The notes under the pieces are model-generated. The model was not told the DNA's origin, ran no database searches, and was given only the letters and a program-made list of their open reading frames with translations. A stretch of 64,000 bases of DNA, taken from NCBI RefSeq assembly GCF_030848505.1, contig NZ_JAVDDU010000013.1, forward strand, positions 1 through 64,000, in the 5' to 3' direction. Every line of letters begins with the position of its first letter. The stretch's first letter is position 1. The position numbers and the translations under genes are program-made. Source of the DNA: Marinimicrobium hydrolyticum (GTDB lineage Bacteria > Pseudomonadota > Gammaproteobacteria > Pseudomonadales > Cellvibrionaceae). Below, in pieces: positions 1 to 64,000 of the stretch.

Positions 1-10
1 CAAAAACCCT

Positions 11-254
11 GGATCCCCGCTTTCGCGGGGATGACGAAGGATGACGAAGGATGACGTCACCCGCCTTACCCCGATATTCTCCCGCCCTGTCATTCCCGCG
101 AACGCGGGAATCCATCTTGAGCAAGCGCTCCATTCGGACCCTGAGCCCCAAAAACCTCGATCCCCGCTTTCGCGAGGATGACGTCACTCGCCTTACCCTC
201 CCATTCCCGTCATTCCCGCTATCTTCCGTCATTCCCGCGAAAGCGGGAATCCAT
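11..254. repeat. Dispersed hairpin repeats, array A
   Basis: Four copies of a roughly 26-bp palindromic repeat lie at 11-36, 89-115, 158-183 and 228-254. Two orientations alternate: GTCATTCCCGC..GCGGGAAT and its complement-like form GGATCCCCGC..GCGGGGATGAC. Each can fold into a short hairpin. No gene is seen between position 1 and the ugd start at 354. Confidence 0.9.
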
Positions 255-353
255 AGCCCCACCGGGGGCGTTTCTCGCCATAGAAATTCCCATGCCTTCC
301 CTATATCATAGCCGCCTCAACGTATAACCCCCTTAACAAGGACAAGCCCAGCG

Positions 354-1682
354 ATGAAAGTAACGGTTTTTGGCACCGGCTATGTAGGCCTGGTACAGGG
401 CGCCATATTGGCGGAAGTAGGACACAACGTAATTTGCGTGGACGTGGATGAGGCCAAAGTCGAGCGTCTCAAAAAAGGCGAAATCCCCATTTACGAGCCC
501 GGCCTGGAACCGTTGGTCAAAGAAAACTTTGAAGCTGGCCGCCTGCAATTCACCACCGATGCCGCTGAAGGCGTCAAACACGGTGACGTACAGTTCATCG
601 CCGTGGGCACCCCGCCGGACGAAGACGGCTCCGCCGACCTTAAATACGTCCTGGCCGTCGCGGGCACCATTGCCGAACACATGGACCGCCGTCAGATCAT
701 CATCGACAAATCCACCGTGCCCGTGGGTACCGCCGACAAAGTCACCGCCAAAGTCGCCTCAGTGCTCGAAGCGCGTGGCCGCAGCGACCTGGAATTTGAC
801 GTGGTCTCCAACCCCGAATTCCTCAAAGAAGGCTCCGCCGTCGCGGATTGCATGAAGCCCGATCGCATCATCATCGGCACCTCCAGCGCCTACGCCGAAG
901 ACGTAGTGCGCGAACTCTACGGCCCCTTCAACCGCAACCACGACAAAGTCATGGTCATGGACGTGCGCAGCGCCGAGCTGACCAAATACGCCGCCAACTG
1001 CATGCTGGCCACCAAAATCAGCTTTATGAACGAAATCGCCAACTTGGCGGAACTGCTGGGTGCAGACATCGAAGCTGTGCGCCAAGGCATCGGTAGCGAC
1101 CCGCGCATCGGTTACCACTTTATCTACCCAGGCGTGGGCTACGGCGGCTCCTGCTTCCCCAAAGATGTGCAAGCACTGATTCAAGCGGCAGACCTGGTGG
1201 ATTTTGACGCGAAAGTGCTCAAATCCGTGGAAGAGCGCAACCACCTCCAGAAGACCACCTTGTTCCAGAAAATCAACAAACACTACAAAGGCGACCTGGC
1301 CGGCAAAACCTTCGCCATCTGGGGCCTCTCCTTCAAACCCAACACCGACGACATGCGCGAAGCACCTGCCCGCGTATTGATGGAAGCCCTATGGGCCGCC
1401 GGCGCGAAAGTTCAGGCCTATGACCCCGAAGCCATGGAAGAAACCCAGCGCATCTACGGCCACCGGGACGACCTAAGCCTGTGCGGCACCAAAGAGGCCA
1501 CCCTGAAGGGCGCTGACGCCCTGGCCATCGTTACCGAATGGCAGCTGTTCCGCGCGCCAGATTTTGACCTGATGAAAGAACACTTGAAAGAACCCACGGT
1601 CTTTGATGGACGCAACATGTACAGCCCCAAGCGCATGGCCGCGAAAGGCTTCACCTATTACTCTGTTGGCCGGCCTTCTTAA
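354..1682 (+). CDS. ugd: UDP-glucose 6-dehydrogenase
   Basis: This is a cytoplasmic NAD-dependent enzyme that oxidises UDP-glucose to UDP-glucuronate, a precursor for surface polysaccharide. The 442 residues match the usual length of the family. The N-terminal Rossmann motif GTGYVGLV is at residues 7-14, the GNEFLKEG-type segment appears as [11 protein letters not shown], and the active-site cysteine lies in [10 protein letters not shown] near residue 267. The C-terminal UDP-binding domain contains [18 protein letters not shown] 354 is the first codon of the conserved N terminus ([12 protein letters not shown]). It sits directly upstream of the RfaH-type gene, at the edge of the polysaccharide locus. 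UDP-ManNAc dehydrogenases share the fold but the motifs fit Ugd best. Confidence 0.95.
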
Positions 1683-1766
1683 GCCATAGACACAGGGAGT
1701 ACACTAGTGAAGGCAAGCGCACTTTGCTTGCCTTCACTCGCTCGGCCAGCAGGGAGCAGTAGTGGT

Positions 1767-2309
1767 ATGAACGACGCAACACCGCAAGACCCGCAAGCCC
1801 AAGGCGCCCAAGCCGAAGGCGGCACCTGGTACCTGGTACAGTGCAAAGCCCGGGAGGCCTTCCGCGCCCAGGAGCATCTGGCCAACCAGGGCTTCGAGTG
1901 CTTTCTGCCCACCCATCCAGTCAAGCGCACCCAACGGCAAAAAACTCGCTGGGTCACTGAACCCCTATTCCCGCACTACTTGTTTATCCGCCTGACAGAT
2001 GCCAGCAACTGGGGCGTCATCCGCTCCACGCGCGGCGTGGCTAAAGTGGTAAGTTTTAATGGTCAGCCCCGCCCAGTAGCGGACTCTCTGGTGGCCGCAC
2101 TGCAACACCACTGCGCTCTTCTCAACGGGGAAGAACCCGCACCGCTGTTCAAGACGGGCGAAAAAGTCGTCATTACCGAAGGCTGCTTCCGGGAGCTGGA
2201 AGCCGTAGTCCAAGCCACCAAAGGCGAAGAGCGCGTGGTACTGCTGCTGACACTCCTGAACCGCCAACAGCAAATCGAAGTGCCCATAAGCACCATCGCC
2301 AGCCGTTAG
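1767..2309 (+). CDS. rfaH: RfaH/NusG-type transcription antiterminator
   Basis: RfaH is a NusG paralogue that binds RNA polymerase paused at an ops site and suppresses pausing and termination in long operons. The protein has an N-terminal NGN domain (WYLVQCKAREAFRAQEHL near residues 15-32, then LFPHYLFIRL) and a C-terminal KOW region (FKTGEKVVITEGCF near residues 125-138). It has about 180 residues, a little longer than E. coli RfaH. ATG 1767 (MNDATPQD) has AGGGAG upstream; an in-frame GTG at 1707 is a possible longer start, but its extra 20 residues look non-conserved. Its expected target, an exact ops element, lies downstream at 6650-6661. A NusG-like paralogue with another specificity is the alternative. 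Confidence 0.9.
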   Translation: MNDATPQDPQAQGAQAEGGTWYLVQCKAREAFRAQEHLANQGFECFLPTHPVKRTQRQKTRWVTEPLFPHYLFIRLTDASNWGVIRSTRGVAKVVSFNGQPRPVADSLVAALQHHCALLNGEEPAPLFKTGEKVVITEGCFRELEAVVQATKGEERVVLLLTLLNRQQQIEVPISTIASR

Positions 2310-2321
2310 CTTGTAAAAGCT

Positions 2322-2409
2322 GGACCCGACGAGGTAGGGTTAACTGATTACCACTGAGGTGAAGTATATGGTCCGCATTCCTACAAATAGACGGCAAAAA
2401 TTGGCTTAA
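2322..2409 (+). pseudogene. Relic of a HigB-HigA toxin-antitoxin module
   Basis: The frame ending at the TGA at 2355-2357 reads GPDEVGLTDYH and stop, which resembles the C-terminal end of HigB toxins (typically ...ITDYH). Eleven bases later, ATG 2368 opens a 13-codon frame, MVRIPTNRRQKLA, whose first nine residues match the conserved start of HigA antitoxins (MVRIPTNRRP). The rest of both genes is absent, so this looks like two joined ends of a deleted module. The match rests on short segments and my recall of the family sequences. Confidence 0.55.
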
Positions 2410-2419
2410 GGGCAACTAA

Positions 2420-2567
2420 TCAGAGCAAGCACTGTATGAAAGCTGAAGAATTTGACGAAAAGTTCGAGGACAACGACGAAGACCTCTTGTAGGATCTCGA
2501 TCTAAGCACCACAAGGCGTCCGAACCAGGTGCAGAAACCGGTCAATGTAGATGTGCCTGCTGAATAA
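2420..2567 (+). pseudogene. Relic of a BrnT-BrnA (CopG-type) toxin-antitoxin module
   Basis: ATG 2436 opens MKAEEFDEKFEDNDEDLL and then an in-frame TAG at 2490-2492. Reading on in the same frame gives DLDLSTTRRPNQVQKPVNVDVPAE and a TAA at 2565-2567. This is the conserved N-terminal half of BrnA antitoxins (MKAEEFDxxFDxGEDIS..LDLSKARRPNxxQKRVNVDFP), interrupted by one stop and truncated before the DNA-binding helices. A toxin-like tail, SEQALYES and stop at 2444-2446, overlaps the antitoxin start, as in intact brnTA. The gene is broken. Confidence 0.7.
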
Positions 2568-2627
2568 CCGTCGTCAAACCGCGCGCCGCCTAGGCTGCGC
2601 TCGCCAACGCCACGTTATTTCTGCCCC

Positions 2628-3206
2628 CACACACCGTCATTCCAGCCCCCACACCCCGTCATTCCCGCCCCCACATCCCGTCATTCCCGCCCCCACATCC
2701 CGTCATTCCCGCGAAAGCGGGAATCCATACCGAACAAAGCACTGGCCTTGCTGGTCACTCCAAAAAACCTGGATCCCCGCGTTCGCGAGGATGACGTTGG
2801 AGTGGATCCCCGCGTTCGCGAGGATGACGTTGGAGTAGATCCCCGCGTTCGCGAGGATGACAAGTGGGGGGGGCACTTACAGCGTTCATTCATGCCACAT
2901 ATGCCGTCATTCCCGCGAAAGCGGGAATCCATACCGAACAAAGCACTGGTCTTGCCGGTCACTCCAAAAAACCTGGATCCCCGCGTTCGCGAGTATGACG
3001 TTGGAGTGGATCCCCCGTTCGCGAGGATGACAAGTGGGGGGGCACTTACAGCGTTCATTCATGCCACATATGCCGTCATTCCCGCGAAGGCGGGAATCCA
3101 TACCGAACAAAGCACTGGTCTTGCTGGTCACTCCAAAAAACCTGGATCCCCGCGTTCGCGAGTATGACGTTGGAGTAGATCCCCGCGTTCGCGAGGATGA
3201 CGTTCT
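2628..3206. repeat. Tandemly amplified hairpin-repeat array B
   Basis: A block of hairpin repeats begins with three degenerate GTCATTCCCGCCCCCACATCC units. It continues with a composite unit present three times (starts near 2702, 2908 and 3074; spacing about 205 and 167 bp). Each composite has a GTCATTCCCGCGAAAGCGGGAATCC hairpin, a shared 45-bp spacer, then one to three ATCCCCGCGTTCGCGAGGATGAC hairpins. Open frames through the block are translations of the repeat (PRVREDD, SRFRGND) and not genes. Confidence 0.9.
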
Positions 3207-3380
3207 GGGTGTGGCATCAACTTCGCAGGATAACGTAATAAGCGCGCGGCATTGGGTTCGATTCTGGTTTGCCAAATCCCTCCAAAACCAATAACATGCT
3301 CGCGCACTTTTACGCCCCGTCACCGCGCTTAGTTGGCGCTGTTACAAGGTACTCACCCCAATGAATGTTACAGGGCTGTA

Positions 3381-4118
3381 ATGACCGTCCAGATTCCTGT
3401 TTTTGTCATCAATTTGCCCGAGTCCACGGGTCGGCGCGCGTCCATCGAAAAGCAGGCCAGAGGCCTGGGCTTTAACCCACACTTTGTGGAAGCGGTGGAC
3501 GGCCGGGCAGGGCACCACCCCCTGTTCGACCGGGTGAACCAAGAGAAGCGCATGCGCCTAAAAGGCCGCCCCTTCAAACCCGGCGAGCTGGGCGTGTGGG
3601 CCAGCCACTACCAGTTGTGGGAACAGTGCGTGCGAGAAAACCAAATCATGGTGATTCTGGAAGACGACGCACAACTAAAGCCAAATTTCCCCGAATTCCT
3701 CAAAAAAGGCGCCATTGTCGCGGAACAATTCCCCTACCTGCGACTCTACGAGAGCGATTTTGCCAGCAAGAAGCTGGCGACAGTGGAAGGCTTCCACATC
3801 CACCGCTACTGGCGCAGCCCACTGCGCGCCACGGGTTACCTACTGGCACCGGAAGCCGCCAAGGCTTTTTTGAGCAACGCGGATGAATGGGTCCTGCCCG
3901 TAGACGACTACATGGACCTGAGCTGGCTACACGGCGTGGATTGCCTGGGCCTAAAACCCGGCTGCATGCTGGAGCACACCGAATTTGAAAGCACCATCCA
4001 GACCCGCTCGGCCAAAGAGCGACTGGGCCTGATACATAAAATGCGCCGGGAAGCCTTCAGGCACTACCTGCGCTCTAAATACATCATGGACTTTGCCCGG
4101 CGGGCGTTCGATTCATAA
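3381..4118 (+). CDS. Glycosyltransferase family 25 (LPS-type)
   Basis: This is a cytoplasmic sugar transferase of the GT25/LgtB family, which adds sugars from nucleotide donors to lipooligosaccharide or LPS core. The 245-residue protein opens with VFVINLPESTGRRASIEKQA, the family's N-terminal signature, and has the donor/metal motif ILEDDAQL near residue 92. GELGVWASHYQLWEQ fits the family's conserved central segment. I chose ATG 3381 because the conserved IPVFVINL begins there; an upstream in-frame ATG (3333) adds 16 non-conserved residues. It lies between the relic/repeat region and waaL, so core modification is plausible. Acceptor and sugar cannot be read from sequence. Confidence 0.85.
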   Translation: MTVQIPVFVINLPESTGRRASIEKQARGLGFNPHFVEAVDGRAGHHPLFDRVNQEKRMRLKGRPFKPGELGVWASHYQLWEQCVRENQIMVILEDDAQLKPNFPEFLKKGAIVAEQFPYLRLYESDFASKKLATVEGFHIHRYWRSPLRATGYLLAPEAAKAFLSNADEWVLPVDDYMDLSWLHGVDCLGLKPGCMLEHTEFESTIQTRSAKERLGLIHKMRREAFRHYLRSKYIMDFARRAFDS

Positions 4119-4213
4119 TTAGAAACAGGCTTTGAAAAACGTTATCGCGGCAGCGCCGGACGCCACAGCCGAATAGTTTTTCAACGGCTTAGCAGGGGCA
4201 GGGACCCACAGTA

Positions 4214-5521
4214 ATGAAAATAACCGCTGTAAACGCCCAAAAACTCACCGAACATAGCTACTACAAGATCCTCTTTACGGTCCTGTTTGCGGCTTACCCC
4301 CTAGTGGCACTGACCACCTTTCGGGGGCATCGAGCTATTCCGATCCTACTGTTGTTGGTGGCGTTCGTCGCCCTGGCGCGCAAAGTCCGCGCCTGGCCCG
4401 CCGAACTCACCCAATGGGCCTGTGCTTTGGCGCTGCTCACGGCCCCTTTCTACCTGTCTTTTGCCTTTGGCGGCTTGGAAGCCCCCACCATGGAGCGGGT
4501 CAGCTACGGTTGGTTATTCCTGGCCATTGGTTCGGCGGCTTATGTGGCCAAACCCAGCCTAACCTGGTTCGGTGGTGCGTTAGTGATAGGTGCTTATGCC
4601 ACATTGGCGATGCAACTGATCAGCGGCGGGGCTCGACCCTCGCTGGGCTTTAACCCCATTCCCTACGCAGAAGTCGCCGCCGCGTTTTTCTGCCTGTTGT
4701 GCGTGCTGGTAGTCCGCGTTAAAAGCCCGTGGCAAGTCATCGCCATAGTCTTCGGCCTGGTTGGCTGGCTAATCGTCATAACCCTTACACAAACCCGCGG
4801 CGCCATGCTGGCCATGCTGCCGGGGCTAGCATTTATTTTGGCGCACTTTGCCAAGCGCTTTGGCCCCAAAATCAGTGCCGGTGTCCTTCTTGGCCTGATC
4901 GCCCTCGGCTGGGTAGGGGATATGGCTAGCGGGCACATGGTTTCCCAGCGTTTTTTGTTGGCGGTTGAGGATGTACAGCAATACCGGGAAGAACCAAAAA
5001 CCTTCAGCTCCACCGCTGTACGCCTGGAGCTGTGGCGCTCCGCGCTGATGGTGGCCCGGGAATACCCCATGGGCCTGGGCGAAGACGGCGCTCGGGAAAC
5101 CGCCATCGAATGGTCCAAAGAAGGGCGCCTACAGCCCTACGTGCAACCGCAACTAAAAGTGGCCCACTTCCATTCCGACTACCTGCAACAACTGGCCGTC
5201 ACGGGCTACATCGGCTTGATTGGCCTGCTGCTGTTCTACGGCTTGCTGCTGCGCCACTTTTACCAGCGCCGGGACGAGCTCCCAGGGGCCATGGGCTTGG
5301 TATTCGTCCTGTCGTACATGGTATCCGGCCTCACGGACGTGCCCCTCTACAACCGTTTGACCCTGTTCTCATTCTTCGTGGTCATCACCCTCTGTTTCGT
5401 CTGTAAACGGGCACCATCGGAGGCTAAAAACTCCCCTCTAAAAACTCTTAAGGGAAGCGTAGTTGAGCTTAAGGATCCAATGGAGCCTGTAGCTGAAGAT
5501 GATTGGAAGGCGCTGTCTTGA
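4214..5521 (+). CDS. waaL: O-antigen ligase / polymerase family protein
   Basis: This is an inner-membrane protein of the Wzy/WaaL family, predicted to transfer lipid-linked glycan to lipid A-core. The 435 residues contain about ten hydrophobic segments, starting ILFTVLFAAYPLVAL. The Wzy_C-type loop follows the central segments: LTQTRGAMLAMLPGLA and, further on, the periplasmic loop with VAREYPMGLGEDGARE and KVAHFHSDYLQQLAVTGYIG, where the conserved H is expected. The C-terminal tail after the last helix (GLTDVPLYNRLTLFSFF) is short and polar. A second diverged copy of this 3' segment lies downstream of the next two genes (6137-6216). WaaL and Wzy are hard to separate by sequence; the ABC exporter in the locus favours ligase. 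Confidence 0.8.
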   Translation: MKITAVNAQKLTEHSYYKILFTVLFAAYPLVALTTFRGHRAIPILLLLVAFVALARKVRAWPAELTQWACALALLTAPFYLSFAFGGLEAPTMERVSYGWLFLAIGSAAYVAKPSLTWFGGALVIGAYATLAMQLISGGARPSLGFNPIPYAEVAAAFFCLLCVLVVRVKSPWQVIAIVFGLVGWLIVITLTQTRGAMLAMLPGLAFILAHFAKRFGPKISAGVLLGLIALGWVGDMASGHMVSQRFLLAVEDVQQYREEPKTFSSTAVRLELWRSALMVAREYPMGLGEDGARETAIEWSKEGRLQPYVQPQLKVAHFHSDYLQQLAVTGYIGLIGLLLFYGLLLRHFYQRRDELPGAMGLVFVLSYMVSGLTDVPLYNRLTLFSFFVVITLCFVCKRAPSEAKNSPLKTLKGSVVELKDPMEPVAEDDWKALS

Positions 5522-5594
5522 TCGCACGGCGATTGATTTGTTATGGCTTGCCCCCTAGAATGTACGGAGTTACCGTACGTTTGAGGTGAGCCAT

Positions 5595-5867
5595 ATGGAC
5601 TCTGTTAGTGTAAACCGGTTCAGAGACAACCTAAAATCCTTTGTAGAACAAGCCGTTAGCAATCATACCCCCCTGAAAGTGACTCGTCGGTCCGGCGAAG
5701 CATTCGTGGTAATGAGTGCCGACGACTGGGAGCGGGACCAAGAAACCCTGTATGTGCTTCAGAATAGCAGCCTGATGCGCCAATTGGCGGAGTCGGCAGC
5801 GACCCACGCCCAAGGTACTGGATACACCCCCAAGGAAGATGAAATCAATGAGATCACTCGTCTTTGA
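5595..5867 (+). CDS. Phd/YefM family antitoxin
   Basis: This is a small antitoxin and DNA-binding autorepressor, paired with the YoeB-type toxin that overlaps its 3' end. The 90 residues start MDSVSVNRFRDNLKSFVEQ, with VTRRSGEAFVVMSADDWE, the hallmark of the Phd/YefM N-terminal domain. The acidic C-terminal part should wrap the toxin. ATG 5595 has GAGGTGAG six bases upstream; a GTG at 5586 is in frame but overlaps that ribosome-binding site. The pair overlaps by 20 bp, which implies translational coupling. TACGGAGTTACCGTACG at 5560-5578 just upstream is a partial palindrome and a possible autoregulation site. Confidence 0.9.
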   Translation: MDSVSVNRFRDNLKSFVEQAVSNHTPLKVTRRSGEAFVVMSADDWERDQETLYVLQNSSLMRQLAESAATHAQGTGYTPKEDEINEITRL

Positions 5868-6120
5868 AGGCAGCACTTGGGCTACTTATGAACAGCTCCG
5901 CGAAAAGGACAAGAAGCTGCACAAAGCACTTTGCAAGCTACTGAAAGAGATGCTTCGTAACGACCCTGCAACAGGTCTGGGGAAGCCTGAACAACTAAAG
6001 CACAGCCTTTCTAGTTTCTGGTCCCGCCGGCTTTCCCAAAAGGATCGTGTCATCTACAAATTTGACGATCACTATGTCTATATTTTCGCCATCGGAGGTC
6101 ACTACGACCAAAAGCCATAA
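5848..6120 (+). CDS. YoeB/Txe family toxin (ribosome-dependent mRNA endonuclease)
   Basis: RelE-fold toxin that cleaves mRNA at the ribosome when the antitoxin is lost. The 90 residues contain the family core GLGKPEQLKHSLSSFWSRRL followed by KDRVIYKFDDHYVYIF and an IGGHYD C-terminus, close to the YoeB pattern (GxGKPExLK..L.G.WSRRI..EHRLVY). The proposed start is ATG 5848 (MRSLVFEGSTW), where homologues begin; ATG 5839 is also in frame. It overlaps the antitoxin gene. The module lies between waaL and a remnant of waaL, so it seems to have been inserted with a recombination event. Confidence 0.9.
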   Translation: MRSLVFEGSTWATYEQLREKDKKLHKALCKLLKEMLRNDPATGLGKPEQLKHSLSSFWSRRLSQKDRVIYKFDDHYVYIFAIGGHYDQKP

Positions 6121-6136
6121 CAACCCCAGATCAGTC

Positions 6137-6216
6137 CTTACGCACGTCCCACACTACAACCGCTTGACCCAGCTCTCATTCTTCGCAGTAAGCACCTTCT
6201 GTGTCGTCTCTAGCCG
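6137..6216 (+). pseudogene. Diverged remnant of the waaL 3' end
   Basis: The frame reads LTHVPHYNRLTQLSFFAVSTFCVVSSRE and matches the end of the intact WaaL (LTDVPLYNRLTLFSFFVVITLCFVCKR). By eye about three quarters of the bases agree over 80 bp with 5331-5410. No upstream part of a second waaL remains. It sits immediately after yoeB, so the intact waaL tail and this one flank the toxin-antitoxin pair. Confidence 0.8.
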
Positions 6217-6225
6217 GGAATCCAT

Positions 6226-6486
6226 CCGCACTCACCGTCATTCGCATGAAAACGCGAATCCATCGGCCCCCACCGTCATTCCCGCGAAAGAACGTCATCC
6301 TCGACTCCAATCGGGGACGGGAATCCATGAATGCCGTGACACAATCAACGCCAAAAACCTGGATCCCCGCATACGCGAGGATGACGAAAGAGAGCGTACG
6401 CAGGAACTTCGCTGCTCTCCGTCCCTCCCACGAAACGCGAACCCATTCACCCCCCACCGTCATTCCCGCGAAAGCGGGAATCCATG
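6226..6486. repeat. Dispersed hairpin repeats, array C (degenerate)
   Basis: This stretch holds several decayed copies of the GTCATTCCCGCGAAAGCGGGAATCC / GGATCCCCGC..GAGGATGACG hairpin family. The best copies are near 6362-6387 and 6459-6485, with damaged copies around 6237-6330. It contains no believable gene and separates the waaL remnant from the operon promoter. Confidence 0.8.
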
Positions 6487-6548
6487 GAACCCAAACCCGA
6501 TAACGAACCTAACCGCTAAGCCCCCAGTAAAACGTCGCCTCACGCGCC

Positions 6549-6577
6549 TTGAACCACCGGGTAAAACTGACTATTAT
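6549..6577 (+). promoter_or_regulatory. Sigma70-type promoter of the polysaccharide operon
   Basis: A TTGAAC hexamer at 6549-6554 and a TATTAT hexamer at 6572-6577 are separated by 17 bp. The expected transcription start is near 6584, about 65 nt before the ops element and about 100 nt before the first gene. It is the best-scoring promoter-like pair I see in the 6.1-6.7 kb region. Confidence 0.6.
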
Positions 6578-6649
6578 CCGTTCACCCAATGAACGCTGAC
6601 GCATAATCGCGCACAGCCCCCTTCTGGTGATGCCGCCCCGACAAGGTAG

Positions 6650-6661
6650 GGCGGTAGCGTG
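6650..6661 (+). promoter_or_regulatory. ops element (RfaH recruitment site)
   Basis: The 12 bases GGCGGTAGCGTG are identical to the ops core of enterobacterial JUMPstart sequences, where RNA polymerase pauses and RfaH loads. It lies in the leader between the promoter at 6549-6577 and the first operon gene at 6687. CCGCCC at 6633-6638 can pair with GGGCGG at 6649-6654, giving a small hairpin that includes the 5' part of ops. An RfaH-type gene is present 4 kb upstream in the same window. Confidence 0.9.
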
Positions 6662-6686
6662 CCTGAAGCCCCTTCATAGCCCGCCC

Positions 6687-7043
6687 ATGCTGACCGACGA
6701 ATACCGCTATAAAGTCCTGAAACTCCTGGATGCCAACCCCAACCTAAGCCAACGCCAACTGGCGCGGGAGCTGGGTATCAGCGTCGGGAAGGTCAACTAT
6801 TGCCTAAAGGCCTTGGTGGAGCGCGGCATGATCAAAGCCGCCAACTTCAAAAACAGCCAGAACAAAAAAGCCTACAGCTACCTGCTAACCCCCGAGGGGT
6901 TGGAGCACAAAGCCAAAGTGGCTGTGCGCTTCTTACGGCACAAAATGGCGGAGCACAAAAACCTGCAGGCAGAAATAGCCGCATTGAGGGAAGAGGTGGG
7001 CAATCTGGAGCCCGAAAGCCCCAGTAAGCAAGAGGCTGGGTGA
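6687..7043 (+). CDS. MarR-type EPS-associated transcriptional regulator
   Basis: This is a winged-helix DNA-binding protein of the type that often heads exopolysaccharide clusters. The 118 residues contain LSQRQLARELGISVGKVNYC (helix-turn-helix, residues about 19-38), LVERGMIKAANFKNS and YLLTPEGLEHKA (wing), then a C-terminal helix (residues about 85-112) that could be a coiled coil for dimerisation. ATG 6687 (MLTDEYRYKVL) fits the conserved start; an in-frame ATG at 6627 would place the ops element inside the gene and is unlikely. It is the first gene after the promoter and ops, so it may autoregulate the operon. Its ligand and operator are unknown. Confidence 0.85.
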   Translation: MLTDEYRYKVLKLLDANPNLSQRQLARELGISVGKVNYCLKALVERGMIKAANFKNSQNKKAYSYLLTPEGLEHKAKVAVRFLRHKMAEHKNLQAEIAALREEVGNLEPESPSKQEAG

Positions 7044-7372
7044 GGTGGGCCGTACAGAATGACTACCCCAATAATGACAACGCAAACAACTTGTCATAGG
7101 CGCCTCTGGCGTCCATATTGTGCGTGTTAAAATGTGTAAACGGTCTGTAAAAGACGGTAGAATACGCAAAAACCGGACAAAGGGAGCTTGGGTTACACTT
7201 TTAGTGACGAAAGGTGCACTAGACGCTTCGTTGACCCGCTGTCCGGGTAAACACTCCCAACAAGGTCCAATCGCCTTAACACCCTATTTACAGAGCTCGA
7301 CCCTTCTCCGACCCAATACGGAGCCAGGGCTCATAAATATTACAATAAAGCACCATCAGGAGCTGTCCCAGA
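7044..7372 (+). other. Intergenic gap with possible internal promoter
   Basis: No gene is seen in these 329 bp. TAGAAT at 7158-7163 and TTGTCA near 7101 are promoter-like words without a well-spaced partner, so any internal promoter is uncertain. The last 40 bases are AT-rich and carry CAGGAG as ribosome-binding site for the gene at 7373. Confidence 0.35.
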
Positions 7373-8803
7373 ATGACCTTTAAAGTAGGAACCACCCCGA
7401 ACAGCCAGTGGCAGGCACTGGCTCCGTTGTTGGAAAGTTTGGGCTGGAACAAAAACCAAAAAGCCGACCCTGAAACCTGGTACCACGCGGACCCCACCAG
7501 CGCCAACACCAAAGACAAACACCTGCTGCTCCACACCCGCCCGGAAATCGCCATAGCACACGCGATGGAGCAGGGCGAAAGCCCCACCGAGGCCGTAGAA
7601 GAGTGGCGCACTGCTGAAGAACACTTGGTGGCGTTTTACAAACGCAACCGCGCCAATACCGTTGTGATAGAGGTAACCACAGCTCTGCAGGAGCCCAGAG
7701 AGTGCTTTGAAGCCATCCGAGATCAATTGGGCCTTAATGCAGACGGTGAATTACCGAAGCTGACCCCACCCACCAAACCACAGCCGTTAAACCAGCTGCT
7801 GGCGAACCAACTGATCCGCCAAAGCTGCGAACTGAGCCACCTGCTGGCCGAAGCCGAAGCTTGTACACTCCCCCTTACGGACGAAGTGGTGTCCTCCCCA
7901 ACGGTCGAAATCCAGGAGCTTTACCAACAGCTTCGAAACGACGCGCGGGATAAGCTCGATGCCGAGGTAACCGCACTTAAAGCCGAACAGCTAGAGCTAA
8001 AAACCGCTCTGGAAGAGGCTAAGGACGAGGCAGAGCTAAATCTGCTACAGCTTTCCAAGGCTCAGGAACAACTGAATCAGCAAGCGAAAGAGATTGCTCA
8101 ATACAAAGAGCAAATGGCACAACTACAGCAGGAGCGAAACGAGCTCCAGCAAGAAGTGACCACGCTAAAAAACGAGCAGACTGAGCTCAAGAAATCGCTG
8201 GAAGAGGCCAAGGAAGAGGGCGAGCTGACCCTGCATCAACTCTTTCAAGTGCAAGAACATCTAGAGAAGCATTACCTGGAAAACAAAGACTTGCAGAAGG
8301 CTATCGAGGAAAAAGACAGCAAGCTTACTTGGCTCAGAGCCGCCAAAAAAGACTTAGAAGGTTCCCTCAAAAAGAGTAGATCTGACAATCAAAAATTGAA
8401 AAAATCTCTGAGTCAGGCAGAGGTTGAGATTAAAGAACTTACAAACACGCTTGACACAGTCCACGGAAGTGCCTCTTGGAAACTTACAAAACCCCTTAGA
8501 GCAGCGGCCAAGCCTTTCTCCGGCAATAAACAGAGTGCCAAGAAGCTTGCTGTTTTGATCGAGCAGTCGCCGTATTTTGACGCCAACTGGTACCTAAAGC
8601 AGTATAAAGATGTAGCCGGAAGCAAATGGAACCCCGCTGAACACTACATAATGCACGGCGCTGAAGAGGGCCGAGACCCAAGCCCACTATTCTCGACCCG
8701 CAAATACCTTGAAGCCTATGTAGATGTGGCGGAAACGGGAACTAATCCGTTAGTTCACTTTGTCAAACACGGCGAGAGCGAAGGGCGAAACCCCAAGCCT
8801 TAA
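7373..8803 (+). CDS. Coiled-coil protein with C-terminal WY/YPDV two-unit module
   Basis: I cannot name a family for the whole 476-residue protein. Residues 1-120 form a globular N-terminal domain shared with the protein at 16730 (both start MT..VG..P.S.WQ.L.PLLE..GW and contain LLLH..PE..IA...QG). Residues about 190-370 are a long charged coiled coil (repeated LKAEQLELK, EEAKDEAEL heptads). Residues about 399-474 are two copies of a unit: FDANWYLKQYKDV..NPAEHYIMHGAEEGRDPSP, then KYLEAYVDV..NPLVHFVKHGESEGRNPKP. No glycosyltransferase or methyltransferase motif is visible. It is the second gene of the operon. A scaffold or glycan-binding role is inference. Confidence 0.75.
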   Translation: MTFKVGTTPNSQWQALAPLLESLGWNKNQKADPETWYHADPTSANTKDKHLLLHTRPEIAIAHAMEQGESPTEAVEEWRTAEEHLVAFYKRNRANTVVIEVTTALQEPRECFEAIRDQLGLNADGELPKLTPPTKPQPLNQLLANQLIRQSCELSHLLAEAEACTLPLTDEVVSSPTVEIQELYQQLRNDARDKLDAEVTALKAEQLELKTALEEAKDEAELNLLQLSKAQEQLNQQAKEIAQYKEQMAQLQQERNELQQEVTTLKNEQTELKKSLEEAKEEGELTLHQLFQVQEHLEKHYLENKDLQKAIEEKDSKLTWLRAAKKDLEGSLKKSRSDNQKLKKSLSQAEVEIKELTNTLDTVHGSASWKLTKPLRAAAKPFSGNKQSAKKLAVLIEQSPYFDANWYLKQYKDVAGSKWNPAEHYIMHGAEEGRDPSPLFSTRKYLEAYVDVAETGTNPLVHFVKHGESEGRNPKP

Positions 8804-8866
8804 CCCCTTCCGATCACACCCGGATAGCCAATCAAAATTCGAACGCTTTCTGCTACGGACTTTTCC

Positions 8867-10546
8867 ATGCCTGTTTTAAACTCTCCTATAGATACCATTA
8901 TTCATATCGGCGCCGGTCAGGGTGCAGAACTCAATGCTTATTTGGCGACCGATGCTAAACGTATCATCTTGGTGGAGCCTAACCCAGCGTTGGCCCTGCA
9001 GTTACGCCGGTCCACGCTAAATCAAAGTCGAGTTCAGGTTTTGGAGTTGGCCATCACCAACGACTTGGCACAAAGCCAGCTGTATGAATACAACCTACCG
9101 GAGGCCAGCGGCTTACACCCTGCCGATGGTCTTAAATCCCTCTTTCCAGGGCTGCGACAAATTAGTCAGCACACCGTGACCACCCAATTGCCTGAGCGCT
9201 TTATAGATGGCTGTAAGCTGCAAGGTGAAAACAATGCGCTAGTTATCCAGGCGCCCGGCTCAGAGCAGGTTGTTATCAGCGCGTTGATTGACTCAAACCA
9301 ATTAGGCTTCTTTAAGCAATTGCAGGTAACCACTTCCGAGGGTTCGGTTGTTGGGGGAAAAAGTAATACCAAAGCAGTTGACAAGCTGCTTCGTGAAGGA
9401 GGTTTTGAGCTAACGAGCAAGTCCACTGAAAACCCGGATTGGCCAGTGCGCACGTATGTCCAGAATCCGGCTGCTAACAAGCTGAAGAAAAAAGAGGACG
9501 AAAATCAAGCACTTAAATTCAAACTAGAGGAAAGTGCAAAAGATCTGGAGTCTGCTAAATCTACACTAAGTAAGTTGGAAGCAGAGCTGAAAGAAGCAAG
9601 GAAAAATGTAGAGAAGTTAAAGCAAGACCGGGAACAACTAAAATCACAGCATGCAGAGAAACTTAAGAATCTGGAAGTACAGCTGGCCTCAGAGCGTACC
9701 GGCAAAGAACAGTTCAATGAGCTAAAGAAAACAGTAGAATATCTTTTCGGTCAACAGACTCTACAGTTGGAGCAAGCTGCTAATGCGCTAGGCCGACATG
9801 TTACCACCACAGTAAAAGGAACTGCTAAGGAGCTTGAAGCTGGCATCGCTCTTCACCATGAATTCGGACAAGATCTGCCTGCGCCTTCAGAGCGGGAAAA
9901 TGAATTGTCTTCTGGCGTCGCCCTCCAGTTAACTCGTCGACTAAATTCGAAGCCCTATGATTTAGTTATCGAAATGGGAAGTGGTGTGACCACAACGTTC
10001 ATCGCAAACGTGCTGCGTCGGCAGTGCAAGCGCAAACAAGCGGGCGATCAAGTCTCTGCTGATACGCAGGTGGCTCAGTACATTGAAGCCAGTGAGAATG
10101 ACCTTCCCAGGCGCATAGTATGCTTCGAGCACATTCGCACCGAATACAACAGCTTGCAAGAGTCGCTAAAACATAGCGGTTTAAGCCCATTGGTCAGTTT
10201 GCGGTTCAGTCCTCTGGTCCCTTTTAGCCAACAGGGGCAAGAATATTTGTTCTATGATTGTGCAAGCTATTTGGAGCAAGTCGCAAAGCTTTTTGAGGGG
10301 CGTCAAGCACGTATATTTATTCTGCTCAATGGTGTTGCCCCCAATAGCCGAGTAGATGTATCTGCTGCTTTGCCGATGGTTTTACAGTATCTCTCCTCCC
10401 ATGCGTTAGATCTAGTCATCACCGCAAAGGACTGCCATGCGGTAATGCAACAGTGGCAGCGGTTGTTGGAAGATCGTGGCTTGGAGTTTACTCCTGCTAG
10501 GGAGTTTGGTGGGGGGCAGACAAAATTAATTTCCGTGAATCCCTAG
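8867..10546 (+). CDS. FkbM-like and second methyltransferase-like domains joined by a coiled coil
   Basis: The 559-residue protein begins with an FkbM-like Rossmann domain: IIHIGAGQGAEL (residues 11-22, SAM motif I) and ILVEPNPAL (34-42, acidic ribose-binding residue). Residues about 205-290 are a charged coiled coil. A second domain from about 345 contains PYDLVIEMGSGVTTTFIANV, again motif-I-like, then CFEHI and a C-terminal strand-rich part. Both domains may bind SAM, and the likely role is O-methylation of a polysaccharide sugar. The second domain's chemistry is not clear. It follows the coiled-coil protein by 63 bp in the same operon. Confidence 0.65.
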   Translation: MPVLNSPIDTIIHIGAGQGAELNAYLATDAKRIILVEPNPALALQLRRSTLNQSRVQVLELAITNDLAQSQLYEYNLPEASGLHPADGLKSLFPGLRQISQHTVTTQLPERFIDGCKLQGENNALVIQAPGSEQVVISALIDSNQLGFFKQLQVTTSEGSVVGGKSNTKAVDKLLREGGFELTSKSTENPDWPVRTYVQNPAANKLKKKEDENQALKFKLEESAKDLESAKSTLSKLEAELKEARKNVEKLKQDREQLKSQHAEKLKNLEVQLASERTGKEQFNELKKTVEYLFGQQTLQLEQAANALGRHVTTTVKGTAKELEAGIALHHEFGQDLPAPSERENELSSGVALQLTRRLNSKPYDLVIEMGSGVTTTFIANVLRRQCKRKQAGDQVSADTQVAQYIEASENDLPRRIVCFEHIRTEYNSLQESLKHSGLSPLVSLRFSPLVPFSQQGQEYLFYDCASYLEQVAKLFEGRQARIFILLNGVAPNSRVDVSAALPMVLQYLSSHALDLVITAKDCHAVMQQWQRLLEDRGLEFTPAREFGGGQTKLISVNP

Positions 10547-10570
10547 AGATTAGGGGTAATAGGTGAATGA

Positions 10571-11437
10571 ATGAAATTGGATAAACCTCTAAATCTTGAC
10601 TTTTCAGTGGGAGACACGGATGACTACGCAAGTGACAAAGCTAAAGAGCTAAAGAGTAAAATTGAAGACCGTGACAAGCAAATAGCGAAACTGCAAGCTA
10701 TGCAGTATGGCTTGAATCATAGGGTAGAGGGCTCAAGCCACCTGCTCGGTGGGGCGTGGGTAGATAGAATATACAAGAAAAGAGATCTTACAGTTCTGGC
10801 TGATGATAGCGGTTCAGATAAGGGGTTCAAAAAACATCTTTACTCTACGGTTTATCAGGAGTTCATAAAGCCTGGGCATGTAGATACGATTCTTGAGGTC
10901 GGCCTTTTGTGTCACTCTGATCAAAGAGATTTAGGTGGAAATAGTTTCGATGTTGCGCCCTCGCTTGATATGTGGTGCCAATACCTGCCGGGAGCGAAAG
11001 TTTACGGGTTCGACATTCAGGACTTCTCGAAAGCAAAAGGCGATTGGCAAGCTGTTTTTCGGGGTGATCAATCGAGCCGGGATGATCTTCAGAAAGTGAT
11101 CGAGAAAGAAAGCGCTTTCGATGTAATTATTGATGACGCGCTTCATGCATCTAAGCATCAGCAAGTAACCTTCTCGTTTCTGTTTCGCCACCTTAAAAGC
11201 GGCGGGGTATTCATTATTGAAGATTTACACTTTCAGCCTTTTGATGAGCCAGGGGAGACAAAAACGCTCGAGTTGCTTAGGCGTTTGAGCTGGGACGGGA
11301 CCTGGGAGTCCAAGCACGCGACGGCGGGCGAAAGGGAGTATATCGAAAAGAACGTTAAAGAGGTTCTGTTTTTCGATAGTATGAAGTTGCCCCGAACGGA
11401 AAGTAGAGATGCGTTTTGCGTGATTAAAAAGCTTTAA
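10571..11437 (+). CDS. Class I SAM-dependent methyltransferase
   Basis: A 288-residue enzyme with a short coiled segment at residues 22-45, then the pattern of macrocin-O-methyltransferase-like enzymes of polysaccharide loci: DSGSDKGFKKHLYSTVYQEF, DTILEVGLL (motif I), KVYGFDIQDF (acidic residue after strand 2), FDVIIDDALHASKHQ and GGVFIIEDLHF. The DD/H pair in IIDDALHAS is typical for metal-dependent O-methyltransferases of this class. Base composition drops towards AT here compared with the preceding genes. Substrate unknown. Confidence 0.75.
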   Translation: MKLDKPLNLDFSVGDTDDYASDKAKELKSKIEDRDKQIAKLQAMQYGLNHRVEGSSHLLGGAWVDRIYKKRDLTVLADDSGSDKGFKKHLYSTVYQEFIKPGHVDTILEVGLLCHSDQRDLGGNSFDVAPSLDMWCQYLPGAKVYGFDIQDFSKAKGDWQAVFRGDQSSRDDLQKVIEKESAFDVIIDDALHASKHQQVTFSFLFRHLKSGGVFIIEDLHFQPFDEPGETKTLELLRRLSWDGTWESKHATAGEREYIEKNVKEVLFFDSMKLPRTESRDAFCVIKKL

Positions 11438-11466
11438 TATTCTAAAACGGGGCGCTTAGAAAAGTA

Positions 11467-14400
11467 ATGAAATTTGCAGGTGAAAGACAAGTGAACTGGT
11501 TAAAGCTGGGAAATGCTGCGCTGAAGCGATCGGATTATACTTCGGCCGCCTCATGCTACGAGAATGCGCGAGCCCAAATGCCCGAACTGTCCAAGTATAT
11601 CCAGTTTAATCTCGATTATCTTTTACCAAAGAGGCGGGAATTGCACGGGGGCTTGAAGAGTGAGCAATCACGTGAACTTCAGGTGCCAGATATGGGGCTA
11701 CGCATTGTTGTATACACGTGTAACTTTGGCGGTTACGAAAGTGTAAAGGAACCACTCTCTGTCGATCCTGATGTAAGCTACATTCTTTTTACTGATAATC
11801 CAAACCTGGAATCAAACGTTTGGAACATTAAGTACATCGATACCAAAGGTATGTCTCCGTCAAGAGCTTCTAGGCTCCCTAAAATACTCGCTCATGCCTA
11901 TCTCCCCCCGCACGATGTTAGCGTATACTTGGATTCTAGCCTTACGCTGAAAAGTTCAAACGTTTCAAGGGATATTCTGACGCATTTAAAAGGCTCAAAT
12001 ATTGCGTTATATCAACATTTTTCGCGAAATTGCACGTACCTGGAGATTGAGGAGTGTATATCTCTCGGAAAGGTGTCTAAGGCTTCGGCAAGAGTTTATG
12101 CTAAGGAAATAAAAGGCCAGGGCTTTCCTAAAAAGTTTGGGCTTCTGGAAAACGCATTTATTGTAAGAGAGAATACCCAAGCTACACGATTTTTGAACGA
12201 GTTATGGTTTGACCTGTACTGTAATGGGGAGCCGCGAGACCAGTTTTACCTAATGTATGCCCTGTGGCGAACTGAAACACCCTACTCTAAAATTGAAAAC
12301 GCTACAAATTTTCGTGAATCTCCACATTTAAGCTTTACTTCCCACCGTGCTCGCGATGCAGAATTCCGTAAAGAAGATGGATTTAGGCTGAAAGATTTTG
12401 TCCCTAACCGATCATTTTTGAGAGAGCGTGTAGCTCGCGATAGTCATCAGTTGCAGAGCATCTTTGATCGTGTCGATGGATCGTTATTAGATGTCGATAT
12501 TTTTGAAGGGAAACGTAAAAACCTATTTAAGTTTGCGATTCGAACGATTTCCGACATGGAAGCTCTAGGTTTTGAGGGTGCGCATCACCATCGCCGCCGA
12601 CTTTCGACTTCGATACTTCGTGGTTATGACAACGTATTTGGTGCCTCCATTTCTAAAAAGATTGGGTACATCCCTAGTTCTGCTATGCCAACGGCAGCAG
12701 CTAACAACGTCCATGTGATGAAGATGTGCTCCGCTTTATTGTCTGAAGGTGGTCAGGTAGCAATTTATGCGGAAGAGGCGCCCAGTTCTTGCCGTTTAGA
12801 GCTTGATTTCGTACATGAATACTTTGGTGCGTCATCAAATCTCAAGCTCAACTTGTTCAAATCAGAAGGTTCGTCGGAAAAAACAGCAATGAAGCTTGTG
12901 TTGTCTGCGTTGGCTGATGGTTGCGACAGAATATTCACGAGGTCTATCGATGTGGCTATTCTCGCAGGCGTTGCGGATGTGCCCTTTGTTTTAGAGCTTC
13001 ACAAAGAGATATCTGTTGACGCGTGGCATAAGTTGAGTTTCATCGTGCGTAGTCCTTCTTTTGAGGGCTTGGTTCTCATTACGGAGGCTCTAGCCAAGCG
13101 ATTTCGAGGGTATCACCGAGAGCTTGATAGAAAGATATTTGTGTTTCCTGATGCTGCTGATGAACCAGGTTTGTCTAAGGCGCGATTTGAGTTGACTCCA
13201 GATCCGAAAGCTCAGTTGAACGTTGGTTATGTGGGTCACTTGTATCCCGGAAAGGGCGCGGAGCTTGCAGTAGAGTTGGCACGTAACATTCCCTATGTTC
13301 ATTTTCACATGTTGGGTGGATTGCCCGAAGATGTGGCCCACTGGAAGAATGAAACCCTGGGTATGCCAAATATCACCTTCTACGGCCATTGTGCCCCATC
13401 AATGGTCCCTTCATTTATTGATGAGGTTGACGTAGCTATCGCACCGTTCCTGCGCCATGTGGGTGTCAACAATGGTAAGCATAATATCGCGTCCGTTTTT
13501 TCGCCGTTGAAAATATTCGAATATATGGCGCTGGGTAAGGCGATTGTGTGCTCAGATCTTCCGGTTATTCGAGAGGTTCTTGAACACAATGAGAACGCGC
13601 TGCTTTGCAGCCCCGATTCAGTGTCGGAATGGAAGGCAGCGTTCGACCTATTGCTTGCAGACGGTGAGACTAGGAGGCGCATCGCTTCAAAAGCTAAGTC
13701 GGATTTTCTGAATAGGTACACTTGGCAGAAAAGGGCCAATGAGATACTGAAAATAATCGTTCCGAAGGTATCTTTTAGCTCTGGATTACGTCCAGTAGTT
13801 TATTCTGAGATGTCTTCGTCAACGGGAAAAAGGCCGCTCATCAAGTGGTTTTTTGGCGGCGGGAAGCAATCTGGGTGGGCCTATGGAATTAACGCGAAAC
13901 GTATCAGTAGTCAAATTCCAGATTGCGATCATATTTTCGATGATGAAGATTCAGATCTGATTCCAGATGTCGCTATTGCTTTCGATGTATTGATAAAAGA
14001 AACAGAAGAGTTCAAAAGTTGTGGCGCAAAACGAAAAGTTATGCGCGTGGGAGGGCCAAATCCTTTAAAGGTTCTTTCTGGTGGTGATGAAAGTATTCTA
14101 AAGCAAAAGTTAGAGGATGTTGACGCCATTATTTGTCTTTCACCACAGCTTCGGGATTACGTGAGTAGATTTCACGATGAGGTTTACTTTGTTCCTAATG
14201 GCATTGATTTGAATGTATTTAATCCCCAAGCACTGATGCCAAAAGAACGCAATAATGAGCTTATCGTTGGTATGTCAGCATCAATGAAAAACGAGTTTCA
14301 AAAAGATGTTAAAGGATACTATTATGCACTAGAGGCTTGCGAAAAAATAGGTGCTAAGTTGTTAGTTGTAGGTCGTGGCTTCAACCATGTGGCGCATGAT

Positions 14401-14736
14401 AGGCTCATTCAAGACTACTATTCCAAAATTGATGTTCTGTTGCATCCGGTGGGACCGGGAAAAGAGGCTTCGTCGAATGTTATAATGGAGGCGTTAGCGC
14501 TGGGTGTTCCGGTGATTACTACCAGATATGCTGGTTTTCATGGTATCGCCCTGAAAGGCAGAAGAGATGCGATTGTTGTTGGGCGGAATGTTGTGGAACT
14601 AAAGAAAAGTTTAGAAGTGATCAAATCCAAGATTGAGGTGGTGCAGTTAATGAGGCGGGCGGGGTATGAGTTCGTCCAAACATATCATGATCTAACTCGG
14701 GTGGCGAAGTTGTATCAAAATATATTGATTTCTTAA
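11467..14736 (+). CDS. Three-domain glycosyltransferase (DUF616-like, GT4, GT4)
   Basis: A 1089-residue cytoplasmic multi-domain enzyme. Residues 1-60 look like TPR helices. Residues about 75-300 resemble DUF616/TOD1-type glycosyltransferases: IVVYTCNFGGYESVKEPL, YILFTDNP, SRASRLPKILAHAYLP, VSVYLDSSLTL, then DQFYLMYALWR. Residues about 390-765 are a GT4 unit with GYVGHLYPGKGAELAVELA, DVAIAPFLRH and SPLKIFEYMALGKAIVCSD. Residues about 795-1089 are a second GT4-like unit with VPNGIDLNVFNP, EASSNVIMEALALGVPVITT. The gene is AT-richer than its neighbours and its start has only a weak ribosome-binding site. It probably adds two or three sugars of one repeat unit; specificity unknown. Confidence 0.75.
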   Translation: MKFAGERQVNWLKLGNAALKRSDYTSAASCYENARAQMPELSKYIQFNLDYLLPKRRELHGGLKSEQSRELQVPDMGLRIVVYTCNFGGYESVKEPLSVDPDVSYILFTDNPNLESNVWNIKYIDTKGMSPSRASRLPKILAHAYLPPHDVSVYLDSSLTLKSSNVSRDILTHLKGSNIALYQHFSRNCTYLEIEECISLGKVSKASARVYAKEIKGQGFPKKFGLLENAFIVRENTQATRFLNELWFDLYCNGEPRDQFYLMYALWRTETPYSKIENATNFRESPHLSFTSHRARDAEFRKEDGFRLKDFVPNRSFLRERVARDSHQLQSIFDRVDGSLLDVDIFEGKRKNLFKFAIRTISDMEALGFEGAHHHRRRLSTSILRGYDNVFGASISKKIGYIPSSAMPTAAANNVHVMKMCSALLSEGGQVAIYAEEAPSSCRLELDFVHEYFGASSNLKLNLFKSEGSSEKTAMKLVLSALADGCDRIFTRSIDVAILAGVADVPFVLELHKEISVDAWHKLSFIVRSPSFEGLVLITEALAKRFRGYHRELDRKIFVFPDAADEPGLSKARFELTPDPKAQLNVGYVGHLYPGKGAELAVELARNIPYVHFHMLGGLPEDVAHWKNETLGMPNITFYGHCAPSMVPSFIDEVDVAIAPFLRHVGVNNGKHNIASVFSPLKIFEYMALGKAIVCSDLPVIREVLEHNENALLCSPDSVSEWKAAFDLLLADGETRRRIASKAKSDFLNRYTWQKRANEILKIIVPKVSFSSGLRPVVYSEMSSSTGKRPLIKWFFGGGKQSGWAYGINAKRISSQIPDCDHIFDDEDSDLIPDVAIAFDVLIKETEEFKSCGAKRKVMRVGGPNPLKVLSGGDESILKQKLEDVDAIICLSPQLRDYVSRFHDEVYFVPNGIDLNVFNPQALMPKERNNELIVGMSASMKNEFQKDVKGYYYALEACEKIGAKLLVVGRGFNHVAHDRLIQDYYSKIDVLLHPVGPGKEASSNVIMEALALGVPVITTRYAGFHGIALKGRRDAIVVGRNVVELKKSLEVIKSKIEVVQLMRRAGYEFVQTYHDLTRVAKLYQNILIS

Positions 14737-14829
14737 GTTTCCAACACGTTTGGGTATGGTTTGTGTTGTGTTTAAGTGCTGGAGTTGGTTGGCTAATGAT
14801 CTCGGTGGGATTGGATGGATGTATGCGCG

Positions 14830-16593
14830 ATGAATTTGCATAGAGTTAGAGAGTTAAATCGAGCTAGAAAGTTTTCTGAGGTTCTCTCGATCATCGATAA
14901 CAAGGATGCATTAAATAGTATTGAGTTGGCTACAGAGAGAGCATATGCGTTACGGCTGACGAAACGTCTGCATGAAGCTGAGGAGCTATTAACTAGCTTT
15001 CCATGGCAGTCTGAGAAGAATACCAAATTCCTCAAGGAGTTAGGCCATCTTTTTGTTTGTATGAAGAAGTTTGTTGAGGCTTCCGAGCTGCTAGATAGGC
15101 TAATAAATTTTTATGGTTTTGAGTCGCCTTCTGTGTATGTCGATTTCATCAAAACAAGTTTAGCAATGGGTCGCTCTGAGTCGGCAAATCAGTCGTTGAC
15201 TTACGCGGTGAAAAAGTGGCCGGAAAACAAAAAAATTCTAGACTGCTATCAGTACTTTGTGCCAAGCACTAAACCAAAGCCCCCCCCTGTTGATCACGGT
15301 TACCCTGGCGATTTTCTTAAAAAGGTTTGTGACTTTCTATACTTTGGCTATCTTCCCTCGACCTATAATGCAAGAAAGCATGCTTCCTATTTTGAAGAGA
15401 TATTGGCAGATGATACGCTTGAGGTGTTCGACCCCGATAATCCGGCGAGTATGAGGTTGATGCTCGAGACAATAATCAAAGAGAATGTAGATCGGTCTGG
15501 TTCAGAATGCTTTAGGGTAGGAGTTAGTTCTGGCTATGATTCCAGGCTTATTCTTTCAGCGTTGAGCAACGTGGTGGATTCAAATCGTATATTTCCGTTT
15601 ACGATCGGTACCAGGGGAAACAAAGATATTACCCTTGCTCCAGTTTTGATTGGCCAATACTTCAAGCACTATAGATGTCAAATTACAGACGAGATTGCCG
15701 GCGCATCGATTGATGTACAAGATTCTGCGTCTGATTACGTCGAAGGAATGACGTTCGATGCAAAGGTTGCGAAACGGTCTGTTAAGTCGACTGGGTCATC
15801 ATCGGATTCCACAAAAACTGACCACGAGTCGTTACGAATGAAAGGCGCCCCTAACTTCAATGGTTTTATGGGTGATCCACTATCTAGTTCTCATTTGCCG
15901 AAAATATCGTCCAATAGCTTTTCTGCAGCTAAGGAATATCATGCAAGAAAGTTTAGTCAGTACATAAAGGGTGATGTTAAGAATGGCATCGCATATGATG
16001 CGGGAATACTTCCTGCTTGGTATAAACCATCGGAGTCATTGGCGAATGAGCCATTGCTGGATCAAGATATTCTGTCCTACGATGATCAGTTAGATATTTT
16101 CTACCGGACGTATCAGTATATAAGGTTGCTTGCTCCTCAAGGGTGGACGGAATGGGAGTTGGCGAAATTTCCTCAGGCTATCAGGGACAGGCTCGTAGCA
16201 AGGCGAGACCGTATGATTTTGCCGTTCAATGACCCACGCTGGATTAGATCCTGCTTGCTTACTCCACTGGGATTGCGAAGAGAACAAAAATTTTACAAAA
16301 ACTTTGCTGCAGAGGCCTACCCTGAGTATTTTCAGGATTTAGTGAATCCTAAAATTTTAAATGGTTACGACCTCTCTGGTGCCACCAATATGGATTGGGG
16401 GTACTTGTGGCTAAACATTCCCGAGTTTAAATTGTCGGTAATGAATGTTCTAGCTTCCTTGAAAGCCCGTGATCTTTGGTTTGATCCCTTCGTGGCTGTT
16501 GAGTTTGCGAATAGCAGGGTTAAGGGTTACCCCGCTTTGCTTAAAGGTTTGTGTGCTCTCGAGTTAAACTTGCGCGCAGGAACAATAAAATAA
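14830..16593 (+). CDS. Asparagine-synthetase-like amidotransferase with TPR-like N terminus
   Basis: The protein has a helical, TPR-like N-terminal half (residues 1-145) and an ATP-pyrophosphatase domain of the AsnB superfamily from about 160. The PP-loop reads RVGVSSGYDSRLIL near residues 229-242, a variant of the usual SGGxDS. No class-II glutaminase domain with catalytic N-terminal cysteine precedes it. Such proteins in polysaccharide loci are thought to form amides on uronic acids. ATG 14830 was chosen over an in-frame ATG at 14815; neither has a strong ribosome-binding site. The gene is markedly AT-rich. A second AsnB-like protein is encoded at 25478. Confidence 0.7.
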   Translation: MNLHRVRELNRARKFSEVLSIIDNKDALNSIELATERAYALRLTKRLHEAEELLTSFPWQSEKNTKFLKELGHLFVCMKKFVEASELLDRLINFYGFESPSVYVDFIKTSLAMGRSESANQSLTYAVKKWPENKKILDCYQYFVPSTKPKPPPVDHGYPGDFLKKVCDFLYFGYLPSTYNARKHASYFEEILADDTLEVFDPDNPASMRLMLETIIKENVDRSGSECFRVGVSSGYDSRLILSALSNVVDSNRIFPFTIGTRGNKDITLAPVLIGQYFKHYRCQITDEIAGASIDVQDSASDYVEGMTFDAKVAKRSVKSTGSSSDSTKTDHESLRMKGAPNFNGFMGDPLSSSHLPKISSNSFSAAKEYHARKFSQYIKGDVKNGIAYDAGILPAWYKPSESLANEPLLDQDILSYDDQLDIFYRTYQYIRLLAPQGWTEWELAKFPQAIRDRLVARRDRMILPFNDPRWIRSCLLTPLGLRREQKFYKNFAAEAYPEYFQDLVNPKILNGYDLSGATNMDWGYLWLNIPEFKLSVMNVLASLKARDLWFDPFVAVEFANSRVKGYPALLKGLCALELNLRAGTIK

Positions 16594-16729
16594 ATCGCTG
16601 GTTTATTCAGTTTTTGACTCAGAATATGGATCGGAACTCAAGTAGAGACCGGCTCGCGTGGATCAATTCAGCGAGTTGAGTGTTACACTGAGTTCTCCCA
16701 AACAGTATAGAAGGAGAGTAGGCCTCTAA

Positions 16730-18172
16730 ATGACCCTGATAGTTGGCGCTTTACCCCAAAGTGAATGGCAGCGACTTACACCGCTGTTGGAGCCTATGGG
16801 CTGGGATCACGAGGAAGCCCCAGCACCTGAGGAGCTGTGTTCGGGTGCTGGATGCCATTCCAATTTTACTGGTGAAGAAATCTATTTGCTGCTACACAGT
16901 CAACCAGAGCGTTGTATTGCCAACTCTTTGGATCAGGGTGCGGACCTGAGAGCGGCAGCCGCCTTGTGGCAGGCTTCGGCAGAGCAATTGCTGACTGTTT
17001 ACCAGCGGCATCGAGACCGGGCGGTGCTGGTTGATGTTCAAAGTGCCTGTGAGGCGCCTCAAGCTTTGCTTGAGTGGTTGGTGAATCACCAGCCTGCGTT
17101 TAAAGCCCAGGCCAAACTTGCCGCACAGCAGTCGGTGCAATTGGGTTTCATCGATGATGGCGACTCGCTTGAGCACAACCTGAACTTACTAGTGGCTACT
17201 CAAGCTGTTTGGCAAAGTTCAAAAATACGTCGCCTGCTTGCGCAGATCGAGGTAAGCACTGTCCCACTTGCTAGTACCCCAGAACTCGTCGCCCCCAGAA
17301 TTGATCTGATATCCACTCAATTACAGCTCCAAAATGCCCGAAAAAAACCCCTCGAATTGCGGCTTGAGGGCAAGCTGGAAGGTTTGAAAGAGGCGCACAA
17401 GGCTGAAAGCGCACGGTGGGAAGCTAGGCTCCAGAATATTGAGTTAAATTACGCTAAAGCTAAGCGGAAGGAGTCTGAGCTTTCCCTGCTCGCTGAGGAG
17501 CAGGCCAAAGCTTTAAATGAAGCTAACACTAAGCTCGCAGTGGCGGAGCAAGAACGGGGAACCAATAAAGGCAAAGCCGAGTACTTGTCAACTGCGATGG
17601 AGCGGTTCGCTCAGGATAAACATGAAGAGTTAGTGTCACTCCGTAAGATCATTGCGGGTAAAGAAGCGGCACTGCGCAAGAAGGAAGAGCGCCTTAGTCA
17701 ATACGTTCTCGATAAACAGAAGCTGAAGTATGCAGAAAAGGAGGCTCAGCGCCAGTCAGCACTAATTGATACGTTAATGCGTGAGCGAGAACAGCTGCAT
17801 GCCAAAGTGGTGTCTCTGCGCAATAGCTGGTTAAACTGGTTAACGTTTCCAGCGCGTTGGGTTTACCGGTCTGCGAAAAGGACGGGGCGGTTGTTTGGTG
17901 GCCGCGCTCATCAGCGTGCTGTGCGTGTCATTGAGCAGTCAGAGTTCTTCGACGCGGGCTGGTATGTCTTGCAGTATCCGGATGTGATTGAATCCGGTGC
18001 GAACCCCGCAGAGCACTATGCGCGTTATGGTGGCTTCGAAGGGCGGGACCCTGGCCCAGGGTTTTCTAGCTCCAAATATTTGAGTCGTTACCCGGATATT
18101 GCGGCATCAGGCATTAATCCGCTGGTGCACTACGAGCTACACGGCAAGCGTGAAGGACGGAGCCTCAAATAA
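16730..18172 (+). CDS. Paralogue of the 7373 coiled-coil/WY-YPDV module protein
   Basis: A 480-residue protein with the same plan as the one at 7373: N-terminal domain (MTLIVGALPQSEWQRLTPLL, LLLHSQPERCIANSLDQG), a long coiled coil at residues about 200-365, a basic patch near 370-390, and a C-terminal pair of units with FFDAGWYVLQYPDV..NPAEHYARYGGFEGRDPGP and KYLSRYPDIAASGINPLVHYELHGKREGR. AAGGAGAG lies 12 bases before ATG 16730. Its TAA overlaps the next ATG (TAATG), so the following glycosyltransferase is translationally coupled. No catalytic motif is seen. Confidence 0.75.
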   Translation: MTLIVGALPQSEWQRLTPLLEPMGWDHEEAPAPEELCSGAGCHSNFTGEEIYLLLHSQPERCIANSLDQGADLRAAAALWQASAEQLLTVYQRHRDRAVLVDVQSACEAPQALLEWLVNHQPAFKAQAKLAAQQSVQLGFIDDGDSLEHNLNLLVATQAVWQSSKIRRLLAQIEVSTVPLASTPELVAPRIDLISTQLQLQNARKKPLELRLEGKLEGLKEAHKAESARWEARLQNIELNYAKAKRKESELSLLAEEQAKALNEANTKLAVAEQERGTNKGKAEYLSTAMERFAQDKHEELVSLRKIIAGKEAALRKKEERLSQYVLDKQKLKYAEKEAQRQSALIDTLMREREQLHAKVVSLRNSWLNWLTFPARWVYRSAKRTGRLFGGRAHQRAVRVIEQSEFFDAGWYVLQYPDVIESGANPAEHYARYGGFEGRDPGPGFSSSKYLSRYPDIAASGINPLVHYELHGKREGRSLK

Positions 18173-19500
18173 TGCTGCCTCAGCGGGTTCATAATGGTGT
18201 GATCAGTGGCGCCAAGGTGGTCGTCTGTGGATGGGAGTTGTCACACAACGCAGCCGGGCGAGCCGCCACGCTGGTTGAGCTGTATCAACGGGCTGGTGCT
18301 GCTGAGGTGGGTTTGATTGGCTGTATCTTCCCCAAATGGGGCAGCGAGCTTTGGCAGCCCCTCCAAGGTATGTCGCTGAAGCCTGACGTGCTCCACGTTA
18401 TAGATACAGGCCAGTTTTTTCAGGAGGCTGAGGCCCTGGTACGGCGAAACCCAGCGGATATTGTGCATTTGTCTAAGCCTCGGCTTCCCAATATTGTTAT
18501 TGGATTGTTGTATAAGTATTTGTGGAATGCCAAGGTCATCTCCGATATTGACGACGAAGAATTAGGGTTCGTTGGGGCAGACGAGCCTCTTACAGGACCA
18601 TTGGCTGACAATGAACGCCCCGCGGATTTTACTGGCAAGCTGGCGACCCAATTTTCTGTCGGGCTTGCGTCTTGTTTTGACGGCATTACCGTCTCAAACC
18701 CCGCACTCCAAGCGGTATACGGTGGCGAGGTGATTCCCCATGCTCGGGATGAGCGCAGTTATGCCCCATCACTTGAGCGGCGCATAATGAATCGGGAGCT
18801 ATTTGGTATTCCTCTGGATCGTAAAGTGGTTTTGTTTAGCGGTACGCCCCGCAAACACAAAGGCATTATGGATATTGCTCATTCTTTGGCGGAACTGGGG
18901 CGCCGCGACGTGCTATTTGTGGTGGTGGGCGATTTTCCTTTTTCAGACGTTAAAGACGAACTCAAAGCTATCAAAGGCGTAAATATAAAGTTTATTCCTG
19001 GGCAACCCTATTCAAATACCCCTGACGTGGTGTCCGTTGCGGACTGTGTGGTACTGGTTCAGGATGTGACTTCCCGTTCCGCGCAATTTCAGGCGCCAGC
19101 AAAATTAACCGATGCACTGGCGATGGGAGTTCAAGTGCTCGCTCAAGCCACGCCAGCGTTAAAGAATCTGCATGAAGCTGGAGCGTTCATTGATGTCAAG
19201 CCTGAAAACCTTACCAAAAAGTTAGCAACGGCGCTCGCCGACACTATGGAGGCCGATCAATCCGAGTCTCGCGAGTTGTTTTTAAAGCTGTTAAGTTCTT
19301 CGGCTGTTTCAGCCAATCTGAAAGCCTATGTTGATCAGCTCGATAACAAGTCAGTAGCTGTCGAAAACACCGATTGGAATCAGAGTTTTGAATCGTTCCG
19401 TTCATCTATTTTGGATCTTGAATCGGGTGGCACTGGTCGCTTATCTGGCGCCTTCGTGGATTTTTTGCAGCAATCGGCGTCTTCGCTGAGTTACCGTTGA
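18172..19500 (+). CDS. GT4-like glycosyltransferase
   Basis: 442 residues with a GT-B plan: an N-terminal half with VVVCGWELSHNAAGRAATL, and a C-terminal donor half with VVLFSGTPRKHKGIMDIAHSL, LFVVVGDFPF, VADCVVLVQD and APAKLTDALAMGVQVLA. The last segment is the E/D-x7-E type nucleotide-sugar site of GT4 enzymes, here with D in place of the first E. A short C-terminal tail of about 60 residues follows the fold. It is coupled to the preceding gene through a TAATG overlap, suggesting that the two proteins act together. Sugar specificity unknown. Confidence 0.75.
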   Translation: MLPQRVHNGVISGAKVVVCGWELSHNAAGRAATLVELYQRAGAAEVGLIGCIFPKWGSELWQPLQGMSLKPDVLHVIDTGQFFQEAEALVRRNPADIVHLSKPRLPNIVIGLLYKYLWNAKVISDIDDEELGFVGADEPLTGPLADNERPADFTGKLATQFSVGLASCFDGITVSNPALQAVYGGEVIPHARDERSYAPSLERRIMNRELFGIPLDRKVVLFSGTPRKHKGIMDIAHSLAELGRRDVLFVVVGDFPFSDVKDELKAIKGVNIKFIPGQPYSNTPDVVSVADCVVLVQDVTSRSAQFQAPAKLTDALAMGVQVLAQATPALKNLHEAGAFIDVKPENLTKKLATALADTMEADQSESRELFLKLLSSSAVSANLKAYVDQLDNKSVAVENTDWNQSFESFRSSILDLESGGTGRLSGAFVDFLQQSASSLSYR

Positions 19501-19518
19501 GAGAAGGCATTGAGTAAT

Positions 19519-21516
19519 ATGACGAATCGGGTAGCCGATTGCTTTGACCACGTCTACGTCGTGAATTTGAAGCATGAGGCTGAGAACCGCTATAAGGTTG
19601 TAAAGCATCTGCAAGAGCATGGCATTCCATTTGAGTTGTTCGAGGCAGTAAACGGCTATCAGGGCGAGCCCCTAGAACGCTGGAAAACCTATTCGGCCAA
19701 ACCGCTCGGTTCCCTGACGCGATTTCCAGAGTTTAACTCCAAGGAAGTGCGCCGTGGCAAGCACTACATCGAGTCAGCTGGGGCAGTTGGCTATATCTAC
19801 ACGTACATCTCTATCCTCGAGGATGCAAAACGGCGCCAGTACAAACGCATTCTGATTCTAGAAGACGATATTATTCTCGCCAAAGATTTCGATCAGGCCT
19901 TCTCTCGTTTTATTGCGTCTGTTGACCCTGACTGGAAGGTACTGCAATTGGGGGCGTCCCAGTATGGGTGGGGCAAGGTGGATGTCGAGGGCGCACAGGC
20001 CAATGGTTATTACTTCCCGCGGCGGCTTGCAACTTGCGGCTCTTTTGCCATTGCCATCGACCATCATGTGTTTGATGAGGTGATTGAGGCGGAAAGCAGT
20101 TTTGAATCGCCGTTTGACCATATCACTATGGGTGAGATCTACGAGAAGTACTTTGGCAAGTGCTTTGTGGCGTATCCAAACCTCATTATGCCAGATGTGG
20201 GCACCAGTTCGATACGCGGTGAGCGTTGCCAGTTTCAGCATGGGGAGCGGATGAAGTGGAACGTCAAAAACTTCGAGTTTCCGTCGTTTAAAGTCAGTTT
20301 GGCTGTAATCGTTCGCAGCGCTGCCCAGGGTATGGCCTTATATCAAGCGGTAAAACGAACGGAATTGCCGGTCACGCTGGCGCTCTATGGTTTATCCACC
20401 GATGGCCTTCGCCCCCTCCACAATGAATCGCATGCAAACCTTGATGATGCGACCGTGGCCTACGATCCTGAGCGCCATGGCGCAATGCCAGTATACGACT
20501 TTTATGCCCAGGTAACATTCGGGGGGTTTTTAGAGAGTTCAGATGTTATCGCACATTTGGAGCATTGCCTGGGACTGAGGTCGGAGGGAAGCCCCAAACT
20601 TAGAAATCTTGAACCTAGGCAGCTTCGGGCTGAGCGTGGCCGCATAAGCACAATCATTCCTTCTTACAAGCGCCCGGGTAACCTGTTTAGAGCCTTATCC
20701 TCGGTTGCCTCACAGGAATACCCAAATAAAGAGATTATTGTTGTATCCGACAATGGTGCTGAAAGCCATTTTAATCAAGAAACCCTGACAGTTGTGAACA
20801 AGGTGAGGGCCACGTACCCTGAGGTCTCGATACGGTATCTTGAGCACAGTGTAAACCGCAACGGAGCCGCTGCCCGAAATACCGGGCTGATGCATGCGAA
20901 GGGGGAATACATAACATTCCTGGATGACGACGATGAGTATCTACCAGGCCGGCTGAGTGAGTCCGTAGCTCGTCTGGAAGCGGTGAACGCGAATATCGGT
21001 GCCGTTTATTGTGGGTTTTTGGGCTGGAATTCTCGGGAGAACAGCCCGCAGCGTTACCTCGCGGGAGATTTGTCAGAATACATATTCACGCTGGAATACA
21101 AAAAACATTATCTACATACCAATACCGCGACCTATCGGCGTAGTTATATCGATATGATTAACGGCTTTGACGAGAGCTATCAGCGTCATCAGGACCTAGA
21201 ATTTAACCTGCGCTACCTCTGCATCTCGGGCTTCGAGACGGTAGACCAATGTCTGGTTCGCTTAAACCCAGAGCCCTCTGATGTTAACAACAAAGTGTAT
21301 GGTGATAAGTTTTTAGCCATAAAACAGAAATTTTTGACTGAATTTGAATGGTTGATTAAGTCATTGGATGAACCGATCCAACAGAGGGTGTACCGGGCGC
21401 ATTGGGACGAGCTTTATCGGTATGCCGCCGACAAAGAGGAAACGCGCGAAGCCTTCCGTAGATCGCTTAATAGCGAACAACTTGAGCTTTTTAGAAGGCG
21501 GGATATTGGGGAATAG
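19519..21516 (+). CDS. GT25-GT2 fusion glycosyltransferase
   Basis: About 665 residues. The first 240 are a GT25 domain (DHVYVVNLKHEAENRYKVVK, then RILILEDDIILAKDFDQAF). A linker of about 120 residues contains VSLAVIVRSAAQGMALYQAV. The C-terminal 290 are a GT2 domain: GRISTIIPSYKRPGNLFRAL, PNKEIIVVSDNG, NGAAARNTG, YITFLDDDDEYLPGRL (DxD) and HQDLEFNLRY. ATG 19519 is preceded by GAGAAGG at good distance; the TTG at 19510 is too close to it. Two transfer activities in one chain suggest consecutive linkages. Confidence 0.8.
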   Translation: MTNRVADCFDHVYVVNLKHEAENRYKVVKHLQEHGIPFELFEAVNGYQGEPLERWKTYSAKPLGSLTRFPEFNSKEVRRGKHYIESAGAVGYIYTYISILEDAKRRQYKRILILEDDIILAKDFDQAFSRFIASVDPDWKVLQLGASQYGWGKVDVEGAQANGYYFPRRLATCGSFAIAIDHHVFDEVIEAESSFESPFDHITMGEIYEKYFGKCFVAYPNLIMPDVGTSSIRGERCQFQHGERMKWNVKNFEFPSFKVSLAVIVRSAAQGMALYQAVKRTELPVTLALYGLSTDGLRPLHNESHANLDDATVAYDPERHGAMPVYDFYAQVTFGGFLESSDVIAHLEHCLGLRSEGSPKLRNLEPRQLRAERGRISTIIPSYKRPGNLFRALSSVASQEYPNKEIIVVSDNGAESHFNQETLTVVNKVRATYPEVSIRYLEHSVNRNGAAARNTGLMHAKGEYITFLDDDDEYLPGRLSESVARLEAVNANIGAVYCGFLGWNSRENSPQRYLAGDLSEYIFTLEYKKHYLHTNTATYRRSYIDMINGFDESYQRHQDLEFNLRYLCISGFETVDQCLVRLNPEPSDVNNKVYGDKFLAIKQKFLTEFEWLIKSLDEPIQQRVYRAHWDELYRYAADKEETREAFRRSLNSEQLELFRRRDIGE

Positions 21517-21555
21517 GCGTAGAGACTTTATGCAGACTGGAAACTTGGAAGTTTT

Positions 21556-22482
21556 ATGATTGTAAATGTAGGCGGCTTCGGGCACACGGGCAATACGGCT
21601 TTGCTGGATTTTCTGATAGATACGGGTCATTTCGCGCCGATAGCTCGGGACTTTGGTGAAACCTCCATTCTGCGGGGTAATTGGTGCGTCGCAGGGATGC
21701 TAAAAGCCCTGGATAAAGGGGGCACTAAGGTCCGAGTGGAATTTTACTCAGATGCACTGTTGGGGATTATCAAAGAAGAGCACAAAGCATTCGCCCCTCC
21801 AGACATCAATGATTTCAAACGCAATGCCCGAGTAGTCAGTTTGTTCGGCGACGGTTACCGACTGTTAGTGGCCGAGCTTGTATCACAGTTTGAGGAGTCG
21901 CTGAACACGGGAGTTTCGCGTAGGGAATTCCTTCAAAGTGCTGTGGCTCCATTTTATGAGCGTCTGAGCGCGCTCGTTAGGTCAAAATCAGAAAACGATG
22001 TGACGTATGCGTTATCTCGCAATGATCCTGCTGGCTATGCTGTGGCCTTGTTGGATGCGGTTGATTGCGCATGTCACATTTCGATCATTCGAAATCCGGT
22101 AGATGTGGCTTACGAGTGGTGTAATTTCTATCACAAAACGGTCGATGAGCCGACCATTAGAAAGTTTGCCAATCAGTTTTGTAAAAAGATTGACCGGTTC
22201 ACAAAAGAGTATGGTCAGCTAAGTGAAGCCAATAAACAAAAAGTGGTGATTGTTTCCTTTGAAAGTGTGGTGAGTTCAGTAGAAACCCGCAATGCGATTT
22301 GCCGCCTGCTGAATATCACACCGAATCAAAGTCAAGGAAAGTTCGATCCCATGGAGTCAAGTAAGAATATAGGTGTGGGGAATGCCTTGGATGAGCGATG
22401 GAAGACATACGTTAACAATGTCTGTGGGAAGAAATACAATCGATTTGTCGACCGGTTTGACGCATTAATGCTTCAAGCATAG
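21556..22482 (+). CDS. Sulfotransferase-like protein
   Basis: A 308-residue protein that starts MIVNVGGFGHTGNTALLDFL, a P-loop-like segment at the position of the 5'-phosphosulfate-binding loop of sulfotransferases. Later it has HISIIRNPVDVAYEWCNFYH (residues about 174-193), matching the 3'-phosphate-binding motif (RNPxDVxxSW type). Predicted to sulfate a sugar or peptide with PAPS, but both motifs deviate and PAPS use is inferred. TTGGAAG precedes ATG 21556. It lies between the GT25-GT2 fusion and the aldolase. Confidence 0.5.
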   Translation: MIVNVGGFGHTGNTALLDFLIDTGHFAPIARDFGETSILRGNWCVAGMLKALDKGGTKVRVEFYSDALLGIIKEEHKAFAPPDINDFKRNARVVSLFGDGYRLLVAELVSQFEESLNTGVSRREFLQSAVAPFYERLSALVRSKSENDVTYALSRNDPAGYAVALLDAVDCACHISIIRNPVDVAYEWCNFYHKTVDEPTIRKFANQFCKKIDRFTKEYGQLSEANKQKVVIVSFESVVSSVETRNAICRLLNITPNQSQGKFDPMESSKNIGVGNALDERWKTYVNNVCGKKYNRFVDRFDALMLQA

Positions 22483-22511
22483 GTGGTATTTTTTAAAACT
22501 TTTATCTGGGT

Positions 22512-24122
22512 ATGCATATGAAAGTGCTGGATTGCACGCTTCGCGATGGTGGTTATTACAATAACTGGAATTTCACGACGGAGCTGGCCAACGATTATCT
22601 CAAAGCCATGCAAGCCGCTAGAGTGGATGTAGTAGAGCTGGGCTTAAGATCCTTGATCAACAAGGGGTTTAAGGGCCCAAACGCATTTACCACTGAGGCT
22701 TACCTGGATTCTCTAGACATCCCGGCGGGGCTCTCTGTAGCAGTGATGGTCAATGCAACCGAGTTGGTGGGTGAAGGTACCCAGAATAAAACGTTGGCGG
22801 CATTGTTTCCTTTTCCCGCATCAGAATCCAAAGTGGATGTAGTGCGCATTGCCTGTCACGTTCACGAATTCAAGGAGGCGTTACCCGCCTCGAAGTGGTT
22901 GAAAGACCGAGGCTTTGCTGTTGGCTTTAATTTGATGCAGGTGGCTGACCGTAGCCGTCAGGAGATTGAGGCGCTAGCTCAGGAGGCAAGCCAATACCCG
23001 CTCGACGTACTCTATTTTGCGGACAGCATGGGCAGTATGACGCCAGCGGATACCTTAAACATCTTGAACGCTTTTCGGGTGCACTGGTCCGGTCCGATGG
23101 GGGTTCATACCCATGACAACAAAGGGCTGGCACTTCAGAATACGTTGACTGCCTATAACGAAGGGGTTGAGTGGCTAGATGCCACTGTGACCGGTATGGG
23201 GCGCGGTCCAGGTAATGCGCGAACAGAGGAGCTGGTTATTGAGGCGGCGGAGATCCGCAACTCGGCGATGAACCTCGTTCCGTTAATGACTCTGATCCGC
23301 CAGTTTTTTCAGCCGTTGAAAGCCCAGTGCGGTTGGGGTTCCAATCCTTATTATTACCTATCGGGTAAGTACGGGATTCATCCGACTTACATTCAAGAGA
23401 TGCTGGGCGATTCCCGCTACAGTGAAGAAGACGTTCTAGCTACCATCGAACACCTTAAGACCGAGGGCGGTAAGAAGTTCAGCTTCAATACTCTTGATGC
23501 AACCCGAAACTTTTATGTGGGGCAGCCCCGCGGCAGTTGGCGCCCAGCCGACTTGTTTGCTGGCCGCGAGGTGCTGCTTCTGGGCACTGGACCCGGCGTA
23601 GCGGAACACCGCAAAGCGCTGGAAGCCTATATTAAGCATGCCAAGCCAATTGTGGTGGCTATGAACACCCAATCAGCCGTTTCTCAGAGCTTGATTGATG
23701 TTCGAATTGCTTGTCACCCGGTCCGCTTGCTGGCGGACTGCGACCATTATGCTGAGTTACCTCAGCCACTGATTACGCCCGCCTCCATGCTTCGGGAAGA
23801 CGTGAGGTGTGCTCTTGGAGATAAGAAGCTCTTGGATTATGGGCTGGCGGTTGAAGAAGGTTGTTTTAGCTTCAACGAATACTCGTGCGTATTGCCGTCT
23901 TCTCTGGTTGTTTGCTACGCGTTGGCGGTACTCACATCCGGTAACGCGACGCGGATCCTGATGGCTGGATTCGACGGTTATTCAGCGGACGACCCCCGTA
24001 ATGCGGAAATGAATACAATTTTGGGGTTGTATCAGGACCAAGCTGAAGCAAAAGATCTGCTATCTATTACCGAGACCCGATATGATTTGCCCGCGAAAAG
24101 CGTTTACGGACTGGCTGGGTGA
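22512..24122 (+). CDS. DRE-TIM (HMGL-like) aldolase fused to a C-terminal Rossmann-like domain
   Basis: The first 310 residues are an HMGL-like TIM-barrel aldolase of the 4-hydroxy-2-oxovalerate aldolase type. They contain LDCTLRDGGYYNNWNF (metal-binding D), VVELGLRSL, YFADSMGSM and GVHTHDNKGLALQNTL (metal-binding HxH), then GMGRGPGNARTEEL. Family members condense or cleave 4-hydroxy-2-keto acids with pyruvate or acetyl-CoA. Residues about 345-536 are an extra domain: EVLLLGTGPGVAEHRKAL, VVAMNTQSA, CHPVRLLADC, RILMAGFDGYS. It resembles the DUF115/sialyltransferase-type nucleotide-binding fold only loosely. The stop overlaps the start region of the CMP-transferase, and the HAD gene follows, so the three form a unit. 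Confidence 0.75.
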   Translation: MHMKVLDCTLRDGGYYNNWNFTTELANDYLKAMQAARVDVVELGLRSLINKGFKGPNAFTTEAYLDSLDIPAGLSVAVMVNATELVGEGTQNKTLAALFPFPASESKVDVVRIACHVHEFKEALPASKWLKDRGFAVGFNLMQVADRSRQEIEALAQEASQYPLDVLYFADSMGSMTPADTLNILNAFRVHWSGPMGVHTHDNKGLALQNTLTAYNEGVEWLDATVTGMGRGPGNARTEELVIEAAEIRNSAMNLVPLMTLIRQFFQPLKAQCGWGSNPYYYLSGKYGIHPTYIQEMLGDSRYSEEDVLATIEHLKTEGGKKFSFNTLDATRNFYVGQPRGSWRPADLFAGREVLLLGTGPGVAEHRKALEAYIKHAKPIVVAMNTQSAVSQSLIDVRIACHPVRLLADCDHYAELPQPLITPASMLREDVRCALGDKKLLDYGLAVEEGCFSFNEYSCVLPSSLVVCYALAVLTSGNATRILMAGFDGYSADDPRNAEMNTILGLYQDQAEAKDLLSITETRYDLPAKSVYGLAG

Positions 24123-24127
24123 ACGGT

Positions 24128-24814
24128 ATGGGAATGAAAGTATTTTTGCCTTGCCGCAAAGGTAGCGAACGGGTTCCGCGTAAAAACATTAAGCCATTCG
24201 CCGGGTACCCTCATGGGTTGCTGGAGTTGAAGTTGCGTCAGTTGATTCAGGCAGAACGAATCGATGAAGTGATCTTGTCGACCAACGATGAGGACATACT
24301 TGAATACGCACGTACTTTGGGCAGTGAGAAACTAACGATTCATCATAGAGCGGACTCTTTGTGCACGAGTGCAACCAGTACCGACGAGCTGATGGCCCAT
24401 GTGGTTGACTTGATTCCGGAGGGCCACATTCTTTGGACTCACGTAACGTCTCCGTTTGTTAATGCGACGTGCTATGACCAGATGATCAAATGCTACTTTG
24501 AGCAGCTTGATCATGGTTACGACTCCCTGATGTCTTCCACGCTCATTCGATCCTTTCTGTGGAACGACGGAGGCCCGATCAACTATGACAGGGCAGTCGA
24601 AAAATGGCCCAGAACCCAGACTTTGCCCGCCGTCCATGAGGTAAATAGCGCGGCATTCATAAATAGCGCCGAAAATTACCGGCGCTACGCAGATCGGATT
24701 GGGCAAAAGCCATTTTTGTTTTCTCTGGAATCGATAGTTGCCCATGACATTGATTGGGAGCCCGACTTTGTTCTAGCAGAGTCGATCGCTCAAACGGGGC
24801 TAGTCGAACTATGA
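24128..24814 (+). CDS. CMP-sugar (acylneuraminate-type) cytidylyltransferase
   Basis: A 228-residue cytoplasmic transferase that activates an ulosonic acid with CTP. The N-terminal CTP-binding loop is LPCRKGSERVPRKNIKPFAG, the NeuA/KdsB-type signature, followed by EVILSTNDEDI, HHRADSLCTSATSTDELMAH and ILWTHVTSPFV. Starts at ATG 24128 or 24134 are both plausible; a GTG at 24119 overlaps the aldolase stop. It ends ATGA with the HAD gene. Its presence right after an aldolase suggests that the acceptor of CMP is made by that aldolase. Which ulosonic acid is involved cannot be read. Confidence 0.85.
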   Translation: MGMKVFLPCRKGSERVPRKNIKPFAGYPHGLLELKLRQLIQAERIDEVILSTNDEDILEYARTLGSEKLTIHHRADSLCTSATSTDELMAHVVDLIPEGHILWTHVTSPFVNATCYDQMIKCYFEQLDHGYDSLMSSTLIRSFLWNDGGPINYDRAVEKWPRTQTLPAVHEVNSAAFINSAENYRRYADRIGQKPFLFSLESIVAHDIDWEPDFVLAESIAQTGLVEL

Positions 24815-25458
24815 TTGACCGCTATCAAACAATAGTATTCGATTGTGACGGGGTTATTCTTAATTCTAACAAGGTCAAGACAGATGCGTTTTTCCAGGCA
24901 GCTTTGCCATACGGGGAGGAGCTGGCCAACGCGCTTGTTCGCTTTCATGTGGAGAACGGCGGAATTTCGCGCTATGTAAAGTTTAAACATTTTTTGGATG
25001 ATATTGTTCCAGAAGGTGCGAAAGGGCCAGCGTTGAAAGAGCTGCTAATTAGCTATGCCCAGAAAGTGAGAGCGGGCTTGTTGGAGTGTGACGTGACTCC
25101 CGGGTTAGATGATCTGCGGCAGGCTTCAGGTCAGGCGCGTTGGCTAGTCGCTTCTGGCGGCGACCAAGGCGAGCTAAGAGAAGTGTTTGCGGAGCGCGGA
25201 CTGGATACGCTGTTCGATGGAGGCATCTTCGGCAGCCCTGACGCCAAGGATGATATCCTCGCCCGAGAGCTGACTGAGCGGGAACAGAGTCCTGCCACTT
25301 TGTTTGTTGGGGATAGCCGATACGATCATGTTGTATCTCAAAAATTTGGGCTGGAATTTGTTTTTGTCACTCAGTGGACGGAGTTTTACGATTGGAAGTC
25401 GTATAGCGAAGAAAATGTAGTATTCACAGTAACTGAGCCATACTGCTTACTGCTGTAG
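24811..25458 (+). CDS. HAD-family sugar phosphatase
   Basis: A 215-residue HAD hydrolase: motif I FDCDGVILNSN (residues 10-20, nucleophile D), a helical cap, motif II LVASGGDQGE and motif IV FVGDSRYDHVVSQ. The start ATG 24811 overlaps the preceding TGA (ATGA). It probably removes a phosphate from the sugar intermediate between the aldolase and cytidylyltransferase steps, as KdsC does in the Kdo pathway. This role is inferred from the neighbours. Confidence 0.8.
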   Translation: MIDRYQTIVFDCDGVILNSNKVKTDAFFQAALPYGEELANALVRFHVENGGISRYVKFKHFLDDIVPEGAKGPALKELLISYAQKVRAGLLECDVTPGLDDLRQASGQARWLVASGGDQGELREVFAERGLDTLFDGGIFGSPDAKDDILARELTEREQSPATLFVGDSRYDHVVSQKFGLEFVFVTQWTEFYDWKSYSEENVVFTVTEPYCLLL

Positions 25459-25490
25459 TGGTTAAATAGGAAGCAGTATGGATTTTTTTA
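25438..25490 (+). promoter_or_regulatory. Hairpin followed by a T-run, overlapping a start codon
   Basis: CCATACTGCTT at 25438-25448 is perfectly complementary to AAGCAGTATGG at 25471-25481, with a 22-nt loop and then ATTTTTTTA. The right arm contains the ATG (25478) of the next gene and abuts its AGGA ribosome-binding site. The structure looks like an intrinsic terminator inside the operon, or a translational switch. It spans the HAD gene's last codons and the junction. Confidence 0.6.
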
Positions 25491-27355
25491 TAGGTAGTGG
25501 TTCCTTTAAGTCAAAATTTGAATCTGGCGCTGGGCTCGCATCTCGACCTCAACTGTCGTTCGGACGCCAATTTGTGGTTGGTTCGAGTGAGCCGTTTAAG
25601 ACCTTTAATTCATTGAATTTGTTGTTCAGTGGTGCGCGATTAACAAAGGATTCATTTCTTTCCCATTGGAACTTTGATCAGGCGAGTGATTCGGATGTAT
25701 ACGCGCATTATCAAAAACGAAACACGGATTTCAGTTTGGGCGTATTTTCACTTCTGGCTTGGTCTGAGGAAGAGTGGGAGCTCTCGCTCGACCGTTTGGC
25801 TCAATATACGGTATTTATTTGGACCTCTGGCGACGACTATCTAATAAGCAACTCTCTGGATTTGATGGTTAAGGTGCTTCACCTTTCCGGGTTCAGTGTT
25901 AAACGGTCTACACGAAGTACTGTTGAGGCTCTGGTGTATGGAACGACCTTTGGGTGTGCTACAGGGTTTGAAGGAATAACACTTTATCGTTCGCCGAAAG
26001 CATCTTTTCGCAGTGGCCAATTGAATATCGATGAATACCTATTTGTCAAAGAACTTTATTCAATTGACAAGAGGGATAAGTATGAAGATTATCTGGATGA
26101 GGCGATTGAATTTATAAGTGACGCGGCCCGCAATATTTGTCTGGACGCGTTCGGAGGAACAATTCTAACGGACTTGACTGGTGGTGTTGATAGTCGCCTT
26201 GTATTGTCGATTTTACTGCAATCTTCTCTAGAGCCTGAGGATATCAGTGTTTTCTGCTTAGGTTCTGATTCGAGAGCAGACAAAATTGTTGCTGACTATT
26301 TGGTCGAGCAGTATAACCTCTCGCCAGGTAAGTTCTTTAATGCGAAATCACCCGAGGGAAGCAGTTCAGCAGACTCCATCGAAAATGGAGTGCATCGGTT
26401 TTATGGAACGAAGCTGGCCGATTTTGGTGATTTTGGCGATGGGAAAATCATAGGGCAAACGAAGATAACTGGGTACTATGGCGAGTTGACTCGCCTGTTT
26501 TATGACTATATCCCAATGACGAATGAACGATTGGTTGATGAGTTTTTGTCCGTCGGAGGCCTCAATCGCTACATTTCTCAGGATGTTGTTGTTAGCTTGA
26601 GGAGCAAAATGCTCAACTTTTTTGTCAGCCTCGATAAGCTTGGTTTGACTTTTGATGATAAGTTGCATGCGCTATACCTTTTAAATAGAAATAAAGTTCA
26701 TTTTGGTATGTCGGCACATCTCGCAGAGAAGACGAGGCAGGCATTTCACCCATTAAACTCTTCGCTTTTTGTCAAACTCTCTCTCCTTGTGTCTCGTGAG
26801 GAGCGTAAAGCAAATAAAGTAGCGTTCGATGTGATTGGGCGTTTGAGCCCTTCGCTGCAAATGGAGCCGATGGCTGAAAAAGTCTGGTCCAAATGTTTGT
26901 TGCCCTCCGGTTTTGATTATGAGTCATATCGTAACCGTTGTTTTATCAAAAATGGTGCGATGGCGCTTTCAGTTAATAGATACAAATATTCTCAGGCCAA
27001 CCTTCTCCATCGGAAGGTTCCGAGAGTGTATGAGAATCCAAAATTTTCAGAGAGAATGCGAAAGCTCGGTGTTCAGTACCACTGGGCGATGCTTCCAGAC
27101 GTGAAGTTGCGAGTCGAAAAGTACTTGAATCAAATCGATGCTGGTTCGCAAGCTGAAGGCATATCTGAGGTGTTGAATATAGTAAATATTAGGGAGCTTA
27201 TTGGCTGCCTAAACTTTGAGGCTAATACCCATAGAGAAGTCGGTCCGAGCAATATCGAGGCCAAATTTTTGGTTAAAGCACTATCCGCACTAGCCTGGCT
27301 GCAGGGTAAGGAGGTATTTCCAGCTGTCAACTACCACTTTCATGTCCATAATTGA
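25478..27355 (+). CDS. Asparagine-synthetase-like amidotransferase
   Basis: 625 residues. Residues 1-200 resemble the fold of the class-II glutaminase half of AsnB but the essential N-terminal Cys2 is absent (it starts MDFF). Residues 215-470 are the ATP-pyrophosphatase domain with LTDLTGGVDSRLVLSILL; the PP-loop GGVDSR is at 235-240. Such AsnB relatives in surface-glycan loci are presumed to amidate carboxyl groups, using ammonia from another source if no glutaminase is active. The gene is distinctly AT-rich and begins inside a terminator-like hairpin. Asparagine synthesis itself is unlikely. Confidence 0.7.
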   Translation: MDFFIGSGSFKSKFESGAGLASRPQLSFGRQFVVGSSEPFKTFNSLNLLFSGARLTKDSFLSHWNFDQASDSDVYAHYQKRNTDFSLGVFSLLAWSEEEWELSLDRLAQYTVFIWTSGDDYLISNSLDLMVKVLHLSGFSVKRSTRSTVEALVYGTTFGCATGFEGITLYRSPKASFRSGQLNIDEYLFVKELYSIDKRDKYEDYLDEAIEFISDAARNICLDAFGGTILTDLTGGVDSRLVLSILLQSSLEPEDISVFCLGSDSRADKIVADYLVEQYNLSPGKFFNAKSPEGSSSADSIENGVHRFYGTKLADFGDFGDGKIIGQTKITGYYGELTRLFYDYIPMTNERLVDEFLSVGGLNRYISQDVVVSLRSKMLNFFVSLDKLGLTFDDKLHALYLLNRNKVHFGMSAHLAEKTRQAFHPLNSSLFVKLSLLVSREERKANKVAFDVIGRLSPSLQMEPMAEKVWSKCLLPSGFDYESYRNRCFIKNGAMALSVNRYKYSQANLLHRKVPRVYENPKFSERMRKLGVQYHWAMLPDVKLRVEKYLNQIDAGSQAEGISEVLNIVNIRELIGCLNFEANTHREVGPSNIEAKFLVKALSALAWLQGKEVFPAVNYHFHVHN

Positions 27356-27682
27356 TGAGACCTATGCATTAGATACTGACCTCAAACCGCGAGGGAATTA
27401 CCGGCGAGTTTCGTCCATGAAAACCAATTCAAGTCCAACGTGATCTATTGAGAGTTGTGGATGTAAGAAAATGATCGCTAACTTAAGGGGCGTGGGTCGG
27501 CTCTTAAGTGCCGGCAATATACGGCAAAATTCGGTGCCCACCGGTTCCGCCCATGTGTTAACAAGTGCGCGGGATATAGGCCTGCTTCCCCGTTCGCAGT
27601 ATACTGCGCCAAATGGCCGCTCTGAGCAACGCCCAACCGCTAAGTCCGGAAATTTTTAATTCTCATAAGACCTAATATACTC
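27356..27682 (+). other. Intergenic gap, no gene recognised
   Basis: The 327 bp between the AsnB-like gene and the next glycosyltransferase carry only a 62-codon frame (27471-27659) with no family resemblance and no clear ribosome-binding site. The sequence shifts from AT-rich to balanced composition within it, so it may be a junction of imported DNA. A CTCATAAGACCTAATATACTC stretch before ATG 27683 has no clear Shine-Dalgarno. Confidence 0.4.
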
Positions 27683-29839
27683 ATGAATCAAAATGATTTG
27701 CCCGCCAGCTTTGATGAAGCTCTCAAGGTCATAGCAATCCAAAGGGAAGAGCTAGAGCAACAGGCCAAGCTGTTGAACGAGCTTAGAGTGAAGCTGGCTG
27801 CTCAAGATAAAGCCGTTTCGCACTCTGGTGCTGGACTGCTACAACGGTTTCGCCAGAGCCTACTGCGTAGGCCGACAGGCTCGGAGACTGTAAAGTCCAG
27901 TGGCTTGTTTGATGAAGAGTATTACCGCTCCCAGCTTCTTGGTCGCCCTGATCTCAAACGTGCCGAGAAAAACTTGCTTAATCATTATCTATCCGTGGGA
28001 GCTTTTGAAGGGCTAGACCCATGCGAACGCTTTGACTCTGACTGGTATCTAGAGGTTAACTCTGATGTTCGCACCGCGGGGCTCAACCCGTTGGTGCATT
28101 ACCTCCAGTATGGTCAGCATGAGGGCCGCTTACCTTATCACGGTGCACAACAATCGATCTTTGGCGGTACGCCAAGACACACCTCAGACTTTAACGCTCG
28201 ATTGTGGGGCGGTTTTTCTCATGTTGCAATGCCGGAGTTGGAAGCCTTGGCGGACCAAGGTCAGAACAGCCGGGCCGCTTGGTGTTTAGCTGCATGGTGT
28301 TACGCTCATGGTGATTTGCCCTCTGCATTGCAGCGTGTTCAGCAAAGTATTGAGAACGAGCCTCGAGGGGCGACGAAAAAAGCTTTGGTGGGGTTGGCTA
28401 AATGCTACACACTTTTGGAAGATTATAGTGGATTGGAAGCCCTGCTTACGGAGCCCGAGTCTGCGCGGGGATTAGGCAATATTTACCCTTATGTTCGAGC
28501 CAATCTGCTGAATGGGCAAGGGCGGCCGTTGGATTGCTGTGTTGCGTTAAATGACATCTTCAGTCGGGTGGGCCTCGTGGGGGTAGCCATGAAGGACGCT
28601 TCACTACCTTTGTCGCTATCTAATCTACAAGGAATTGCGGCGCCTGAAAGTATACATGGCAATGCTCCCGATGCACCGCTGATCAGCGTAGTTGTGCCTG
28701 CGTATAATGCTGGCGGCACGCTTCACATCGCCCTGGACGGACTTCTGGGCCAAAGTTGGACCAATCTTGAAATCATCGTTGTTGATGATGGAAGTTCCGA
28801 CGATACCGCTCAGGTAGCTCAGTCTTACGAGAAAAAGGATCCACGAGTCCGCTACTTGCCCAACAGTCGAAATATGGGGGCTTATCCCACTCGAAACAAC
28901 GGAATGAAAGCCGCGCGTGGGGATTTTGTGACCGTTCACGACAGCGACGATTGGTCTCACCCGCAAAAACTCGAGAGGCAAATGCAACCTCTGTTAAATG
29001 ATGATAGCAAGGTGGCCACCATAAGCAGTTGGGTAAGGGTAGCGGCGGACATGCGTTTTGTCGGGCCTTGGTTGTTGAGTGACACATACGTTGAGAAGAA
29101 TCATTCGTCTGTCGTTTTGCGCCGGGCTATTTTGGAGCAGATTGGCTACTGGGATGAAGTGAATGTTGCGGGAGATACTGAATTTTTGTGGCGTCTGGAG
29201 CACCACTTCGAGCATCACCGTATCGTGCACATCCTTCCATTTACACCCTTGTCGTTTGCGCTGGCAGACGATGCGTCACTCACCCGGACCAAAGCAACCC
29301 ATGTGAAGACCATTCACTACGGACTGCGAAGAATATACCGGGAAGCGGCGAGCTGGTGGCATAGAAAAACAGACGGCCGACCGGTCCTTGAGAACGATAA
29401 AGAGCGACCCTTTCCAATCCCGCTGGGAATAGTGAGAGGCTCAGAGGCAGAATTCGATGCTGTACTGGTTGGGGACATGGCAGCAGAAGGCGAGGATCTC
29501 GAACGATTACTCAAAGAAGCGGCAGACGTTCTAAGTAAATATAAGAGTGTATGCTTATTTCATTGGCCTGGTTATGATTACAGACATGGAGCGCCTATTG
29601 CGGATGAAGTGTTCGAGCTGTGTCTTCGGCACCGTTTAAGCTTTGCTCATACTGGCCTCACTGTCAGTGCCGACAAGGTTGTGATCCTGGGGGGCGCATC
29701 AACCGATTATATGCCTACTCAAGGCGTGCGAATTGAGAACCTTGATGCCGTCGTAAATACTCAGGGAGACCTGTGTGGGCCTCAGGCAGAGCTCATGGAA
29801 TATTTTGCGAAAGGAGGCGTTCAAGCTGGTGAAGATTAG
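27683..29839 (+). CDS. GT2 glycosyltransferase with N-terminal WY/YPDV module
   Basis: 718 residues: a short coiled coil (10-45), a basic segment, then two module units at about 72-155 (LFDEEYYRSQL..LNHYLSVGAFEGLDP and FDSDWYLEVNSDVRTAGLNPLVHYLQYGQHEGRLP). TPR-like helices follow (170-310). The GT2 domain starts near 335 with ISVVVPAYNAGGTLHIALDG, EIIVVDDGSSDDT and FVTVHDSDDWSHPQK (DxD), then VAGDTEFLWRLEHHF. A further domain of about 150 residues follows, with CLFHWPGYDY. It is a full-length paralogue of the protein at 32299. Confidence 0.8.
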   Translation: MNQNDLPASFDEALKVIAIQREELEQQAKLLNELRVKLAAQDKAVSHSGAGLLQRFRQSLLRRPTGSETVKSSGLFDEEYYRSQLLGRPDLKRAEKNLLNHYLSVGAFEGLDPCERFDSDWYLEVNSDVRTAGLNPLVHYLQYGQHEGRLPYHGAQQSIFGGTPRHTSDFNARLWGGFSHVAMPELEALADQGQNSRAAWCLAAWCYAHGDLPSALQRVQQSIENEPRGATKKALVGLAKCYTLLEDYSGLEALLTEPESARGLGNIYPYVRANLLNGQGRPLDCCVALNDIFSRVGLVGVAMKDASLPLSLSNLQGIAAPESIHGNAPDAPLISVVVPAYNAGGTLHIALDGLLGQSWTNLEIIVVDDGSSDDTAQVAQSYEKKDPRVRYLPNSRNMGAYPTRNNGMKAARGDFVTVHDSDDWSHPQKLERQMQPLLNDDSKVATISSWVRVAADMRFVGPWLLSDTYVEKNHSSVVLRRAILEQIGYWDEVNVAGDTEFLWRLEHHFEHHRIVHILPFTPLSFALADDASLTRTKATHVKTIHYGLRRIYREAASWWHRKTDGRPVLENDKERPFPIPLGIVRGSEAEFDAVLVGDMAAEGEDLERLLKEAADVLSKYKSVCLFHWPGYDYRHGAPIADEVFELCLRHRLSFAHTGLTVSADKVVILGGASTDYMPTQGVRIENLDAVVNTQGDLCGPQAELMEYFAKGGVQAGED

Positions 29840-29934
29840 CTGTGTGAGTTATTGGATGTCGCCGAAAGTCCGAGAGATGGAAGCTAAGCACACTACTCGA
29901 GTTGCTGATTGCTATCAGATAAAGGAGGTCGAAA

Positions 29935-30954
29935 ATGAGTCACAAGCTGGTTGACCAGATAAATCAAGTGCGCTCTTCTTTTAAAAGGATTGAGGAGGAA
30001 TACCAAGTTATTTGTGAGCCGATTCGAGCGATTCGAAAGGCGAAGATTCTGCCCCCGGAGGTAAGCGGGGTGGTTGAGGAAATTCGGAATTTTAAATTTT
30101 ATCCCAAACTTACGCACGTTCCCAATGCCTTTTTTGAAAAGAGCCAATCGCACTCTTACCGCTTGCAAAGGGCTGCGCAGATAGGTGTTATTAACCGATC
30201 CAAAGAACTGCCGCCACGCGTTATAAGCAATAAGACCAAGGGGGCTCTATTTGCGAAGCGTGTAGGATTGCGTACGCCGGATTCAACTCTGCCAGTACCC
30301 TTGGAAAAAGTGGAGTTTACGTCTCCCAGAGTGATAAAGCCGCTTCACTCTGACGGTGGTAACTGTGTTTACGCCATACAACCCGCGCCCGACGGAACGC
30401 TTATCAACCGTTTTTCAGGAAAGACCTATGAGTCCGTTGGCGAGCTAAAGGATTCGATTCGCAATCATATGGCTAAGGTGGGTGTCAGTAAGGACATTTG
30501 GCTGCAAGAGGAGATGATTGTAGGTTCGAAAGGAGATCCTACCGAAACCATGGATGTTAAATTCTATACGTTCTATGGGCGAGTTGCCTTAGTGCTACAA
30601 GTGGACCGTTGGAGAGGCAAAAAGTATAGATTTTTCGATGCTGAAGGAACTATGGTTAACACCGGTAAGTACAGTGCAGATGGTGATATGACAGCGCTGT
30701 TTGATAAAAAGTTAGTAAAGCTTGCGAGCGAAATCAGTTTGAAAATTCCCTGGCCGCATATTCGGATTGATTTCTTGGTTTCGGATACGGATTTTCGTTT
30801 TGGCGAGTTTACTTGCCAGCCCGGTCAGGCCTCTATGTTTAATACGGAGTGGGATTCAGAATTGGGGAAATGCTATGTTGAAGCCCAATCTCGCCTGTAT
30901 GAAGACTTTATCAAAGGCAAGCAGTTTACCGAGTATAACGAAATTATAAAGTGA
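29935..30954 (+). CDS. TupA-like ATP-grasp protein
   Basis: 339 residues with the pattern of the TupA-type ATP-grasp family, which links amino acids to carboxyl groups in polysaccharide loci. The visible pieces are RVIKPLHSDGGNCVYAI (ATP-lysine region), IWLQEEMIV, DVKFYTFYGRVALVLQVDR, and IRIDFLVSDTDFRFGEFTCQPG with the metal-binding D..E pair. A very strong ribosome-binding site AAAGGAGGT sits eight bases before ATG 29935. AT-rich composition. Another TupA-like gene follows at 31100. The amide product is inferred. Confidence 0.7.
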   Translation: MSHKLVDQINQVRSSFKRIEEEYQVICEPIRAIRKAKILPPEVSGVVEEIRNFKFYPKLTHVPNAFFEKSQSHSYRLQRAAQIGVINRSKELPPRVISNKTKGALFAKRVGLRTPDSTLPVPLEKVEFTSPRVIKPLHSDGGNCVYAIQPAPDGTLINRFSGKTYESVGELKDSIRNHMAKVGVSKDIWLQEEMIVGSKGDPTETMDVKFYTFYGRVALVLQVDRWRGKKYRFFDAEGTMVNTGKYSADGDMTALFDKKLVKLASEISLKIPWPHIRIDFLVSDTDFRFGEFTCQPGQASMFNTEWDSELGKCYVEAQSRLYEDFIKGKQFTEYNEIIK

Positions 30955-31099
30955 TTTTTGCGCCCATATTCTGGTGGTGCTACGTGGTATGTTGCTGTGT
31001 TGAATTTGTTCCCATAGAATCGATTAAGAATGAGGTTTTTACAATGGAATTGACGCAAGTCGCAGCCATTTTTAAAATTTTGGCTGCGAGGTTGAACAC

Positions 31100-32245
31100 A
31101 TGAGTGAGGTGGAGTTTGATCGGCCTGATGCTGATTCGTCTTTTTTGACCTTTGTCAGGAATGAGTTTCAAAAAAGGGGAACGCCGCTTAGAAAGAAATT
31201 GGCGAACAAACATTCTGCTGCCCAGGAAGTCCAAAAGCTCGGACTGAAGGTGCCTAAGAAGCTCAGAATCCTGGAGAATATCGAGGATTTAAAGCCGTGG
31301 CATTTGAAGCGACGTGCGGTTTTAAAGTATGGCCGTGGATGGTCGGCACGCGGAGTTATGCTGCTGGAACGCAAGGGGATCAACCGATACTTTGACCACC
31401 TCAGCCTGCAGAAATATGCGCTGCAAAGCATAAAAGAGCATCAAGCTCGAGTCGCTAAATCCTTCGGAAGCAAAGACCCGAACTGGATACTTGAGGAGCT
31501 GCTTGAGCCTACCCATGCATTCGGCGCCGTTCCTTACGATTACAAATTTTATGTATTCGGTGGGCAGATCGGCTTGATACTTCAAGTGGACAGGAATACG
31601 ACACCACCAAAGCAAGCGTTGTTTGATGGTTCATTTAAGCCTCTCCATTTGGGCGTAGACTATCTTCTTACTGGCAAAAGTTGTCAGCCGGGACTGCCAA
31701 TAGTTCCGCCTCACGCGACAGAGCTTATGTGGTGGGCGCTTAAGTTAGCATCCATTACAGATTCACCGTTCGTGAGTATTGATTTGTACGATACGCCCCA
31801 GGGGCCGGTGTTTGGAGAATTTACCTTTTCACCCGGTGCTACGCATAAACGCATGTTCACACTTTCTAAGCGCTTGATTGATTATTACGATGAGCTTTTC
31901 AACGCGGCGGAAAAACGGTTGGAAGAAGGTGTCGAAGTTAAGCGAGGCCAATTCGACACCGATATGGCGCGCTTTGTGGACCTTGTCGCTACAGCGGATT
32001 ACAAAACCTTGGCGCGTACTTCAAAAATTCCTACAGAGTTGTATAAAACATGGAGTGGAGTGGCTTACAATCGAGGCAGTATTGGGGCACTGAGGCTTAG
32101 TGAGTACTTTCGCAATCGGGCTGAAGCTGCGGAGGATCAAACGGAAAAGGCGATTTATACGCACCTTTCGAGCGCATGGGAATCGATTCAAAAAGAGGTT
32201 AAGGCACATACCAGAAAGTACAAGGCTATGGCTGCAACACCGTGA
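31100..32245 (+). CDS. TupA-like ATP-grasp protein (second copy)
   Basis: 381 residues, related in plan to the protein at 29935: LKYGRGWSARGVMLL (ATP-binding strand), WILEELLEPTH, DYKFYVFGGQIGLILQVDR, and VSIDLYDTPQGPVFGEFTFSPGA with the catalytic D and E. A helical C-terminal extension (residues about 280-381) is not present in the first copy. Two such ligases may add two groups or act on two carboxylates. ATG 31100 follows a GCGAGG at suitable distance. Substrate unknown. Confidence 0.65.
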   Translation: MSEVEFDRPDADSSFLTFVRNEFQKRGTPLRKKLANKHSAAQEVQKLGLKVPKKLRILENIEDLKPWHLKRRAVLKYGRGWSARGVMLLERKGINRYFDHLSLQKYALQSIKEHQARVAKSFGSKDPNWILEELLEPTHAFGAVPYDYKFYVFGGQIGLILQVDRNTTPPKQALFDGSFKPLHLGVDYLLTGKSCQPGLPIVPPHATELMWWALKLASITDSPFVSIDLYDTPQGPVFGEFTFSPGATHKRMFTLSKRLIDYYDELFNAAEKRLEEGVEVKRGQFDTDMARFVDLVATADYKTLARTSKIPTELYKTWSGVAYNRGSIGALRLSEYFRNRAEAAEDQTEKAIYTHLSSAWESIQKEVKAHTRKYKAMAATP

Positions 32246-32298
32246 TACGCGCACCCACAAAGATTGTGGTTTGGGATTTTGTTTAGGGGGGCAGGGAA

Positions 32299-34320
32299 TT
32301 GTTGACCGAATCAGAATTCATCAATAAGGCCTACCATTGGCTTGGCCGTAAAACCCGCCGATTACCCTTGGTCAATATTGAGGGCCGCCAGGTGCTCGCC
32401 AGCGGGTTATTTGACGCCGAATTCTATTGCCAGCAGTTGAAGGGTAGGGAAGATGAGGCGCAGGGTATAAGAGCGCCACTAAAACACTATTTACACACTG
32501 GTGGATTTGAAGGGCTTGACCCCGGCCCAAATTTTGACTCCGATTGGTACCTTGCCGTTTATCCTGACGTGCGCGCAGTGGGCCTGAATCCTCTTGTACA
32601 TTACGTTCAGCACGGCCTCGCTGAAGGAAGGCTTCCCTCGCATGGCGCCAAGCCGCTTGAGCCACTAAACCGACTGGCACCCAATGCGGACCTCAACAAG
32701 AAACTCTGGGGTGGGTTTCATCATTTAGCGCTTCCCCAATTGCGCGCGCGGGCCAACGATCTTCACGACCACCAAGCGGCTTGGTATCTATCGGCGTGGG
32801 AATACGCTCAAGGCGATTTTGAAGGCGCCTTGCAATGGCTTCAAGTGGCTATAGCCCATGCCCCAGGGGATTTGGAGCGACGTCATTTAATCGGTCTGTC
32901 AAAATGCTACACGCTCTTGGGTGGTTATCCTGCGATTCAGGTGCTACTGCGAGAGTCCGCTTATGTAGATAAGCTGGGTAAAGCGTTCCCCTACATTCAA
33001 GCCAACGCACTGTATGAAAGTAGTGTGAATGCCGAACGAATGAGTGCTCTGAACAAGCTGTTTGCAAGTGCCGGCTTGGTGGGCGTTACCATGCGGGACT
33101 CGAATCGAGACTGGGGCTTGGGCAATTTGACCGCCGTTGAGCCGGTCCCGCCTTATGAATCAACCCAAATGCCCCTGGTGAGCATTGTGTTGCCCGCCTA
33201 TAACGCAGGCAGAGCCTTGTGTATTGCTTTGGATAGCCTTCTGGCGCAAACCTGGACCAATCTTGAAATCATTGTTGTTGACGATGGCAGTACGGATGAA
33301 ACCGCGGAGGTCGCACAAAGTTATACCACCAATGATTCGAGGGTGCGCCTAATCGTAAACAGCGAGAACCAGGGCGCCTACGCCAGCCGCAACAATGGTA
33401 TGCGGGTCGCTGCAGGCGAGTTTGTAACTGTCCACGACGGCGATGATTGGTCACACCCGCAAAAGATTGAACGGCAAATGCAACCGTTACTGGAGAGCGC
33501 TGACCTGGTGGCAGTGGGTAGCAACTGGGTTAGGGTCACCAGGGACATGCGCTTTGTCGGGCCCTGGCTGCCCGGCGAGGAGTTTATGGAGCCCAACTTG
33601 TCTTCTTGGGTTATCCGCCGATCAGTGCTTGACGCTATCGGGTATTGGGATAAGGTCAATGTAGCCGCCGATAGTGAGTTTCTATGGCGTTTGGAGCATC
33701 ACTATGGCCACAAGGCTATGACGGTTGTTCTGCCCGATTTGCCCCTTGCGTTCGCGCTGTCGGACGAGGCCAGTTTGACGCGGAGCAAGGCCGGCCATGT
33801 GAAGTCGGTATATTTTGGTTTGCGGCGCCTGTACCGGGAAGGGTGCCGCTGGTGGCACAGAAAGAGTGGCTGCCGGCCAGTGCTTGCCGAGCCCCGGCCT
33901 TTTCCCGTCCCGCTGGGGATCACACGTGACCGGGCGGACCAGTATGACTGCGTGATCGCTGCAAACTTCGCGGTAGACGGCCGTGTGCTCAACGCAACAT
34001 TGAATCATTTAGAGGATGCTTGTAGGAAATACGACAACGTGTGCCTGCTCCACTGGCCGAACTATGAGGGCTGGCTCGATGCCCCCATCGCGGACGCCGT
34101 ATTTGAGTTTTGTCAGGAGCATGGGCTACATTTTGCTCATTGGGGGCTGACCTTGACCGCCAGGAAAGTCGTGCTTGTGGACGAGGAGCTGTGGCATTAC
34201 CGCCCGTCAGAAACCGTATGTTTGGAAGGTCTAGAGCGAGTGGAAAATACGGCTGGCGAGCTGTGCCAACCGCAGGAAGAGCTTTTGGACTATTTTGACT
34301 GCGGCCTAGAGAGTCATTGA
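32299..34320 (+). CDS. GT2 glycosyltransferase with N-terminal WY/YPDV module (paralogue)
   Basis: 673 residues and closely parallel to the protein at 27683. Two module units are at about 30-115 (LFDAEFYCQQLKGRED..LKHYLHTGGFEGLDPGP and FDSDWYLAVYPDVRAVGLNPLVHYVQHGLAEGRLP), then TPR-like helices, the GT2 domain (VSIVLPAYNAGRALCIALDS, VVDDGSTDET, FVTVHDGDDWSHPQK) and a C-terminal domain with VCLLHWPNYEGW. No ATG precedes the conserved start: the likely start is TTG 32299 or 32302 after a GGGGGGCAGGGA ribosome-binding site. It ends directly against the next ATG (34321). Confidence 0.8.
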   Translation: MLTESEFINKAYHWLGRKTRRLPLVNIEGRQVLASGLFDAEFYCQQLKGREDEAQGIRAPLKHYLHTGGFEGLDPGPNFDSDWYLAVYPDVRAVGLNPLVHYVQHGLAEGRLPSHGAKPLEPLNRLAPNADLNKKLWGGFHHLALPQLRARANDLHDHQAAWYLSAWEYAQGDFEGALQWLQVAIAHAPGDLERRHLIGLSKCYTLLGGYPAIQVLLRESAYVDKLGKAFPYIQANALYESSVNAERMSALNKLFASAGLVGVTMRDSNRDWGLGNLTAVEPVPPYESTQMPLVSIVLPAYNAGRALCIALDSLLAQTWTNLEIIVVDDGSTDETAEVAQSYTTNDSRVRLIVNSENQGAYASRNNGMRVAAGEFVTVHDGDDWSHPQKIERQMQPLLESADLVAVGSNWVRVTRDMRFVGPWLPGEEFMEPNLSSWVIRRSVLDAIGYWDKVNVAADSEFLWRLEHHYGHKAMTVVLPDLPLAFALSDEASLTRSKAGHVKSVYFGLRRLYREGCRWWHRKSGCRPVLAEPRPFPVPLGITRDRADQYDCVIAANFAVDGRVLNATLNHLEDACRKYDNVCLLHWPNYEGWLDAPIADAVFEFCQEHGLHFAHWGLTLTARKVVLVDEELWHYRPSETVCLEGLERVENTAGELCQPQEELLDYFDCGLESH

Positions 34321-35820
34321 ATGGCTGGGCTTCCGTTCTTCAAATCATGGGAGCCTGAGTCCCTGTCGCGAGTGCTGAGAAAGCTCTACTGGCGCCTGCG
34401 CCTGCGTGGCCAGCGGCCGCCGGCGGGGTTTGATTCCCGGTGGTACCGACAGATGTATCAGGACGTTGCTTCGGCTAATCTTGATCCTGAAATCCATTAC
34501 CTCCGTTTTGGCCGTCATGAGCGGCGAGACCCCAACCCAAGCTTCAGCGCTTCTGGGTATGTCCGGTTGGAGCCCAGTGCCGCCGAGGCGGTTGACCCTC
34601 TTGAACATTATTTAAGGGAAGGGCGCAAAGCGGGTTTGTTACCCTTGCCGGAATTCGAGGGGCTGCAACCTTTTCGCCAAGAGGCGCCCGTGTTGATGGT
34701 CTGTGGGCATCAGGCTGGCCGAGAATTGTACGGCGCCGAGCGCAGCCTTTTGGATGTATTGAAAAGCTTGAACGGTCTTGGTGTAAATCTGATTGTGACC
34801 CTGCCAAGCGCAGTCAATGAGCCTTACCTAAAGGCGATCGAAGCATTGGCCTGGAAGCTGGTAATTTTACCTTACGGTTGGTGGCGCGCGGGGAACCCGG
34901 CTATAGGCGCTACTCAAAAGAATTTTGAGCGTTTGTTGGTGAAATACACCGTGAACGCGGTATTGGCTAATACCCTGGTGTTACACGAACCGGTTTTGGC
35001 GGCACGCCGGTTGGATATCCCCGTGGCTATCTTTGTGCGGGAGCTGCCCGCTCATGACGAAGCATTGTGCCAGCTGTTAAATACAACCCCGGAAGCAATC
35101 GCCAACCGCGTTCGTGAGCTCGCAGACGTAGTGGTGTCCAACTCCAGCTTTACAGCGAAAAGCCTGGCACTGCCCAAGGCGGAAGTTGTCCCCAATGTGA
35201 TTAGCATCGAACGTTTTCGCGGCTTAGCCACGCCGACAGAGCGGGGCGAGCCATTCACCGTTGTGATGATCAGTAGTAACCTCCCCAAAAAAGGGCTCGA
35301 GGATTTTGTGGCTCTGGCGTGGCGGCTTCAGCCTACCGGTATTCAATGCCGGCTGATAGGCCCTGAGAACTCTCATGTCGCTGTTTTACGTCAGCAACAG
35401 GAAGCTGGCGAGGTGCCACCGAATCTGCTTTTTGCTGGCTATGCCAGCAAACCCGAAGAGGCTCTTCTGCAAGGAGATGTGGTGGTGAACCTGTCCCACT
35501 TTGAGGAGTCTTTTGGGCGTACTGTTTTGGAGGCCATGGCGGCGGCCAGGCCGGTAGTGGCTTACCGATGGGGAGCGCTGCCCGAATTAGTAGAGCATAA
35601 AGTGACTGGTTGCCTGGCTCCACTGGGTGACGTGGAAGCAGTAGCAAACTATGTGCAAAAACTAGCGGAGCATAAAGCGCTCAGGCGAACATTTGGACGG
35701 GCAGGGCAGGAGAAGGCCCGTCGTTGTTACAGTCATAAAGCGTCGGCACAGGGGTTACGTAAAGTTTTGCGGCAGCTGAAAAGCTCCCGGTTAGAGCATC
35801 ATTCGCCGGGGACCGCCTAG
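34321..35820 (+). CDS. GT4 glycosyltransferase with N-terminal WY/YPDV module
   Basis: 499 residues. Residues about 33-117 are two module units: FDSRWYRQMYQDVASANLDPEIHYLRFGRHERRDPNP and a degenerate second with DPLEHYLREGRKAG. The GT-B fold follows: MVCGHQAGRELYGAERSLLD, VVSNSSFTAKSLAL, EVVPNVISIERF, VMISSNLPKKGLEDFVAL and the donor-site ESFGRTVLEAMAAARPVVAY. No gap separates it from the preceding GT2 gene (TGA then ATG), so the two are coupled. Sugar unknown. Confidence 0.85.
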   Translation: MAGLPFFKSWEPESLSRVLRKLYWRLRLRGQRPPAGFDSRWYRQMYQDVASANLDPEIHYLRFGRHERRDPNPSFSASGYVRLEPSAAEAVDPLEHYLREGRKAGLLPLPEFEGLQPFRQEAPVLMVCGHQAGRELYGAERSLLDVLKSLNGLGVNLIVTLPSAVNEPYLKAIEALAWKLVILPYGWWRAGNPAIGATQKNFERLLVKYTVNAVLANTLVLHEPVLAARRLDIPVAIFVRELPAHDEALCQLLNTTPEAIANRVRELADVVVSNSSFTAKSLALPKAEVVPNVISIERFRGLATPTERGEPFTVVMISSNLPKKGLEDFVALAWRLQPTGIQCRLIGPENSHVAVLRQQQEAGEVPPNLLFAGYASKPEEALLQGDVVVNLSHFEESFGRTVLEAMAAARPVVAYRWGALPELVEHKVTGCLAPLGDVEAVANYVQKLAEHKALRRTFGRAGQEKARRCYSHKASAQGLRKVLRQLKSSRLEHHSPGTA

Positions 35821-35873
35821 CACTCTTCTGGGCGGTTGAACTGCCATTTATAAGTTTAAAGTAGGAATAATGT

Positions 35874-36869
35874 GTGAAAATTGCCATAGCCGCCATCGTG
35901 AAAAACGAGGCGACCAGTTTGTTAGAATGGATCGCGTACCATCGTACAGTAGGGATTAAAGATTTTATCTTGGTTGACAATTACAGTTCCGACGGTACCT
36001 GGGAACTGCTGAAAGCTTTGCGCCGACGGGGTCTGGTACGGGCTACGCGCTTTCGAACTTTGGCGGGGCAAGCTCCCCAGCTGGATGCCTATCAACAGAT
36101 ACTGAATCGTTACGGACGAAAGTATGATGTGTTGGCATTTATCGATGCTGACGAGTATTTAGCGCCTACAGAAAAGCAAACTACGCTTACGTCCGATATT
36201 GAGGAGCTGTTTGCGGACGATGATGTTAGTGCCGTAGCGTTGAGCTGGGCTTGCTTTGGATCCTCCTCAGCGGTGTTTAAAGGCCGCGCCATGGTGCCGG
36301 AGCGCTTTACCCACCGCGCTCCCGAATCCTTTGCCACCAACCATCAGTACAAATCTTTGGTGCGACCCGATCGCGTTGTTCGTTTTCTGAACCCCCACCA
36401 AGTATGGCTCAGCCAAGGAAGTTACACTATGAGTGATGGGCGGACGCTGGTGCCACATGAGAATGGACTCCATGGATTTAGTCGTGATTTGTGCTGGGAT
36501 CGCCTGCGGGTGAACCACTACGTGGTTAAGTCGCTGGAGGAATTTTTGGTGCGCAAGAGCCGGGTGGGGAGCGCGGCGATGCCCGGACGGGTAAAGCATA
36601 AGGAGTTTTTTCGCGGGCATGATAGGAATGATGAGCCTGACATAGGGCTGCAGATGCTTATGAAGCCTACTCGTGAGGAGTTTGAGCGGCTCTCCCAGAG
36701 TCTCGAGACTGCTACGCGCTGGGAGTCTTTTTTGGGGGAGCTGCGGAAGGCTTCTGGTATGGCGGCGTACGGAGCATACTTGTTGCGCCGCACCCGTCTT
36801 TATGGCTTCCAGAGGTTAAAGTACGGCCCCCTAGGAGCGAAGTACAGAATTGAGCAGGAAAAGGAATGA
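35874..36869 (+). CDS. GT2/GT92-type glycosyltransferase
   Basis: 331 residues starting KIAIAAIVKNEATSLLEWIAYH, then IKDFILVDNYSSDGTWELL and VLAFIDADEYLAP (DxD near residue 91), the pattern of the Glyco_tranf_2_4/GT92-like family. The central part has WACFGSSSAVFKGRAMVPERF and HYVVKSLEEFLVRKSR. GTG 35874 is the only suitable start, with AGGA about eight bases before. It is the last glycosyltransferase before the exporter genes. Confidence 0.8.
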   Translation: MKIAIAAIVKNEATSLLEWIAYHRTVGIKDFILVDNYSSDGTWELLKALRRRGLVRATRFRTLAGQAPQLDAYQQILNRYGRKYDVLAFIDADEYLAPTEKQTTLTSDIEELFADDDVSAVALSWACFGSSSAVFKGRAMVPERFTHRAPESFATNHQYKSLVRPDRVVRFLNPHQVWLSQGSYTMSDGRTLVPHENGLHGFSRDLCWDRLRVNHYVVKSLEEFLVRKSRVGSAAMPGRVKHKEFFRGHDRNDEPDIGLQMLMKPTREEFERLSQSLETATRWESFLGELRKASGMAAYGAYLLRRTRLYGFQRLKYGPLGAKYRIEQEKE

Positions 36870-36956
36870 GTTGCCGTAGGATCCTCGCGACTACGCCCAT
36901 ATTCGCCCACTTGTCTGCCTGTGTCGTTTACATCGTCGGGAGAAACCGCTAGCATC

Positions 36957-36973
36957 CGTTCAACGGTTGAACG
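36957..36973. promoter_or_regulatory. Perfect 8-bp palindrome upstream of the exporter genes
   Basis: CGTTCAACGGTTGAACG is a perfect inverted repeat with one central base. It sits 42 bp upstream of the ABC permease start in a 145-bp gap. It could be an operator or a chance palindrome. Confidence 0.3.
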
Positions 36974-37014
36974 CGCAGCGAATCTGCCTCCACTAAATGA
37001 TTAGAATTTGATCA

Positions 37015-37785
37015 ATGAAGCCACTTCAGTTTATTAGCCTTTTGGACATTAAAGCACGCATGGGCCTAAAGTCCGAGGCATCCAAACTCTACCTGAGCTA
37101 TCTCTGGTGGGTGCTGGAACCCATACTATGGGCGCTCGCCTTCTTCTTCGTTTTTGAAATATTGTTGGCCTTCGGCCGCGACCTGTTTTTCATTTTATGC
37201 GGCAAGGTGCCGTTTTTGTGGTTCAGCAAATCCGTGACCAACGGTTCCGGCAGCATCGTCTCCGGGAAGAGCCTGATTAACCAAACCAATGTGCCAAAGC
37301 ATTTTTTTCCTTATGAAACGGTGCAGGGGATTCTGTATAAACAATGGCTCGTATTCCTAGTGCTTCTCGGGCTTGCGGTTATATTCGGTTATGCGCCTAC
37401 ATGGCACTGGCTGTGGCTAATTCCGCTGATCATCGTACAGTATTTGGTGATCTTGGCCGTTACGTTGCTTGGTGCGCTGTTGGTCAGCTATGTTCGGGAT
37501 GTACGCATACTAATTAACATGAGTATGTTGTTTCTGATGTTTACCTCGGGGATATTCTGGGACCTCAGCCGCATATCGGACCCGATTAAGCGCGACTTAC
37601 TAATAACCTGGAACCCTCTGGCGTATCTAATTGATGCCTACCGTAAGGTAATTATGTACAACACCATGTACGACGTAAGTCACTTGCTTGCCGTTGCAGG
37701 GGTGTTCTTCGGGGCTATTGTTCTACTTCATGTGATTTACCATTACAAAGGCCAGGCTATTGCGTCCAGGGTGATTAACTCATGA
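37015..37785 (+). CDS. wzm: ABC-type polysaccharide exporter, permease (Wzm/KpsM type)
   Basis: An inner-membrane permease of 256 residues with six hydrophobic segments: WALAFFFVFEILLAF, QWLVFLVLLGLAVIFGY, LWLIPLIIVQYLVILAVTLLG, NMSMLFLMFTSGIFWDLS and a last one near 230. It contains the ABC-2 pattern YLWWVLEP near the N terminus and WNPLAYLIDAYRKVI before the last helix. It pairs with the ATPase gene through an ATGA overlap. It would export lipid-linked glycan across the inner membrane. Confidence 0.85.
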   Translation: MKPLQFISLLDIKARMGLKSEASKLYLSYLWWVLEPILWALAFFFVFEILLAFGRDLFFILCGKVPFLWFSKSVTNGSGSIVSGKSLINQTNVPKHFFPYETVQGILYKQWLVFLVLLGLAVIFGYAPTWHWLWLIPLIIVQYLVILAVTLLGALLVSYVRDVRILINMSMLFLMFTSGIFWDLSRISDPIKRDLLITWNPLAYLIDAYRKVIMYNTMYDVSHLLAVAGVFFGAIVLLHVIYHYKGQAIASRVINS

Positions 37786-38522
37786 GTGACGGACAGATTC
37801 TATTATCGGCAAAAGACCTTGAGTTCGAATATTCGAGCCGAGTTTGGGGTTTTAAGCGTTTGACGTATCCAGTGCTCAAAGGCATGACTTTTGATGTCCG
37901 CCGTGGTGAAACTCTGGGTATTGTTGGCCGCAATGGCTGTGGTAAAAGCTCGCTGCTTCGTATTCTCAATGGTGTAATTGCCCCCACGGGTGGCACCTTA
38001 ATTGAGCATAAGGGTATGACTCGCATTTTGCTCACTTTGGGGCTGGGTTTTGATGTTCATTTGACCGGGCGTGATAACGCCATGTTGAGCGCCATGCTTC
38101 AGGGCTACTCCAGGGAGCGCGCTCGCGCCTCGTTGGAAGATATTAAGGAGTTTTCGGAGTTGGGCGACTTTTTTGAGCGCCCCGTAAAAATGTACTCGTC
38201 GGGAATGCGCAGCCGACTTGGCTTTTCTACGGCGATGAAAACTGAAGTGGATTTGTTGTTGATTGATGAAACCCTGAGCGTCGGCGACCAAAACTTTAAC
38301 CGCAAAGCCGAAAAAGCAATGATGGAGAAAATCAATAGCGATCAGACCGTAATATTCGTCAGCCACAGCGGCAAGCAGGTAAATAAGGTTTGCAGCCGGG
38401 CGATTTGGCTTGAAGATGGTCAGATCAAAGCTGAAGGAGACACCAAAAGCGTTGCCCGAGAGTACAAACAATTTATGGACGCTCTGAGCAAGCAGGGGGG
38501 GAAAACCGCGTGGGCGAGTTAA
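37782..38522 (+). CDS. wzt: ABC-type polysaccharide exporter, ATPase (Wzt/KpsT type)
   Basis: 246 residues with Walker [15 protein letters not shown], the signature [13 protein letters not shown] (KpsT/Wzt style), Walker [15 protein letters not shown] and the switch histidine in [11 protein letters not shown]. It lacks the extra C-terminal carbohydrate-binding domain of longer Wzt proteins, so chain length or terminus recognition must lie elsewhere. The start overlaps the permease stop, and the 3' end overlaps the rmlA start by 13 bp. Confidence 0.9.
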
Positions 38523-39439
38523 AACGCAAGGGTATTATCCTCGCTGGTGGTTCCGGCACCCGCTTGTACCCGCTTACTAAAGGCGCCAGCAAGCAGCTGA
38601 TGCCCATCTATGATAAGCCCATGATTTACTACCCGTTAACCACTCTGATGTTTGCGGGCATACGGGACATCCTGATTATCACTACGCCTCATGACCTAGA
38701 GTCTTTCCAGCGCCTGCTGGGGGATGGTAGTCAGTGGGGGATCAATCTCCAGTACGTGGCACAACCCAGCCCGGACGGGCTCGCGCAAGCGTTTATATTG
38801 GGCGAGGAGTTTCTTGCCGGCCATCCCAGTGTATTGATCCTGGGCGACAATATATTTTACGGGCACGGTTTTCTGAGCTTGCTGCACAGCGCTGATCAGC
38901 GCAAGCAGGGTGCGACGGTCTTTGGTTACCATGTGGATACGCCGGAGGCCTACGGCGTGGCGGAGTTTGATGCTAAGGGACAGGTGGTTAGCTTAGAGGA
39001 AAAACCAGCGCAGCCCAAATCCAACTACGCCGTGACCGGGCTTTATTATTATGACAATCAGGTATGCGATATCGCCAAGAACCTGAAGCCTTCCGCACGC
39101 GGCGAATTGGAAATCACCGATATCAATATGCATTATCTGCGCAAGGGTGAACTTACCGTGGAGATCATGGGCCGGGGTTATGCCTGGTTGGATACGGGAA
39201 CCCACGAGAATCTGCTCAGCGCTGCGCAATATGTGCAAAGCATTGAGAAACGCCAAGGGCTTAAAATTTCTTGCCCGGAAGAGGCCGCCTATCGCCAGGG
39301 ATTCATTACCGATGAACAGTTGGAAAAACTGGCCACAGACCTACTGAAAAGTGGCTACGGCCAGTACCTGTTTAAGATTTTGAAAGATCCGCAACTCACC
39401 TGTGGCGAATTGAGTCGGCGGTCAGTGGACGAGCGATGA
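38510..39439 (+). CDS. rmlA: Glucose-1-phosphate thymidylyltransferase
   Basis: First enzyme of dTDP-L-rhamnose synthesis (dTTP + Glc-1-P to dTDP-glucose). 309 residues with [52 protein letters not shown] and [13 protein letters not shown], all family signatures. GTG 38510 overlaps the wzt end, with GGGGGGAAA as ribosome-binding site. It is the first of four contiguous rml genes in order A-C-B-D. Confidence 0.95.
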
Positions 39440-40011
39440 AAATTATTGAGACGTCGATACCCGATGTAAAAGTATTGGAGCCAAAGCGCTTTGGAGACGA
39501 GCGCGGGTTTTTCATGGAAATCTTTCGGGAGCAGTGGTTTCGCGAGCACGTGGCCGATGTTGGGTTTGTTCAGGATAACCACTCAAAATCCAAACAAGGT
39601 ATTCTACGGGGGCTGCACTATCAGTTAGAGCAGCCTCAGGGAAAACTGGTTCGGGTGACATTCGGCGAGGTGTTTGACGTGGCGGTGGACCTTCGTGAAG
39701 ACTCCGCGACCTTTGGTCAGTGGTACGGCACACACTTGAGTGCCGGGAACTACCGCCAAATGTGGGTGCCAGCCGGTTTTGCTCACGGGTTTCTGGTACT
39801 TTCAGGCGAGGCTGAATTTCTCTACAAGTGCACTGATTACTACCATCCCGATTCCGAACAAACCCTGCTTTGGAATGACCCAACCCTCGCTATTAATTGG
39901 CCTATCGATGGTATTGCACAGGTGATCCTATCCGAAAAAGATCGATACGGGGCGACTTGGATGGAAGCGAAGAAGTTCAAACCGACTGGATCCCCGCTTT
40001 CGCGGGGATGA
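39436..40011 (+). CDS. rmlC: dTDP-4-dehydrorhamnose 3,5-epimerase
   Basis: Cupin-fold epimerase. 191 residues with [32 protein letters not shown] (catalytic His in GLHYQ), [33 protein letters not shown] and [13 protein letters not shown]. It starts by ATGA overlap with rmlA. The last eight codons (TGSPLSRG) and the stop lie within a dispersed hairpin repeat (39986-40013), so the native C terminus was replaced or extended by the repeat. Confidence 0.95.
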
Positions 40012-40182
40012 CGGGGTATTGTTGCCGAGCTCGGTGTACAGTCACGTAAGTTCTTCTCAATGCCGTCATCCCCGCGAAAGTGGGACGACAGGTTGGTACC
40101 GTCAGGTTCGTCATCCCCGCGAAGGCGGGACGACCGGTCGGTACGGTCAGTTTCGTCATCCCCGCGAAAGCGGGGATCCAGC
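39986..40182. repeat. Hairpin repeats between rmlC and rmlB, array D
   Basis: Four copies lie at about 39986-40013 (inside the rmlC end), 40062-40087, 40108-40133 and 40155-40181. The middle two are damaged (GTGGGACGAC, GCGGGACGAC). The block fills the 187-bp rmlC-rmlB gap and could form a stable mRNA structure inside the operon. Confidence 0.9.
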
Positions 40183-40198
40183 TTGTTTGGAGTTCTCT

Positions 40199-41257
40199 AT
40201 GAAACTATTGATTACCGGCGGAGCAGGCTTTATCGGTTCTGCTGTTGTGCGTCAGCTCATGGCTGAGAATGTTCACGAGCTTCTGGTTTTGGACGCGCTT
40301 ACCTACGCGGGAAATCTGGAATCCATTCCCGGCTACGATCAGCACCCGCGGGTTAAATTCTCAAAAACTGACCTGCGCGATGCTGAGGCAACGCGAGCGG
40401 CGGTGCTGCGTTTCCAGCCGGATATCATTATGCACCTGGCCGCCGAATCCCATGTGGACCGTTCCATCGAAGGCCCGCGTGAATTCCTTGAAACCAACGT
40501 CATGGGCACTTTCAACCTTCTCCAGGCGGCGCGGGAGAGTTACGGCCAGCTGGACGAGCACCAACGCAAACGCTTCCGATTCCATCATATTTCAACCGAC
40601 GAAGTGTATGGCGATTTGCACGGTACGGCTGATTTGTTTACTGAGAACACGCCTTACGCACCCAGCTCGCCTTATTCCGCCTCCAAAGCGGCGTCCGACC
40701 ATTTGGTGCGGGCGTGGGACAGGACTTACGGTTTGCCGACGGTGCTCACCAACTGTTCCAATAACTACGGGTCCTACCATTTTCCCGAAAAACTGATTCC
40801 TCACATGATCCTCAATGCACTGGCGGGCAAGTTTCTCCCTGTATACGGCGATGGATCTCAAGTTCGAGATTGGTTGTATGTGGAAGACCATGCGCGTGCA
40901 CTGATCGAAGTGGCGTTAAACGGTCGGGTAGGGGAGACCTACAACATTGGCGGACACAACGAAGTAAAGAATATTGACGTGGTGACCGCTATCTGCGGAA
41001 TTCTTGAAGAGCTCGCGCCGGAGAGACCTGCGGGAGTCGACCGGTACGAGGAGTTAATCACTTACGTCCAGGATCGCCCTGGCCACGATATGCGCTACGC
41101 CATTGACGCTTCCAAGATTCAGCGCGAACTGGGCTGGCGGCCGCAGGAAACGTTTGAAACCGGTTTGCGTAAAACCGTGCAATGGTACTTAGAGAACCGC
41201 GCTTGGTGGGAGCGGGTAATGAGCGGCGAATATCAACTGACTAGACTCGGCCTTTGA
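40199..41257 (+). CDS. rmlB: dTDP-glucose 4,6-dehydratase
   Basis: Second step of the rhamnose pathway. 352 residues, normal length, with Rossmann motif [41 protein letters not shown] (catalytic TDE), [15 protein letters not shown] (YxxxK) and [17 protein letters not shown] 40199 has GGAG eight bases before; the frame is open upstream to 40019 only because the repeats are translatable. It is followed by rmlD after one base. Confidence 0.97.
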
Positions 41258-41258
41258 T

Positions 41259-42119
41259 ATGAAAGTTCTGGTAACTGGCAGCGGTCAATTGGCTTGGGAG
41301 CTGTCACAGACAGTACCGGCAACTATTGAGCTAATTGAGGCTCCCCGAGGAGTGCTTGATATCACCGACAGAAGCGCGTGCCTGGAGCTACTTCAAAAGC
41401 ATCAGCCCAACTGGGTGGTTAATACGGCAGCCTATACGGCCGTGGACCGGGCGGAACAGGAGCGAGAGAAAGCGTTTGCCGCAAATGAACAGGGTGCGGC
41501 CAATGTCGCCGAGGCATGCAAGCTAGTTGACGCCCGGCTGGTGCACGTCTCAACGGATTTTGTTTTTGATGGCCGCAGCAACACGCCTTACTTGCCTGAA
41601 GCGCCTGTAAACCCCCTGAGTGTGTACGGTAGCTCCAAACTTGCCGGTGAGCGGGCGGTTGCAAGCGCATTACCCAGTACTGTGATCGTACGTACCAGCT
41701 GGCTTTACTCATCTACCGGCGCAAACTTTGTGAAAACCATATTGCGCTTGATGGCTGAAAAGCCCGAGCTGAATGTGGTGGCCGATCAGGTGGGCTCGCC
41801 AACCTGGGCGCGCGGCTTAGCCAGCGTGTTGTGGCGTGGTGTTATGAACGATGTTGCCGGTGGTCGATACCATTGGAGCGATGCTGGCCCTACCACTTGG
41901 TATGACTTTGCGGTTGCGATTCAGGAGTTGGCGCTGGAGTTAAACATTTTGGATCAGTCGATTCCGGTTCGCGCAATCCCCACTAGTGCTTACCCAACGC
42001 CTGCTGCACGACCCGCCTACAGCGTACTCGATACGCAGCTCACTGAAAACGTGTTTGGAGTTGAGGCGGAAGGCTGGCGGAGTCAGTTAAAAGCAATGCT
42101 CTTGCAGCTTAAAGGTTAA
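41259..42119 (+). CDS. rmlD: dTDP-4-dehydrorhamnose reductase
   Basis: Final step to dTDP-L-rhamnose. 286 residues with VLVTGSGQLAWELSQ (the usual GxxGQLG is GSGQLAW here), NTAAYTAVDRAEQE, HVSTDFVFDG, NPLSVYGSSKLAGERAV (YxxxK) and VRTSWLYSS. The stop overlaps by 4 bp with the convergent GT2 gene, ending the long plus-strand gene train. Confidence 0.95.
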   Translation: MKVLVTGSGQLAWELSQTVPATIELIEAPRGVLDITDRSACLELLQKHQPNWVVNTAAYTAVDRAEQEREKAFAANEQGAANVAEACKLVDARLVHVSTDFVFDGRSNTPYLPEAPVNPLSVYGSSKLAGERAVASALPSTVIVRTSWLYSSTGANFVKTILRLMAEKPELNVVADQVGSPTWARGLASVLWRGVMNDVAGGRYHWSDAGPTTWYDFAVAIQELALELNILDQSIPVRAIPTSAYPTPAARPAYSVLDTQLTENVFGVEAEGWRSQLKAMLLQLKG

Positions 42120-43060
42120 ACTGGTGGCTGCTTTTCTGCCGTCAAAATCATGTACCAGAGCGCGAGGGTGAGCTTTAAGGTTTTGTGGATCGGCCAGTAG
42201 CGTAACAAAAAGCCTGTTCGCTTTAAAAAGCCACCACATAAAGCGCCGTGGTAGCGTTTAAAGAATGCCCGTTCGGGTTCCCGTAGTTTCCCTCCGTAGT
42301 GCTCTTCAAAGGCCAATCCTTGACGTAATATTTGGGTGGCCACCTTTCGTCTGTGAGATAACTTCCTCTCTTCCGTAGATTCCGGGCGCAAACTTCCCAG
42401 CTGGTTGCTCTCGTGTTGCCGGTACAAAAGCGTGGGCTCTTCAATAATGCTCACCCGGCCAAGCGATGATGCGATCAAAGCCATCCACCAGTCGTGCATG
42501 ACAATCCGATCGTCCCACTCCAGTAGCTCAATCAGCGCGCGATTAACGCACGCCGATGCGCCCTGAACGGTATTGTGAAACATTAATCGGGCGGGATTGC
42601 GGGCGTTGTTCGGCACCAGGCCATCCCGTTGCCAGAATGATTCGCGTTGGTCGGTTTCCGGTGTCCAAACGAATGCATCTGAAAAGATCAGGTGCGGAAG
42701 ACCGGCGTCATTCATGCGCTTACAAAACAGTGCCGCTTTTCCCGGCAGCCAGATATCGTCTTGATCCGCAAGAAATACATAAGGCGCACGGGTGTACTGA
42801 ATGGCTTCGATTACATTGTGAATCACCCCTTTGCCGGGGCCTTGCCGCACTTCCACGGGAATGACGGAGTCATTTGCTAGGGTTTGTATCAATGCCAAGG
42901 TTTGATCAGTGGAGCCATCGTCACTAATCAGCACCCGGCTCGGCGGCGGGTCTTGTTCGAGAATGCTGCGCACCTGCTCGACGATGTACTCCGCTCCGTT
43001 GTAGGTGCAGACCAATACTTCGTAGTCGCGTGCTGTGGATGCTGATTGGGGCGCAGACAT
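42116..43060 (-). CDS. GT2 glycosyltransferase (rhamnosyltransferase-like)
   Basis: 314 residues, minus strand: YEVLVCTYNGAEYIVEQVRS, PSRVLISDDGSTDQTLALI, YVFLADQDDIWLPGKAA (DxD in DQDD), ASACVNRALIELL and DWWMALIA. These match GT2 enzymes that transfer rhamnose in O-antigen loci, and rml genes adjoin. It is clearly paralogous to the gene at 43953. Another GT2 gene lies between them. Confidence 0.85.
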   Translation of the reverse strand: MSAPQSASTARDYEVLVCTYNGAEYIVEQVRSILEQDPPPSRVLISDDGSTDQTLALIQTLANDSVIPVEVRQGPGKGVIHNVIEAIQYTRAPYVFLADQDDIWLPGKAALFCKRMNDAGLPHLIFSDAFVWTPETDQRESFWQRDGLVPNNARNPARLMFHNTVQGASACVNRALIELLEWDDRIVMHDWWMALIASSLGRVSIIEEPTLLYRQHESNQLGSLRPESTEERKLSHRRKVATQILRQGLAFEEHYGGKLREPERAFFKRYHGALCGGFLKRTGFLLRYWPIHKTLKLTLALWYMILTAEKQPPV

Positions 43061-43150
43061 AGACTGGCGTCGTTTATGGAAGTGAGTGGTGTGGCGTTGC
43101 GGGATTATAGCTCAGCCGTCGCGCAGGAGCGACCCACGCCGCTTCTGTGT

Positions 43151-43948
43151 TTATAGGGGTTTGCGGCGCAGGGTTTTGGTACCCAGAAGTTTGGTTTTCA
43201 GCCGTATCCAGGAAAAACGAAAGGCGCTGCTGATGTGCCAGAACATATGCTGGTTAATGGATTTGTGGCTGTCCCGCTTGCCCATGTGAACGGCTTTGAC
43301 GTTAGGTAGATAGAGTACGCGCACACCACAGAGCTTTAGCGCGCGCCAGCAAATGTCTACGTCTTCGCAATATAGGTAGTAACGCTCGTCAAAGCCGCCC
43401 AGGGTTTCATAAAGCTCGGCTTTGAGGACCAGAAAAGCACCGGAGGCCCAATCCACGTGGCAGGGCTTTTTGAATCCTCGACGCTTTACGGTGGTTCGGG
43501 TGGATTTGAAAACCAGTGAACCGAAGAAGTCCCACAGATAGGGGAAGCTGCGTACCGAACCTTCTAGCACTTCGAATTCGTCGTCCTTGAATAGATTCGC
43601 AGCGGCCAGACGGGTGCAGTATTTTGGTAGGGTCGTCACTAATTCGTTGATGGCTTCTGGTGAAACTTTTACATCTGGGTTCAGCACCAGAAACCAGTCT
43701 TGCTTTTCCAGTCCCAAGTTCTCCTGACAATAGCGAAACACTTGGTTGTGGTTGGCTCCGAAGCCATGCGGGGTCGTATTTTGCAAATAGGTGATTTGAT
43801 GCTGCTGGCAGTAGTCCGCTAGGGCTTGGTCCGGTAGGTTGGCCAGAATAACCACGCGTACATGACCGCCTTGCAGCCGGTGCGGCAGAAGGTCGTTGAT
43901 GATGTCCGACGTATGGTTGTGGGAAACAATGGAAATGTACAAAGCCAC
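43151..43948 (-). CDS. GT2 glycosyltransferase (rhamnosyltransferase-like)
   Basis: About 265 residues: ALYISIVSHNHTSDIINDLL, QDWFLVLNPDVKVSPEAI, WASGAFLVLKAELYETLGGF and YLYCEDVDICWRALKLCG, the pattern of RfbF/WbbL-like rhamnosyltransferases. GTG at 43948 leaves four bases after the upstream stop and has AGGTA before it; a longer frame starts at ATG 43996 but overlaps the upstream gene by 44 bp. It probably uses dTDP-rhamnose from the rml genes. Confidence 0.8.
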   Translation of the reverse strand: MALYISIVSHNHTSDIINDLLPHRLQGGHVRVVILANLPDQALADYCQQHQITYLQNTTPHGFGANHNQVFRYCQENLGLEKQDWFLVLNPDVKVSPEAINELVTTLPKYCTRLAAANLFKDDEFEVLEGSVRSFPYLWDFFGSLVFKSTRTTVKRRGFKKPCHVDWASGAFLVLKAELYETLGGFDERYYLYCEDVDICWRALKLCGVRVLYLPNVKAVHMGKRDSHKSINQHMFWHISSAFRFSWIRLKTKLLGTKTLRRKPL

Positions 43949-43952
43949 GCGG

Positions 43953-44939
43953 TTACCTGGTCTCTGGTTGTTCAGGATTTTGTGGCCTAGGCGCACAGCG
44001 AGTGCCCAGAATGCTGAGCCATAGTGTTAGTGTGCGCAGAAGGTTCTTTCGCACCGGGCGCCATTTGAGCAAAAACCCCAGGCGTTGTAAAACGCTGGAT
44101 GTGATGGCGGTTGCATAAGCCTTAAAAAAATCGCTCTGCGGTGATGGTAATTCCTGGGCATAGAGTTGCGCGAACGCCAGTGCTTGGCGGAGCACAATCC
44201 CTGAAGCGGCCCTTTTTTGCTTGAGCCGTTCGATGGGGCCACCGGAATGGGTTCGTTGCGCCTGTACGCCAACTTGGTTGCCGGCGTGTTGACGATAGAG
44301 CAGGGTGGGTTGCTCAACAACCGACACCTCACCCGTACCTGCCGCAATCAACCCCAGCCACCAGTCATGCATGGCAATATCCGGGTGTGGTTTCAGTGCT
44401 TGAATCAATGCTTGGTTTACACAGGCGGAGGCGCCTTGCACGGCGTTGTGGAAGGCCAGTTTTTGCGGATCGTGCGCATTCTCCGGTTTTAAGCCGTCAG
44501 CTTCCCAAAGACTCGTTTTCAGCTTTTGGCCTGGGCGCCATACCCAGGCATTGGAAAAAATCAGATGGGGCGCTGAGGTTTCGCGCATTTGCTCGCAAAA
44601 CAGCGGCGCTTTGTTGTCCATCCACATGTCGTCCTGATCCGCCAAAAACACATAGTTAGCACGGGTGTGTTTCAAGGCGCTGAGCATATTTTGAATAATG
44701 CCCTTGCCTGGGCCCTGGATGATGCGTACGGGGACCGTGCTGGAGTGGGCTTGCGCTTCGATTACGGCCAAGGTGTCATCCGTGGAACCGTCGTCGCTGA
44801 TGATCACGCCCGCAGGCGCGGGCTGCTGCGCCAGAATACTGCTGAGTTGTTCACCGATAAACAGCGCTCCATTATAGGTGCAGATGACCACTTCGTAATC
44901 CGGCGCTGTGGTGGAATGACTCGGCATGGTGGCGGACAT
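43953..44939 (-). CDS. GT2 glycosyltransferase (paralogue of 42116 gene)
   Basis: 328 residues: YEVVICTYNGALFIGEQLSS, GVIISDDGSTDDTLAVI, YVFLADQDDMWMDNKAPLF, GASACVNQALIQAL and HDWWLGLIAAGTGEVSVVE. The whole length parallels the protein at 42116, so the pair arose by duplication. It is the first gene of a three-gene minus-strand set; its promoter should lie in the 112-bp divergent gap before 45052. Confidence 0.85.
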   Translation of the reverse strand: MSATMPSHSTTAPDYEVVICTYNGALFIGEQLSSILAQQPAPAGVIISDDGSTDDTLAVIEAQAHSSTVPVRIIQGPGKGIIQNMLSALKHTRANYVFLADQDDMWMDNKAPLFCEQMRETSAPHLIFSNAWVWRPGQKLKTSLWEADGLKPENAHDPQKLAFHNAVQGASACVNQALIQALKPHPDIAMHDWWLGLIAAGTGEVSVVEQPTLLYRQHAGNQVGVQAQRTHSGGPIERLKQKRAASGIVLRQALAFAQLYAQELPSPQSDFFKAYATAITSSVLQRLGFLLKWRPVRKNLLRTLTLWLSILGTRCAPRPQNPEQPETR

Positions 44940-45051
44940 AGTGGTGGGAAGTTTCGCTGTTTTTTGGCGGTTTGGGTGTCAGCATTGCAGGGCGGAATGA
45001 TAGCATACCCACACCTGAAGCCGGGACCGACTTCGACGTGAATTACACACC

Positions 45052-46014
45052 ATGAAAACACTCATAACGGGCGCTAATGGCTTTGTCGGCGCGGCGCTAA
45101 AACAAAAACTCAGCGCTGAAGCTGAACACCAAGTGGTGTCAGTCATACGGCGGCACTCCAGTACGGAAGCAGTACCCTCAGCCGATACGCTGCAAGTCGC
45201 GGATTTAAGCACGGAATCGCTGCCGAAAGGCTCTATGGTGGATGTGGATGCCGTGGTCCACACCGCCGCGCGCGTGCACATTATGAAAGATAGTGCGAAT
45301 GACCCTTTGGCGGAATCCCTGCGAGTGAACCGTGATGCCACGCTGCGGCTTGCTCGCCAGGCGGCCACGGAAGGCGTTAAGCGCTTTGTATTCATCAGTA
45401 CCGCCAAGGTACACGGTGAGGCCTCCGAGCCCGGCCGTGCGTTTACCGAACAAGACGCCCCCGCACCGGAGGATCCCTACGCCGTTTCCAAATACGAGGC
45501 GGAGAAGGGGCTCCGGGAGCTTGGCTTGCGTTACGGTATGGATATCGTGATTGTGCGCCCACCGCTGGTTTACGGGCCGGGTGTGAAAGCGAATTTTAAG
45601 GCTATGATGCACTGGGTGCGCCGAGGAGTGCCTTTGCCATTGGGGGCCGTAAACAATAGCCGTAGTCTTGTGAGCCTGGACAATCTGGTGGATTTGATTG
45701 CCCTTTGCCTGCGCCATCCCGCCGCTGCCAATCAGGTGTTTTTGGCGGCCGACGGGGAAGATGTTTCCACCACGGAACTATTGCGCTTGCTGGCGCAGTC
45801 CATGGACAAGTCAGCGAGGTTGATCCCGGTACCAGTGGGAGTTTTGTTGGGTGCGGGTAAGCTTTTGGGGAAAGAGCCCGTGCTGCGGCGCCTGTGCGGT
45901 AATTTTCAAGTTCGTCCAGATAATGCTCGGCGACTTTTGAACTGGCAAGCGCCTCTAAGTTTGCAGGCTGGCTTGGAGCGTACAGTCCAGGCCTTTCTAA
46001 CGGAGAATTCATAG
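45052..46014 (+). CDS. NAD-dependent epimerase/reductase (WbpV-like)
   Basis: Extended SDR protein of 320 residues: TLITGANGFVGAALKQKL, HTAARVHIMKDSANDP, ISTAKVHGEASEPG and DPYAVSKYEAEKGLREL (YxxxK), then RPPLVYGPGVKANF. It belongs to the group that sits before WbpL-type transferases and reduces UDP-4-keto-6-deoxy-HexNAc to UDP-QuiNAc or UDP-FucNAc. With the WbpL and WbpM homologues nearby this is the best reading; simple 4-epimerase activity is the alternative. Three bases separate it from the next gene. Confidence 0.75.
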   Translation: MKTLITGANGFVGAALKQKLSAEAEHQVVSVIRRHSSTEAVPSADTLQVADLSTESLPKGSMVDVDAVVHTAARVHIMKDSANDPLAESLRVNRDATLRLARQAATEGVKRFVFISTAKVHGEASEPGRAFTEQDAPAPEDPYAVSKYEAEKGLRELGLRYGMDIVIVRPPLVYGPGVKANFKAMMHWVRRGVPLPLGAVNNSRSLVSLDNLVDLIALCLRHPAAANQVFLAADGEDVSTTELLRLLAQSMDKSARLIPVPVGVLLGAGKLLGKEPVLRRLCGNFQVRPDNARRLLNWQAPLSLQAGLERTVQAFLTENS

Positions 46015-46017
46015 AAA

Positions 46018-47430
<1,413 letters not shown>

Positions 47431-47517
47431 AAGCGGAGTGTTGGGGCTATCATTTCTAACATTCCCAGCCGAGATGGAAATCCATTACTTTTAGGATCTA
47501 CAAGGACGTACCAAATA

Positions 47518-47841
47518 ATGCCTAAGCAACCCTGCATCTATATCCTCGCCAGTAAACGAAACGGGACGCTTTATGTGGGCGTCACTAGCGATCTAATCAA
47601 GAGAATATGGGAGCACAAAAACGATCTCGCTGATGGTTTTACATGCAGATACCATGTACATCAACTCGTTTACTACGAGTTAACGGAGGACATGATGGCG
47701 GCTATCACCCGTGAAAAACAGCTTAAAAAATGGAATAGATCCTGGAAGATCGAGCTGATTGAGAGGGAAAACCCAGAGTGGCGAGATTTGTATTTGGACT
47801 TGGTGGGGCTGGATCCCCGCGTTCGCGGGGAAGACGTGTAA
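47518..47841 (+). CDS. Single-domain GIY-YIG nuclease-like protein
   Basis: 107 residues of the UPF0213/YhbQ-like GIY-YIG group: CIYILASKRNGTLYVGVTSD holds the IY..YVG strands, then LIKRIWEHKNDL with catalytic R, and EKQLKKWNRSWKIELIE with the metal-binding E. AAGGAC precedes ATG 47518. It lies inside a repeat block and its last twelve codons (LVGLDPRVRGEDV region) and stop are encoded by a hairpin repeat at 47809-47836. Function of these solitary GIY-YIG proteins is not known to me. Confidence 0.85.
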   Translation: MPKQPCIYILASKRNGTLYVGVTSDLIKRIWEHKNDLADGFTCRYHVHQLVYYELTEDMMAAITREKQLKKWNRSWKIELIERENPEWRDLYLDLVGLDPRVRGEDV

Positions 47842-48170
47842 TGAGGTGCGTACGGCTTCGGCCTCCCCGTCATTTCAGTATTGTCCCGTCATTCCAGCTG
47901 CGCTGTTGTCGCGCCGCGCAGTCATTCAGCACCGTGCTGTGTTCCGGCACCGCTACTGTCATTCCCGCGCACGCGGGAATCCGTGGTGAGGGAGGCGCAA
48001 ATCGTTTGTTGGAACTGGATCCCCGCGTGCGCGGGGATGACGAGGAAGAAGGGGTATTACGCCCGGCCTGTCATTTTCATGCCGTCATTCCCGCGAACGC
48101 GGGAATCCATGTTGATGATTGGCACAATACTATCGTGGGTGTTGGATCCCCGCGTTCGCGGGGATGACGA
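47809..48170. repeat. Paired hairpin repeats, array F
   Basis: After the copy at 47809-47836 come two matched pairs: 47958-47983 with 48016-48042, and 48084-48110 with 48143-48169. In each pair the central bases of the two hairpins are exact reverse complements (CGCACGCG with CGTGCGCG; CGAACGCG with CGTTCGCG). The stretch has no gene and fills the gap to the end of the WbpM-like gene. Confidence 0.9.
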
Positions 48171-48189
48171 GTAGGGGGGCGGGGTGGAG

Positions 48190-50109
48190 CTAATTGATTA
48201 CCCTAAGCTTGGCCGAATCCCGGCGTTTTTGGCTCCAGACTAAATCCTCGATTTGGCCTTTATGGTACCCGGTAGGGGCTTTGGTGAGTAGCTCTTGAAC
48301 CAGGTCGCATTTGTAGTTGTGGCAGGCTACATCCATTTCATCAAGCATGAGCTTGGTTTCTTCCCAAGTCAGGCTGTGCTCTTCGGCGCGCATAATGCGT
48401 GGGTGCTGGGTGCCGGCTACGGTGTCGCCTATCAGTAATTCTTCAAACAGTTTTTCACCGGGGCGTAAACCGGTGTAATCAATGCTGATGTCGCCGTTGG
48501 GGTTCTTCTCGCTCCGGACTTTCAAGCCGGAGAGGTGGATCATGCGCTTGGCCAGGTCGACGATTTTCACCGGCTCACCCATATCCAGTACGAACACATC
48601 GCCGCCGGTGCCCATGGCGCCCGCTTGAATCACCAGTTCGGCCGCTTCGGTGATGGTCATAAAGTAGCGAATAATGTCCGGATGGGTGACGGTGACCGGG
48701 CCGCCGGCCTTAATTTGCTGGCGGAATAGGGACACCACTGAGCCGGAGGAGCCCAGCACGTTGCCAAACCGAACCATGGTAAAGCGGGTGCCACTTTGAC
48801 GCTGGGCCAGACCCTGCAGGGCCAGTTCCGCCATGCGCTTGGAGGCGCCCATGATGTTGGTGGGGCGTACGGCTTTGTCGGTGGAGATCAGTACAAAGGA
48901 TTCGACCCCGGCGCGAATGGCGGCTTCGGCGCAGTACCAGGTGCCGTACAGGTTGTTGCGCACGCCTTCGACGATGTTGTGTTCCACCAAGGGCACATGC
49001 TTGTACGCGGCGGCGTGGTATACGGTCTGCACACCGAAGGAGCGCATGATGGTTTCCACACGGTGTTCTTTTTGCACTGAACCGAGAATACTGACCAGCT
49101 TGGTGTGGTGATTGCTGGCACACAGCAACTGTTGTAACTCCTGCTCTATGGTATAGAGGCTGAATTCATTCAGCTCAAACAGCACCAGGACTTTAGGGGC
49201 CTGCTGTATGATCTGGCGGCACAGCTCGCTACCGATGGAGCCACCGGCGCCGGTGACCATAACCACCTTGTCGGTGATACAGGCGTTCAACAGTTCGGGA
49301 TTGGGTTGCACCGGGTCACGGCCCAAGAGGTCGTCAATTTCAACGTCTTTGATGTGCTCAATACGGGCCTTGCCACTGAGAATGTCGGGAATCGCGGGCA
49401 CCGTTTGTACGGATACCGGGAGGGCCTCCAGGCGCTTGATCACTTGCGAGCGGCGAGAATTCGGGGTGCTGCCCAGTGCTAGTAGCACCTTGTAGGCGCC
49501 ATGTGTGCGCACCAGGGTTTCCAGCATGGATGGCGGGTGAATCTTGATGTTGGCCAGGGAGTTACCCTGCAAGTTGGGCTTGTCATCCACAAAGGCGGCT
49601 ACGCGGTAGGCGGTCCCCTGTAGGGCCAGGGTCAGTTGGTGGCCGGTATAGCCCGCGCCGTACACGATCACCGGCTCCTTGCGGATGTTGCCTTGGCGGC
49701 TCAGGAGCATAACAATGCTACGTACCAGCAGGCGCGGTGAGCCAATCAGAACTAGCGCGATGGTGAGGTAAATAACCGGTACCGAGCGGGGCAGTTTGGA
49801 GCCGGCAAAAAAGCTGCTCAGTGCCAGGACGATGCTGGAGATACAGACACAGGCGACGATGGTTAACATCGCCGGGGTGCTCATGTAGCGCAATATGGCG
49901 CGGTACATGCCCAACTTTATAAATACCGCCAGGCTAACGGCCAGCGTTATGGGCAGGACGATGTATTCTTTGTCGAAAAAAGGAGAGTTCAGGGTGCCTA
50001 GGCGGAGAAATACGGCCAGATAAAAAGCGGTGACAATGGCAATAGTGTCATAGACCAACGAAATGATTCGCTTGGTCGTCCGCGAAGACTCAAAAAGAGC
50101 GTCCAACAT
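48190..50109 (-). CDS. wbpM: UDP-HexNAc 4,6-dehydratase, membrane type (WbpM/CapD family)
   Basis: 639 residues. Four N-terminal membrane segments (IISLVYDTIAIVTAFYLAVF and on) precede a nucleotide-binding region (VIVYGAGYTGHQLTLAL) and the SDR domain: VVMVTGAGGSIGSELCRQI, YHAAAYKHVPLVEHN, LISTDKAVRPTNIMGASKR and GLRPGEKLFEELL. The catalytic Tyr is replaced by Met (IMGASK), as in WbpM-type inverting or non-inverting C6 dehydratases. Predicted to make UDP-4-keto-6-deoxy-GlcNAc for the WbpV-like and WbpL-like products. It is minus-strand and separated from them by the repeat/GIY-YIG block. Confidence 0.9.
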   Translation of the reverse strand: MLDALFESSRTTKRIISLVYDTIAIVTAFYLAVFLRLGTLNSPFFDKEYIVLPITLAVSLAVFIKLGMYRAILRYMSTPAMLTIVACVCISSIVLALSSFFAGSKLPRSVPVIYLTIALVLIGSPRLLVRSIVMLLSRQGNIRKEPVIVYGAGYTGHQLTLALQGTAYRVAAFVDDKPNLQGNSLANIKIHPPSMLETLVRTHGAYKVLLALGSTPNSRRSQVIKRLEALPVSVQTVPAIPDILSGKARIEHIKDVEIDDLLGRDPVQPNPELLNACITDKVVMVTGAGGSIGSELCRQIIQQAPKVLVLFELNEFSLYTIEQELQQLLCASNHHTKLVSILGSVQKEHRVETIMRSFGVQTVYHAAAYKHVPLVEHNIVEGVRNNLYGTWYCAEAAIRAGVESFVLISTDKAVRPTNIMGASKRMAELALQGLAQRQSGTRFTMVRFGNVLGSSGSVVSLFRQQIKAGGPVTVTHPDIIRYFMTITEAAELVIQAGAMGTGGDVFVLDMGEPVKIVDLAKRMIHLSGLKVRSEKNPNGDISIDYTGLRPGEKLFEELLIGDTVAGTQHPRIMRAEEHSLTWEETKLMLDEMDVACHNYKCDLVQELLTKAPTGYHKGQIEDLVWSQKRRDSAKLRVIN

Positions 50110-50383
50110 GCTGGTGTTAACCTCAGTAAACTCTGCTTTCCATTAGATGTAGAATCCTGCTTGGCATCAGATTCTACCTACTGAGCCAACCCGCTTAAGT
50201 ATAAAGCAAGTCGCTGGAATTTGCTGGGTATTTTGCAGAATTAAACGCCGCTAACCGGCAAGCTCCGTGTGGGTGAGACCCCGTTGCTGGGCACTTTATC
50301 CCCAGCGTATTTAGTCCGTTTTACGGAGGGGGTTGCCGTAGAGGAATCGGGACTGAAAACTTGGATTAAGTCAGTTGATTTCG

Positions 50384-50868
50384 TCATCCTCGCGAACGCG
50401 CGAATCCATGAGAATGCCACTTTCATCGTCATCCCCGCGAAAGCGGGGATCCATTCCTAGTTGGGTGCCTGTGTCCATGGATTCCCGCGTTCGCGGGAAT
50501 GACGGCTTAGGGCGGATGACGGCTTGGAGCGGAAATGACGGCTTAGGGCGGGAATGACGGCTTGGAGCGGAAATGACGGCTTAGGGCGGGAATGACGGCT
50601 TGGAGCGGGAATGACGCTTGGGGCGAGAACGCTTGGGGCGGGAATGACGGGGTATTACTAACATTTGGAAACGACGGAAAGATAATGCAACTTTCATCGT
50701 CATCCCCGCGAAAGCGGGGATCCATTCCTAGTTGGGTGCCTGTGTCCATGGATTCCCGCGTTCGCGGGAATGACGGCTTGGAGCGGGAATGACGCTTAGG
50801 GCGGGAATGACGGCTTGGAGTGGGAATGACGCTTGGGGCGAGAATGACGGCTTGGAGCCGGAATGACG
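50384..50868. repeat. Duplicated hairpin pair with 19-bp minisatellite, array G
   Basis: A pair of hairpins with a shared spacer (CCATTCCTAGTTGGGTGCC) occurs twice, near 50412-50505 and 50684-50787, offset about 271 bp and almost identical. After each comes a minisatellite of about 19-bp units GCGGGAATGACGGCTTGGA / GCGGGAATGACGGCTTAGG, partly alternating so the true period may be 38 bp. The stretch 50110-50383 before it holds no gene and should contain the wbpM promoter. Confidence 0.9.
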
Positions 50869-50870
50869 CG

Positions 50871-51833
50871 CTATTTTTGCCCGAAAATCCGCACCTGGTT
50901 TCGTCCGCCTTCTTTAGCGGCGTACAGGGCCTCGTCCGCCTGTTGGAGCCACTGCATGTAGTTTTCGGGTTTGTCGGTCAGGGGCGCTATGCCCATGCTA
51001 ATGGTGTACTGAATGGGGGCGACTTCGGTCTCGACGGTGGAGTTCTCAATGGTTTCACGAATACGCTCGCAGATGACCAGCGCGCCCTCAGCGTTGGTTT
51101 CCGGCAGGATGATGCCGAACTCCTCGCCGCCGTAGCGGCCGGCCCGGTCCACGGAGCGCAGGCTGGCGCGCATGACATCGGCCGTGTGTTTGATGACTTC
51201 ATCGCCGGCCAGGTGGCCGTAAGTGTCATTCACCGGTTTAAAGTGGTCAATATCGAACATGACCAGCGCGGTTTCATGGCCGTAGCGGCGGTAGCGTTCA
51301 AACTCAGCGTCAATGTAGTTTTCCCAGGTGCCGCGGTTGAGCAGGCCGGTCAAGCGGTCGGTCATGCTTAGGCGGCCCAGCTCTTCGTTGGCTTGTTCCA
51401 AGGCCATGCGGCCGCTGGCGATGTCGGTGACGTCGTAGATCATCAGGCAGATCTTGTTCACGACGCCGTTCGTGCCAGAGAGCGGGCTGATGGTCAGATT
51501 CTGGTACATAAACGCTTCGGTGCCCGTAATGGGGCGGGTATTGCGGAAGCGGAAGAGGTAAGGCCGTTGCTCCCAGGAGGTGAAAGCCCGGGTGTTGAGC
51601 ATAACCACCGATTCTACCTTACGTTTCAACCAGTTTTGGGGGAGATCGGGGAAGAAGTCGAACAATACCTGGTTACGAATGTTGGAAATGGTCACGCCGC
51701 TGTGGCTTTCCATAAAGCCATTCCAGGCCTGGACTTTGTAATCCAAGTCCAACACCACCAGCCCCACCTCGACGGATTCCAGCATGTCGACAAGCCAGTG
51801 AAACTCGTGTGCGTCTGTGTGGGATTCGCTCAC
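50871..51833 (-). CDS. PAS-GGDEF diguanylate cyclase
   Basis: 320 residues: an N-terminal PAS-like sensor (residues about 10-140, VEVGLVVLDLDYKVQAWNGF), a linker helix and a GGDEF domain. The active site reads GGEEF at 235-239 and an inhibitory RxxD (RSVD, 226-229) stands five residues before it, so c-di-GMP feedback is likely. FDIDHFKPVNDTYGHLAGDE is intact. Two bases separate it from the response-regulator gene, so the two form an operon. Control of attachment or polysaccharide output is inferred. Confidence 0.93.
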   Translation of the reverse strand: MSESHTDAHEFHWLVDMLESVEVGLVVLDLDYKVQAWNGFMESHSGVTISNIRNQVLFDFFPDLPQNWLKRKVESVVMLNTRAFTSWEQRPYLFRFRNTRPITGTEAFMYQNLTISPLSGTNGVVNKICLMIYDVTDIASGRMALEQANEELGRLSMTDRLTGLLNRGTWENYIDAEFERYRRYGHETALVMFDIDHFKPVNDTYGHLAGDEVIKHTADVMRASLRSVDRAGRYGGEEFGIILPETNAEGALVICERIRETIENSTVETEVAPIQYTISMGIAPLTDKPENYMQWLQQADEALYAAKEGGRNQVRIFGQK

Positions 51834-51835
51834 TT

Positions 51836-52840
51836 TTATTCCCCTGTGTACTGCAGAATTTCAGTCAATTTGGGTAGGGAGTCTTCCGTAAACAGTACCA
51901 TTAGATCGCAATCAATCGCGTAGCCCTCTGCCGCGTAGTTGATTTCGATGGCCAGAAGCTGCTCCTGCTTTTGGCTGTGGTGTTCCACTAAATGGGAAAT
52001 TTGGCGGTGTTTGCCCAGTACCGTGGGGTGCCCCAGGCCCAAGTGTAGGCCCATTTGATCACTCATACCCTTGAGGAAGGCCCCGAATAGAATGCTGGAC
52101 ATATCCATCAGCACTTCCACTTCCATGGAGGCGGTTTCGTCCATTTCGTAGTTCAGCAGCCGGGCCATATCTTCAAAGTTGGAGTCAGCAAACAGCAGCA
52201 GGGCTTCTCCGGCCACACCGGAACCGGTAAAGCCCTGGCAGACAGCGGAATAGGTGTCTTGAGTGGCGGCCGCCGCCAGTGCCATGCTCAGCTCAGAGCG
52301 GGCGATTTTGTTGACCTTGGGCACCGGGAGTTTAATGAATACATTCAGCAAACGGGCCAGCAGGTCCGCAGCGCGCCCCATGGCGACGTTGGCGGTTTCC
52401 TGAAGGTAGTCGTGCAGGTCAATCTCGCCGGAGGATTCTGTTGACACGGCGCTGCCGGGTTCGGCCTCGCCGGGGCGGTAGAGCCCGTAGTCCGACATCA
52501 ATTTGGCCACAATGGCCTGAGTGGTGGGCTTTTTAATGAAGTCGATGGCGCCCATTTTCAGCACCCGCTCCTTGGCCTGGGGCTGAATATCGCCGGAAAC
52601 GACCACGGTCAACACTTGCAGGTCTTCGGCCTTAATGGCTTTGAGCACACCATAGCCGTCCAACTCGGGCATATTGAGGTCGAGAAACAGAATCTCCCCG
52701 GCCCCAGCGCGTACTTTCTCTAGGGCTTCGTTGCCATCCGCGGCGAAGGTAATGCGAACATCCCAGTCCTCGGGCAGGGCTTTGGCCATTTGCTTGCGGG
52801 CTAAGCCAGAATCATCACAGATTAGTACCTGAGTGGGCAT
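51836..52840 (-). CDS. Response regulator with CheC/CheX-like output domain
   Basis: 334 residues: a receiver domain (VLICDDSGLARKQMAKAL, phospho-acceptor Asp54 in LFLDLNMPE, VVSGD, FIKKP) and a C-terminal CheC-like domain from about 155 (LSMALAAAATQDTYSAVCQG, EVLMDMSSILFGAFLKGMSD). The phosphatase E-x2-N motifs of CheC are not preserved, so it may bind rather than dephosphorylate. It precedes the diguanylate cyclase in one operon and may feed it a signal. Confidence 0.85.
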   Translation of the reverse strand: MPTQVLICDDSGLARKQMAKALPEDWDVRITFAADGNEALEKVRAGAGEILFLDLNMPELDGYGVLKAIKAEDLQVLTVVVSGDIQPQAKERVLKMGAIDFIKKPTTQAIVAKLMSDYGLYRPGEAEPGSAVSTESSGEIDLHDYLQETANVAMGRAADLLARLLNVFIKLPVPKVNKIARSELSMALAAAATQDTYSAVCQGFTGSGVAGEALLLFADSNFEDMARLLNYEMDETASMEVEVLMDMSSILFGAFLKGMSDQMGLHLGLGHPTVLGKHRQISHLVEHHSQKQEQLLAIEINYAAEGYAIDCDLMVLFTEDSLPKLTEILQYTGE

Positions 52841-53037
52841 TGGCGTTTAAGCTCTTTATGGAAACATCATTGATTGTTGGGGTTGTTTTTATTGACGTCC
52901 CTATACAATAAGTATATCAGCTGGCACGGGAAGCCGCACATAGGTTAGGGGTTTGGGTCGCTTTTCTGTGAAATCAACCCTTAGAATTTCTCGCTGGCGG
53001 ACACTAAGCGCGAAATAGGGGCTGCGCAAGAAAGTAC

Positions 53038-53067
53038 TTGTGCGCGGATAGACGGATTTGGTAAAGT
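53038..53067 (+). promoter_or_regulatory. Promoter of tRNA-Val
   Basis: TTGTGC at 53038-53043 and TAAAGT at 53062-53067, 18 bp apart, with a GC-rich discriminator (TCGCGCC) right after, as common for stable RNA genes. The tRNA starts 14 bp after the -10 box. Confidence 0.5.
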
Positions 53068-53081
53068 TCGCGCCTCAAAAC

Positions 53082-53158
<77 letters not shown>

Positions 53159-53181
53159 GTTTTCGGCTTCAGTGCCGCGCG

Positions 53182-53207
53182 AAAACCCCACGCAAGTGGG
53201 GTTTTTT
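53182..53207 (+). terminator. Terminator after tRNA-Val
   Basis: AAAACCCCAC and GTGGGGTTTT form a perfect 10-bp stem closed by a GCAA tetraloop, followed by T residues. A nearly identical copy is at 54332-54357. Confidence 0.9.
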
Positions 53208-53228
53208 GTTTTTGGAGTCGGTTTACCC

Positions 53229-53352
53229 GTCATTCCCGCGCGAGCGGCAATCCTCGGGTGTTAGTGGCGTTCGTCATTCCCGCGCAGGCGGGAATCCATA
53301 GGAGTTAGATACTGATGTATCAAACTGGATCCCCGCCTGCGCGGGGATGACC
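53229..53352. repeat. Hairpin repeats, array H
   Basis: Three copies: a damaged one at 53229-53254 and a matched pair at 53273-53299 and 53326-53352. The pair shares complementary centres (CGCAGGCG with CGCCTGCG). They appear inserted between the tRNA terminator and a terminator of the next gene, which are adjacent in the duplicate copy further on. Confidence 0.85.
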
Positions 53353-53448
53353 ACGAATTTAACGTGATGCCACGGATTAACGGGACGAGAAGTGCTCTTT
53401 AGGGCAGCGGAGAACCAGCGGTTGTTGAGATTGCGATGGCTTCCGAGT

Positions 53449-53473
53449 AAAAAAGCCCGCACGAGTCGGGCTT
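53449..53473 (-). terminator. Terminator of the outer-membrane protein gene
   Basis: On the minus strand AAGCCCGACTCGTGCGGGCTTTTTT forms a GC-rich stem with a T-run, 73 bp after the gene's stop. A duplicate serves rmf at 54368-54392. Confidence 0.8.
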
Positions 53474-53545
53474 GAAGTTGAGTAGGAGTGCCCAAAAAGC
53501 GTGTGCCGCACAGATTGATCCCTGTATTTACGCCTATTTTTCTCC

Positions 53546-54022
53546 TCAGAATTTATATCCTACCGCTAAGGCGGTCGTGCCTAAGGCGTTGCCGTAGAAT
53601 TCCGAACCGATGGATTCCAGCGTTATGTACAGACCCTTCTGATCGCCCATGGGGGTAAAGCGCAACCCAAGGCCCAGGGCTAAACTTCCTGCACTATCGT
53701 GCTCCCTTGAGCCTGGAACCTCTTCGCTTAATAGCGCAATACCCACCTTTCCGTAAAGCCGAAAAATCCCGGTTCCGAAACTACTCCCCAAATCCGCCCC
53801 GGCAAAGGCATGAGTAAAGTCATCGGCAAAACCGATCTTGGCATTGAGCCCGACCACCGAATTGACATCGAAGCCGAAGTCGACCCCGGCAGATCCTTCG
53901 GCAGAGCAGTGAGCGCAGTCAACAAGTTCTGTAGAGGCCGCTAGCGCGCCAACATAGGCCCCTTGCTGGGCTTGAGTAGAGAAGGATAGAGCGATAAGGG
54001 CGAAGAAAAGTAACGTTTTCAT
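53546..54022 (-). CDS. Small outer-membrane beta-barrel protein
   Basis: 158 residues with a Sec signal peptide MKTLLFFALIALSFSTQAQ and likely cleavage after AQ-A/Q near residue 18-19. The mature part has alternating short strands (GAYVGALAAS, VDFGFDVNSVVGLNAKIGF, FRLYGKVGIAL, LALGLGLRFTPMG) and ends in an aromatic GYKF, typical of the last strand of porin-like barrels (8-strand OmpA/OmpW-like size). CAHC is a possible disulfide. Function unknown. Confidence 0.75.
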   Translation of the reverse strand: MKTLLFFALIALSFSTQAQQGAYVGALAASTELVDCAHCSAEGSAGVDFGFDVNSVVGLNAKIGFADDFTHAFAGADLGSSFGTGIFRLYGKVGIALLSEEVPGSREHDSAGSLALGLGLRFTPMGDQKGLYITLESIGSEFYGNALGTTALAVGYKF

Positions 54023-54301
54023 GGCGCAACCATCTGCTGAGAGTGAAAATCCGCCGCCATTATAGGGCGATGGAGGATGAGGGTGCCAACCTGGATGGTG
54101 TTGGTGTGACGATAAAATTGGTGGGCGACTTAATCAAGTCATGGGCAATCGTACGAAAATGGGCCGATATGCCACTTTCCGAACAGAAAAATTCCCCATA
54201 TAATTCAGGCGCTTATTTTTCGGTTAGCGTGTTTGTTTTTGGTGCTTTGGATTTCCGGTATTCGCGGGCTATCAACAGCTTAACGGGTTTCCGGCGCATT
54301 C

Positions 54302-54324
54302 TTGATGCGGTAGAGGCCAGCGGT
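54302..54324 (+). pseudogene. Possible remnant of a tRNA-Val 3' half
   Basis: TTGATGCGGTAGAGGCCAGCGG agrees at about 18 of 23 positions with the anticodon-to-T-arm part of the intact tRNA-Val. It is followed, as in the intact copy, by GTGCCGCG and the same AAAACCCCACGCAAGTGGGG terminator. It cannot fold into a tRNA. Confidence 0.5.
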
Positions 54325-54331
54325 GCCGCGT

Positions 54332-54357
54332 AAAACCCCACGCAAGTGGGGTTTTTT
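54332..54357 (+). terminator. Duplicate of the tRNA-Val terminator
   Basis: The same 10-bp stem and GCAA loop as at 53182-53207, followed by a T-run, but with only a tRNA remnant in front of it. Confidence 0.85.
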
Positions 54358-54367
54358 GTTTTGGGGT

Positions 54368-54392
54368 AAAAAAAGCCCGCACGAGGCGGGCT
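54368..54392 (-). terminator. Terminator downstream of rmf
   Basis: On the minus strand AGCCCGCCTCGTGCGGGCTTTTTTT forms a strong stem with a T-run. It is nearly identical to the terminator at 53449-53473, including about 25 bp of flank (GGAAGTTGAGAAGGAGTGCCC). Confidence 0.8.
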
Positions 54393-54559
54393 GGAAGTTG
54401 AGAAGGAGTGCCCAAAGGGCGGGTATTCAAGGCAGACTTGGCTATGAAACATGACCGGGGCGTCGTCAAAATGGCTCAAAGGCACATCTACTGCTGATGA
54501 ACTCCGCTTTCGGCCATTGTCTCTGCATGGCCCGCCTCGAAAGCGTTTTCGATCGTTTG

Positions 54560-54772
54560 CTAACTAAAATGCATATTGCTGAGTTTTTGCACCTGAGCCA
54601 TACGGTTGTAACCATCCCAATGATCAATTCGGGCTTCGCGCCACCCGGCCAGCCATTGCTGGCGAACTTGTCCACTTTCATGTGGACACAGGCTCCGGGA
54701 GCGGCCATCACTACCGGCTTGATAGCCTTTTCCGAATGCGCGTTCAGTCAGGTTACGTTTTTGACGTTTCAT
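54560..54772 (-). CDS. rmf: Ribosome modulation factor
   Basis: 70 residues that start MKRQKRNLTERAFGKGYQAG, with GRSRSLCPHE and RQQWLAGWREARID, matching Rmf, which dimerises 70S ribosomes into inactive 100S particles in stationary phase. Enterobacterial Rmf has about 55 residues; here about 15 extra C-terminal residues follow DHWDGYNRM. ATG 54772 was chosen because the conserved start begins there, with AAGAGGT 12 bases before; an in-frame GTG at 54784 adds four residues. A frame on the opposite strand is a shadow. Confidence 0.93.
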   Translation of the reverse strand: MKRQKRNLTERAFGKGYQAGSDGRSRSLCPHESGQVRQQWLAGWREARIDHWDGYNRMAQVQKLSNMHFS

Positions 54773-55144
54773 CAGTGAGTGCACCTCTTATGGCAGTTGA
54801 TCTAGTGTCGTCCAGCAATTTGGACCCGCGGAAGGAGTAAGCTGCCGGACGGGGTAAGAGCGCCGCGCCCCGGGGGTTGGGGGTTCCCGGAGTGGCGGCG
54901 CGGTAAAGCACTGCATATGCCTCGCTGGCTGTTACACTTGCCTGTGTTTGGAACCAGCAACGACATTCCTTTGAAGAGGCAATTGCAGTACACCAACATT
55001 GAGTCGGTTTGGGAACGAATTTATTTTTATAGCCAGGCGCCTGCATATGGCCCAAAGCTCTAGCAATGGGTTTGACAAAATGAACCTGCCGTAACCACAA
55101 GGCCTCTGGCTCAATTGAGCGTGAATGCAACTGAATAGGAATCC
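54773..55144. other. Divergent intergenic region between rmf and rlmKL
   Basis: No gene is seen in 372 bp. It should contain promoters for both directions. GCGCCGC at 54860-54866 and GCGGCGC at 54895-54901 flank a G/C-rich segment and could form a stem in the rmf leader or upstream region. No convincing -35/-10 pair was found by eye. Confidence 0.5.
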
Positions 55145-57364
55145 ATGGTGAGCCAGCAACATCCGTATTTCGCAACGTGCCCTAAGGGTCTTGAAGGTCT
55201 TCTGATGGAGGAGTTGGCGACGTTAGGCGCCACTCAGAGACGGGAAACCGTGGCCGGCGTCTACTTCGATGGCGATCTAGCCTTAGCCTACCGGGTTTGC
55301 CTCTGGTCCAGGCTCGCCAATAAGGTGCTTTTACCCTTGGCCAGCTTTGACGTAAGCAGTCAGGAAGATCTTTACGAAGGTGCCCACAGCGTTGCCTGGG
55401 AGGAGCATCTTGGCCCTCAGAGCACGCTGTTGGTGGACTTTATTGGTTCCAGCGATGCCATTCGCAACACCCAATTTGGGGCGGTCAAAATCAAGGATGC
55501 GGTGGTGGACCGCTTGCGGGACTTTGCCGGCTCGCGGCCTTCCGTGAGTAAGCAGAATCCCGATCTGCGTATCAACGCTCGGTTGAGCAAAAACAAAGTG
55601 GTGGTCAGCCTGGACTTGTCTGGGGAAAGTCTGCACCGGCGCGGATACCGGCTTAAACAGGGCAGTGCGCCCTTGAAGGAGAACTTAGCGGCTGGAATCC
55701 TAATGCGCGCCGGTTGGCCGGAATTGGCCCGCCAGGGCGCACCCTTGTTGGACCCTATGTGCGGTTCCGGTACCCTGCTGATCGAAGCGGCCCATATGGC
55801 CGCCGACATAGCGCCGGGTCTGGGGCGGGCGAGTTTTGGCTTTGAGCGCTGGCTCAATCACCGCAATGATATTTGGCTGGAGTTGCGGGAAGAGGCCATC
55901 GAACGCCGCCGCCGGGGGATGGCGGCTGAGCGGCCGGAAATTCGCGGTTACGACGCGGACCTCAAAGTGATTCGCGCAGCAGAAGACAACATTGTAAGAG
56001 CTGAGCTGGACGACTGGCTCAGAGTCAGTCGCAAAGAATTGGCGGCGTTTAAAAAGCCCACCCACACCACGTTCGATTCCGGCCTGATCGTTACTAACCC
56101 GCCTTATGGAGAACGGCTGGGCGAAATTGAATCCCTTAAGTTGCTGTACGGCCATTTGGGAGAGCGCCTGCGCACGGAATTTGCCGGTTGGCGGGCAGCC
56201 GTGTTCACCGGCAACCCGGAGCTGGGCAAACAGATGGGTCTACGGGCTGAGAGAAAGTACAAAATGTTCAATGGGGCCTTGCCGACGGAGCTGTTGCTGT
56301 TCTCAATCAATGAAGCCGCCTTTGTCAAAGCCGGTCCGCTCCAAGAGCCATCAGATCGAAAGGGAGCCGAGACGGAAGCTGCACAGCTTACCCCCGGCGC
56401 CCAAATGCTGGCTAACCGGTTGCGCAAAAACCTGAAGCAGTTGGACAAATGGGCGCGCAAAGAATCTATTCAGTGCTACCGATTGTACGATGCCGATATG
56501 CCGGAATACGCGGCAGCGGTGGATTTGTATTGGGGCGTGGAAACAGGGCGGCGCGGCGAGCCCTTGTTGTACGCCCATGTGCAGGAGTACACGGCACCCA
56601 AGTCTGTGGATGAACGCCGCGCCGAACAACGCTTTGCGGAAATTAAAGCCGCTTTGCCGCAGGTGCTGGAAATTCCATCCGAGCGGATCGTTTACAAACA
56701 GAGGCGCCGTAACAAAGGCACCAGCCAATACGAAAAACTGGCCGACCGCCCCAGTGGTGAACTCATTACCGTGCGTGAGGGCGAAGCGAACCTACAAATC
56801 AACTTGTGGCAATACTTGGATACTGGGTTGTTTTTGGATCACCGCCCCGTGCGACGAATGATTGCGCAGCAGGCCAAAGGCAAAAGCTTTTTGAATTTGT
56901 TTTGCTACACCGCCAGTGCCAGCATGCATGCCGCTTTAGGCGGCGCCCGTTTTACACTCAGTGTGGATATGTCGCCTACCTATTTGAACTGGGCGCGCAA
57001 GAATTTGGCGCTCAATGGTTTAAGTGAGGGGCGTAATCGTTTGGAGCAGGCTGATTGCATTAAATGGTTGGAAACCAATACCCAGCAGTTCGACTTAGTG
57101 TTCCTGGATCCGCCGAGTTTTTCTAACTCGAAAAAAATGCCCGATGTGTTGGATATTCAGCGCGATCATGTATCTCTGATTCACAAGAGCATGAAGGCGG
57201 TGGCACAAGGTGGTTCGCTGATTTTTTCCACCAACTTGCGCACGTTCAAAATGGATCAGGCCTCTCTTCAGGATTATGAGCTGCAGGATATTAGCGCGCA
57301 AACCCTCGATCCGGATTTCAAACGCAATCCAAAGATTCATCAATGTTGGATGATTCGCCACTAG
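55145..57364 (+). CDS. rlmKL: 23S rRNA m2G2445/m7G2069 methyltransferase
   Basis: Bifunctional enzyme that methylates G2445 (RlmL half) and G2069 (RlmK half) of 23S rRNA. 739 residues, close to the E. coli length. A THUMP domain (FATCPKGLEGLLMEELATLG at the N terminus) is followed by the RlmL catalytic domain with LDPMCGSGTLLIEAA near residue 202 and TNPPYGERLG near 318. The RlmK half has FLNLFCYTASASMHAALGGA near 581 and FLDPPSFSNSKKM near 654. ATG 55145 begins the conserved N terminus. Confidence 0.97.
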   Translation: MVSQQHPYFATCPKGLEGLLMEELATLGATQRRETVAGVYFDGDLALAYRVCLWSRLANKVLLPLASFDVSSQEDLYEGAHSVAWEEHLGPQSTLLVDFIGSSDAIRNTQFGAVKIKDAVVDRLRDFAGSRPSVSKQNPDLRINARLSKNKVVVSLDLSGESLHRRGYRLKQGSAPLKENLAAGILMRAGWPELARQGAPLLDPMCGSGTLLIEAAHMAADIAPGLGRASFGFERWLNHRNDIWLELREEAIERRRRGMAAERPEIRGYDADLKVIRAAEDNIVRAELDDWLRVSRKELAAFKKPTHTTFDSGLIVTNPPYGERLGEIESLKLLYGHLGERLRTEFAGWRAAVFTGNPELGKQMGLRAERKYKMFNGALPTELLLFSINEAAFVKAGPLQEPSDRKGAETEAAQLTPGAQMLANRLRKNLKQLDKWARKESIQCYRLYDADMPEYAAAVDLYWGVETGRRGEPLLYAHVQEYTAPKSVDERRAEQRFAEIKAALPQVLEIPSERIVYKQRRRNKGTSQYEKLADRPSGELITVREGEANLQINLWQYLDTGLFLDHRPVRRMIAQQAKGKSFLNLFCYTASASMHAALGGARFTLSVDMSPTYLNWARKNLALNGLSEGRNRLEQADCIKWLETNTQQFDLVFLDPPSFSNSKKMPDVLDIQRDHVSLIHKSMKAVAQGGSLIFSTNLRTFKMDQASLQDYELQDISAQTLDPDFKRNPKIHQCWMIRH

Positions 57365-57518
57365 CCGTCATTTAATCCCGACGGATTTAATGCCCGCATG
57401 CTGCGCTGTATGACAAGGACGTCGCCTCGGTTTTTTTCTCACTTTTTTCTGTTAAGCTGGACGACCCAGAAGCGGTAGGCTTGGGCCAATTCGTTGACGG
57501 ACAGAGAGGGAATTTGTC

Positions 57519-57962
57519 ATGGATATTCAGCGTCATATCAAAACGTGTGCCTGGATTTTAGCGGTCGGGTTGATCATGCAAACAGCGGCTTGCGGGACCA
57601 TCATCCATCCCGAGCGTCGCGGTCAGGAAGGTGGGCGACTGGATCCCGCCATCGTCGCACTTAATGCCGTTGGTTTACTGTTTTATGTGGTTCCGGGCGC
57701 GATTGCTTTCGCGGTGGACTTCGCTACTGGCACTATTTATCTTCCCAATGGTGATTCGGCGCAATTGAGTAAAGAGCAGATGGAACGCATTGCCGAGCAG
57801 GGCAATGTCCGCTCCGAGGAGCTGGAGAAGGTTTTACGGCAAGATTTGGGTATTGACGTAAGCCTGAAGAGCAGGGATGTAAAAATTCGTGTACTAAAAT
57901 CTGAAGCGCAGATGCATGCGTTGCTGGCGCATCAGCAAACAGTCGCCATGGTTCACCAATGA
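57519..57962 (+). CDS. Putative lipoprotein with one membrane segment
   Basis: 147 residues: an N-terminal signal (WILAVGLIMQTAACG) with a likely lipobox Cys25, then GTIIHPERRGQEGGRLDPAI and a hydrophobic segment ALNAVGLLFYVVPGAIAFAVDFATGTIYLP. The C-terminal part is charged and helical (LSKEQMERIAEQGNVRSEELEKVL). GAGAGGGAA precedes ATG 57519. It resembles a gammaproteobacterial family of small envelope proteins of unknown function. A small membrane protein follows. Confidence 0.7.
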   Translation: MDIQRHIKTCAWILAVGLIMQTAACGTIIHPERRGQEGGRLDPAIVALNAVGLLFYVVPGAIAFAVDFATGTIYLPNGDSAQLSKEQMERIAEQGNVRSEELEKVLRQDLGIDVSLKSRDVKIRVLKSEAQMHALLAHQQTVAMVHQ

Positions 57963-57993
57963 AGGCTGAGTGCTGCGCAGTAGGTACTTTTTT

Positions 57994-58245
57994 ATGCTTA
58001 AAAATCCGATTAAGGCCATACTGCGCAGCGATTCCCCGCCGGGCCTAAAAGTCATTGCGCTGAGTCTGCTGCTGCTTTTTGTCACAGCGCTCCCCTACAT
58101 GGCGTATGAAATGGTGGGCCCGGAGGATGGCAATCCACAGGTGCTGGGTATGCTCTTTGGCCTGGGCGCTTTACTGGCCCACGTCGGATTTATCGTCGGT
58201 TTGTTGTGGCTGATGTGGGAGAGTTACGGAAGAGGGCGCAAGTAA
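57994..58245 (+). CDS. Small inner-membrane protein
   Basis: 83 residues (91 from the alternative GTG 57970) with two hydrophobic segments: VIALSLLLLFVTALPYMAYE and VLGMLFGLGALLAHVGFIVGLLWLMW. The N and C termini are basic. Close spacing after the lipoprotein gene suggests co-transcription. No family recognised. Confidence 0.6.
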   Translation: MLKNPIKAILRSDSPPGLKVIALSLLLLFVTALPYMAYEMVGPEDGNPQVLGMLFGLGALLAHVGFIVGLLWLMWESYGRGRK

Positions 58246-58299
58246 ATTTTCGCGTACTGTTGTCCAGGGCACTTCGTAAGAGGAGTCCCGGGCGCTTCC

Positions 58300-58385
58300 C
58301 AGGAGGCTTTTCGAAAACGCCGTAGACCCATCCCTGGGGGCTCTCCCACAAGATCCTTCTTGTGAGAGTTTCGAAAAGCCTCCTG
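58300..58385 (+). repeat. Nested inverted-repeat element, copy 1
   Basis: A 17-bp perfect outer stem (CAGGAGGCTTTTCGAAA at 58300-58316 and its complement at 58369-58385) encloses a 52-bp core. The core starts ACGCCGTAGACCCATCCCTGGGG and ends in an inner hairpin CTCCCACAAG/CTTGTGAGAG with one mismatch. The core, but not the stem, matches copy 2. Confidence 0.9.
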
Positions 58386-58424
58386 CGAATCACCTCGGCC
58401 GCCGCAACTAACGCATTCTTACCT

Positions 58425-58451
58425 TGGATTCCCGCTTTCGCGGGAATGACG
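58425..58451. repeat. Single dispersed hairpin repeat
   Basis: TGGATTCCCGCTTTCGCGGGAATGACG is one complete copy of the window's common hairpin family, between the two nested inverted-repeat elements. Confidence 0.9.
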
Positions 58452-58510
58452 ACACTGGGTAGGTGATATAAGGAAAAGAACTCCGTAGCGTGATGCTACG
58501 GCGGGGCGTG

Positions 58511-58600
58511 CAGGGTGAGTGTTCAGCAAGCCTCAAAAGAGGGACCTTTTGAGGCAGTCCCCACGGATGGGTTCACGACGTTTGCTGAACATTCACCCTG
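58511..58600 (-). repeat. Nested inverted-repeat element, copy 2 (opposite orientation)
   Basis: The outer stem CAGGGTGAGTGTTCAGCAA (58511-58529) pairs with 58582-58600 with one mismatch. Read on the minus strand, the 52-bp core starts ACGTCGTGAACCCATCCGTGGGG and ends in the inner hairpin GCCTCAAAAG/CTTTTGAGGC. Copy 1 and 2 cores have equal length and agree at about three quarters of positions, while stems differ entirely. The gap 58246-58680 holds no gene. Confidence 0.9.
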
Positions 58601-58680
58601 CGCGACCCGAGAACCTTCTTACGAAGTTTAATTATTCCGGACAGTAGTGCGCCTTCGTGGGGATGGCAAATAGGGAGGTG

Positions 58681-60510
58681 TTAACCTTCGCCCAAAAATC
58701 CGCCCGATTGATGCGCCCACAGTTGCGCGTAAACGCCTCCGCTCTGAATCAGTTCGGAGTGGGTTCCTTGCTCAATAATGCGACCTTGATCCAGTACGAT
58801 TAAACGATCCAATGCGGCAATGGTTGATAAGCGGTGTGCAATGGCAATGACCGTTTTTCCTTCCATGAGCTGATTCAAATTGGTCTGAATGGCGGCTTCC
58901 ACTTCCGAATCCAGAGCAGATGTCGCCTCGTCCATAATCAGAATCGGCGCGTCTTTCAATAGCACTCGGGCGATGGCAATGCGTTGGCGCTGGCCGCCGG
59001 AGAGTTTTACGCCGCGCTCGCCCACATGGGCGTCGTAACCACGTCGGCCTTTGGCGTCGCTGAGTTCTTGAATAAAGTCGTGCGCCTCGGCCTGGCGGGC
59101 CGCTTCGATCATCTCTTCTTCACTGGCGTCGGGGCGACCATAGAGTAGGTTGTCGCGCACGGAGCGGTGGAGCAGCGATGTGTCTTGGGTGATCATTCCG
59201 ATCTGTGCTCGCAAGCTCTCTTGCTGCACTTTGGAAATGTCCTGGTCATCGATCAGAATGCGACCTTTCTCCAAGTCGTAGAAGCGCAACAGCAAGTTCA
59301 CCAGTGTGGACTTGCCAGCCCCGGAGCGGCCCACCAAACCGATTTTCTCTCCGGGCCGGATGTTTAGATTAAAGTCTTTCAATACTCCTTCGTCTTTTCC
59401 GTAATGAAAGCTGACGTGATCGAATTGCAGTTTGCCGTCGGTGACTTGCAGGGGTTTTGCGTCTGCTTGATCACGTACTGTGCGCACGGTGGAGAAGGTG
59501 TTGATGCCATCTTTGGTGGTGCCGATGTTCTCGAACAGGTTGGATACCTCCCACATGATCCATTGGGACATGCCATTGAGCCGCAATATGAGCCCCAGCG
59601 CGGCGGCGATGGCGCCGGTGGAGATGTTGCCGCCGTGCCACAGCCAGATGGCGAGCGCGGCCGTGCTGAAAATTAGCAACGCATTAATGGTCCACACGCC
59701 ACTGCTCAAGAGCGTGGCCAGGCGCATCTGTGGATAAACGGTACCGAGAAAGTGGGACATGCCCGAGCGGGCGTAGTCCGCTTCCCGGCGGGAATGGGAA
59801 AACAATTTTACTGTGGCGATATTGGTGTAGGTATCGACGATGCGGCCGGTCATTTCCGAGCGGGCGTCCGCTTGCCGAGTCGCTACTTGCGCCAGGCGTG
59901 GCAGGAAGTAATACATCAGCCCTGCATAGGCGATAAACCAAGCGACTAAAGGCATCCCCAGACGGTAGTCCAGGCTGCTTAACAGGACAATCATGCCGGC
60001 GAAATACACCAAAATGTATACGGCGATATCCAATAACTTCATCACAGTTTCGCGGACTGCCAAGGCAGTTTGCATCACCTTGGTGGCAATGCGCCCGGCA
60101 AATTCATCCTGAAAAAAGCTAACGCTCTGACCGAGCAAATATCGGTGCGCCAGCCAGCGGATCACCATGGGGTAGTTGCCCGCCAGGCTTTGGTGAATCA
60201 ATACCGAATGAAAAAACACTGTGATTGGCAGCACAATTAACACCAGAGCGCCCATCAGCAGCAATTGTGTGCCGTGTTGCGCCCACAGTTGATCGGGCTC
60301 GGTGGTACTGAGCCAATCCACCAGTACGCCCAAAAAGCTGAACAGAGCAATTTCGAGCGCTGCAATCACGGCGGCGAGCATAGCCATGGCTATCAGTAAG
60401 CCAGAGGCGCCACGGGTATAGTGGCGACAGAAAGCTACCAGGGTCTTGGGCGGACGCTCTGGCTCGTCGGGGGGGAAGGGTTTTAGCAGGCTTTCAAAAA
60501 AAGCGAACAT
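58681..60510 (-). CDS. ABC exporter, fused membrane and ATPase domains (MsbA/multidrug type)
   Basis: 609 residues: six membrane segments (LIAMAMLAAVIAALEIALFS onward) and a C-terminal ATPase with Walker A GLVGRSGAGKSTLVNLLL, Q-loop MITQDTSLLHRSVRDNLLYG, signature VKLSGGQRQRIAIARVLL, Walker B PILIMDEATSALD and switch H in AIAHRLST. A homodimeric half-transporter for lipids or drugs is expected. It stands alone on the minus strand. Substrate unknown; no sign of a link to the glycan locus. Confidence 0.9.
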   Translation of the reverse strand: MFAFFESLLKPFPPDEPERPPKTLVAFCRHYTRGASGLLIAMAMLAAVIAALEIALFSFLGVLVDWLSTTEPDQLWAQHGTQLLLMGALVLIVLPITVFFHSVLIHQSLAGNYPMVIRWLAHRYLLGQSVSFFQDEFAGRIATKVMQTALAVRETVMKLLDIAVYILVYFAGMIVLLSSLDYRLGMPLVAWFIAYAGLMYYFLPRLAQVATRQADARSEMTGRIVDTYTNIATVKLFSHSRREADYARSGMSHFLGTVYPQMRLATLLSSGVWTINALLIFSTAALAIWLWHGGNISTGAIAAALGLILRLNGMSQWIMWEVSNLFENIGTTKDGINTFSTVRTVRDQADAKPLQVTDGKLQFDHVSFHYGKDEGVLKDFNLNIRPGEKIGLVGRSGAGKSTLVNLLLRFYDLEKGRILIDDQDISKVQQESLRAQIGMITQDTSLLHRSVRDNLLYGRPDASEEEMIEAARQAEAHDFIQELSDAKGRRGYDAHVGERGVKLSGGQRQRIAIARVLLKDAPILIMDEATSALDSEVEAAIQTNLNQLMEGKTVIAIAHRLSTIAALDRLIVLDQGRIIEQGTHSELIQSGGVYAQLWAHQSGGFLGEG

Positions 60511-60683
60511 GACGGTACGGCTCGATCAGTGGCACGGTGCAAAGCACAGGCAGGGTTTGGAAAAATAAGCCGGTTATAGTAACAGTCTTTTTTGGTGAAA
60601 AGGTTATCTCTGCGGTAGACTGATGCGACACGAGTGAGCGCAGCGTGCGCCTTACTCCATGATTTTGGAACGAGGAAAATGCC

Positions 60684-61076
60684 ATGAGAAAACTGTTATT
60701 GGTCTTTGGCGCTGGCGCGCTGGGCGGTTTGATCAGCAGTCTGGTGATTTGGCAGTTTGGTTATACGGGTGTGAATCGAGCCTTGGGTGTGGCGATTGCG
60801 CCAGACCTTACCTTGAACTGGTTGTACCCACGTATTGTGTGGGGCGGCTTGTGGGGCTTTCTGTTTATTCTGCCGGTTTTACGCAGCCGTTTGCTCGCAC
60901 AGACGCTGGTGTTTTGTTTGTTTCCGGCGTTGGCGCAGCTGTTTATTTTCTATCCATACCATACCAATGCGGGCGTTGCCGGTTTGAACCTCGGTATGCT
61001 GACGCCGGTACTGGTATTTTTCTTTTCCTGGGTGTGGGCGTTGGCTACGGCGGTTGCTTTGCGGCTATCTCGTTAA
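60684..61076 (+). CDS. Small integral membrane protein
   Basis: 130 residues with four hydrophobic segments: LLLVFGAGALGGLISSLVIW, IVWGGLWGFLFILPVL, TLVFCLFPALAQLFIFYP and VLVFFFSWVWALATAVAL. ACGAGGAAA precedes ATG 60684 at good spacing. It converges with the pirin gene, with a shared terminator. No family assigned. Confidence 0.7.
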   Translation: MRKLLLVFGAGALGGLISSLVIWQFGYTGVNRALGVAIAPDLTLNWLYPRIVWGGLWGFLFILPVLRSRLLAQTLVFCLFPALAQLFIFYPYHTNAGVAGLNLGMLTPVLVFFFSWVWALATAVALRLSR

Positions 61077-61112
61077 CCCAAGGGACGTTAACCCAGTAGC
61101 ACGTTAACCGAA

Positions 61113-61134
61113 AAGGGCGGCTATTGCCGCCCTT
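61113..61134. terminator. Bidirectional terminator between convergent genes
   Basis: AAGGGCGGC and GCCGCCCTT form a perfect 9-bp stem with a TATT loop between the membrane protein and the pirin gene. Confidence 0.8.
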
Positions 61135-61158
61135 GCTTCTAGTCCTTCGACTTAGCCG

Positions 61159-62010
61159 TTAACTTGCCAAGCGACCCTGGCGGTAAGCTTCAATGGCTTC
61201 TTCAATTTCTTCGCTGGTGTTCATCACAAACGGGCCATATTGAGCGATGGGCTCACCAATGGGGCGCCCGGAGAGTATCAACACACTGACGCCTTTTGGT
61301 CCCGCGGTGAGGCTCAGCTCCGTGCCATCGCCCAGTACACCGGCATTACCGCTTTCCAGGCGGCGATTATCCGCACCAACTGCCACGTCTCCTTCAAACA
61401 CATACAAGAATACATTGTGGCCCTGGGGTAGCGGTTGACTAAACGTGCCGTTGGGCGGCAAGCGCAGATCCCAATAGCGGGGCTGGGTGCTGAGCCCCTG
61501 AATGGGACCACTGACGGTAGTTCCTTCGGCGCTTACTTCCCCGGCGATGACTTTAATGCTGCCGCCGTCGCTGAGCTTCACAAAGGGAATATCTTCCGCC
61601 GGTATATCTCGGTATTCCGCCGGCTTCATTTTTTCGTCGGCGGGCAGATTGATCCACAACTGGAAGCCGTGCATCAGGCCGTTGTCCTGTTGAGGCATTT
61701 CGGAGTGAATAATCCCGCGGCCCGCGGTCATCCACTGCACGTCACCGCCTTTCAGGTCGCCACGGTTGCCCATATGGTCCTCGTGCAGCATGTGGCCTGC
61801 GAGCATGTAGGTGACCGTTTCGAATCCCCGGTGCGGGTGGGCGGGGAAGCCGCCAATGTAGTCATCGGCGCTGTCGGATTTGAATTCGTCCAACATCAAA
61901 AACGGATCCAGGCGCGTCCGTTGTGTTTGCCCCAAAGTGCGCTTGATTTTCACTCCCGCACCATCGCTGGTGGGGCGGTGCGGGATAATTTGCATCAGTT
62001 GGCGTTGCAT
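61159..62010 (-). CDS. Pirin family protein
   Basis: 283 residues in two cupin halves. The N-terminal metal site is in FPAHPHRGFETVTYML (two His) and ends with WMTAGRGIIHSEM (His and Glu). Pirins bind iron; some bacterial members oxidise quercetin, others act in redox sensing. It is followed upstream on the minus strand by azoR, so a redox role is plausible. Starts at ATG 62010 or at the internal MQIIPHRP. Confidence 0.92.
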   Translation of the reverse strand: MQRQLMQIIPHRPTSDGAGVKIKRTLGQTQRTRLDPFLMLDEFKSDSADDYIGGFPAHPHRGFETVTYMLAGHMLHEDHMGNRGDLKGGDVQWMTAGRGIIHSEMPQQDNGLMHGFQLWINLPADEKMKPAEYRDIPAEDIPFVKLSDGGSIKVIAGEVSAEGTTVSGPIQGLSTQPRYWDLRLPPNGTFSQPLPQGHNVFLYVFEGDVAVGADNRRLESGNAGVLGDGTELSLTAGPKGVSVLILSGRPIGEPIAQYGPFVMNTSEEIEEAIEAYRQGRLAS

Positions 62011-62048
62011 ATCGACTCCTGATTAAGTGTCGCTGACGTGGTGTGCGG

Positions 62049-62651
62049 TTAAGCAGCAGCGAGTTGTTCGATTTTGGCGGACGCTTTCTCCAGCGCTCTT
62101 TCTTTAGCGCCTCTCATGGCCATACCCTCAGCGTAAACGAACTGGGTGCTGTGCAAACCCAAAAAGCTTAAAAAGGTATTCAAGTAACCGGTCTGAGAGT
62201 CAGCCTCTGTGCCCTCATAGAGTCCGCCGCGTGCCGCGAACAAATACACGGGTTTGTCATCCAGCAGGCCTTCAGGGCCGTTTTCGGTGTAGCGGAAAGT
62301 TTCTCCAGAGCGGGCGACGTGGTCGAAATAAGCTTTCAGTGTTGAAGGGATGCCAAAGTTATACATGGGCACACCAATCACAATAATGTCCGCTTCCCGC
62401 AGTTCGTTAATCAAGGTGTCGGAGTAGGCGACGATCTCCTGCTGCTCCTCGGTACGCTTCTCCTCCGGCGTGATGAAGGCATGCAATCTTGCCGCATCCA
62501 GGTGTGGGACCGGGTGGCGGGCCAAATCCCTAACCTTAACGGTACCTTTGGGGTGGCTAGCCAGCCATTGTTCTACAAATCGGTTGGTCAGGGCGCTGGA
62601 GTAGCCGTCATCGCCTGAAAGGCTACTGTTGATCTGAAGTAATTTGGTCAT
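62049..62651 (-). CDS. azoR: FMN-dependent NADH:quinone oxidoreductase / azoreductase
   Basis: Flavodoxin-like enzyme of 200 residues: LLQINSSLSGDDGYSSALTN (FMN phosphate loop), IIVIGVPMYNFGIPSTLKAYFDHV (PMYNFG FMN-binding motif) and FAARGGLYEGT. It reduces quinones and azo compounds. It is divergent from a LysR regulator, and the 129-bp gap between the two starts (62652-62780) is probably where the regulator acts. Confidence 0.93.
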   Translation of the reverse strand: MTKLLQINSSLSGDDGYSSALTNRFVEQWLASHPKGTVKVRDLARHPVPHLDAARLHAFITPEEKRTEEQQEIVAYSDTLINELREADIIVIGVPMYNFGIPSTLKAYFDHVARSGETFRYTENGPEGLLDDKPVYLFAARGGLYEGTEADSQTGYLNTFLSFLGLHSTQFVYAEGMAMRGAKERALEKASAKIEQLAAA

Positions 62652-62780
62652 CTTGAGTTCCTTGCGTGATGGGAATCATTAAGTTGCAACCATTAAACAA
62701 TTTGACGGATGAATGATAAACAGGGATATTTAGCGCAGTTTGATCGAAAAATTCGATTGGTTTGGGTTTCAGGGGGGCTA

Positions 62781-63680
62781 ATGGAACCGAAAGTGAGTCT
62801 GGAGCAGTGGCGCGCGCTGCTGGCGGTGATTGATGCGGGCAGCTACGCCAAGGCGGCTGAACAGTTGGGAAAGAGCCAGTCAGCGGTGTCCTACGCCATT
62901 CAGCAACTGGAAACGGCGCTGGGCGTGGCGGTATTTGAGCTTCAAGGGCGCCGTGCGGTGCCCACCGCGCCTGGCGAGCTTTTGTACCGGCGTGCCCGGC
63001 ATTTGTTGGCGGAGGCAGAGCGGTTGGAAAGCGCGGCCTGCCGCCTGTCCGAGCAGGTTGAACCCTTGGTAGGTTTGGCAGGCGATGTGCTTATTCCCCC
63101 GGAAAAGATCCTGGCTGGCTTGGCGGAATTTGCCGATGCCTTTCCCGAAACCCGGGTGGAGTTTTACGAGTCAGTAATGAGCGGCACCGACGATGCGTTG
63201 GTCCAGCGGCGAGTGGATTTGGCCGTGGCGGCACGGGTGCCGCCGGGTTTTGTCGGGGACTATCTCATGCCCGTGACGTTTTACGGGGTGACCAGCCCTC
63301 AACACCCTTTACAGCATTTGGGGCGGCCGGTGACGTTTGAGGATTTACGTCACCACCGACAAATGATTGTGCGGGATTCAGGTATGCACCGGCGCCATTC
63401 CGAAGGCTGGCAGGAAGCGGAACAGCGGTGGACCGTCAGCCACATCAAAACCTCCCTGGCGGCCGTGCGTATGGGTTTAAGTTACGCCTGGTTGCCGGAA
63501 GCCTATTTGCGTGAAGCGCTGGCCAACAATGAGCTGAAGCTGCTGCCCATGGAGGCGGGCGCTGAGCGGGTCTATTCTCTGTACCTGATTTTTGCCGATC
63601 GAGATTTGGCCGGCCCAGCCACTCGGCACCTGGCTGAGGTGTTGCGGCGGCACCTTTCTGAGCGCGCGCCGCAGGCCTAA
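62781..63680 (+). CDS. LysR-type transcriptional regulator
   Basis: 299 residues: an N-terminal winged helix (VSLEQWRALLAVIDAGSYAK, QLGKSQSAVSYAIQQLETAL) and a C-terminal effector-binding domain (GDVLIPPEKILAGLAEFAD). ATG 62781 is preceded by AGGGGGG at 5-8 bases; an in-frame ATG at 62709 adds 24 unlikely residues. Divergence from azoR suggests that it controls azoR and pirin in response to quinone or electrophile stress, by analogy. Confidence 0.93.
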   Translation: MEPKVSLEQWRALLAVIDAGSYAKAAEQLGKSQSAVSYAIQQLETALGVAVFELQGRRAVPTAPGELLYRRARHLLAEAERLESAACRLSEQVEPLVGLAGDVLIPPEKILAGLAEFADAFPETRVEFYESVMSGTDDALVQRRVDLAVAARVPPGFVGDYLMPVTFYGVTSPQHPLQHLGRPVTFEDLRHHRQMIVRDSGMHRRHSEGWQEAEQRWTVSHIKTSLAAVRMGLSYAWLPEAYLREALANNELKLLPMEAGAERVYSLYLIFADRDLAGPATRHLAEVLRRHLSERAPQA

Positions 63681-63702
63681 TTCGCCGGTAGTTTTCATCA
63701 AC

Positions 63703-64000
63703 CTAACCGGGCAGGCCACCGTTGGTCAGTTTCTGCGGGTCCAGCAAACGCTGTAACTCTTCCAGGCCCAGGTCTGTTTCCTCATCCGCTACGTCAATAA
63801 TGGGACGACTTTCCGCATAAGCTCGCTTGGCGATGGCCGCGGCCTTTTCGTAACCGATAATGGGGTTGAGTGCGGTCACTAAGATGGGGTTACGGGCCAG
63901 GGCGTGGTTTAAGTTGTCCTGACGTACACGGAAGCTGGCAATGGCTTTATCGGCCAGCGCCCGGCAGGCGTTGCTCATCAACTCAATACTGTTGAGCAGG
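63703..64000 (-). CDS. fumC: Fumarate hydratase class II, C-terminal part
   Basis: Partial gene running off the window end. The visible 99 codons contain LLNSIELMSNACRALADKAI, ILVTALNPIIGYEKAAAIAK (helix-loop typical of the C-terminal domain) and GLEELQRLLDPQKLTNGGLPG at the end. They fit FumC (fumarate to L-malate in the TCA cycle). The catalytic domain is outside the window. Aspartase is a less likely relative. Confidence 0.85.
   Translation of the reverse strand, partial: LLNSIELMSNACRALADKAIASFRVRQDNLNHALARNPILVTALNPIIGYEKAAAIAKRAYAESRPIIDVADEETDLGLEELQRLLDPQKLTNGGLPG

Follow-up and report, generated by a model that had tools for sequence, protein, structure and literature searches.

A conserved three-gene cassette with a domain-fused pyruvate-type aldolase as a candidate PEP-independent source of CMP-activated ulosonic acids

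To our knowledge, the known CMP-activated ulosonic acids (Kdo and the sialic, pseudaminic and legionaminic acids) are all products of PEP-dependent synthases from a single superfamily, and it is these synthases that genome surveys search for. A locus of Marinimicrobium hydrolyticum, in which a cytidylyltransferase gene and a phosphatase gene directly follow an aldolase gene, raises the question whether an aldolase could take the place of the synthase. The locus lies in a stretch of 64,000 nucleotides that was analysed as a whole and is referred to as the window. A first-pass annotation had proposed that the three genes encode an alternative ulosonic-acid pathway.

The order aldolase, cytidylyltransferase, HAD and the tight packing described in that annotation are borne out by the open reading frames and profile matches. 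All three genes are encoded on the forward strand, nearly gapless, between positions 22512 and 25458. The aldolase gene (22512..24122) codes for 536 residues and is followed by the gene of a NeuA/PseF-like cytidylyltransferase of 231 residues (24119..24814) and that of a HAD phosphatase-like protein of subfamily IA type (24811..25458). A cytidylyltransferase start at the GTG at 24119 gives a 4-base overlap with the aldolase stop; in-frame ATG codons at 24128 and 24134 are alternatives and the start codon is uncertain. The HAD gene, with its likely start at the ATG at 24811, shows the same 4-base overlap with the stop before it. Around the cassette, the genes resemble those of a surface polysaccharide cluster and include glycosyltransferases, a protein of the Wzy_C/O-antigen ligase family (4214-5521), a pair for ABC-2 type export (37015-38522), genes for rhamnose (38510-42119) and a transferase of the WecA family (46018-47034).

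The first gene had been read as a DRE-TIM aldolase, and its product is indeed a member of the DRE-TIM metallolyase superfamily, matching the HMGL-like family PF00682 (E-value 1.4e-26; 93.9 bits against a cut-off of 29) and retaining the presumed metal ligands. The Pfam coverage is confined to residues 3-246, and the protein is longer than a plain aldolase. With the AF2 model (pLDDT 94.5) and by phmmer, the closest solved relative is 3dxi (E 5.4e-47; Z 38.2 over 297 aligned residues). This is BVU_2661 of Bacteroides vulgatus, a 'putative aldolase' with 32% identity to the window aldolase over 297 residues, whose solved structure covers the N-terminal domain only; the literature search found no paper on its function. 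Among enzymes with known function, the 4-hydroxy-2-oxovalerate aldolases rank first by fold (DmpG, 1nvm, Z 32.3) and the homocitrate synthases rank lower (2ztj, Z 26.4).

Residues R11, D12, H199, H201, D171 and S172 are invariant across 57 relatives. R11, D12, H199 and H201 align to the same residue types in 1nvm, where we take them to bind the metal and the enolate, and what is presumably the catalytic histidine of DmpG aligns with Tyr15, which is nearly invariant in the 57 sequences. The window aldolase is thus like the DmpG/BphI type in fold, in sequence (PRK08195, E 1.3e-30) and in metal-ligand positions, but it carries the tyrosine and a fused C-terminal domain, and it falls far under the cut-off of PRK08195 (106.7 vs 229 bits). 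It is likewise a relative and not a member of the 4-hydroxy-2-oxovalerate aldolase equivalog TIGR03217 (95.9 bits against a cut-off of 286), and the general searches brought up no acetaldehyde dehydrogenase as a partner. The DmpG-like fold and the invariant ligands, taken with Tyr15 in place of histidine, therefore point to a separate but related family, probably of metal-dependent pyruvate aldolases.

New in the current analysis is the C-terminal domain of this aldolase (residues 340-536; 23529..24119), about 197 residues that are predicted to have a Maf/sialyltransferase-like fold. The region is modelled confidently (AF2 pLDDT 97.3, alignment of 57 relatives), and its top match by VIA-align is the Maf flagellin glycosyltransferase 5mu5 (Z 13.9, rmsd 3.1, 185 of 197 residues aligned), followed by SteA (Z 12.3) and HPPK of Methanocaldococcus (Z 11.4). 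The GT42 sialyltransferases CstII (1ro8, Z 11.0) and Cst-I (Z 10.3-10.4) and the mammalian sialyltransferases (Z about 7-8) come lower. Foldseek alone gives six matches at E<=0.001, namely four SteA chains, human ST8SiaIII and HPPK. The fold is common to HPPK and SteA, neither of which is a glycosyltransferase. By sequence, CstII is matched at E 0.11 only, and the MptE-like family PF01973 matches the C-terminal domains of 26 of the 57 relatives at E<=0.1 (best 6e-8); the window's own domain has no match to PF01973 at E<=0.1 and no Pfam match over cut-off. Its comparison with neighbouring MptE-like proteins aligns only 44 columns (E 2.3e-7). Maf and GT42 enzymes share the fold, whereas the window domain is fused to an aldolase, has about 12% identity to them and is shorter than CstII. 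A sialyltransferase-like role is the most attractive reading of the modelled domain, and sugar making and sugar transfer may thus share one protein. This fusion was absent from the earlier, sequence-only annotation. In another relative (L037) a gene of the GT29 sialyltransferase family adjoins the HAD gene.

The product of the second gene passes the cut-off of PF02348, CTP_transf_3 (E 7.2e-12; 46 bits vs 22.6), and scores 60.8 bits with the PseF equivalog TIGR03584, under its cut-off of 205.7. NeuA structures are among its matches, NeuA and PseF being nearest, so that the enzyme first described as NeuA/KdsB-type can be specified as NeuA/PseF-like. The third protein matches PF00702 (E 4.5e-9) and PF13419 (E 1.2e-5), and also TIGR02009 and TIGR01549, both under their cut-offs. 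It had been called KdsC-like, an identity that has been rejected here: models of the HAD-IA type match and no KdsC model does at E<=0.01, whereas the KdsC encoded in locus L081 of Bacillus ISL-41, used for comparison, reaches 165.7 bits (cut-off 106.95).

As the first-pass annotation had stated, profile searches of the window reveal no NeuB or KdsA, and no separate dedicated synthase was found there. The search of the whole genome for further copies, which had been proposed as a check, gave no NeuB and a single KdsA (400.3 bits) on contig C1. A PEP-dependent synthase hidden elsewhere in the genome has been rejected on this result. The cytidylyltransferases of the genome are the window gene and a standard KdsB equivalog on C1 (296.9 vs 155.2 bits), with a third match of 24.6 bits in a frame of 462 residues. 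The KdsA over cut-off leads to another explanation, in which the substrate of the cassette cytidylyltransferase would be a standard ulosonic acid, namely Kdo supplied by the housekeeping KdsA, and another step of the same glycan would fall to the aldolase and the HAD. Against it stands the KdsB already present on C1, and this explanation, to which the other genomes also speak, is considered unlikely.

Similar cassettes are present in many bacteria. GTDB genomes were scanned and the counts made on the best 80 of 581 confirmed aldolase relatives, of which 71 loci with at least 2300 bases downstream were kept and nine with short flanks set aside (L077 with both partners; L098, L099 and L100 with the cytidylyltransferase; five with no match). 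In the 71 loci, both partners are near in 53, the cytidylyltransferase only in 11, the HAD only in three and neither in four. The three HAD-only loci, all from Streptomyces, have an aldolase that lacks the C-terminal domain and form a group of their own in the counts. In the 68 remaining loci from the best 80 of 581, the cytidylyltransferase is near in 64, against a chance level of about 0.12 per 6 kb, estimated from how densely such genes occur in the other parts of these loci. The co-occurrence of all three genes, also suggested as a check, is found in 53 of these 68, with 43 strictly contiguous; the 53 include L066 and L074, whose matches score low and lie at least 1.9 kb away, and L079, with a HAD of 36 bits. 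The carriers include Halomonas, Marinobacter, Pseudomonas, Idiomarina, Shewanella, Roseovarius, Prochlorococcus, Winogradskyella, Bacillus and Rossellomorea.

When the class to which the window's organism belongs was sampled evenly, 11 of 274 genomes had an aldolase relative. Six of these relatives include the C-terminal domain; each of them lies next to a cytidylyltransferase gene and five also lie next to a HAD gene, the sixth being at a contig end. None of the five without the domain is beside a cytidylyltransferase. Adding the Streptomyces loci to these five gives eight domain-less aldolases; a cytidylyltransferase is near in 64 of 68 cases with the domain (from the best 80 of 581) and in none of eight without it (Fisher p 2.6e-8, in a post hoc test on related rows). 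One domain-less relative (L021) shows weak 23-bit HAD matches inside long frames. The aldolase was found in none of 37 other close relatives of the window's genome and therefore looks accessory. It occurs in two of 398 Bacilli genomes, Rossellomorea G274 itself counted, and a 3-kb stretch of the Brenneria locus L067 has no match among 20,395 E. coli records, which speaks against E. coli as a convenient test system.

The kind of cytidylyltransferase associated with the aldolase varies, being KdsB-like in 45 and NeuA-like in 19 of the 64 loci (among the best 80 of 581 relatives). In a quickly built tree with 57 aldolases, parsimony gives 10 changes between NeuA/PseF-like and KdsB-like partners, at least five of them forced by well-supported branches, with weak labels for L024 (76 bits), L074 (117 bits) and L100 (96 bits, contig end). 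Shuffled labels give a mean of 11.9 changes, and the cytidylyltransferase type thus hardly tracks the aldolase tree. The near-identical aldolases of L023 and L025 have a PseF-like and a KdsB-like partner, respectively. The known substrates of both families are cyclic 3-deoxy-2-ulosonic acids, and the alternation of the two families in the cassette therefore points to an ulosonic acid as the class of product. This bears on the suggestion that the aldol product is a small 4-hydroxy-2-oxo acid, or a derivative, which would be activated with CMP and then attached as a non-sugar substituent. The nearest characterised relatives of the aldolase do make 4-hydroxy-2-oxo acids from short aldehydes, but the substrates of both cytidylyltransferase families, together with a RhaM-family sugar mutarotase gene that adjoins a Streptomyces relative and indicates sugar-like substrates, make such a product rather improbable.

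Kdo as the product can be weighed further from the carriers. Six cassette KdsB-like proteins that were scored pass the cut-offs of two broad KdsB subfamily models, which speaks for Kdo, but all stay below the KdsB equivalog cut-off (127.3-150.3 vs 155.2 bits). KdsA is over cut-off in seven of ten carrier genomes searched, which is in keeping with Kdo, and NeuB in five of the ten, two weak (32-34 bits); a strong NeuB or KdsA is encoded in nine of the ten. Rossellomorea G274, a genome of unstated completeness, carries the cassette with no KdsA over cut-off and only a 32-bit NeuB match, which coincides with a sub-cut-off KdsA match and which we read as a DAHP synthase. The Bacilli genome G291 also has no KdsA over cut-off; its strong NeuB (307 bits) belongs to a different cluster, which also holds a PseF-like gene (167 bits, cut-off 205.7) and codes for a PseD-like protein. 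Some 80 kb separate this cluster from the cassette, which has only unrelated genes on either side.

In L081, KdsA, KdsC, a KpsF-family isomerase and a KdsB-like gene are beside the cassette. The isomerase passes the KpsF family cut-off (319.6 vs 203.7) and fails that of the KdsD equivalog (334.5 vs 505). The Kdo set and the cassette each have their own cytidylyltransferase, that of the cassette being KdsB-like, and this presence of both systems also argues against Kdo as the cassette product. NeuB or KdsA is encoded in 11 loci (from the best 80 of 581), and 10 of them have a further cytidylyltransferase, that of L082 reaching only 44 bits. Kdo or NeuB sets with their own cytidylyltransferase, beside or apart from the cassette, are what a separate cassette product would look like.

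Some loci depart from the common arrangement. Four of the 68 loci with the C-terminal domain (from the best 80 of 581) have no same-strand cytidylyltransferase nearby: L058, L059 and L088, which are Pelagibacterales-type, L058 with a radical SAM gene downstream, and L061, with a KdsB-like gene on the opposite strand. Fifteen of the same 68, again from the best 80 of 581, are without a cassette-type HAD within the set distances, a different HAD being present in L046 and L063. The Streptomyces loci L089, L090 and L093 encode the aldolase and the HAD without a cytidylyltransferase.

An HpcH/HpaI aldolase is encoded inside the cluster in seven relatives (L014, L015, L023, L024, L046, L063 and L064) and a DHDPS-family gene adjoins the cassette in L089 and L098, so that the ulosonate in these loci could be the product of this second, unrelated pyruvate-type aldolase. 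Extended to the cassette in general, this would mean that the fused aldolase cleaves, or only supplies the aldehyde, and that the other enzyme builds the ulosonate. The profile search of the window found no HpcH match, and the HpcH-type gene occurs in a minority of loci among the best 80 of 581; we regard this as very unlikely.

The best explanation, and one we hold to be reasonably probable, is that the cassette suffices by itself to make and activate a 3-deoxy-2-ulosonic acid in CMP-linked form, with the aldolase replacing the PEP-dependent synthase. The pathway first proposed for the locus is indirectly supported to this extent by the conserved gene set, the pyruvate-aldolase fold, the ulosonate-type cytidylyltransferases and the lack of NeuB, and loses its KdsC-like phosphatase. 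Against it stand the loci without the cytidylyltransferase or the HAD, the second pyruvate-type aldolases, Tyr15 at the place of the DmpG histidine, the occurrence of the C-terminal fold in HPPK and SteA, and the strong NeuB or KdsA in nine of the ten carrier genomes. Gene order, families, folds, conservation and the genome-wide absence of NeuB are observed features of the cassette. We infer the substrates, the direction of the reaction, the order of the steps and the transfer as follows. The metal-dependent aldolase domain would add a pyruvate enolate to an aldose, probably phosphorylated, to give a 2-keto-3-deoxy sugar acid, from which the HAD would take off the phosphate. The cytidylyltransferase would then form the CMP-sugar, which the C-terminal Maf/sialyltransferase-like domain may bind and then probably transfer (or sense), and the sugar would enter the surface polysaccharide of the surrounding cluster.

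The cassette is like the CMP-Kdo pathway (KdsD-KdsA-KdsC-KdsB) in its cytidylyltransferase family and in the logic of C-C bond formation, dephosphorylation and CMP activation, but has a pyruvate-type aldolase for the PEP-dependent KdsA and a HAD-IA protein for KdsC. With the CMP-Neu5Ac, CMP-Pse and CMP-Leg pathways (NeuB, NeuA, PseF) the window shares a NeuA/PseF-like cytidylyltransferase, whereas its own genome is without NeuB. A bolder reading is a third, PEP-independent route to CMP-ulosonic acids, spread over Gram-negative and Gram-positive bacteria, which a class II pyruvate aldolase and its fused sialyltransferase-like domain would start and end; this is put forward tentatively, at somewhat less than even chances.

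The literature searched, mostly at the level of titles and abstract openings, gave no description of the three-gene cassette and no solved polysaccharide structure from a carrier strain. The Klebsiella K38 polysaccharide contains a 3-deoxy-pentulosonic acid; the search on it returned no useful paper. Polymers of Cobetia can contain Kdo according to two papers, in passages that do not mention an aldolase (PMC11766843, PMC11641403).

If the cassette works as proposed, surveys based on NeuB or KdsA would overlook one class of acidic sugars at the cell surface. The cassette would also provide a soluble enzyme set for making such sugars, and it would explain cytidylyltransferases that occur without a synthase partner.

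In the Pseudomonas flexibilis locus of an aldolase relative (L037), the HAD phosphatase-like gene is followed by a gene (12994-13749) that matches the GT29 sialyltransferases with a score of 32 bits, above the Pfam cut-off of 23 bits. A variant cluster is encoded in another of these loci (L063, 11630-14967) and comprises the aldolase, another HAD protein, a second aldolase of the HpcH/HpaI type and a KdsB-like cytidylyltransferase. It also contains a protein of the LdpA_C/4Fe-4S family, and clusters of the same type are found in L046 and L064.

Three other loci (L058, L059 and L088) encode an aldolase with the C-terminal domain and neither the cytidylyltransferase nor the HAD partner. The L058 aldolase is followed by a gene for a B12-binding radical SAM protein. 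Three loci of Streptomyces (L089, L090 and L093) have an aldolase devoid of the C-terminal domain, immediately followed by a HAD gene, and no cytidylyltransferase is found beside the aldolase. L089 additionally carries genes for a RhaM-family mutarotase and a DHDPS-family protein, as well as ATP-grasp-like and SDR-like genes judged by eye. These Streptomyces loci possibly represent a natural-product cluster.

Two large proteins of the window (14815-16593 and 25478-27355, the latter directly after the cassette HAD gene) have an SGGxDSR-like PP-loop motif recognised by eye, and neither has a Pfam match at E≤0.01. The polysaccharide cluster surrounding the cassette also encodes two TupA-like ATP-grasp proteins (29935-32245), which suggest an amide-linked decoration of the glycan.
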